Below, piece by piece: positions 1 to 35,803 of a DNA stretch of 35,803 nt (within the stretch, counting starts at the first letter, position 1; every line of letters begins with the position of its first letter). The notes beneath the pieces are model-generated. The model did no database searches, was not told the origin of the DNA, and saw only the letters and a program-made list of their open reading frames with translations. A program made the position numbers and the translations under genes. The DNA is from Paludibacteraceae bacterium (GTDB lineage Bacteria; Bacteroidota; Bacteroidia; Bacteroidales; Paludibacteraceae), in the NCBI GenBank assembly GCA_017430235.1, contig JAFRNH010000091.1:1-35803 (forward strand). Direction: 5' to 3'.

Positions 1-976
1 ATTGCGCATAAATTTCCTGAAGAGAAAGTTCTCTTTGCGATTCATTTCGAGTGCCTGGAAAATGGACAGGTGCATCCTTTTCCTTGATGGCTCGCTTTAA
101 TTCCATGTAATTATATCCTAAATAAGGTACATCAGGGTTGCTTCTGCTGTACAATGTGCCCTCTACGCTGAAAAACAGCGGATTATCTTTGTTGACTTCA
201 ACATATGGCAAACAAGATGATGGTTCATCTGCATTGCACTCATAGAAAAAAGCCTTTTCAATTTCACGCATAGTTGACGGGAAACAGATAGATTCTATCT
301 GAGTGAAAACATTATACCCGATCGATTCAACGCCCTCAGGGAGTGTTAATTTAGTTATAAAATTACAGCTAAAAGCTTCATCACCTATTTTTTTCACAGA
401 CGACGGTATATTAACTTCCATCAATCCATTACAAGAAAAACAATTTGCAGGAATTTCCTTTAGTCTATTCGACAGTTTAACAGTATCCAAATCGCAGTAT
501 CCAAAAGATCCATCCCCCAAGCATTCAACAGAATCAGGCAATATGACATTTGAAAGATCACAGAAATAAAATGAGCCATTTCCAATCTTTTTTATTCCAT
601 CCGGCAGAGCTATGGATTTCATCCTATAATAGAAACAGAAAGCGAAGTGACCGATTATCTCCACACCTTCAGGAATGGTAACCTTCTCTTTATCAAAACT
701 ATTCACGAGTACTTTCTTGTCAGCGGAAAGGACCAATCCATCTTCAATGACGAAAAGAGAGGCAAACTCCTTGTTCAACAACAATTTCACTATCAGCATA
801 GGCTCGTCATCACTTTCATCTTCATAGATACGGTCTTCCAATTTCTCTATTGACACGTTGGCAGAGAACTTGCTGATGTCAATTTGCCATACATCAGGCT
901 GGGTAATCATTTTTTCGTATTTTGGGAACTCATCAATATCTATTTTTCCCTCCAAAACAACCTTTTTCTTTTCCAT
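1..976 (-). CDS. LRR_5 (BspA-like) leucine-rich repeat protein, incomplete at the window edge
   Basis: I translated this frame from the complement: it is open from an ATG at 976 to base 1, giving 325 codons with no stop. The N-terminus (MEKKKVVLEGKIDIDEF) has no signal peptide. After about residue 95 come repeated units such as VTIPEGVEIIGHFAF, IALPDGIKKIGNGSF, VILPDSVECLGDGSF and VNIPSSVKKIGDEAF, the LRR_5/BspA pattern of about 23 residues. LRR_5 proteins are usually surface or secreted adhesins; without an export signal this one may act in the cytoplasm or belong to a different subgroup. The C-terminus and true length lie outside the window. It diverges from the gene at 1090. A binding role is inferred only from the repeat class. 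Confidence 0.85.
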   Translation of the reverse strand, partial: MEKKKVVLEGKIDIDEFPKYEKMITQPDVWQIDISKFSANVSIEKLEDRIYEDESDDEPMLIVKLLLNKEFASLFVIEDGLVLSADKKVLVNSFDKEKVTIPEGVEIIGHFAFCFYYRMKSIALPDGIKKIGNGSFYFCDLSNVILPDSVECLGDGSFGYCDLDTVKLSNRLKEIPANCFSCNGLMEVNIPSSVKKIGDEAFSCNFITKLTLPEGVESIGYNVFTQIESICFPSTMREIEKAFFYECNADEPSSCLPYVEVNKDNPLFFSVEGTLYSRSNPDVPYLGYNYMELKRAIKEKDAPVHFPGTRNESQRELSLQEIYAQ

Positions 977-1002
977 CGCAGTTCGTCTTATTGTTAATGC
1001 GA

Positions 1003-1010
1003 TAAAGATA
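1003..1010 (-). promoter_or_regulatory. Weak candidate -7 element for the LRR gene
   Basis: The minus strand reads TATCTTTA here, one mismatch from the Bacteroidota TAnnTTTG consensus, 27 bases before the ATG at 976. I saw no clear -33 element. Confidence 0.35.
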
Positions 1011-1054
1011 AAGAAAAACAATTTCAAAGAGGAACAATACTCTTGAATATTTTA

Positions 1055-1062
1055 TATCTTTG
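1055..1062 (+). promoter_or_regulatory. -7 promoter element TATCTTTG
   Basis: TATCTTTG matches the Bacteroidota -7 consensus TAnnTTTG exactly and lies 28 bases before the ATG at 1090. It also shows that the upstream in-frame TTG at 1060, which falls inside the element, cannot be the start codon. Confidence 0.6.
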
Positions 1063-1089
1063 TTACACGAACATTTAATCCCCCAATAT

Positions 1090-1362
1090 ATGAATTTAGA
1101 CTCATCTCATTCACCTCGCCAAGCCCTCCTCCAATCCCTCTCCCAAATCCACACCACCCCTATGGGTGACGAGAGGATAAAAAGGAACCTTCGATTACTC
1201 GATTGTGATGTGGTGGCGTATTGCAAAGAGAAGATTGCTTCTCCGAAATGTGAAATCACCCAACAGGGGAAGAATTACTATTGTCGGATAGATGATATCG
1301 TCATTACAGTCAACTCGTTCAGTTTCACTATCATAACGGCTCACATAAACAAACAGGCATGA
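1090..1362 (+). CDS. DUF3781-like small protein
   Basis: This 90-residue protein starts MNLDSSHSPRQALL. I chose the ATG at 1090 because the longer reading begins with a TTG inside the promoter. The segment LSQIHTTPMGDERIKRNLRL, then DVVAYCKEKI, GKNYYCRIDDIVITVNSFSF and TIITAHI, matches my memory of DUF3781: a short conserved protein with a 'TxxGxxRIkrNL' opening and a 'ItVNsyTyTIITah' ending. The function of DUF3781 is not known to me. The stop codon overlaps the next start (gcATGA), so it is translationally coupled to the glycosyltransferase gene. No signal peptide or membrane segment; probably cytoplasmic. Assignment is from memory of the motif and unchecked. Confidence 0.75.
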   Translation: MNLDSSHSPRQALLQSLSQIHTTPMGDERIKRNLRLLDCDVVAYCKEKIASPKCEITQQGKNYYCRIDDIVITVNSFSFTIITAHINKQA

Positions 1363-2504
1363 GAGTATTAATCGTTCCAATGGCAGCCATGGCACCGACG
1401 GCTGGTCCATCATATCGAACTCGGTGCATCGCAAGAGAAATGCAGAAAGAGGGTCTGGTGGTCGCTACCTGCCAGGCACAAGATGTTAACTATAAGCCGA
1501 TTGAAGGCATCGAGAATTATTACCTGACAGTACCTTCTCCTATGGGTATGCCCTCGTTCGTCGGCACACATATATTCCCTATTGTTCAAAAGTTAGGCGT
1601 GAACCGTTTCAGGAGCGTCGATAGCTTCGATGAGGTGCTCCACCTAACGGGGAACACCGACTACGCCTACCTCAAGCAGAGCGTGGAGGATATCCGCAAG
1701 GCCATCAAGGCGTTTCAGCCCGACATTGTCTATTCCGAGTTCAACATCTCTGCCATGCTGGCGGCAAAGTTGGAGAAGGTGACCTTGTATATTTCCGCCA
1801 GTTACCCGACACAACACAAATACAGTCATAACCCGAAATATGCTAAGGGCTTAAACAAACTGCTTCGTGAATATGGCTTGCCACCATTAACCTCATGTCT
1901 CGAATTGTTTGATTTCGCGGAGAAGAAATTCATACCGAGCTGCAAGGAGTTGGAGCCGATGGAGGACCCGAAGGTCTCGTTCTGCGGCACGTTCAAGAGC
2001 AATGTCACGGCTGCATCTGCCGTTCGCGACAAGGTACTCGTTTACATGGGCAATGGAACCATCTCACAACGCAAGATGGTGAAGGAGGTCTCTCGGGCAT
2101 TCGAAAACACTGAATACCAGGTCTATATCGCAGGACAAGGCTTAAAGGAACAAACCATCAACAACATACATATCGCATCATTCTTCAACTTCGACGCATA
2201 CCTGCCGGAGTCTGTGCTGTTCATCAACCACGGCGGACAAAACAGCATTGCGGACGGACTGGTCTATGGTGTCCCGCTCCTCATTTGCGCAGGCAAGGTG
2301 TTCGAGCGGAAGTACAATGCACAGAGTGTTGTGAAGGTGGGAGTAGGCGAGGAGTTGTCCGTCGCCGATTTTACCTCGGAGGAGATCAGACGTGTGGCAT
2401 TTCAGATTATCGACAATCAGCAATATCAGGAGAATGCGTGTAGGATAGGGCAGGAACTGTGCTCATTGGGAGGAGTGTCGGTTATCATCTCAGCCATGAG
2501 TTAG
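1359..2504 (+). CDS. GT1-like (GT-B fold) nucleotide-sugar glycosyltransferase
   Basis: This 381-residue protein has the two-Rossmann layout of GT-B glycosyltransferases. The N-terminal half opens with a beta strand and Gly/Pro loop (MRVLIVPMAAMAPTAGPSYR). The C-terminal half has VLVYMGNGT (about 226-234), YQVYIAGQG, then FINHGGQNSIADGLVYGVP (about 288-306), the donor-binding HGG...E/D...G.P loop of the UDP-glycosyltransferase/MGT family. Such enzymes transfer a sugar from a nucleotide donor to small molecules, lipids or other acceptors; the acceptor here is unknown. There is no signal peptide, so it should be cytoplasmic. It overlaps the DUF3781-like gene by four bases, indicating one transcript. 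Local GC in the middle looks higher than in the neighbouring genes, a possible sign of transfer. Confidence 0.8.
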   Translation: MRVLIVPMAAMAPTAGPSYRTRCIAREMQKEGLVVATCQAQDVNYKPIEGIENYYLTVPSPMGMPSFVGTHIFPIVQKLGVNRFRSVDSFDEVLHLTGNTDYAYLKQSVEDIRKAIKAFQPDIVYSEFNISAMLAAKLEKVTLYISASYPTQHKYSHNPKYAKGLNKLLREYGLPPLTSCLELFDFAEKKFIPSCKELEPMEDPKVSFCGTFKSNVTAASAVRDKVLVYMGNGTISQRKMVKEVSRAFENTEYQVYIAGQGLKEQTINNIHIASFFNFDAYLPESVLFINHGGQNSIADGLVYGVPLLICAGKVFERKYNAQSVVKVGVGEELSVADFTSEEIRRVAFQIIDNQQYQENACRIGQELCSLGGVSVIISAMS

Positions 2505-2562
2505 CGAACGACAATATTTGTTAATATTTTGAATATACCAATAGCAATAATAAAATAATTCA

Positions 2563-2570
2563 TATATTTG
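2563..2570 (+). promoter_or_regulatory. -7 promoter element TATATTTG
   Basis: TATATTTG is an exact TAnnTTTG match 65 bases before the ATG at 2636. The leader between is A/T-rich, as is usual for this phylum. No convincing -33 element at standard spacing. Confidence 0.5.
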
Positions 2571-2635
2571 CGAGAATATCAATTATTTCACTTATAACAT
2601 TGAGCAAATTACTAATTAATTAACTAACAAATACA

Positions 2636-4069
2636 ATGAGAAAATTATTTTTACTAGCTTTTTCATTCATTGCTTCTGTAGCCTCCACATTTGCTGGCGC
2701 TCAGAGTGACGGAAATTATTGGATTATCAAGGATGGTAGACTCTGTAGTGATGTAGAAATCATACCCCATTCAGGAAGAAAACAGGCGTTTGCTAATTTT
2801 CTTAAAGATACTGTGGTAAATGGTGAAAATGTTATGTACTATCAGCAACGAAGCAATAATTATCTTGATGTGAAGTTAAAACTAGATTCTTTGAATCCAG
2901 TGGATCTAAGTAAAAACTACGTCATGGTGTTGGAATATTTGATTCCTGCGGAGACGGTAACCCTTATTGATAGTAACAAAACATCGTTAGACAAGAAACC
3001 GTTGTTTATCATTGGAATGGAGAATACATATGCAGCTATCGAAGACTCACCAAACCCTACTACTCGTAGCATTAGTACGTTTATAGATGGAAAGTATGGT
3101 CCTTATGATACATGGGTAACTACAAAGAAATATGTGTATGACAATCCTTCGGTTAAGACTATTGCTGGTATCGTGTTATCATACGCTCGTGAGGTGAAGA
3201 AGGACATCGAAGTATATCCTCTCATTAAAAATTTCTATTTTGAAAAGTTTGAGAACAATGACAAACCATTCTATGCAGAGAATTTTGATGGCGTTGGATT
3301 GGGTAATTTTTATAATGAATCATTACGATTTAATGTTAAGCAACTTGAATTAGCAACTTTCAATGGTGACATCAGACCTACACTTACACAGACGGATATT
3401 GATAAAGCAAAAGCTAATGAGAGTTTTCCTTTGGTTATTTTCAGAGACTTCTTGCCTGATAGCTTGAATGGTCAAGATGGTTCTGGATACTATGATTGTG
3501 AAATCCTTCATGCGTTACAGGTTGAACCTCAAAGAGACTCTATCGTATTTGCAGGTATTGCTATTCCTGAAGGATGCACTAAGATCTATACCCAGATGCT
3601 TATGAAGATGCATAAGAATGAGGGAAGATGGGTAATCGATCCTGCAGATTCTTTGGCTGCACTTGATCAGGATATGCCAGTCAGAATGAAGTTTGACAAT
3701 GGTGAAGTTGTGGATGTTACTGAAGACCCATTAAAGAGACAATGGACTCTCTACAAGGGTGAGGTTCCTGTTCCAGATGGAGCAAAAACTGTAGATTTGA
3801 TCTTCGGTTCTATAAAGGTTGGTTATTTGGTTGATGAAGTTATGTTGGCTACTAAGCCACTCAACAAGACAAAAGATATCAATAGTATAGATCAGTTCAA
3901 TGTTGAGGCTTACATTGATGCTGATGGTAGCATCGTTGTATTGAACGGTGATTTGGTTGCTGCTTATAACCTAAATGGTAAATTGGCAACAATCAATGAT
4001 AAAACAATCATCATCATCGTTAAGAACAATGAAGGTGTTATCGGGACAAAGAAATTGATTAGAAAATAA
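2636..4069 (+). CDS. Exported protein of unknown function with C-terminal sorting-like domain
   Basis: I do not recognise this 477-residue protein. Residues 1-22 form a clear Sec signal peptide (MRKLFLLAFSFIASVASTFA, then GAQ). The body is acidic and probably beta-rich, with many aromatic strands (NYWIIKDGRLC, YYQQRSNNYLDVKLKL, YVMVLEYLIP), suggesting a jelly-roll or CBM-like extracellular protein. The last 60 residues (VEAYIDADGSIVVLNGDL, AAYNLNGKLATI, GTKKLIRK) resemble the terminal beta-sandwich of T9SS cargo or a related Bacteroidales C-terminal domain. It is a lone transcription unit: own promoter, and a terminator between it and the convergent GH2 gene. An outer-surface or secreted location is likely; the role is unknown. 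Confidence 0.75.
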   Translation: MRKLFLLAFSFIASVASTFAGAQSDGNYWIIKDGRLCSDVEIIPHSGRKQAFANFLKDTVVNGENVMYYQQRSNNYLDVKLKLDSLNPVDLSKNYVMVLEYLIPAETVTLIDSNKTSLDKKPLFIIGMENTYAAIEDSPNPTTRSISTFIDGKYGPYDTWVTTKKYVYDNPSVKTIAGIVLSYAREVKKDIEVYPLIKNFYFEKFENNDKPFYAENFDGVGLGNFYNESLRFNVKQLELATFNGDIRPTLTQTDIDKAKANESFPLVIFRDFLPDSLNGQDGSGYYDCEILHALQVEPQRDSIVFAGIAIPEGCTKIYTQMLMKMHKNEGRWVIDPADSLAALDQDMPVRMKFDNGEVVDVTEDPLKRQWTLYKGEVPVPDGAKTVDLIFGSIKVGYLVDEVMLATKPLNKTKDINSIDQFNVEAYIDADGSIVVLNGDLVAAYNLNGKLATINDKTIIIIVKNNEGVIGTKKLIRK

Positions 4070-4094
4070 TCGTCAGTAAAGACGACATAAATAG

Positions 4095-4150
4095 GTAGGG
4101 CTGGTAACGTGTGTTGCCAGCCCTACTCGTTTGTCGAAAACGAATTTTTT
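4095..4150 (+). terminator. Tandem hairpin terminator, convergent genes
   Basis: Two stem-loops lie between the stops of the exported protein and the GH2 gene. The first pairs GTAGGGCTGG (4095-4104) with CCAGCCCTAC (4117-4126). The second pairs TCGTTT (4127-4132) with AAACGA (4138-4143) and is followed by ATTTTTT, a standard rho-independent arrangement for the plus strand. The first stem may also serve the minus strand. Confidence 0.8.
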
Positions 4151-4159
4151 CAGTCCGTA

Positions 4160-10973
<6,814 letters not shown>

Positions 10974-10994
10974 ACAGTTCTATTTTAGGGGTAA

Positions 10995-13574
10995 TCATTG
11001 AATTGAAATCTTCTGACGAATTTTCCCTCCTTTGGCTTGAATGATATAGACACCCAATGATAGGTTGCTGTTTTTAAGTTCCTGTGTCAGTGTAGCTAAA
11101 GAGGTTTTCTCTGTAAGAGAGATAACAGATCGTAGTATGCCATCCATCGAATAAAGGTAATAGTCACCTTTCTGTAACCATCCCATCAGATTCTCAGAGA
11201 CAATGGAACTAGAGGAGAGTTCACCCTCTGTGCGTCCGAACTGAATCCAATCAATATTTGCATAGCCTCCTGTTATCTTTAATCTCAACACATGTTCACC
11301 TTCGTCCAAAGCGGAGGTTTTAGCATCCATTGTCGAGTAGCTGTTCCAATCTTCTCCTTGTGGAATCACAAAAGGTTCGATGATCTCTTTTCCATCCATA
11401 AGCAGTGTGAATCCTGAGTTTTCCAATCCACTGGCCACCTTTGCTCTCACTATGTAGTTACCTGCATACATCACGTTGACCGAATATTCCATCCATTCAC
11501 CCGCATTGGTATAACCCACGGCATAACCTCCCGATTCATCCATATCAGGAAGCACCGTTACGATATCCACTCCATCATTTCGATAAAAGGCCTCTGTGTT
11601 CGCTGCATCTTGGTCTGAATAGGCAATGCCAGCACCTCCCTTGTCATAGTTTTCTGCCTCAATCAAGCCTGGAATGGAGAGTCGTTCGATGAATGGCTCC
11701 TGTTGAAAATAATCTACAAAACCAACATCCGGTATGGCTGTGATTTCTTTGATATATGAATATTTGCTTTCAATACCTGCATATCTTCTGGTTTCTTCCA
11801 ACTTAGATGCATCTTTGGTGTCAGGGTTTTGAGTATAGTTGACACAACTGTTGCAAGCAATCCCATCTGGTGCGTTTTCTGCCACGTTGTAACTAACGTT
11901 AAAACCGCTGGTACCTTCATCCAAATAGATTGGACACACCCAGTAATCAGCCCATTCCGAGGCACTGATATATTTCGAATAATTATGTTGTATCTCACCC
12001 TCATAACCTTGATTAGACAACGTATAGATAGCTCCTGCATCACATAGCAATTGAGCCACATGATGAATATAGTTCCAGTTGATTCGGTTGTGATTCATAG
12101 CAGTCTGTCTATCGGTCCAACCATAACCTACGGAGATACCGGAATAGTTGGTATAACAGATCTCGTTGTGTTCAATCAGAATATCACGTGGATAACCACA
12201 TCCAATGCCCACAGCACCCTGTATTTCGGTAGTGACATGCGAAATAAGATTGTTTTTCAAAGTATCACGCGTACATATCTCATCCTTATCAGTAGGATTA
12301 TATGGAATATGGATCTCCGTCAACGAGTCCTGACTGTATTTACCTACACAGATACCTGTTCCGCCTAAGTCCATGAAGACATTTCCTTCCACACGGTCAT
12401 CGTTCGTACCAGAGACAAAATCGAGTCCTGTGGCAGCCATTTGTGAGAATACATTATCCTCGAAAATGATATGGTGTGCGTTTTCCACACGGAAGCCTGC
12501 GTCTGGTCGCCACAAAAGGAACTTATTGCTACCAAGGAGTCCTCCTTCTGCGATAACATCGATATTATACATACCAGCCTGCAAATCGAGGAATCCCTCC
12601 TGACTTGGACGAAGGAAGTTGGTATGAGCGAAGGTTAATCCTTTAAATGTCAGATAGCCCACTTTATCCTGAGTGCTTGATCCTTCTATACTGAAAAGTG
12701 TATTGATGCGAGGTGCTACCACAGTGGCTTCAGCCATGGATTCGCCCTCTCTGGCTTTGTAATAAAGCACGTCGGTCGTTTCATCCAGATACCATTCACC
12801 TGGGACATCGATAAACTCGTATGCATTTTCAAAATAGAAAGACTGCTGTTTAGGTGGATTGCTCATAAAGGCAGTTCCCAACATTGGATATTTACGTTTA
12901 AAAAGGCGTGTACGTTCAGGATCGCGAGGAATCAGTTTCGTCACGTTGCCATACGACTCTTTCTTTTCCAGTCGAAGGACATTGTCCGACCAAGCAATCA
13001 TCAGGTGTATCTCCACCTTATCGAAGTTTTTCCAATCGGAGACATACGATGAAGCAACATCGAATGCACGTCCCATAGTATCCACCTTGGTTAGGCGGAA
13101 CATGTTGTGCGAACCATCGCTTTTCAGATTAGGGTGACGAGCACGTATGGCCTTTTGCCCATTCACATAGAGTTGACGGAAACGAGTTGTGACATCCTTG
13201 GCACACCAGATATTCTTCTCCGCATCGTATAGTTCCCAGCCTACGATCGGCATACCACCAGTGATCAACGGATGTTCATTCGGATAGTTCTCGTATCGAA
13301 CCCGATGGCCGTTCATACCACCATCTGCATTGGTGAATGTGATGGTGTTGTCCAATGCATAAGTGCCCTCTCTTAAATAGACGATGATATCATCATCCAT
13401 ATCAGCATTGATGGCTCTTACCGCCTTTTGCGCCTGCGCTATCGTCTTAAAGGGCATACTCTCCGTTCCATCATTCAAATCGTTGCCCATTGGCGACACG
13501 TAAAAAGTCTGAGGATCAGAGAATCCCACAACAGCGCATAACAAAAGCATTAGAATTAATCCTGTTTTTTTCAT
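10995..13574 (-). CDS. GH141-like right-handed beta-helix glycosidase with CBM6 and T9SS-like domain
   Basis: This 859-residue exported protein has a signal peptide (MKKTGLILMLLLCAVVGFS). Its opening, TFYVSPMGNDLNDGTESMPF then KTIAQAQKAVRA, is typical of parallel beta-helix enzymes. The region to about 610 holds repeated N/H/G turns (IIFEDNVFSQMAATGLD, ILIEHNEICYTNYSGI) and acidic motifs LCDAGAIYT (D512) and IYLDEGTSG (D552/E553), the arrangement I associate with GH141, whose founding members are a rhamnogalacturonan-II alpha-L-fucosidase (BT1002) and a xylanase. CBM6 occupies about 633-779, close in sequence to those of the GH2 and GH43 enzymes. A sorting-type domain ends the protein. It is the first gene of the three-gene operon. 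GH141 is my best call; an unclassified beta-helix lyase or hydrolase remains possible. Confidence 0.8.
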   Translation of the reverse strand: MKKTGLILMLLLCAVVGFSDPQTFYVSPMGNDLNDGTESMPFKTIAQAQKAVRAINADMDDDIIVYLREGTYALDNTITFTNADGGMNGHRVRYENYPNEHPLITGGMPIVGWELYDAEKNIWCAKDVTTRFRQLYVNGQKAIRARHPNLKSDGSHNMFRLTKVDTMGRAFDVASSYVSDWKNFDKVEIHLMIAWSDNVLRLEKKESYGNVTKLIPRDPERTRLFKRKYPMLGTAFMSNPPKQQSFYFENAYEFIDVPGEWYLDETTDVLYYKAREGESMAEATVVAPRINTLFSIEGSSTQDKVGYLTFKGLTFAHTNFLRPSQEGFLDLQAGMYNIDVIAEGGLLGSNKFLLWRPDAGFRVENAHHIIFEDNVFSQMAATGLDFVSGTNDDRVEGNVFMDLGGTGICVGKYSQDSLTEIHIPYNPTDKDEICTRDTLKNNLISHVTTEIQGAVGIGCGYPRDILIEHNEICYTNYSGISVGYGWTDRQTAMNHNRINWNYIHHVAQLLCDAGAIYTLSNQGYEGEIQHNYSKYISASEWADYWVCPIYLDEGTSGFNVSYNVAENAPDGIACNSCVNYTQNPDTKDASKLEETRRYAGIESKYSYIKEITAIPDVGFVDYFQQEPFIERLSIPGLIEAENYDKGGAGIAYSDQDAANTEAFYRNDGVDIVTVLPDMDESGGYAVGYTNAGEWMEYSVNVMYAGNYIVRAKVASGLENSGFTLLMDGKEIIEPFVIPQGEDWNSYSTMDAKTSALDEGEHVLRLKITGGYANIDWIQFGRTEGELSSSSIVSENLMGWLQKGDYYLYSMDGILRSVISLTEKTSLATLTQELKNSNLSLGVYIIQAKGGKIRQKISIQ

Positions 13575-13620
13575 GGCGTTTTATGGTTTTTTAATGTTCA
13601 GTTTTGTTTGTTTATCGGTG

Positions 13621-13628
13621 CGAAAATA
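13621..13628 (-). promoter_or_regulatory. Candidate -7 element of the GH141-GH95-GH2 operon
   Basis: The minus strand reads TATTTTCG, one mismatch from TAnnTTTG, 46 bases before the ATG at 13574. It lies in the 241-base divergent region shared with the GH43 gene. No -33 element is obvious at standard spacing. Confidence 0.4.
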
Positions 13629-13753
13629 ATTAGATATTAGCAAGGTAAAGGGGAAAAATTGGTCATACTATAAAATTTTTGTTTCACAATTATTTCGACA
13701 TAATTTTACTAAAAAAAGGTCATTTTATTATAGAGAAAGCTTATGGGAAAATT

Positions 13754-13761
13754 TATTTTTG
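13754..13761 (+). promoter_or_regulatory. -7 promoter element TATTTTTG of the GH43 gene
   Basis: Exact TAnnTTTG match 54 bases before the ATG at 13816. Together with the element at 13621-13628 it makes the region divergently transcribed, so the GH43 gene and the GH operon could share a regulator. Confidence 0.5.
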
Positions 13762-13815
13762 TCATCGGAAAACTATATGAAAATTATAAGAAACAACAAC
13801 TAAACTATATGAAAT

Positions 13816-15879
13816 ATGAAAAGCACAAAGAAACTGATCATGGGGGCTATTGTAGCACTGACATGTCACATAGGATGGGCAGATAATCCTATTATCCAGA
13901 CCTATTATTCACCTGACCCTGCACCAGTTGTTATAGATGATACTGTGTTTGTCTATACAGGTAATGACGAAGGTGGTTCTTTCTTTACGATGAATGGTTG
14001 GCGAGTTTCCTCATCTACTGATATGGTGAACTGGACCGACCGAGGTACACTCATATTGAGTTCCAGAGATTTCCCAAATGCTAAGGCCAATGGCGACTGG
14101 GCTGCACAAGTCATCCGTCGTAATGGTAAGTACTATTACTACGTGACGGTGGAGTCTTCAATAGGAGGCGGCCGTGCTATCAATGTAGCTGTGGCTGATA
14201 GGCCGGAGGGACCTTTTAAGAATGCTTTGAGTGGAAATAGACATCTGGCAGGGCCGAGTTGGGAGTATATCGACCCTACAGTATGGATTGATGATGATGG
14301 TCAGGCGTATCTCTATTGGGGTAATCCGAAATTGTTTTGGGCAAAACTCAACGAAGACATGATCTCTTTTGATGGGGGAATTCATGAGACAGATATGAGT
14401 CGTGGCTTCTCACCTGGTGGCTCGTCAGTCTATACGGAAGGTCCGTGGATTCACAAACGTAACAACAAGTACTATATGTTATATGCTTCACATGGTACGG
14501 GAAACGGGGGTGAGCGAATCTCATACTCTACGAGTGATTCACCAACGGGACCATGGACATGGGGTGGACTGATTATGGAGCCAAGCACGGGTTCCGCCTT
14601 TACCAACCATTGTGGTATTATTGATTTCAAGGGACGCAGTTTCTTCTTTTATCATAACCAACGACGTGTGCCTGGTGCCGGTGGATACAACCGTACGGCA
14701 GCCGTGGAGGAGTTTACATGGAACGCCGATGGTTCAATTCCTAAATTGTATATGACAGATGAGGGCGTGATTAAGCCTATCCATTATGTGGACCCATTCA
14801 AACGAGTTGAGGCTGAAACAAAGGCCTTCAGTTATGGTGTGGGGGCTGATAAGAACAGCAATGGAGTCTATATCAATAAAATACACAACAACGACTACAT
14901 CAAAGTTCGTTGTCTTGACTTTGGAGATATGGGCGCAGATTTCTTTACCGCTTCTGTTTCAAGCAAAAATAATGCGAGCATCGAAATCCACTTGGATAAG
15001 CAAGATGGAGAGTTGATAGGTACGTTGCAGGTTGAGAATACGAATGGTGCATGGCGCGAGATAGAGTGCGAGGTGGCAAATACGATTGGAAAACATGACA
15101 TCTTCTTCGTTTTCAAGGGTGCTTCTAATGTGGAACTGTTCGATTTCGACTACTGGTATTTTACCAGCAATTCGGTGATTGTACCTCAAACACCTTACAA
15201 TGACGTGATGCATACCATTCCTGGTAAGATAGAGTTTGAGGACTACGATGAAGGAGGACAAAACCGTGCCTATTATGACGCTGATATGGAGAACCAAGGC
15301 AAACAATATAGAGACGACCGAGTGGATATTGTAACGGTTGCCCTTGACGATGATCCATCAGAAGGTTATGCCATCGGATACACCAATGAGGGTGAGTGGT
15401 TGGAGTATAGCGTGCAGGTGAATGAACAAAAGGCGTATGATTATGAACTCCGAACAGCATGCGGACTCAACACATCTGGTATACAATTGTTTTTGGATGA
15501 CAAAGAGGTGAGTCAGGAGATCGAGGTTCCCAATACGGAAGATTGGAACACCTATTCAATTGTAAAAGGAAAGACGGAGGAATTGGCAGAAGGTGAACAT
15601 ATTCTGAAAGTATTATTAACTGGAGCATACGCTAATCTAGATTGGATCCGGTTTATCGGAGATGGAGATGAGACATCCATCGCTGAAATTAATACTGATA
15701 ATATCACCTATCCACTATCGACCGACGTTTATGACATGAATGGGAAATACCGTGGTTCCATCATTATCCGTTCGTCTGATGATGAGGAATTGAAGCAGCA
15801 ATTACGCAAAATCAATCTTCCATCAGGCACCTATCTGATTAAGGGCAATGAATACCGTCGGATAGTAATCCATAAGTGA
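13816..15879 (+). CDS. GH43 glycosidase with two CBM6-like modules and T9SS-like C-terminal domain
   Basis: This 687-residue protein has a signal peptide (MKSTKKLIMGAIVALTCHIGWA). The five-bladed GH43 domain spans about 25-325 with its three acidic residues in place: base D34 in SPDPAP, D153 in YIDPTVW and acid E208 in YTEGPW. GH43 enzymes act mainly on arabinosyl, xylosyl or galactosyl linkages. A first CBM6-like domain covers about 330-450 and a second (about 467-614) is very close to the CBM6 of the GH2 and GH141 proteins (GYAIGYTNEGEWLEYSVQV versus [19 protein letters not shown]). The last 65 residues form a sorting-type domain ending IVIHK. An earlier out-of-frame ATG at 13809 is not the start. 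Divergent from the GH operon and followed by a strong terminator. Confidence 0.92.
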   Translation: MKSTKKLIMGAIVALTCHIGWADNPIIQTYYSPDPAPVVIDDTVFVYTGNDEGGSFFTMNGWRVSSSTDMVNWTDRGTLILSSRDFPNAKANGDWAAQVIRRNGKYYYYVTVESSIGGGRAINVAVADRPEGPFKNALSGNRHLAGPSWEYIDPTVWIDDDGQAYLYWGNPKLFWAKLNEDMISFDGGIHETDMSRGFSPGGSSVYTEGPWIHKRNNKYYMLYASHGTGNGGERISYSTSDSPTGPWTWGGLIMEPSTGSAFTNHCGIIDFKGRSFFFYHNQRRVPGAGGYNRTAAVEEFTWNADGSIPKLYMTDEGVIKPIHYVDPFKRVEAETKAFSYGVGADKNSNGVYINKIHNNDYIKVRCLDFGDMGADFFTASVSSKNNASIEIHLDKQDGELIGTLQVENTNGAWREIECEVANTIGKHDIFFVFKGASNVELFDFDYWYFTSNSVIVPQTPYNDVMHTIPGKIEFEDYDEGGQNRAYYDADMENQGKQYRDDRVDIVTVALDDDPSEGYAIGYTNEGEWLEYSVQVNEQKAYDYELRTACGLNTSGIQLFLDDKEVSQEIEVPNTEDWNTYSIVKGKTEELAEGEHILKVLLTGAYANLDWIRFIGDGDETSIAEINTDNITYPLSTDVYDMNGKYRGSIIIRSSDDEELKQQLRKINLPSGTYLIKGNEYRRIVIHK

Positions 15880-15907
15880 ATATAGGACTATTAAGTTCGT
15901 TGAATTT

Positions 15908-15952
15908 AAACGACTTACAATCACAAATAACAGCGATTGTAAGTCGTTTTTT
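15908..15952 (+). terminator. Rho-independent terminator after the GH43 gene
   Basis: CGACTTACAATC (15911-15922) pairs perfectly with GATTGTAAGTCG (15935-15946), extended by AAA/TTT, and is followed by a run of six T. Loop of 12 bases. Confidence 0.92.
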
Positions 15953-15988
15953 CATTGCTATTAGAACCATTTGTCAAGCTAAGAAATG

Positions 15989-16016
15989 TTTGGTTCCCGA
16001 AAAATTTATATCTTTG
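15989..16016 (+). promoter_or_regulatory. Promoter of the full-length PDDEXK gene
   Basis: TTTG at 15989-15992, a 16-base spacer and TATCTTTG at 16009-16016 match both parts of the Bacteroidota promoter. The stretch from here through the start codon is copied almost unchanged ahead of the truncated copy at 19005. Confidence 0.65.
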
Positions 16017-16042
16017 TTCAGTTAACTTAAAAAAGAAAAAAC

Positions 16043-16912
16043 ATGTGCATGCCTGGAACAGCGTTGTCGCGCTACATAAACATTTATACGGATTTCGCCT
16101 TCAAGAAAGTATTCGGGACGGAGGCGAACAAGGATCTACTGATTAGTTTTCTGAACCAACTCATGGGGCTTACTGGGGACTCCGAGATAACGGACGTGAC
16201 CTACCTCAACCCGGAACAACTGGGTGATAACATCAATGAGCGTCGTGCGGTTTACGACGTTTACTGTTCGACCGGAAACGGCGAGCATTTCATCGTGGAG
16301 ATGCAAAAGGCCAAACAAGACCATTTCAAGGACCGTGCGCTATACTATTCCTCCTTCGCCATCCGTGAGCAAGGAACGAAGGGTAGCATCATGAAGCCAT
16401 GGGACTATAAGCTGATGCCCGTCTATGTGGTGGGCATCCTCAATTTCGTGATGGAAGAGGAGGATGAGGAGGTCATCACACGCGTCACGCTGAAGGACGA
16501 CCGCAACAGGGAGTTCAACAAGAACCTGCAGTTCATCTTCATTGAGATGCCGAAGTTCACGAAGGAAGAGACAGAGCTGGAAACCTTCTTGGACAAGTGG
16601 TTGTATGTGATAAAAAACATCTCCCGCTTGGACGACAAGCCACAAGCGTTGACGGAGGGTATCTTCAAAAAGCTCTTCGACGTGGCAGAAATCTCACAGT
16701 TCTCTAAATTGGACCGTGCGGAATATGACGAGAGTCTCAAGGTCTTCTGGGACTTCAGCAATGTGCTCTCTACTGCGGAGCGAAAAGGAAGAGCGGAAGG
16801 CGAGCGAGACGAGAAACTCCGTAGCGCTAAAAATCTCAAGGCGTTGGGAGTAGATGTGGAAACCATTTCCAAAGCGATAGGTCTCACCAAAGAGGAAATT
16901 GAAAGTCTGTGA
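16043..16912 (+). CDS. Rpn/PDDEXK family putative transposase or recombination-promoting nuclease
   Basis: This 289-residue protein belongs to the PD-(D/E)XK family-transposase (Rpn-like) group abundant in Bacteroidota. It has the conserved opening YTDFAFKKVFG (15-25), then the nuclease core D72 in VYDVYC and E86-x-Q88 in FIVEMQK. A helical region follows (FLDKWLYVIKNISRLDD), and a short charged tail ends in LTKEEIESL, which looks like a small helical tail domain. E. coli Rpn proteins are DNA endonucleases that raise RecA-independent recombination; whether this one moves DNA is unknown. Unusually, its stop codon overlaps the start of the RHS piece (TGATG). It has a good promoter and a same-family remnant at 19005, so this is an accessory, probably mobile, locus. 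Confidence 0.9.
   Translation: MCMPGTALSRYINIYTDFAFKKVFGTEANKDLLISFLNQLMGLTGDSEITDVTYLNPEQLGDNINERRAVYDVYCSTGNGEHFIVEMQKAKQDHFKDRALYYSSFAIREQGTKGSIMKPWDYKLMPVYVVGILNFVMEEEDEEVITRVTLKDDRNREFNKNLQFIFIEMPKFTKEETELETFLDKWLYVIKNISRLDDKPQALTEGIFKKLFDVAEISQFSKLDRAEYDESLKVFWDFSNVLSTAERKGRAEGERDEKLRSAKNLKALGVDVETISKAIGLTKEEIESL
16711..16786 (+). repeat. Direct repeat, copy 1 (PDDEXK tail)
   Basis: This 76-base stretch inside the full-length PDDEXK gene matches 19037-19112 with two differences by eye (gacgag/gaggag and agtctc/agcctc). Similarity continues more loosely to both stop codons. The two copies flank the RHS fragment and immunity gene in direct orientation. Confidence 0.9.
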
Positions 16913-17781
16913 TGTTTCCCCTCAACAAGAACACGACCGACGGCACGGACAAGTTTGTGACGACCTACTACGTGCGCGACCCGCAGGGCAACGTGCTGGC
17001 GGTGTACGAGCACAAACATGGAAACTCTGATAACGGCACCTTCACCCTCGCCGAGCAGCACCTCTACGGTGCCGGCCGTCTCGGCATGAGGAAGCGTGAC
17101 TTGGCGCTGAACGTCGTCAATGCGAGTGAATCCACACCAACTGTCACCCACTACGAGCTGACCAACCACCTCGGCAACGTGCTGGCAGTGATCTCGGACG
17201 AGGCATCCGCTACAGCCGAACCTGCGGTCGTTAGTTTGTCGGATTACTATCCGTTTGGTATGACGCAGCCGGGAAGGAGTTATTCCCATCCGGGTGACGA
17301 CTATCGTTTCGGCTATACGGGTCATGAGAAGGAGAAAGATCTGGCGAAAGAAACGTATATTACGGAGTTTAGATCGTTGAATACCCAAACATGTAGGTGG
17401 TTGAGTGTAGATCCTTTATGGATGAAATATCCTGCGGTGGGTTCATACGTTTATTGTATGAACAATCCGATGTCATTGGTCGATATAGAGGGCGCCGATA
17501 TCAAGATTGCGGGTAAGAACAATTCTTACGTTGTGTTTAAGACGGATTTGATAAATATCAACGTGAGTGCTGCGTCTTTAGGTATAGATTGGGGAGGCCA
17601 ATATGATTTGGACGGTGAAGATGTTCTCGGCGCAGCATTGGATATCGTTGGTATCTTTGACCCAACCGGTATTGCGGATGGGGCAAAGTTGAAAACCGCA
17701 AAGGATAAAATGGAATGGGTTGCTAATACTGTAAAAAATAAGATTAATAATTCAACAGGTAAAATCAATGATTTGAAGTGA
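16912..17781 (+). CDS. RHS repeat-associated core C-terminal fragment with short pre-toxin-like tip
   Basis: This 289-residue ORF is the end of an RHS/YD-repeat polymorphic toxin lacking thousands of upstream bases, any signal sequence and its own promoter. It begins mid-repeat (YYVRDPQGNVLAVYEHKHG) and ends the core with DYRFGYTGHEKEKDL...CRWLSVDP...YVYCMNNPMSLVDIEG (about 131-195), the hallmark RHS junction. The variable tip after it (about 95 residues) contains ALDIVGIFDPTGIADGA, seen in Bacteroidota RHS proteins before the toxin domain, then only a short Lys-rich end, so no catalytic domain is recognisable. GC falls sharply near 17390, where the tip starts. ATG at 16912 (or GTG at 16909) overlaps the PDDEXK stop. 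Probably an orphan cassette rather than a working toxin. Confidence 0.75.
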   Translation: MFPLNKNTTDGTDKFVTTYYVRDPQGNVLAVYEHKHGNSDNGTFTLAEQHLYGAGRLGMRKRDLALNVVNASESTPTVTHYELTNHLGNVLAVISDEASATAEPAVVSLSDYYPFGMTQPGRSYSHPGDDYRFGYTGHEKEKDLAKETYITEFRSLNTQTCRWLSVDPLWMKYPAVGSYVYCMNNPMSLVDIEGADIKIAGKNNSYVVFKTDLININVSAASLGIDWGGQYDLDGEDVLGAALDIVGIFDPTGIADGAKLKTAKDKMEWVANTVKNKINNSTGKINDLK

Positions 17782-17799
17782 AATTAATGATTAGAAGCC

Positions 17800-18492
17800 A
17801 TGAAATATTATAGATTAGGAAATTCCGTTACAAAAGAAATAGGGCGAAATGCTATACAGTTAACTTTCGCCGATAAAAAAACAATGGATTCATGTTGGAG
17901 TCTAGTTGATGAAGAGTTCCCCGATTTTAAGCCAGACTTAAGATTTGATTTAGAGAAGGGGTCCAAATTGACGGATCTCGTTAGTTCTGGCGTTAATGTG
18001 CCTGGATTCATGATAAATGAACGGGTAAAAAACATTTTTGAACAGTGTAAGTTGCCTGAGCATCGGTATTATGAAGCAACAGTTACAGATCATAAGGGAG
18101 TTGCTCACCCCTATTATTGTCTTCATATTTTGCCTAATGATTATTCTATGATCGATTTCGACAAAACCATATTCAAAAAAACAACGGAACCTATGAAAAT
18201 ATGGCCGGAATTAGCATTTTCGAATGTGGAAGAAATAAAGAATGCTCCAGTGTTACGGATAAATAGTCTGGAAGAAATGAAGAAATATGAGGATGAGTTA
18301 TTCCCTAATGATATATATGTTGTTTTGGATGTATTAAGAATACATGACAGCGAAAAATACGACATGCTATTTTTCCCGGATGTGGATGTGTCCACAATTT
18401 ACATCTCAGAGAAATTAGCGAATATGTTGGAATCCGAAAAGATTACAGGAATAGGATTATACCCATGTGATGACATAGAGAACCTTGAATAA
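17800..18492 (+). CDS. Imm11-like (DUF1629 type) immunity protein
   Basis: This 230-residue cytoplasmic protein starts 18 bases after the RHS tip, where cognate immunity genes lie. It opens MKYYRLGNSV and contains a mid-protein HPYYCLHILPNDYSMIDFDK (about 103-122) that resembles the 'YYllNvl...vDcvD' signature of Imm11 (MXAN_0049/DUF1629) immunity proteins; C-terminal segments ...APVLRINSLEEMKKYEDELF and ...STIYISEKLANMLESEKITG fit the same family. These proteins neutralise a polymorphic toxin tip by binding it. A/T-rich like the RHS tip, which supports joint transfer. Family assignment is by motif recognition. Its stop codon sits inside a perfect inverted repeat. Confidence 0.7.
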   Translation: MKYYRLGNSVTKEIGRNAIQLTFADKKTMDSCWSLVDEEFPDFKPDLRFDLEKGSKLTDLVSSGVNVPGFMINERVKNIFEQCKLPEHRYYEATVTDHKGVAHPYYCLHILPNDYSMIDFDKTIFKKTTEPMKIWPELAFSNVEEIKNAPVLRINSLEEMKKYEDELFPNDIYVVLDVLRIHDSEKYDMLFFPDVDVSTIYISEKLANMLESEKITGIGLYPCDDIENLE

Positions 18493-18506
18493 AGGTTCTC
18501 TATGTC
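18472..18506 (+). terminator. Perfect 15-bp hairpin across the immunity gene stop codon
   Basis: GACATAGAGAACCTT (18472-18486) is exactly complementary to AAGGTTCTCTATGTC (18492-18506) around a five-base loop (gaata) that holds the start of the TAA stop. No T run follows, so it may be a transcript-end or stability hairpin rather than a classical intrinsic terminator. Confidence 0.6.
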
Positions 18507-18684
18507 TAATATGTCCAACCTTTCTCCGACGTTTTTGTGGAATAATAATTATGTGGATATATTCTCGTTTCGAGATATAATATTGCCGAAAAATCGTCCC
18601 ATTTACCAACTTAAGGGGAAAAGGTATAAATTAGCAGTTAAATTCCTTGAGAGTCAAGTGTTAGGCTGAGATAGAATTGTGTTA

Positions 18685-18692
18685 TATCTTTG
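18685..18692 (+). promoter_or_regulatory. -7 promoter element TATCTTTG in the spacer
   Basis: Exact TAnnTTTG match 47 bases before an ATG that opens a 43-codon ORF. A/T-rich sequence follows, as in real leaders of this window. It may be the surviving promoter of a lost gene. Confidence 0.45.
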
Positions 18693-18739
18693 CGTTGCCG
18701 GACGAATGTCAGACGTGGGGATAAAAATAAATTACAATT

Positions 18740-18871
18740 ATGTATTCCATGGTTAGGAAACCCCTCTATACGATGCTATTTGTGTTATTGTACCTCCAGA
18801 CGGCGGATCATGATGAAGTCATACATTGTCCCGATATGGAGTCCCTTTCAAAATGCCTGTTGTCTTTGTGA
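18740..18871 (+). CDS. Possible 43-residue peptide or decayed N-terminus
   Basis: Reads MYSMVRKPLYTMLFVLLYLQ followed by a polar, Cys/His/Asp-containing tail ending CLLSL. The first 20 residues could form one membrane helix or a signal peptide. It lies 47 bases after an exact -7 element. No family recognised; it could be the start of a gene whose remainder was deleted, or chance. Confidence 0.25.
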   Translation: MYSMVRKPLYTMLFVLLYLQTADHDEVIHCPDMESLSKCLLSL

Positions 18872-18955
18872 TCAATTGGAAAATTTTGCGGAATAGTCTG
18901 CTGACGGTGTTTTTATAAACGATAGAATGTGGGTTGGAATGATGAGTTTCTCCAA

Positions 18956-18985
18956 TTGTTCGGCTCATAAAAAGTTGTACCTTTG
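18956..18985 (+). promoter_or_regulatory. Promoter of the truncated PDDEXK copy
   Basis: TTG at 18956-18958, a 19-base spacer and TACCTTTG at 18978-18985. From CTTTGTTCAG to the start codon the leader repeats that at 16012-16045 with small differences, showing that promoter and start were duplicated along with the gene. Confidence 0.55.
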
Positions 18986-19004
18986 TTCAGCTAACTAAAA
19001 AAAC

Positions 19005-19238
19005 ATGTGTATGCCTGGAACAGCTTCACCCAATATGGACCGTGCGGAATATGAGGAGAGCCTCAAGGTCTTCTGGGACTTCAGCAATGTGCTCTCTACT
19101 GCGGAGCGAAAAGAGCGAGTGGAAGGAGAGCGTGAAACCAATCTTCGCAATGCAAAAAAGATGAAACAGAAAGGATTGACGTCGGAAGATATTGCAGAGA
19201 TAACGGGTCTCACCAAAGAGGAAATAGAAGGTCTGTAA
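19005..19238 (+). pseudogene. PDDEXK gene remnant: start joined to tail by internal deletion
   Basis: This 77-codon ORF keeps the first seven residues of the full-length copy (MCMPGTA), then jumps to its C-terminal tail (DRAEYEESLKVFWDFSNVLS ... LTKEEIEGL). About 220 residues, including the whole nuclease core (YTDFAFKKVFG, D72, E86-x-Q88), are missing, yet the frame is intact and the promoter is kept. It cannot be a nuclease. It might still yield a small protein containing only the tail helix; otherwise it is a decay product of the second flanking copy. Confidence 0.85.
19037..19112 (+). repeat. Direct repeat, copy 2 (PDDEXK tail)
   Basis: Second copy of the 76-base repeat at 16711-16786, with two mismatches by eye. 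Same orientation, about 2.3 kb apart, so recombination between them would delete or exchange the RHS/immunity cassette. Confidence 0.9.
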
Positions 19239-19293
19239 TTTTGCTTCTTTCTGCTCTAATGGGTGAGAATTGGATTGTCGCAAAAAATAGCGA

Positions 19294-20037
19294 TTATCTC
19301 TTCTTCCTTCTCTTTTTGGCTTTTTGATCTGTTTCAGTTGAAGGTTCCTTTATATATACTGCCGAACCAGTACCATCTAAAACCTCTCTTTTCAACCTAA
19401 AGTCAGGATCATATTCAAATAGAACTGACAGATAGTATAATGAACTAATGGGCTGACCTTTATATGTTGCAGATTTCCATTTAGGCATGATTTTTATAAC
19501 CCTGATTACCTCATTGTCCAATGATGGATCAACACCCCTTTCTATTTTTACATTCGACACAGAGCCATCTTCATTTATACAGAACGAAACGATAACCCTA
19601 CCCATGATATTATTATCTAAAGCAATCGATGAATATTCCAGTTTGTCCAACAAAAATTTGTGTAACGCCGTATCACCACCAGGAAATTGTGCTGGTTGGC
19701 CTATCTTTGGAAGATTCCCCTTATTACTATTTAAATCCTCCGTAATAAGTTGAAGCGTCTCCAGCTCTATAGTACATGCTGGAATGGTGTCGGAAGCATA
19801 GCTATATCCCGACATCAATGCTGCAGATAATCCGATGATCTTTATAGGGTTCCCTGTATCTTTTTTTCTCCTTAGTTGTGATTCAATGTATTCTCGTTCC
19901 GATTCACATGCCGGACACGTACCTGCACACTCCCCCTTGTGTGTACACACAGTAGGTGCGTAGGTGATTCCGTTGACATCCGCTATTTGCTGACGGATCT
20001 TTTTTAGAAACTCACATATTGATTTCCCTCTTGTCAT
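19294..20037 (-). CDS. TonB C-terminal domain protein with N-terminal Cys module
   Basis: I take the ATG at 20037 (MTRGKSICEF, 247 residues); the reading from 20043 would need a TTG. The first 50 residues hold a five-cysteine module: C8, then CTHKGECAGTCPACE with C31, C37, C41 and C44, spaced exactly as in the next gene. A hydrophobic segment (about 62-80) probably crosses the inner membrane, placing the Cys module in the cytoplasm. The TonB_C domain (about 112-208) includes PAQFPGGDTALHKFL, GRVIVSFCINEDGSVSNVKI and MPKWKSATYKGQPISS. TonB proteins pass proton-motive energy to outer-membrane transporters. The tail is strongly basic (KAKKRRKKR). It lacks the long Pro-rich linker of classical TonB, so energising reach is uncertain. 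Confidence 0.85.
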   Translation of the reverse strand: MTRGKSICEFLKKIRQQIADVNGITYAPTVCTHKGECAGTCPACESEREYIESQLRRKKDTGNPIKIIGLSAALMSGYSYASDTIPACTIELETLQLITEDLNSNKGNLPKIGQPAQFPGGDTALHKFLLDKLEYSSIALDNNIMGRVIVSFCINEDGSVSNVKIERGVDPSLDNEVIRVIKIMPKWKSATYKGQPISSLYYLSVLFEYDPDFRLKREVLDGTGSAVYIKEPSTETDQKAKKRRKKR

Positions 20038-20085
20038 AAGCAAGTTATAGTTATTATTTTTGTTTGACGTATGAATATATAAAAC

Positions 20086-21087
20086 TCATCGATAATTAAA
20101 AGAGATAGGTAAGAGACTTCGACACCTGACCGCTTCACCCTTCTGTATGCCCGGTTTCCATTTGGGCATGGATTTCACCAGACGCACTGCTTCCTTATCT
20201 ACGGCAGGATCTATACCTCTCTCTACTTCCACGTTCGTAATAGAACCATTCTTTTCAACAACAAAAGAGACAAAGACCTTGCCTTTGAAACAAACATCAC
20301 CTGCAAGAGGATAGCGTAAGTTCTTTTTTATGAATGTCATCAATGCCTCTTTCCCTCCTGGAAATTGGGGAGCCTCATCCACTTTCGATGACTTCCAGAT
20401 CTTTTCAGATGGCTTACCTACAATTTTATCCTCAATCTCTTTCACTCGTTCTGGGGTGTAGAATTCTAACGTGACACGAGTATTCTGCAACTGTTTCGTT
20501 ACATTTTGTGGATTGAGTGTTGCAGGTTCTTCCCATCCACAACCAATCGTTTTGATTCTTGTGCTGTCCGCCCCTTTCCCTGCTAGAAAATTACGTAGAT
20601 GTTTTGCTCCGTGTTCCGACAGTTTTAAATTATAATCAAAACTTCCTACTCCTATACCATCCGTATGTCCCACAATCAAGAATGTATCATTGGGAAACTT
20701 CGAGATGAACTCAGCCATCTCTTCCACCTGAATCATATTTGCTGGAGGAGGTCCCACCACTCCCATTGTAAAGTCATTATATTCCCATTGAAACTTTTGT
20801 TGGATGAGAGAATCTTCTGTCAACGATTCCTGACCTTTTGCCTCTTGACAAGCCACCATGGTAGAGAGACCTGCAGCAATCCCGACAATTTTGAGCGCCT
20901 TACCCTTTTTCGCTTTACTGGCTAATTGCATTTCAATGTATTGGCGTTCACGCTCGCAGACCGGACATGTACCTGCACACTCCCCCTTGTGCGTACACAC
21001 AGCGGGTGTGTAAGCAATCCCGTTAGCGTCTGCTACTTGCTGTCGGACTTTCCTAAGAATCTCACATGTCTTTTTTCCTTTGGGCAT
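20086..21087 (-). CDS. Cys-module protein with OmpA and TonB C-terminal domains
   Basis: This 333-residue protein shares its N-terminus with the downstream neighbour: C8, C31, C37, C41, C44 in CEILRKVRQQVADANGIAY and CTHKGECAGTCPVCE. A hydrophobic stretch (about 64-80) ends GLSTMVAC, which resembles a lipobox although it lies 60 residues in. Next is an OmpA-like peptidoglycan-binding domain (about 118-210; VGHTDGIGVGSFDYNLKLSE, NTRVTLEF), then a TonB_C domain (about 235-333; PQFPGGKEALMTFIKKNLRY, MPKWKPG). OmpA plus TonB_C in one chain suggests anchoring to the cell wall while contacting an outer-membrane receptor. It precedes the other TonB gene by 48 bases on the same strand, so they are probably co-transcribed and arose by duplication. 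Confidence 0.85.
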   Translation of the reverse strand: MPKGKKTCEILRKVRQQVADANGIAYTPAVCTHKGECAGTCPVCERERQYIEMQLASKAKKGKALKIVGIAAGLSTMVACQEAKGQESLTEDSLIQQKFQWEYNDFTMGVVGPPPANMIQVEEMAEFISKFPNDTFLIVGHTDGIGVGSFDYNLKLSEHGAKHLRNFLAGKGADSTRIKTIGCGWEEPATLNPQNVTKQLQNTRVTLEFYTPERVKEIEDKIVGKPSEKIWKSSKVDEAPQFPGGKEALMTFIKKNLRYPLAGDVCFKGKVFVSFVVEKNGSITNVEVERGIDPAVDKEAVRLVKSMPKWKPGIQKGEAVRCRSLLPISFNYR

Positions 21088-21127
21088 AAATACTTATTTA
21101 TCGAACGAGATTACCTGTCAACCATCG

Positions 21128-21135
21128 CAAAAATA
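21128..21135 (-). promoter_or_regulatory. -7 promoter element of the TonB-like gene pair
   Basis: The minus strand reads TATTTTTG, an exact TAnnTTTG match 40 bases before the ATG at 21087, with TTG 18 bases further upstream as a plausible -33 element. Confidence 0.55.
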
Positions 21136-21200
21136 GTAATAATTTTAAAAAGTCAATTCAAAAAACAATGCATAAAAAAGGTTTTTTATAGAAGTTCCAT

Positions 21201-21208
21201 TAACTTTG
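21201..21208 (+). promoter_or_regulatory. -7 promoter element TAACTTTG of the amidohydrolase gene
   Basis: Exact TAnnTTTG match. If used, the transcript has a leader of about 150 bases before the ATG at 21365, unusually long for this window and rich in self-complementary segments. Confidence 0.4.
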
Positions 21209-21220
21209 TAAAGTAATCAG

Positions 21221-21349
21221 AGTGGTGGAAGGTTTCATAGTTCTGTTGGATTTTTGCACTTTCTTGTGATATCAGGGTGAGACTTATAAATTCACCACTA
21301 AAACAATAATTCGTATGAATTGTGGGGCGATGAGTTTTATCGAACCCAC
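21221..21349 (+). promoter_or_regulatory. Structured 5' leader of the amidohydrolase gene
   Basis: AGTGGTGGAA (21221-21230) can pair with TTCACCACT (21291-21299), enclosing about 60 bases. The 3' arm can instead pair locally (GGTGA with TCACC, 21276-21295), giving two exclusive folds. A second hairpin (GTGGG 21322-21326 with CCCAC 21345-21349, CGAT with ATCG inside) ends 15 bases before the ATG, where it could block translation. I matched no known riboswitch class. Confidence 0.35.
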
Positions 21350-21364
21350 TTAAATTTTATAAAA

Positions 21365-22606
21365 ATGAAGTCACTATTTTTGAAAGACGTGTTGTTGAAT
21401 GGCACACGCACCAATATAAGAATTACGGGCAACCGTTTTTCTTCAATTAGTACTACAATCACACCTGAGCAAGACGATGAGGTGATTGAGGCAAGTCAGT
21501 TTGCTATCGTTCCACCTTTTTACAATGCACATACCCATGCAGCCATGTCTTTATTAAGAGGATATGCAGATGATATGCCGTTATTCCCATGGTTGAATGA
21601 TCATATCTGGCCGTTTGAGGCGAAGATGACCTCCGATGATATCTATATTGGTACTCGTCTGGCCATTTTGGAGATGATAAAATCGGGTACGGTCTTTTAT
21701 AATGACATGTATTGGATGATGGATGCGGTATGGAAGGCGACAGACGAGATGGGTGTTCGTGCTTGTTTGGGTGTCACGATGATGGATTTCCTTGGAGAAG
21801 AGAAGCTTCGTAAGAGTTTCGATTTGATAGAGGAGTATCAGGAGAAGTCGCCACTAATTAGTATGTCGGTGGCTCCTCATGCACCTTATACAGTGAGTGA
21901 TAAGCTGTGGGTGCGTTGTGCAGAGTATGCGAAGCAACACAATACGATTCTTCATTTTCATTTGTCGGAGACGGAAAAGGAGGTGGCTGATTGTGTGGCA
22001 GAACATGGATTGACTCCAGTTCGCTGGTTGGATAGCTTGGGAGTTCTCTCCTCTAATTGTGTAGCCGCTCATGTGGTGCATGTGGATGAGGAAGAGATTC
22101 AGATATTGAAAGAGAGAGGCGTTGCCATTGCCCATAATCCTGTGTCTAATATGAAATTGGCATCAGGCTATTTTAAATCATTACAGATGCAGGAGAGCGC
22201 CAATAAGGTGATGATTGGAACGGATGGTTGTTCGTCTAACAACAATTTGGATATGCAGGAGGAGACGAAGTTTGCTGCGATGATAGCGAAGTGCAACTAC
22301 GGACCAGAGACATTGCCAGTCGATGTCTTAAAGCAGTGGTCGCTGACCAATGCTCCTAAGGTGTTCGGCATAGATGCGGGTGAAATCGCTGTCGGAAAAT
22401 TGGCCGATGCCCTGCTACTGGATATGAATAACGAGCGTTTTGTTCCGAATTTCAATATGTATTCCAACTGGTTCTATGCTTCTAATTGTGAGGCAATCGA
22501 TACGATGATTTGTAATGGTAAGATCTTGATGAGAAACCGTAAGGTGCAGGGAGAGGATGAAATCATCGAAACGGCTAAGAAGTGTAGTATGAAGTGGATG
22601 AAATGA
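21365..22606 (+). CDS. Amidohydrolase, 5'-methylthioadenosine/S-adenosylhomocysteine deaminase type
   Basis: I place the start at the ATG at 21365 (MKSLFLKDVLLNGTRTNIRI, 413 residues); a longer reading needs a TTG. It is a metal-dependent TIM-barrel amidohydrolase of the ATZ/TRZ (MtaD/SsnA) group: N-terminal beta domain, metal ligands H56 and H58 in NAHTH, H199 and E202 in HFHLSETEKEV, H236 in AAHVVHV and D287 in GTDGCSSNNNLDM. Family length is about 410-440. Such enzymes deaminate MTA or SAH to the inosine forms, part of methyl-group and purine salvage. Cytoplasmic. It precedes cysK by 130 bases on the same strand, consistent with linked sulfur-amino-acid metabolism, though cysK has its own promoter. 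Deaminase specificity is inferred; other aminohydrolases of the family are possible. Confidence 0.85.
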   Translation: MKSLFLKDVLLNGTRTNIRITGNRFSSISTTITPEQDDEVIEASQFAIVPPFYNAHTHAAMSLLRGYADDMPLFPWLNDHIWPFEAKMTSDDIYIGTRLAILEMIKSGTVFYNDMYWMMDAVWKATDEMGVRACLGVTMMDFLGEEKLRKSFDLIEEYQEKSPLISMSVAPHAPYTVSDKLWVRCAEYAKQHNTILHFHLSETEKEVADCVAEHGLTPVRWLDSLGVLSSNCVAAHVVHVDEEEIQILKERGVAIAHNPVSNMKLASGYFKSLQMQESANKVMIGTDGCSSNNNLDMQEETKFAAMIAKCNYGPETLPVDVLKQWSLTNAPKVFGIDAGEIAVGKLADALLLDMNNERFVPNFNMYSNWFYASNCEAIDTMICNGKILMRNRKVQGEDEIIETAKKCSMKWMK

Positions 22607-22633
22607 TGAGTAGCTGCATAATTATGGTGGAAC

Positions 22634-22651
22634 ATACCAAACATTTGGTAT
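22634..22651. promoter_or_regulatory. Perfect palindrome upstream of cysK
   Basis: ATACCAAACATTTGGTAT is an exact inverted repeat of 8-bp arms with a two-base centre. It sits 23 bases upstream of the cysK -33 element and 28 bases after the amidohydrolase stop. No T run follows, which favours a protein-binding site over a terminator. Confidence 0.5.
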
Positions 22652-22673
22652 ATGAAATGCCGTAAATATGTGA

Positions 22674-22704
22674 TTGCATACTTTGTTGTATCGTCCTATT
22701 TTCG
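22674..22704 (+). promoter_or_regulatory. Promoter of cysK
   Basis: TTG at 22674-22676, a 20-base spacer, then TATTTTCG at 22697-22704 (one mismatch to TAnnTTTG), 32 bases before the ATG. Confidence 0.45.
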
Positions 22705-22736
22705 TGAAAGAAGTAATTTTATCAAAATAAATAATT

Positions 22737-23684
22737 ATGTCGCAAATAACAAAACAACTGACAGACCTTATTGGCAATACCCCTATTCTGGAATTAAATA
22801 AATATTCCAAGCAAAAGGGGATTAAGAAAAGTATTCTTGCTAAAATAGAGTATTTTAATCCGGGAGGCAGTGTGAAAGATCGTATAGCACTTGCTATGAT
22901 AGAAGATGCTGAAAAGAGGGGGGTGTTGAAACCTGGAGCAACGATTATTGAGCCAACGAGTGGTAATACGGGTGTGGGACTGGCTTTTGTTTCTGCTGTT
23001 AAAGGATATAAATTGATTCTTACCATGCCGGAGACGATGAGTATTGAACGTCGTAATTTGGTGAAAGCCTATGGTGCTACAGTTGTACTCACAACGGGTA
23101 AGGACGGCATGAAGGGAGCCATTGCAAAGGCAGAGGAATTGCGTGATCAAACGCCTGGAAGTGTTATATTACAGCAATTTGAAAATGCTGCGAACCCTGC
23201 TAAACATTATGCTACGACAGGTCCGGAGATTTGGCAGCAAACCGATGGAAAGATCGATATCTTTGTAGCGGGTGTAGGTACGGGAGGTACAGTATCGGGT
23301 GTCGCAAAGTATTTGAAAGAGAAAAATCCAAACATACAGATCATTGCAGTGGAACCTAAGTCGTCTCCTGTCTTGAATGGGGGAAATAGTGGTCCTCATA
23401 GAATTCAGGGTATTGGCGCTGGATTCATTCCTAAGACGTATGATGCTACGCTCATTGATGAGGTGCTTGACGTGGAGAATGATGATGTAATCCGAGCAGG
23501 TCGTGAATTGGCGGCACAGGAAGGTCTCTTAGTTGGAATCTCCAGTGGAGCTGCTGCTTATGCTGCTTCTGTTGTGGCACAACGTCCAGAGAACCAAGAC
23601 AAAACCATCTTGACATTGTTCCCAGATACTGGAGAACGATATTTATCCACTGTTTTATACGCATTTGAAGAGTATCCTCTATGA
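22737..23684 (+). CDS. cysK: Cysteine synthase A (O-acetylserine sulfhydrylase)
   Basis: This 315-residue fold-type II PLP enzyme makes L-cysteine from O-acetylserine and sulfide in the cytoplasm. The pyridoxal lysine is K47 in NPGGSVKDRIA; the substrate-binding loop TSGNTG is at 74-79; the phosphate-binding loop is GVGTGGTVSGV (about 178-188); the end LFPDTGERYLST is also typical. Length is normal for CysK (about 305-325). It has its own promoter and a strong terminator. A palindrome lies ahead of the promoter and may be its operator. CysM or cystathionine synthase are less likely given the length and motif set. Confidence 0.95.
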   Translation: MSQITKQLTDLIGNTPILELNKYSKQKGIKKSILAKIEYFNPGGSVKDRIALAMIEDAEKRGVLKPGATIIEPTSGNTGVGLAFVSAVKGYKLILTMPETMSIERRNLVKAYGATVVLTTGKDGMKGAIAKAEELRDQTPGSVILQQFENAANPAKHYATTGPEIWQQTDGKIDIFVAGVGTGGTVSGVAKYLKEKNPNIQIIAVEPKSSPVLNGGNSGPHRIQGIGAGFIPKTYDATLIDEVLDVENDDVIRAGRELAAQEGLLVGISSGAAAYAASVVAQRPENQDKTILTLFPDTGERYLSTVLYAFEEYPL

Positions 23685-23703
23685 TTGAGGTGAAAAATAG
23701 CTG

Positions 23704-23747
23704 AAAATAGCCCCGAATGTTTTTCAACTTTCGGGGCTATTTTTTTG
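23704..23747 (+). terminator. Rho-independent terminator after cysK
   Basis: AATAGCCCCGAA is complementary to TTCGGGGCTATT around an 11-base loop and is followed by a run of T. It also separates cysK from the convergent symporter gene and may work both ways, since A-rich sequence precedes the stem. Confidence 0.92.
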
Positions 23748-23780
23748 ATGTTAAGACGATTATGGATGAATAAGAATTGT

Positions 23781-24977
23781 TTAGTTTTCTTGTAGGTCTT
23801 TGTTTGTCATGGCGCATACACAACTGTCGCTCCACACGTTCACGGCTGTCTCTACCATGTCAATGATGGTGTAGATAGGCAATATGGCTCCTAATACTAC
23901 TACAGGAGCATCAATACCTGACATCAGAGAGAGGGTTAGGAAATAGCATCCCATTGGTACACCTGCGTTGCCGATTGCAGCGACAACAGAGATAAACAAC
24001 CATGTTAACATGGTGGCCCAGGTGATTTCAATACCTCCTTGTTGCATCACGAAAAGAGAAGTAACAAGGATAAAGGCGGCACATCCGTTCATATTGATGG
24101 TGGTACAGATAGGTAGGACGAAACGTGCTATCTTAGATTGAACTCCCAGTTGTTGCTCTGCCGTCGACATGGTCACAGGCAATGTGGCGGCACTACTTTT
24201 GGTAAACAATGCCATCAAGACAGCTGGCGACATCTTCCTTAATGTGTGTATGGGATTTAATCCTCGTATCAAAAGGAACAACGGTAATACAATAAAAAAT
24301 TGTATGAGGTTGCCACCCAAGACCACAATCACATATTTACCTAATGAATCGGCTATTGTTCCTGCTGTTAATTGGGATGACAATTGAACGGCAAAAGCCA
24401 CGATACCTACGGGTAAGATCCAAATCAATCCACGAATTAGGGTGAAGAGAATCTCTTGGAATCCATGAAGTAGATGAAGTACGCTTTTCTTCTGATCGCT
24501 TTCAGGAATGCGAGTAAGTGCGATTCCAACGGCTGCTGCGATTAAGAGAAGCGATAGTACATTCCCCTCTAAAAAGGGTTTCACCACATTATTGGGAATG
24601 ATGGATAAGAGATGGTCCGAATAGCTCAGTTGTGATGCATTCGCCACTGCCTGATTCTCTTGATTCAAAGCATCAACAGGCATCTGTTCTGGCGCTATGA
24701 TGACATAGAGTAACATACCTACCGTGGCTGCTACAATTGTTGTTAACAATGTATAAGTGATGGTATGTCCGAAAATACGTCCTGTCTCTTTTCCTTTTCC
24801 CAGTGAAGCCAAAGTGGTGGTCACAGCTAAAAAGATGGTTGGAACAGCCAATAGCTGAAATAGCCTAACATAGATAGAGGCTACAAAGTTGGCCGTATTG
24901 TCTATCCAACCTATGTGTAATAAACCAAGGATGGCACCCAATAATAGGGCGCCAATCCAAATGAAGTGTTGTCTCAT
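23781..24977 (-). CDS. Dicarboxylate/amino-acid:cation symporter (DAACS family)
   Basis: This 398-residue inner-membrane protein has the GltP/GltPh fold with about eight membrane helices and two re-entrant hairpins. Signatures: FTKSSAATLPVTM (Ser-rich HP1 tip), CTTINMNGCAAF (NMDGT-type motif in TM7, here NMNGC), AAIGNAGVPMG (HP2) and DMVETAVNVWSDSCVC (TM8, with the substrate-binding D..T/N..D region). These carriers import glutamate, aspartate, C4-dicarboxylates or Ser/Thr with Na+ or H+. The NMNGC variation suggests altered specificity. It is the last gene of the SusCD operon, 15 bases after the URO-D-like gene, so it probably brings the processed small product into the cytoplasm. Substrate unknown. 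Confidence 0.9.
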   Translation of the reverse strand: MRQHFIWIGALLLGAILGLLHIGWIDNTANFVASIYVRLFQLLAVPTIFLAVTTTLASLGKGKETGRIFGHTITYTLLTTIVAATVGMLLYVIIAPEQMPVDALNQENQAVANASQLSYSDHLLSIIPNNVVKPFLEGNVLSLLLIAAAVGIALTRIPESDQKKSVLHLLHGFQEILFTLIRGLIWILPVGIVAFAVQLSSQLTAGTIADSLGKYVIVVLGGNLIQFFIVLPLFLLIRGLNPIHTLRKMSPAVLMALFTKSSAATLPVTMSTAEQQLGVQSKIARFVLPICTTINMNGCAAFILVTSLFVMQQGGIEITWATMLTWLFISVVAAIGNAGVPMGCYFLTLSLMSGIDAPVVVLGAILPIYTIIDMVETAVNVWSDSCVCAMTNKDLQEN

Positions 24978-24992
24978 AAATAATTGTAATGG

Positions 24993-26036
24993 TTATTTTT
25001 TGTGTGTTTGTCTCCAAGTATGTGCATAATCGATAACAGCACGAAGTTTATCCCAATCAGTGTCTCCTGGTACGGTGCAATCTGCGCCAAGGATAAAGTT
25101 TGGCGATGCGTTTTCCAATACCTTGTCCACCTCTTTCTTAATCTCTTCGATGCTACCTTTAGTGATCACTCCCAATCGTTCAAGTCCTCCGAAGATTGGT
25201 CTTCCGAAACGTTTTTGAGCCTCTTTCAGATTGAGAACAGATCCATCTGAAAATTTCAATGGCACATTGATAATGCTTGCTGGATAATCGGCAAATGCGT
25301 AGAGTGCCTCTGCATTTTTAAATGGTGTTCCATAATCGCAGATGTGTAGGATGTTAATGATTCCAATTTCGTTGGCTACTTCAGATACGTATTTGTCCCA
25401 TGGACGAACTTGTTCCTTCCAAATTTTAGCGGAGAGGGAATTACCATCATCACCTTGACTGGAGACATAGAATCCGTCGGCACCATGCTTGCGAGCGGCA
25501 CGAAGATAATTTTCAATGGAAAGAGCCAAGTTCTTGATAGCCTTTCCGAATGCAACAGGATTCTCTTCTGCCAGTTTCTTCAGGTCCTTGTCACGTCCTA
25601 AGGTCTGATGAGCCAAAGCTAATGGGGAATAAACCGTAGGAAGGATGAATGCTTCGTTGCCAAATTCACGAGCCAAGTCTTCAATGACAGCGACTTGAGG
25701 TGCGAAGAAATCTTCTCCATAGACGGGAACTTTTTCCCAATCCTTTCCTGAATTGATTTCGATGCGTGGAACTACGATTTCATAGAACACCTTCACAAAA
25801 TCCATATCTGTGGCACGGAAGAAATCTTTGTGGTCTTGTACCGCTTTGCGTCCTAACTTGTTCTCGAAGTGAAGGAAGAATGCAGCGGGAACGTAATCAT
25901 TCGGACGACTTTGATCGAGCACTTGAAGGATGCGTTCACGACGATTATTAGCGACTTGCTGCTGTGCAGCGATATTTTCTAAACTTATGGATGCCAATAG
26001 TGCTAAGGCAATAAATTTTGCGTAAATCTTCTTCAT
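24993..26036 (-). CDS. Exported uroporphyrinogen decarboxylase/MtaA-superfamily protein
   Basis: This 347-residue protein has a clear Sec signal peptide (KFIALALLASISLENIAA before QQQ) ahead of a URO-D-superfamily barrel. The true URO-D Arg motif (RQAGRY) is absent. Instead it has H231-x-C233 in ILHICDYG and C320 in ILGADCTVPGD, matching in order and spacing the zinc-binding HxC...C set of MtaA/MtbA corrinoid-protein methyltransferases (H237, C239, C316 in MtaA, from memory). FGGLERLG (about 282-289) occupies the usual glycine-rich position. Family members are normally cytoplasmic, so a signal peptide is odd and suggests a periplasmic role. It is fourth in the PBP-SusC-SusD operon, 52 bases after SusD. 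The reaction is unknown: demethylation or another zinc-thiol chemistry is conceivable; no cofactor partner is visible. Confidence 0.82.
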   Translation of the reverse strand: MKKIYAKFIALALLASISLENIAAQQQVANNRRERILQVLDQSRPNDYVPAAFFLHFENKLGRKAVQDHKDFFRATDMDFVKVFYEIVVPRIEINSGKDWEKVPVYGEDFFAPQVAVIEDLAREFGNEAFILPTVYSPLALAHQTLGRDKDLKKLAEENPVAFGKAIKNLALSIENYLRAARKHGADGFYVSSQGDDGNSLSAKIWKEQVRPWDKYVSEVANEIGIINILHICDYGTPFKNAEALYAFADYPASIINVPLKFSDGSVLNLKEAQKRFGRPIFGGLERLGVITKGSIEEIKKEVDKVLENASPNFILGADCTVPGDTDWDKLRAVIDYAHTWRQTHKK

Positions 26037-26088
26037 ATTATCTCTGTTTTTTTATTTGATTAATATTCTAAATGTGATATTTAATTAA

Positions 26089-27675
26089 TTATTCGTATTC
26101 TGGTCCGTAAGGGCCTTCTCCGGATTCTCCGCTATATCCCCAGTTTTGTTTCAATCGTGGGTTGAGGGTGATTTGTTCTTGTGGCAACGGAAGCAGATAG
26201 TTCTTTTTTGAGACATTCTGCGCCTTGGTTGTTTTTGTGCCAAGCGTCTCTGTATCGCTTGGTGTGTGTTCCTTCACATATTTGACAAGGATATGCCAGC
26301 GAATCAAATCAAACCAACGTTGTCCTTCGAGTACGAACTCTAATCGGCGTTCCTCGCGTAAGCGTTCACGGAACTCATTTTGTGACAGACCACTTAAATC
26401 CAAATCAGATCCGTCTGATGGCTTTTCTTGTACATTCTTGTGTGGATTCCAATAAGCACGGCGACGAACTTGATTGATGGCTTCGTAAGCGCTGGCGGTT
26501 GGACCATTCAACTCGTTCTCTGCTTCTGCTTTGATTAACAAAATCTCAGCATAACGGATGATGGTCGTGTTGGTGGATTGACCGGCTGAATTACCAGAAG
26601 AAGCTGGGTTGGCATAGTTGATTGTATCGATGTACTTGCGGAATCGAGGAATGGTGAAGACATAATCGGTTCCTGTATTGGGATTTGGAAGTCGTTTAGC
26701 CCAAGATCCGTCACGTCGTTGATCGAGAGGGTCACTCTCTTCGTAATACTTATCACTGGTGGCAAGCAGTACGGGTTCTGCATCATCCCAATTGGTGGCG
26801 AAGGTACAGTGTCCGGTCACATTACCATTGATGCCGCGTTCGTGTTCGATAGAGAAGATATGCTCCTTTCCGTTCTTCTTATTCACAGCCCAATTGTCGA
26901 GAAAGTTGTCAAGCAGTTGGTATTTACCAGAGGCAATAACCTTGTCTGCGTAGTTGATGGACTTCTGATAAAACTCCTTTTGGTTGGTTCTGCCTTTATC
27001 TGACAATGTTTGGGCCCATGTTAAGTAAACTTTTGAAAGTAGGGCTGACGCTGCTAGGCTGGAAGCCTTGCTGTCGAGGGTGGTATAGTCTGCGGGTAGT
27101 TTCTCTCCAGCAGAAAGATCCTCTACGATCTGGTCGTATACCTCGTCTATGCTGTTGCGTGCAGCACCTTCTCCTTCTCCGTCGTGTAGTACGATGGGTA
27201 CACCACCGAAGTAACGTACTAAGTTGAAGTACATGAATCCACGTAAGAAACGAGCCTCATTGATGAAGTTTGCCTTGGTTTTTTCATCGAGGAAATCGGC
27301 GCTGCTTACTTTGTCAATCACCACATTGGCACGATTGATGGCGATGTAATGTTCCTTCCATGCATAATCCACAAAGAGATTGGTTGGTTGTACGGCAAAG
27401 TTGGACAATTCGCGGATATGAGCAGAATTGGTTTGGGCACCTGCCTTCACATAATCTGTCTGCAAATCGTTGATGTATATACTTTGGTTGTTGAACATTC
27501 CGTAGAATCCGTCGACCGTAAACTCATGGTAGATACCATTGACGGCGGTCTCAATATCTCGTTTGTTACTGTAGAAAGTCTCTTTGTCAATAGAACTGAG
27601 AGGATTCAGTTCCAAATCTGCGCAGCTGCTAAGCGTCAATGTCGCAGCAAATATGTATATCAAATTCTTATTCAT
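26089..27675 (-). CDS. SusD/RagB-family outer-membrane lipoprotein
   Basis: I use the ATG at 27675 (MNKNLIYIFAATLTLSSCAD, 528 residues); the longer reading starts at TTG. C18 in LSSC is the lipidation site. The sequence follows the SusD/RagB pattern: ADLELNPLSSIDKETFYSN, NRANVVIDKV, NEARFLRGFMYFNLVRYFGG VPIVL, ASALLSKVYLTWA (TPR helices) and the C-terminal EERRLEFVLEGQRWFDLIRW, RYAEILLIKAEAENEL. SusD-like proteins form a lid on the SusC barrel and bind the ligand at the cell surface. It starts 11 bases after the SusC stop. The ligand cannot be read from the sequence; no glycoside hydrolase is in this operon, so it may not be a glycan. Confidence 0.95.
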   Translation of the reverse strand: MNKNLIYIFAATLTLSSCADLELNPLSSIDKETFYSNKRDIETAVNGIYHEFTVDGFYGMFNNQSIYINDLQTDYVKAGAQTNSAHIRELSNFAVQPTNLFVDYAWKEHYIAINRANVVIDKVSSADFLDEKTKANFINEARFLRGFMYFNLVRYFGGVPIVLHDGEGEGAARNSIDEVYDQIVEDLSAGEKLPADYTTLDSKASSLAASALLSKVYLTWAQTLSDKGRTNQKEFYQKSINYADKVIASGKYQLLDNFLDNWAVNKKNGKEHIFSIEHERGINGNVTGHCTFATNWDDAEPVLLATSDKYYEESDPLDQRRDGSWAKRLPNPNTGTDYVFTIPRFRKYIDTINYANPASSGNSAGQSTNTTIIRYAEILLIKAEAENELNGPTASAYEAINQVRRRAYWNPHKNVQEKPSDGSDLDLSGLSQNEFRERLREERRLEFVLEGQRWFDLIRWHILVKYVKEHTPSDTETLGTKTTKAQNVSKKNYLLPLPQEQITLNPRLKQNWGYSGESGEGPYGPEYE

Positions 27676-27686
27676 TATCAATCAGT

Positions 27687-30600
27687 TTAAAGAGTTATTT
27701 TTACACCAAATAATACTGTTTTTGCAGCAGGGTATGCTCCGTAGTCTACACCTTGATAAAGAGAACTGGTCTCATCAATACCATTACGATTAGCTTCAGG
27801 ATCATAACCAGAATAGCGCGTGATGGTGAAGAAGTTTTGTAGTGAAACATAGAGATTCAGTTTGGCATCCTTGACAATCTGTGGGATCGGTAGGGTGTAA
27901 CCCAACTGGATGTTACGGAACTTTAAGTAACTTGCATCTTCTACAAAACGATCATCAGCATAGATGGAAGTGGCGCTTGATGCCTTTTGAATGGTATTGC
28001 TTGGATTATCTTCTGTCCATCGGTCTGCCACCTCAGCCAACGGATTGTAATAGTATCCATTACCACGAGTCAGACGACAGGCAAGAGCGTTGAAGAGTTT
28101 ATTTCCATGACTACCACTTACATTAACAAATAAATCCCATCTCTTATATGATAATTTGGTGCTGAAACCATAGGTGAATTTAGGTTGAATGCTTCCCAAT
28201 TTCACACGGTCTTGTTCGTTAACCACTCCATCGCCATTGACATCTTCAAACTTAGGGTTACCTGGTTCTACGGACGAAATGGTCTGGGTTGGAAGTGCAT
28301 TCAAGTCTTCATCTTTTTGGATGATACCCTTGAATCGATAGCCATAGAAGGTACCCAATGGCTCACCTTTTTTCACAATCAATGGATTGATATACTGCAA
28401 TGTACCTACTGATGCGAAGTCTGGTAAGAAGTAATCTAACTCACCCAAGCTTGTGACTTCATTTTTGTTGTGTGCAATGTTTGCATTGACAGTCCACCTC
28501 CATGATCGTTTATCAATAATCGTACCTCCTACTTCTAACTCAAATCCTTTGTTGACGACAGATCCTACGTTACGTAACACGGTAGAGAATCCTGTCACCT
28601 GTTCGATAGGAACGTTTAGCAACAAATCTTTTGTCTTTTTGTAGTATGCATCGAATGTAATGGTCAAGCGATCCTTGAAGAATCCTGTGTTGACACCTGC
28701 ATTATATGAGGTGGTGGTTTCCCATTTCAAATCCTCATTTGATTTGTTTTCGATGACATATCCGATGGCTTGTTGTCCATTTACGATCACAGTGCGTGGC
28801 ACAACGTTGGCGGCATATTGATAATCACCAATCTCTTGGTTACCTACCGTTCCGATAGATGTACGCAATTGGATGAAATCTACATTCTTACCTAGGTGAA
28901 TCCATTTCTCTCGGTCGAGGTTCCATGACAATCCTAATGAAGGGAACAAGCCCCAACGGTGATCTTTTGCGAAACGACTCGAACCATCAGCACGAAGGGT
29001 CAAGGAGGCGTTATAACGCGAATCATAACTATAGTTCAAACGACCAATCCATGATTGCAAAGTGGAAATGTAGTGAGCACTGGTGGAAGGAAGAGTCGTG
29101 GCAGCTGCCTTTAGATTGTCATATCCAGTGGCGTCGTTGCTGAAACCATACGCGGTTGTGGCAAAATTACTACGATCAGTCTTTTGCGCAGTGTATCCAA
29201 ACAATGCAGTGAAGGAATGAATATTCTTGAAGATGTTACTGTAGGTTGCGGTATACTCTGATTGCCAAGTGACAGTGCTAGCTTCTCCTACAGAGGCATA
29301 TCCGTTGTTGGCAAGACCGCCTGTTGTATACGAAGGTGCATAATAGTTCTGTCGTGTGTTCGAGAGATCTGCGCCTATACTAGCTTTCAATTTCAAGTGT
29401 GGAATGACAGTCCACTCTGCAAATCCACTACCGATGAAACGATTATTATTTGTCTCTGCCTTTGTATTTTCCAAGTCACTGATAGGATTTCCTACCTTTC
29501 CGTTATATATATCAACACTGGTTGGAGTAGGGTCGTAGTTGTACGAACCATCTGCGTTATAAATAGCAGTGTATGGTGTATGTGAGATAGCTGCCACCCA
29601 CGGACTTGGTTGGAACATGCTACCGCTGTTGTCGGCTACACCTGATACCTTGTTGTAGGCTCCATTAGCATTCACCCCAACCAATAAGGTTTTAAACACA
29701 TTACGTTCATAGTTGACACGTCCGGTGAAACGTTTCATGCCTGTTCCTTTCACGATTCCATCCTGATCTTTGAAACTACCACTGACGCTGTAGCGTGAGG
29801 TTTCGTCACCACCTACCACAGAGATTTGATGCTCTTGTTGGAACCCAGTACGTAAGGCTTCGCTCTGCCAATCGTAGCTCTCTTTGGGATCTTCCAAATC
29901 ATAACCTAATTCTCCGTTTTTGTATAGTTCGTGCCAGATATCCGTCCATTGTTGTGCATTGAGGAAATCAAGTTTCTTCCCAATTGAACTCCAACCGAAA
30001 GAGGCGTTGTAACTAATATTGTTGTGTCCTTTAGAACCTTTCTTAGTTGTGATGATGATCACACCATTCGCACCACGTGTACCATATATGGCCGTTGCGC
30101 TCACATCCTTCAAAACCTGAACACTTTCAATATCGGCAGGATTTAAAAAGGCTAATGGGTCGAGCGATGCATCGCTTGATTTCGCTCCAGTACGTGTTGA
30201 GGCTGGATCGTTATAGACGATGAAACCATCAATCACATAAAGTGGTTCATTACCTCCTGTGATAGAGTTACCTCCACGGATTCGGACAATGCTGGCGGCA
30301 CCAGGCTGACCAGAAGTTTGTGTGACATTCAGTCCTGAGACAGCTCCCTGCAGGGCACTCTCGACAGATGTGTTGTTTTGACGAAGAGGGTCTTTGCTAA
30401 CAGTTGATATACTACTTGTTAGTTCCAACCTTTTTTGCTCTCCATATCCAACTACGACCACCTCGTCGAGTACATCTGCATTATCAACAAGACTAATTTC
30501 TAAGGGCTCCTCAAAGTCATAGACATCTACGTCTAATGGACGATAACCGATAAACTCTACACGGAGTGTTAGTGGTGCCTCTTTGTTGGTTGACAAACTA

Positions 30601-30785
30601 AATTTTCCATCCAAGTCGGTCAGTGCTCCAACGCCCTTCTCGTTTTTTACTGATACTGTCGCCCCAACAAGGGTTTCGCCAGAGCGAGCATCCTTGACCA
30701 CTCCCGTGATCACATTTTCTGCAAAAATCCAAAGCGGACTTGCCAAAAATAGAATTGTAAGTATGTATTTCCAATAATTCTTCAT
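27687..30785 (-). CDS. SusC/RagA-family TonB-dependent outer-membrane transporter
   Basis: I start at the ATG at 30785 (MKNYWKYILTILFLASPLWI, 1032 residues), which opens a signal peptide; the upstream extension MIRRWLRFKR is out of keeping with it. Order: carboxypeptidase-regulatory-like domain (ITGVVKDARSGETLVGATVS, about 25-100), TonB box (DEVVVVGYGEQKR), plug (SGQPGAASIVRIRGGNSITG, EPLYVIDGFIV, VLKDVSATAIYGTRGANGV) and the 22-strand barrel ending VLFGVKITL. Family length is about 1000-1100. It imports a ligand captured by SusD using TonB energy; the two Cys-module TonB proteins at 19294-21087 are possible partners. It follows the PstS-like gene by 16 bases. Confidence 0.95.
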   Translation of the reverse strand: MKNYWKYILTILFLASPLWIFAENVITGVVKDARSGETLVGATVSVKNEKGVGALTDLDGKFSLSTNKEAPLTLRVEFIGYRPLDVDVYDFEEPLEISLVDNADVLDEVVVVGYGEQKRLELTSSISTVSKDPLRQNNTSVESALQGAVSGLNVTQTSGQPGAASIVRIRGGNSITGGNEPLYVIDGFIVYNDPASTRTGAKSSDASLDPLAFLNPADIESVQVLKDVSATAIYGTRGANGVIIITTKKGSKGHNNISYNASFGWSSIGKKLDFLNAQQWTDIWHELYKNGELGYDLEDPKESYDWQSEALRTGFQQEHQISVVGGDETSRYSVSGSFKDQDGIVKGTGMKRFTGRVNYERNVFKTLLVGVNANGAYNKVSGVADNSGSMFQPSPWVAAISHTPYTAIYNADGSYNYDPTPTSVDIYNGKVGNPISDLENTKAETNNNRFIGSGFAEWTVIPHLKLKASIGADLSNTRQNYYAPSYTTGGLANNGYASVGEASTVTWQSEYTATYSNIFKNIHSFTALFGYTAQKTDRSNFATTAYGFSNDATGYDNLKAAATTLPSTSAHYISTLQSWIGRLNYSYDSRYNASLTLRADGSSRFAKDHRWGLFPSLGLSWNLDREKWIHLGKNVDFIQLRTSIGTVGNQEIGDYQYAANVVPRTVIVNGQQAIGYVIENKSNEDLKWETTTSYNAGVNTGFFKDRLTITFDAYYKKTKDLLLNVPIEQVTGFSTVLRNVGSVVNKGFELEVGGTIIDKRSWRWTVNANIAHNKNEVTSLGELDYFLPDFASVGTLQYINPLIVKKGEPLGTFYGYRFKGIIQKDEDLNALPTQTISSVEPGNPKFEDVNGDGVVNEQDRVKLGSIQPKFTYGFSTKLSYKRWDLFVNVSGSHGNKLFNALACRLTRGNGYYYNPLAEVADRWTEDNPSNTIQKASSATSIYADDRFVEDASYLKFRNIQLGYTLPIPQIVKDAKLNLYVSLQNFFTITRYSGYDPEANRNGIDETSSLYQGVDYGAYPAAKTVLFGVKITL

Positions 30786-30801
30786 AATCCTTAATTCGTT
30801 T

Positions 30802-31746
30802 TTACTTATTGTTCTGTGCAGTATAGGTTGATGTAATATTGATCTTTTGAATCTCAGCCACCTTCTGATCAAGGTTCAACAAGCCATACTCATGGTTGTA
30901 TTGTACTCCATTGGTAAGTATCCAACTAAGGAAACGATTGATGGCATCGTCATTGCCGTTATAACTGAGTCCTACCTTTCCAATTGTAATTTTATCATTT
31001 CGCTCGGTCTCAAGTGATTTGATTATATCATCGAGAGATGAACTATTGGTAAAGTTGCCTGCTACTTCTTTCTTTAAATCTAATCCTATGAGAGTTAGGT
31101 TATTTTTTAAATGACGACTCTTCAAATCGAATATGTTGGGTAGAGTGTTAAAACTAATACCAAAAGGATCTTTAGACAAAGCAGTATTTAAAAATAGATC
31201 GTCGCCTGATATACGTTTACCTCGGAAGTTGTCAACTACCTCGCCATAATGCTGTGCGAAAATATGGGCGATAGAGCTTTTGTTACTTCCACTGTATATA
31301 ACAAGACGTTCGAACTGCTTGTTCTTCCGTAAGTTCTCCTCGTAGTCCTCGTTGAAGAAAAAGATCTGTTTGAGTGTCTTTGCATTTAGATGCTTCCCTT
31401 CAAGGATTTTGGCAGCTTCCGACTGATTGGCTGTAATAGGAAGAATGGCATATTCTCCAAAGTAGACAACCTTGTCATTGGCATTCTGACCCATCTGCTC
31501 GTCAGACACCACAACCATCATATCAATTTGTTTACCATTATTGTTCCCCTTCACTATCTCAAAGTGTATGTTAGGCTCTACCTTTGAGTACTCCTGAATC
31601 CATTTCTCCAACAATGGCTGTGCAAATTTTGGACTTTTTATGTAAATGTTCTCTGATCCGGATCCGTTTGATCCAGTCTCTTCTGCTGCGACGTTGCCAA
31701 AGATTGCAATTGCAAGCACAATGGTTAATAAATACTTTGTCTTCAT
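30802..31746 (-). CDS. PstS-like periplasmic binding protein (PBP type 2)
   Basis: This 314-residue protein has a signal peptide (MKTKYLLTIVLAIAIFGNVAA, then EE). The mature start NIYIKSPKFAQPLLEKWIQE resembles the PstS/PBP2 opening (strand, then helix bound to the anion), and YSGSNKSSIAHIFAQHYG (151-168) resembles the PstS loop that binds phosphate or another oxyanion. ILPITANQSEAAKIL followed by LNAKTLKQIFFF matches the hinge region of the family. It is the first gene of the operon, with no ABC permease or ATPase nearby, so it works without its own ABC transporter and may hold ligand delivered through SusC. Ligand unknown; phosphate-like or carboxylate is a guess. Confidence 0.75.
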   Translation of the reverse strand: MKTKYLLTIVLAIAIFGNVAAEETGSNGSGSENIYIKSPKFAQPLLEKWIQEYSKVEPNIHFEIVKGNNNGKQIDMMVVVSDEQMGQNANDKVVYFGEYAILPITANQSEAAKILEGKHLNAKTLKQIFFFNEDYEENLRKNKQFERLVIYSGSNKSSIAHIFAQHYGEVVDNFRGKRISGDDLFLNTALSKDPFGISFNTLPNIFDLKSRHLKNNLTLIGLDLKKEVAGNFTNSSSLDDIIKSLETERNDKITIGKVGLSYNGNDDAINRFLSWILTNGVQYNHEYGLLNLDQKVAEIQKINITSTYTAQNNK

Positions 31747-31788
31747 GCTTCTTCTGTATTAAGTTCGACATCTAAAAATTTCATGAGA

Positions 31789-31796
31789 CAAAATTA
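31789..31796 (-). promoter_or_regulatory. -7 promoter element of the PBP-SusCD operon
   Basis: The minus strand reads TAATTTTG, an exact TAnnTTTG match 42 bases before the ATG at 31746. The palindromes at 31842 and 31933 lie upstream of it, where an activator would bind. Confidence 0.55.
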
Positions 31797-31841
31797 AATG
31801 TGTTGTATAACATATAAAATACCATTCGAACGGCATTTCAT

Positions 31842-31859
31842 ATCGCAAACGTTTGTGAT
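31842..31859. promoter_or_regulatory. Near-perfect 18-bp palindrome, candidate operator
   Basis: ATCGCAAACGTTTGTGAT is symmetric apart from one base pair (G/T), with a perfect CAAACGTTTG core. It is centred about 55 bases upstream of the operon -7 element and about 125 bases upstream of the response regulator start. Confidence 0.55.
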
Positions 31860-31889
31860 TTTATGCTGTCATGTTTCGTTTGCATAACA

Positions 31890-31897
31890 TAAGTTTG
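31890..31897 (+). promoter_or_regulatory. -7 element TAAGTTTG of the response regulator gene
   Basis: Exact TAnnTTTG match 76 bases before the ATG at 31974. It lies between the two palindromes, so the regulator may control its own gene. Confidence 0.4.
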
Positions 31898-31932
31898 GTA
31901 GCAAATACTATAGGTAAGGTATTGCGTATATC

Positions 31933-31945
31933 ACAAATTGTTTGT
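31933..31945. promoter_or_regulatory. Second inverted repeat ACAAA-ttg-TTTGT
   Basis: Shares the CAAA/TTTG half sites of the palindrome at 31842 but with a three-base centre. It lies 29 bases before the response regulator start and after its candidate -7 element, a position suited to autorepression. Confidence 0.35.
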
Positions 31946-31973
31946 AAGATTGCATAAGAAAATTGAACGAAAT

Positions 31974-32615
31974 ATGAATTTTATCATAGCGGATAATCAG
32001 GAACTGACGAGGTATGCAATCGAACGGTTGCTTGACGAGTTTGATGACAAAAAAATAGCCTATGCTTCATGCAAGGCTGAACTGGTAGGAAGAATGCAAG
32101 AAAATGAGCGTAGTGTAATCATTCTCGACTATACGCTATTTGATTTTTTCGACGTAGATAACCTACTTATTGTTACGCAACGTATTCCTACAACTAATTG
32201 GATTTTACTTAGCGATGATCTCACGGAATCGTTTTTACGTTCCGTGGTCTACCAAAGCCATAATATCAGTATTCTCTTTAAAGATGCTTCGTTGAGGGAG
32301 GTGAAAGATGCTATTCAAATGGCTGTACGGGGTCAGCGCTATATCAGCCAACGTATCACTGAGATTTTATTGTCACAACAATCTCGTGAAACCGCCATCT
32401 CCTCTACTTTAACACCAACAGAGGTAGAGGTGATTCGCTCTATTGCACAAGGCAAAACAACAAAAGAAATCGCGGCTGAACGCTACTCTAGTATTCATAC
32501 CATCAATACTCATCGAAAGAATATATTTAGGAAACTGGGCGTGAACACTGCTCATGAAGCCATTAAGAGAGCTATTCGATCGGGACTGATTGATGAATCA
32601 GAATATTTCATATAG
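31974..32615 (+). CDS. LuxR/NarL-family response regulator
   Basis: I start at the ATG at 31974 (MNFIIADNQELTRYAIERLL, 213 residues). The receiver domain has D7, phospho-acceptor D52 in IILDYTLFD, S80 and K103 in ILFKDAS, so phosphorylation looks possible. The C-terminal LuxR helix-turn-helix spans about 145-205: LTPTEVEVIRSIAQGKTTKE, then IHTINTHRKNIFRKLGV. No sensor kinase is in the window, so the partner is encoded elsewhere or the domain is used without one. It diverges from the PBP-SusCD operon across a 227-base region with palindromes and is probably its regulator. A strong hairpin terminator follows. Confidence 0.9.
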   Translation: MNFIIADNQELTRYAIERLLDEFDDKKIAYASCKAELVGRMQENERSVIILDYTLFDFFDVDNLLIVTQRIPTTNWILLSDDLTESFLRSVVYQSHNISILFKDASLREVKDAIQMAVRGQRYISQRITEILLSQQSRETAISSTLTPTEVEVIRSIAQGKTTKEIAAERYSSIHTINTHRKNIFRKLGVNTAHEAIKRAIRSGLIDESEYFI

Positions 32616-32658
32616 GTGGGTTCTATGAATCCATTTCGTAAAATGGCGAAACAAGGAA

Positions 32659-32722
32659 GACTATTATACATCCGTATAATGACAATTTAAAAAATGTCAG
32701 ATGTATAATAGTCCTCTTTTTG
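32659..32722 (+). terminator. Rho-independent terminator after the response regulator
   Basis: GACTATTATACATC (32659-32672) pairs perfectly with GATGTATAATAGTC (32700-32713); an inner TGACA/TGTCA pair extends the fold, and CTCTTTTT follows. Confidence 0.85.
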
Positions 32723-32749
32723 TGGTGGGTTTCTTAGAAACGCACTGTG

Positions 32750-32935
32750 TTATTTGGTTTCGTCAACCGGATTAGAAACAACTTCTGTTTGGGTGGCATT
32801 GGCATTCTTATTTGAATAATATTCTGCACCAGCCTTTACTGCGCCCGTATAGTGTAGAACAAATCCTACTGCGGCAACAATAATGGAAATAATCACCATT
32901 CTTCCAAGGAATGTTAATCTACTGAAAAAGCCCAT
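32750..32935 (-). CDS. Small single-span membrane protein
   Basis: This 61-residue protein reads MGFFSRLTFLGRMVIISIIV then AAVGFVLHYTGAVKAGAEYY and a polar Asn/Thr-rich tail. Residues about 12-31 form one membrane helix; the short basic N-terminus suggests a cytoplasmic N-terminus and a periplasmic tail, though this is a guess. No family recognised. It starts 18 bases after the larger membrane/coiled-coil gene on the same strand and is likely co-transcribed, so it may be a subunit or regulator of that assembly. Confidence 0.7.
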   Translation of the reverse strand: MGFFSRLTFLGRMVIISIIVAAVGFVLHYTGAVKAGAEYYSNKNANATQTEVVSNPVDETK

Positions 32936-32953
32936 ATCTTAAATATTATATTG

Positions 32954-34036
32954 TTAACACCATTTATTTCTATCAATCACTTCCTCTTTCTTTTCCTCCA
33001 ATTTAGAAGAAGAGGTGTTCTGAATCTTCAAATCCTCATAAGGAACATCGAGGATGTTGTCTTCAGAGAATGAAGAGAATGAACCTTTCTGACTATATTT
33101 AGAGATGATCTTGTTCACCTTCTCAACGTTCATGGCACTCTCCAAATTGTAATTTTCCAAAATGCTGTTGGAGTCGTCCAAGAAGCGTTCCATTTCAGCA
33201 ACACTCAAATCGATCGTGTTGGTGATGTGCTCGATAGCCATCTCCTCCTCAAGACTCTTAGAATCTCCACTTAAAATGTTAGAGATAGATTTGAGGGCAC
33301 TTCTTTGAGCCTCTGCTGCTTCGTATGCATCTTTTGTTCTCTTTAACTCAAGGGTTGAACGCTCTACCTTTGCCTTGGCAATGATCTCCAAACGTTCCAT
33401 CACCTCTTGATACTTTTCAGAAGTGGCGATACGCTGTTTTTGATTCTCAATGATTTTGTCAAGTTGTGCAATATCATTGCTTAATGTGCCTACGCTCATC
33501 TCTATACGAAGTTGTTCGTTAGGATTGATACCTCCGATCTTCAAACGAGAGTTTTGAATCTTCAATTTGCTGATGTTATCGGCTTGTTGATCTTCATACT
33601 CTTGCAACTTTCTCTTCATCTTGATAAGAATTGCTTTCAAATTGGTAAGGTTCTCATGAACATTGTTCAATTTGTCTTTCATCTTTTTAATGGATTGCTC
33701 CAAAATCGAGATGGGGTCTATCTTAACAAAGATTCCAACAATCTTTCTGTTGAGCTGATACCAAAACAATGAAATCCATTTCCAGAATGATTTACTGGTC
33801 AAGACTCCTAGAATAGCAGCAATAGCCACTAATTCGGCAATGAAAATCAATGTATTCGAAGCCGCTACTATGAGCGTTGGTAATATCTTTATGAAACCAT
33901 ACCCTAAACCTGCAGCAATGGCCACTGCAGATATTTTTGCAAGTGAACCTCCTGGCAAGTTGAACAAGTCCTTGATAGAAGGTTTCTTGTTTTCTGTGTT
34001 CTCCACATTGTTGTTTGGAATTAATTCAGTATCCAT
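32954..34036 (-). CDS. Membrane-anchored coiled-coil protein of unknown function
   Basis: This 360-residue protein has a polar N-terminus (NNNVENTENKKPSIKDLFNL), two or three hydrophobic helices (about 32-81: ISAVAIAAGLGYGFIKILPT, LIFIAELVAIAAILGVLTS), an amphipathic stretch with FWKWISLFWYQLNRKIVGIF, then a long coiled coil (about 105-265: KMKDKLNNVHENLTNLKAIL onward) and an acidic/charged tail. I believe Bacteroidales homologues are labelled 'microtubule-binding protein' by automated annotation, a label without functional meaning here. The layout (membrane anchor, then PspA-like helical rod) suggests a scaffold or membrane-maintenance role, but no PspA motif is evident. It lies 7 bases after the upstream gene. 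Confidence 0.75.
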   Translation of the reverse strand: MDTELIPNNNVENTENKKPSIKDLFNLPGGSLAKISAVAIAAGLGYGFIKILPTLIVAASNTLIFIAELVAIAAILGVLTSKSFWKWISLFWYQLNRKIVGIFVKIDPISILEQSIKKMKDKLNNVHENLTNLKAILIKMKRKLQEYEDQQADNISKLKIQNSRLKIGGINPNEQLRIEMSVGTLSNDIAQLDKIIENQKQRIATSEKYQEVMERLEIIAKAKVERSTLELKRTKDAYEAAEAQRSALKSISNILSGDSKSLEEEMAIEHITNTIDLSVAEMERFLDDSNSILENYNLESAMNVEKVNKIISKYSQKGSFSSFSEDNILDVPYEDLKIQNTSSSKLEEKKEEVIDRNKWC

Positions 34037-34043
34037 ATCTCTT

Positions 34044-34736
34044 TTATATGTTTAGATTTGACATTACATTTTTATCAGTTTCTAACTTCTCGATAACAGC
34101 TTTTGCCGTGTTGATGAAGACTTGCTCGTTATGCGCAATCTCCTTTTCTGACACTTCAACTTCAGCAGTAATCTGTTTAATTTTTTCGTTGATTGCCTCA
34201 CTCTTTTTCTTCAACTCTTCAATCTGTTCCAAAATGGACTTGTTGTTACCTTCCAAAGATTGTATCTCCACTCTCTTATCCTCCACGTCCCGTTTGTACT
34301 TCTCTCTGAATTGTCTTCTACCACTCGCCAACTCCTCATTCACGAAGCCTATGTAGGTATCCACTGAGTTGACCAATGTTGTTTTGTCAAAATTGGGATA
34401 TTGAGCTTTCAACATGTTAAAAGCGGCAATGTATCGCTGATCCTTCTGAAGCCCCATCGTCTCCAAAGAGGCTGAATAGGTGATCAACTCCATCATGTCT
34501 GGTCCTGGAATGTTGCGATCCACCAACGTCTGCCATATCTTCTTCTGTATGTCCAGACTCACCTCTGTCCCTACTTCAGATGAATATGAGACGATATCTT
34601 TAGGAGCATCTTTTTGCTCCTCTTCTTTCTTTTCCTCTTTTTTTACCTTCTTCTCATCCTTCTCATTTTGCTTGGAAGAACGATTCGATGGCTGATCATT
34701 TGCTTCAGGTTTAATGAATAAATCTCTAAAACTCAT
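34044..34736 (-). CDS. Soluble coiled-coil protein of unknown function
   Basis: This 230-residue protein starts MSFRDLFIKPEANDQPSNRS, followed by a very Lys/Glu-rich linker (about 24-45), a small helical domain (about 55-125: VSLDIQKKIWQTLVDRNIPG, YIAAFNMLKAQYPNF) and a coiled coil (about 140-225: KRVEIQSLEGNNKSILEQIE onward). No signal peptide or membrane helix; presumably cytoplasmic. It is the first gene of a three-gene operon whose next member is a membrane-anchored coiled coil, so the two may assemble through their helices. Family not recognised. Confidence 0.75.
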   Translation of the reverse strand: MSFRDLFIKPEANDQPSNRSSKQNEKDEKKVKKEEKKEEEQKDAPKDIVSYSSEVGTEVSLDIQKKIWQTLVDRNIPGPDMMELITYSASLETMGLQKDQRYIAAFNMLKAQYPNFDKTTLVNSVDTYIGFVNEELASGRRQFREKYKRDVEDKRVEIQSLEGNNKSILEQIEELKKKSEAINEKIKQITAEVEVSEKEIAHNEQVFINTAKAVIEKLETDKNVMSNLNI

Positions 34737-34855
34737 AAGCCTTTTTATGCTCTTAATCTATATGCGTTAGAGTCCTATTATTCTTTTTTCCCGTACTTCA
34801 ATAGTTGAACCCGATGACTATGGAAATACCCTCCACATTCTTGTGATAGGTAATG

Positions 34856-34863
34856 CAAATTTA
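34856..34863 (-). promoter_or_regulatory. -7 promoter element of the coiled-coil cluster
   Basis: The minus strand reads TAAATTTG, an exact TAnnTTTG match 119 bases before the ATG at 34736. The intervening leader shows no ORF. Confidence 0.4.
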
Positions 34864-34906
34864 GAAAAAAAATGTAAATAATTACCCAACTAATTGCAAA
34901 GTAATA

Positions 34907-34914
34907 TAACTTTG
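34907..34914 (+). promoter_or_regulatory. -7 promoter element TAACTTTG of nadB
   Basis: Exact TAnnTTTG match 77 bases before the nadB ATG. It forms a divergent pair with the element at 34856-34863. Confidence 0.5.
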
Positions 34915-34991
34915 TGAGAAAGTGAGTTCGGTTATCGTAAGTAGGCCGAGATTTATGGTTAATAATTAATAAAGATTGAAGTTGCAAAAAC

Positions 34992-35803
34992 ATGGTAAAG
35001 AAATATGATTTCTTAGTAATTGGTTCCGGCATCGCTGGAATGAGTTTTGCGTTAAAGGTGGCACACAAAGGAAAGGTCGCTATCCTCTGCAAAACCAATA
35101 TGGAGGAGGCAAATACCCACTATGCTCAAGGTGGTGTTGCTGCAGTGACAAAACCTACGGATAACTTTGAAGATCATGTGGTCGACACATTGATTGCAGG
35201 TGATGGAATCTGCGATGAAAAGGTGGTTCGAAAAGTGGTTGAAGAGGCTCCTGGACAAATCAAACAACTGTTGGAGTGGGGTGTCGATTTCGATAAAAAT
35301 GAGAAGGGCGATTTTGACCTTCACAAGGAGGGTGGTCACTCTGATTTCCGTATTCTTCACCATAAAGATAACACAGGAGAAGAGATTCAAGATAGCTTGA
35401 TTGAAACGGTAAAGAAACATCCTAACATTGATGTGTTCGACCAACATTTTGCCATTGAAATTATTACCCAACATCACCTCGGACAGTTGGTGAAACATAC
35501 TACACCTAACATTGAGTGTTATGGTGCTTATGTATTAGATATACGTACCAATCATGTACATACCTTCTTTGCTAAAATGACTATGATAGCAACAGGTGGT
35601 ATCGGTAATATTTACCAAACAACCACCAACCCTCCTGTGGCTACGGGTGATGGTATATCTATGGTCTATCGTGCTAAGGGTTTGGTGCAGGATATGGAGT
35701 TTGTACAGTTCCATCCTACTGCTTTGTATCATCCGGGCGATCGCCCATCTTTCCTTATCACAGAGGCTATGCGTGGATATGGAGGAATCCTTCGTAATAA
35801 GAA
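34992..35803 (+). CDS. nadB: L-aspartate oxidase, incomplete at the window edge
   Basis: I translated this frame from the ATG at 34992 to the last base: 270 codons, no stop. MVKKYDFLVIGSGIAGMSFA gives the FAD dinucleotide-binding motif (G11-x-G13-x-x-G16); NTHYAQGGVAAV (41-52), HKEGGHSDFRILHH, MIATGGIGNIYQTTTNPP, ATGDGISM and FVQFHPTALYHP follow the NadB/succinate dehydrogenase flavoprotein order. NadB oxidises L-aspartate to iminoaspartate, the first step of NAD synthesis, in the cytoplasm. NadB is preferred over SdhA/FrdA because of the GGHSDFRI and NTHYAQGG motifs. nadA and nadC are not visible. The C-terminal part lies outside the window. Confidence 0.92.
   Translation, partial: MVKKYDFLVIGSGIAGMSFALKVAHKGKVAILCKTNMEEANTHYAQGGVAAVTKPTDNFEDHVVDTLIAGDGICDEKVVRKVVEEAPGQIKQLLEWGVDFDKNEKGDFDLHKEGGHSDFRILHHKDNTGEEIQDSLIETVKKHPNIDVFDQHFAIEIITQHHLGQLVKHTTPNIECYGAYVLDIRTNHVHTFFAKMTMIATGGIGNIYQTTTNPPVATGDGISMVYRAKGLVQDMEFVQFHPTALYHPGDRPSFLITEAMRGYGGILRNK

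What the first reader, a model, noticed from the sequence alone, without database searches (positions are those of the whole stretch)
23781..31746. SusCD operon without any glycoside hydrolase: PBP > SusC > SusD > exported MtaA-like > DAACS symporter
The five genes are 11-52 bases apart on one strand, and the order traces a path: surface capture (SusD), outer-membrane import (SusC), periplasmic binding (PstS-like), periplasmic processing (MtaA-like), inner-membrane import (dicarboxylate/amino-acid symporter). The absence of CAZymes argues for a non-glycan ligand such as a modified amino acid, dicarboxylate or oxyanion conjugate. It may be an undescribed nutrient-uptake system.
Basis: inference. 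Interest (0 to 1): 0.75.

Follow-up and report, generated by a model that had tools for sequence, protein, structure and literature searches.

The report
Sulfur-scavenging SusCD uptake operon
A five-gene set of outer- and inner-membrane uptake genes in a gut-type bacterium, of a kind usually used to import sugars, seems to share its DNA control signal with the cell's cysteine-making genes, so it probably imports a sulfur-containing nutrient rather than a sugar.

Summary
The five genes are real, tightly packed and in the stated order. All five keep the order in 31 of 35 testable loci with a close URO-D relative (mostly titled Prevotella); more distant Bacteroidales keep parts.

The new evidence points to sulfur. 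In relatives a dyad, TACC-N8-GGTA, lies at fixed spacing from the promoter. In five carrier genomes the composite has 20 matches (reversed control 0): 10 before sulfur-metabolism genes, 5 before this operon, 1 before a LuxR gene, 3 before other outer-membrane receptors, 1 elsewhere. In the window a matrix from relatives puts its two best sites before cysK and this operon. Relatives also have a Met/Cys-rich upstream ORF (32 of 37; absent in the window). Neighbours include C-S lyase, cysteine desulfurase with an encapsulin shell, and ThiS/MoeB/JAB. The symporter has Glu where acidic-substrate carriers have Arg (34 of 34). The exported URO-D protein keeps the zinc-thiol triad of MtaA-type enzymes.

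Best reading: the uptake arm of a LuxR/NarL-type sulfur regulon, probably acquired horizontally. Ligand, regulator binding and URO-D reaction are inferred.

The parts
30802..31746 (-). Exported-looking protein of unknown family, possibly binding-protein-like; first gene of the operon
   Evidence: ORF; no Pfam/NCBIfam/PDB hit; a homologue lies upstream in 35 of 36 testable close loci
27687..30785 (-). SusC-type TonB-linked outer-membrane transporter (probable ATG at 30785; ORF open to 30872)
   Evidence: TIGR04056 872.6 bits, cutoff 368; closest PDB chain 8aa4, SusC homolog
26089..27675 (-). SusD-type surface lipoprotein (probable ATG at 27675)
   Evidence: PF07980 and PF14322 above cutoff; lipobox-like LSSC read from the sequence
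24993..26036 (-). Exported URO-D-family protein with MtaA-type zinc triad H231, C233, C320
   Evidence: PF01208; H 89 of 89, C 89 of 89, second C 81 of 89; profile hits methylcobalamin:CoM methyltransferase 4ay7, E 3.7e-4
23781..24977 (-). DAACS/SDF symporter with NMNGCA and DMVETAVN motifs, predicted for a neutral, cysteine-like amino acid
   Evidence: PF00375 318 bits; compared with E. coli TcyP, GltP, DctA, SstT; motif residues invariant in 34 of 34
31789..31859 (-). Candidate operator and promoter of the operon: dyad TGCC-N8-GGTA (31820-31835) 23 nt before TAATTTTG (31789-31796)
   Evidence: 18.3 bits with a 46-nt matrix from 19 relatives; maximum of 100 shuffled windows 9.4. The part from dyad 2 to the promoter element alone scores -15.4, not above shuffles
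31938..32615 (+). Divergent LuxR/NarL-type response regulator, candidate regulator (probable ATG at 31974)
   Evidence: PF00196 above cutoff, receiver PF00072 below cutoff; homologue in 12 of 12 genomes tested; dyad-promoter directly upstream of it in L164, L167, L168
22634..22651 (+). Dyad ATACCAAACATTTGGTAT upstream of cysK
   Evidence: One of 4 exact sites in the genome, the other 3 inside ORFs; best matrix hit in the window, 44.2 bits
22737..23684 (+). Cysteine synthase (CysK), same operator type
   Evidence: TIGR01139 451.9 bits, cutoff 351

Best explanation
The operon is the uptake arm of a sulfur-starvation (cysteine) regulon. When sulfur amino acids run short, a NarL/LuxR-type regulator binds the TACC-N8-GGTA dyad and activates the operon together with cysK and other sulfur genes (binding and induction inferred; the shared operator is shown). 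In most relatives a Met/Cys-rich leader peptide adds control by Cys/Met-tRNA supply (inferred; absent in the window). SusC/SusD bring an organosulfur compound through the outer membrane (inferred). The first-gene product may hold it in the periplasm (inferred). The exported MtaA-like protein uses its zinc site to bind a thiol and add or remove an alkyl group, or to free the thiol (inferred). In a few relatives exported-looking ATC hydrolase and M20 amidohydrolase finish the release of cysteine (inferred from families). The DAACS protein imports the small neutral product, cysteine or an S-substituted cysteine (inferred from residues). In the cytoplasm C-S lyases, an encapsulin-associated cysteine desulfurase, DsrE/TusA/ThiS carriers, CysK and MetY-type enzymes use the sulfur (families shown).
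For: Shared operator: 20 composite matches in 5 of 6 carrier genomes, 0 for the reversed pattern; next genes recounted: 10 sulfur-metabolism (metY, cysK, ThiS/MoeB, DsrE), 5 this operon, 1 LuxR, 3 other outer-membrane receptor genes, 1 cation-efflux-like. 31 of 37 loci with the first gene carry it at 45-47 nt. 8 of 9 group B loci examined have the dyad. Where DAACS stands apart it has its own dyad-promoter (7 loci). Window: the two best 46-nt matrix sites precede cysK and this operon. Leader ORF: 32 of 37 loci against 1 of 740 shuffles; frame kept in 31 of 32 over 11 lengths. Neighbours: PatB C-S lyase above cutoff, ATC hydrolase PF14196, M20 amidohydrolase, encapsulin shell NF041163 568 of 400 bits, also at 79% in the window's genome. 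Symporter residues. URO-D and the LuxR gene are both missing from 4 of 4 sampled congeners.
Against: No expression, binding or growth data. The window's genome has no match to the strict composite, its 4 exact dyads equal the 4 control matches, its dyad 1 before the operon is degenerate, the stretch from dyad 2 to the promoter element does not beat shuffles, and the leader ORF is absent. The genome's main sulfur island shows no operator. The encapsulin was not found in 2 of the 4 genomes with this operon that searched (G295, G299). LuxR homologues occur in 36 of 101 family genomes, URO-D in 2, so the regulator is not confined to this system. No ligand is known; no corrinoid protein is in the operon. 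ATC hydrolase/M20 genes are in few relatives and not in this operon. Three other outer-membrane receptors share the operator, two beside YtkA or HMA proteins, which could mean copper. The genomes were chosen because they carry the operon.
Confidence: 0.66

Rival explanations
1. Copper (or copper-thiolate) acquisition or defence. The Met/Cys-rich upstream ORF is a Cu(I)-sensing peptide, TonB receptors of the regulon import copper complexes, and the sulfur genes are co-induced to repair copper-damaged Fe-S clusters.
For: A receptor next to a YtkA lipoprotein scores 128 bits with the TonB-copper model TIGR01778 and an HMA-domain protein stands beside another receptor; both have the dyad in some genomes. 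Cu-sensing Cys-rich upstream ORFs are known (recalled).
Against: The TonB-copper score is far below its cutoff of 472. Ten of 20 composite sites precede sulfur-metabolism genes. No Pfam match in the operon is a copper family.
Confidence: 0.12
2. An orphan SusCD pair serving the nearby CAZyme cluster (GH2, GH95, GH141, GH43 at 4160-15879), with the other genes as passengers.
For: SusCD normally import glycans (established knowledge); the closest SusC structure is a SusC homolog; CAZymes lie about 8 kb away.
Against: A transposase and unrelated genes lie between. In close relatives the operon keeps URO-D and DAACS and in the islands read its neighbours are sulfur genes. I did not screen all flanks for CAZymes.
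Confidence: 0.06
3. Dicarboxylate, acidic amino acid or oxyanion-conjugate uptake.
For: DAACS family membership; best NCBIfam match is DctA at 128 bits.
Against: All four DAACS NCBIfam matches are far below cutoff. Glu in place of Arg at the substrate site in 34 of 34, shared with Ser/Thr carrier SstT; NGCA shared with cystine carrier TcyP rather than DGS/DGT. TcyP itself keeps the Arg. No Pst relationship detected.
Confidence: 0.07
4. Tetrapyrrole or corrinoid scavenging: the URO-D protein acts on a porphyrin or methylcorrinoid brought in by SusCD.
For: URO-D family; the nearest solved structure by profile is a methylcobalamin:CoM methyltransferase, followed by uroporphyrinogen decarboxylases.
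Against: No Rfam family at gathering threshold in the window, so no cobalamin riboswitch seen. The thiol-zinc triad is kept. Half of the sites sharing the operator precede sulfur-metabolism genes.
Confidence: 0.05

Closest known systems
SusCD/RagAB nutrient uptake systems
   Same: SusC TonB-linked barrel plus SusD lid lipoprotein, adjacent genes
   Different: No CAZyme in the operon; operator shared with sulfur genes; exported URO-D and DAACS partners
MtaA/MtbA/CmuA methyltransferases (URO-D family)
   Same: URO-D family and His-x-Cys...Cys zinc-thiol triad (role of the triad recalled)
   Different: Carries an export signal; below the curated cutoffs; no corrinoid protein in the operon; up to three tandem copies in relatives
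TcyP cystine and SstT serine/threonine carriers (DAACS)
   Same: NGCA motif as in TcyP; Glu-Thr-Ala-x-Asn as in SstT
   Different: Only 28% and 23% identical; this combination is in neither E. coli protein; TcyP has Arg where this has Glu
Sulfur-starvation encapsulin SrpI with cysteine desulfurase (PMC8049743 and PMC8346489, passages)
   Same: Family 2 shell beside a SufS-type gene in the islands of relatives; shell present elsewhere in the window's genome
   Different: The starvation data are for family 2A in Synechococcus, where knockouts had no growth phenotype; the shell here passes both 2A and 2B models, 2B higher. By term search TonB and SusC do not occur in the second paper and TonB not in the first
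Pseudomonas ATC to cysteine pathway (PMC10821248, passages)
   Same: ATC hydrolase family gene followed by an amidohydrolase gene in 5 loci
   Different: Here both look exported and sit in SusCD operons of relatives, not in the window; the M20 subfamily (TIGR01891) may differ from the Pseudomonas enzyme

Membership tests
SusCD uptake system | SusC-type TonB receptor adjacent to SusD-type lipoprotein | tested here: met
   TIGR04056 872.6 of 368 bits; PF07980 141.5 of 23.1 bits; 11-base gap
Polysaccharide utilization locus | CAZymes in the operon | tested here: not met
   None among the five genes
MtaA/CmuA methyltransferase | Zinc-thiol triad H-x-C...C | tested here: met
   H 89 of 89, C 89 of 89, second C 81 of 89; that this is the zinc site is recalled
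MtaA/CmuA methyltransferase | Score above the curated family cutoff | tested here: not met
   TIGR01463 43.2 bits, cutoff 235.4
MtaA/CmuA methyltransferase | Corrinoid protein partner | tested here: not met
   None among the five genes; the rest of the genome was not searched for one
Acidic-substrate DAACS (GltP/DctA) | Substrate-binding Arg of the last helix | tested here: not met
   Glu in 34 of 34 sequences; position recalled from GltPh and aligned
PstS-type binding protein | Detectable PBP-superfamily homology | tested here: inconclusive
   PBP_like_2 in 1 of 31 at E 0.021; hhalign 6%; structure prediction unavailable
Member of a sulfur regulon | Operator shared with sulfur-assimilation genes | tested here: met
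   In relatives; in the window by the 46-nt and 73-nt matrices only
Member of a sulfur regulon | Induction by sulfur limitation | not testable with these tools
   No expression data
Amino-acid attenuation leader | Short translated ORF with regulatory codons ahead of the operon | tested here: inconclusive
   Met/Cys-rich ORF in 32 of 37 relatives, frame kept in 31 of 32; codon positions differ about equally; absent in the window, where the best ATG ORF has 3 Met/Cys in residues 2-26
NarL-type regulation | Regulator binds a 7-2-7 TAC-type inverted repeat | not tested
   Dyad matches the recalled NarL layout; binding not tested
Family 2 encapsulin with cysteine desulfurase (island of relatives) | Shell above cutoff and SufS-type cargo gene adjacent | tested here: met
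   L167: NF041163 568.3 of 400, NF041162 428 of 380, TIGR01979 547.4 of 475.1 bits; the dedicated cargo model NF041166 699.9 of 800, so below its cutoff

The most novel reading that the evidence does not exclude
A SusCD importer dedicated to organic sulfur that works with extracytoplasmic sulfur chemistry: an exported zinc-thiol transferase of the MtaA class frees or dealkylates a cysteine conjugate in the periplasm, a cysteine-type DAACS carrier takes up the product, and the chain feeds cytoplasmic desulfurases, in several carriers one that lies beside an encapsulin shell gene. In most relatives control is double, by a NarL-type regulator and by a Met/Cys-rich leader peptide.
Probability: 0.25. 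Interest if true: 0.85.

Novelty: new variant of a known kind. Interest (0 to 1): 0.72.

Why it matters
SusCD pairs are among the most numerous transporters of gut Bacteroidota and are usually assumed to serve glycans (general knowledge). A SusCD operon wired to cysteine genes would show that members of the family scavenge sulfur, and would place an MtaA-type enzyme outside the cytoplasm, where I know of no role for it. The operator and leader sequences give a direct handle for predicting which orphan SusCD pairs serve sulfur.

Tried and rejected
Rejected: viral origin (a close-relative scan of viral contigs found none); a plasmid system (5 plasmid records with URO-D relatives at 25-30%); tRNAs or Rfam elements at gathering threshold in the window; a PstS relationship by PDB profile, whose only hits were chance matches at E 0.27. 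The first URO-D alignment used the wrong strand for L004 and was redone. The ATC hydrolase search of the window's genome found nothing, but none of 14 control genomes rang, so absence is not shown. The first leader-ORF scan of the window demanded a stop before the first gene and so could have missed it; the check was repeated without that demand. Equal differences at the three codon positions do not support coding of the leader; frame and composition do; its Cys codons also lie in predicted hairpins in the leaders folded (10 folded), so a structure-only reading stays open. Group C relatives (URO-D under 44.5%; Chloroflexota, Acidobacteriota, Cytophagaceae and others by title) have none of the other four genes (0 of 18 complete loci). 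Literature, one open-access library, listings only except where passages are cited: searches (4 papers; 0; 15 of 30 listed; 3; 20 of 1,129 listed; 12 of 18; 4; 8; 8 of 15), 103 (10 of 203; 'susc' also matches 'susceptible'). None of the listed titles describes SusCD uptake of organic sulfur; because lists were capped this does not prove it unpublished. PMC1779556 (passages) describes ThiS/E1/JAB/cysteine synthase operons.

After a recount I lowered the main confidence from 0.70 to 0.66 and raised the copper rival from 0.10 to 0.12, since only 10 of 20 operator sites precede sulfur-metabolism genes and 3 precede other receptors.
Full report
What is there. The five minus-strand genes exist as described, with probable gaps of 16, 11, 52 and 15 bases if likely ATG starts are used for SusC (30785) and SusD (27675). 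Divergently upstream lies a LuxR-type response regulator (31938-32615), and downstream on the plus strand a cysteine synthase (22737-23684) and an amidohydrolase of the MTA/SAH-deaminase or chlorohydrolase type (21320-22606; NCBIfam models shown all below cutoff).

Conservation. URO-D of this kind is rare: 3 of 295 genomes sampled over the order and 2 of 101 over the family. A genome scan with an alignment of four URO-D homologues found 180 relatives; the best 80 were kept, giving 78 loci. Of these, 42 have a URO-D at least 80% identical, mostly titled Prevotella or Prevotellaceae, several from ruminant stomachs. In this group the other genes lie in place in 41 of 42 (SusD), 37 of 38 (SusC), 35 of 36 (first gene) and 34 of 38 (DAACS) testable loci, and all five in 31 of 35; the misses are L059 (three genes) and DAACS in L006, L007, L015 and L022. 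In ten group B loci (URO-D 44.5-60%; Tannerellaceae, Dysgonomonadaceae and other Bacteroidales by title, one Chloroflexi-titled MAG) SusD is in place in 6 of 9, SusC in 6 of 8, the first gene in 3 of 7, DAACS in 1 of 7, all five in 1 of 5. In 26 more distant loci none of the other four is found. URO-D occurs in 1-3 copies per close locus.

Horizontal transfer. RpoB of the window's genome is 77% identical to that of four carrier Prevotella (868 aa), which share 94-98% among themselves; yet URO-D is 81-86%, SusC 75-80% and SusD 70-81% identical to theirs. DAACS (68-77%) and the first gene (39-55%) are not closer than RpoB. URO-D is missing from 4 of 4 sampled congeners and so is the LuxR gene at E 1e-40, although LuxR homologues occur in 36 of the 101 family genomes. 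Joint arrival of operon and regulator is thus likely, not proven.

Regulatory DNA. Upstream of the operon in relatives lies the dyad TACC-N8-GGTA, followed at 45-47 nt by TAnnTTTG, in 31 of 37 loci with the first gene. The composite gave 20 matches in five of six genomes and none for its reversed control; the window's genome had none. All six were picked because they carry the operon. A recount of the next gene gives: metY 1, cysK 3, ThiS or MoeB 3, DsrE 3 (10 sulfur-metabolism genes), this operon 5, LuxR 1, a second SusC 1, a YtkA-receptor pair 1, a receptor with an HMA protein 1, and a cation-efflux-like gene 1. The dyad alone is less specific: 4, 11, 5 and 11 sites against 4, 2, 3 and 5 control sites in four genomes, many inside ORFs. 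In group B, 8 of 9 loci examined have the dyad (a pattern allowing one alternative base in each half) before SusC, the first gene or URO-D; L054 has none and L053 lacks the usual spacing. With 22-25 nt spacing the strict composite occurs 14 times in 2.5 Mb of locus sequence, both strands counted: six before SusC, the first gene or URO-D, seven directly before a DAACS gene standing apart from URO-D, and one (L015) near a contig end.

In the window, a 46-nt matrix from 19 relatives gives its two best sites before cysK (22634, 44.2 bits) and before this operon (31859 minus, 18.3 bits); the best of 100 shuffled windows reached 9.4. With the full 73-nt matrix the scores are 26.5 and -9.4, against a best of -14.4 in 50 shuffles. 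The block from dyad 2 to the promoter element alone does not beat shuffles for either. The exact cysK dyad is one of four in the genome, the other three inside ORFs. The sulfur island on another contig of the same genome showed no such site.

Leader ORF. In 32 of 37 relatives a Met/Cys-rich ORF (7-14 of residues 2-26; 1 of 740 shuffles reached 7) lies ahead of the first gene and, except in L026, overlaps it. Its start keeps the same frame relation to that gene in 31 of 32 over 11 different lengths. Codon-position counts do not add support. The window has no such ORF.

Neighbouring genes. In L167 the order is LuxR, a Cys/Met PLP enzyme, a PatB-type protein, CysK, DsrE, an encapsulin shell, a SufS-type protein, ThiS, MoeB and JAB directly before the operon; L168 has LuxR, the PLP enzyme, PatB, CysK, DsrE, a TusA, the shell, SufS, MoeB and JAB (families). 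PatB was tested in L035 (473 of 340 bits), the shell in L167 (568 of 400 bits). The shell is at 79% in the window's genome and 89% in G296, but not found in G295 and G299, which also carry the operon. In the window's genome ThiS, MoeB, DsrE, JAB and SufS homologues stand around it. A family 2A encapsulin with cysteine desulfurase cargo was reported to be induced on sulfur starvation, without a knockout growth phenotype (PMC8049743, passages). After URO-D, an ATC hydrolase family gene is followed by an M20 amidohydrolase gene in five loci (one representative of each of two ATC clusters scanned); ATC is converted to cysteine in Pseudomonas (PMC10821248, passages).

Protein clues. The DAACS protein has Glu at the position of the acidic-substrate Arg, as SstT has, and NGCA as TcyP has; the Glu and the N-G-C residues are invariant in 34 of 34 sequences, window included. 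A TcyP-like cystine carrier is on record in Campylobacter (PMC8015009, search listing and start of abstract). The URO-D protein keeps the zinc-thiol triad; the eight exceptions at the third position, all Asp, are diverged extra copies in multi-copy operons. By a hydropathy rule 56 of 57 group A URO-D proteins have a signal-like N-terminus; in group B the rule passed 5 of 12, though several begin with Tat-like motifs by eye; in group C 7 of 19.

Conclusion. The shared operator, leader composition, neighbours and symporter residues agree on sulfur. Shown: gene order, shared DNA signals in relatives, a weaker version of them in the window, and family membership. Inferred: ligand, regulator binding, leader function and the URO-D reaction.

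Noticed in passing
4160-15879: CAZyme cluster: GH2 with CBM6, GH95 with CBM6, GH141-like with CBM6, and GH43 with CBM6; not linked to the finding.
   Followed up: no
16043-18492: PD-(D/E)XK transposase, an ORF without a Pfam family, and an Imm11-like gene.
   Followed up: no
20086-21087: A protein combining an OmpA domain with a TonB C-terminal domain, a pairing that struck me as unusual.
   Followed up: no
32954-34736: Two adjacent genes without a significant family, coiled-coil-like by weak matches, near the LuxR gene.
   Followed up: no
L110:6883-9887 and L112:8851-11272: Two further TonB receptors, beside a YtkA lipoprotein and an HMA-domain protein, carry the same dyad-promoter; possible copper link.
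   Followed up: partly
L162:9793-14498: A second SusC/SusD pair (SusC about 45% identical to the nearest operon SusC) under the same operator in the genome of P. aff. ruminicola Tc2-24.
   Followed up: partly
L020:7190, L021:8902, L023:8894, L024:11085, L034:11070, L037:11070, L041:803, L046:8410: Diverged extra URO-D copies in eight loci replace the third zinc ligand Cys by Asp, suggesting a divided role.
   Followed up: no
L103:2564-3511: A cation-efflux-like gene in Prevotella sp. tf2-5 has the dyad-promoter, facing away from the metY-cysK promoter.
   Followed up: no
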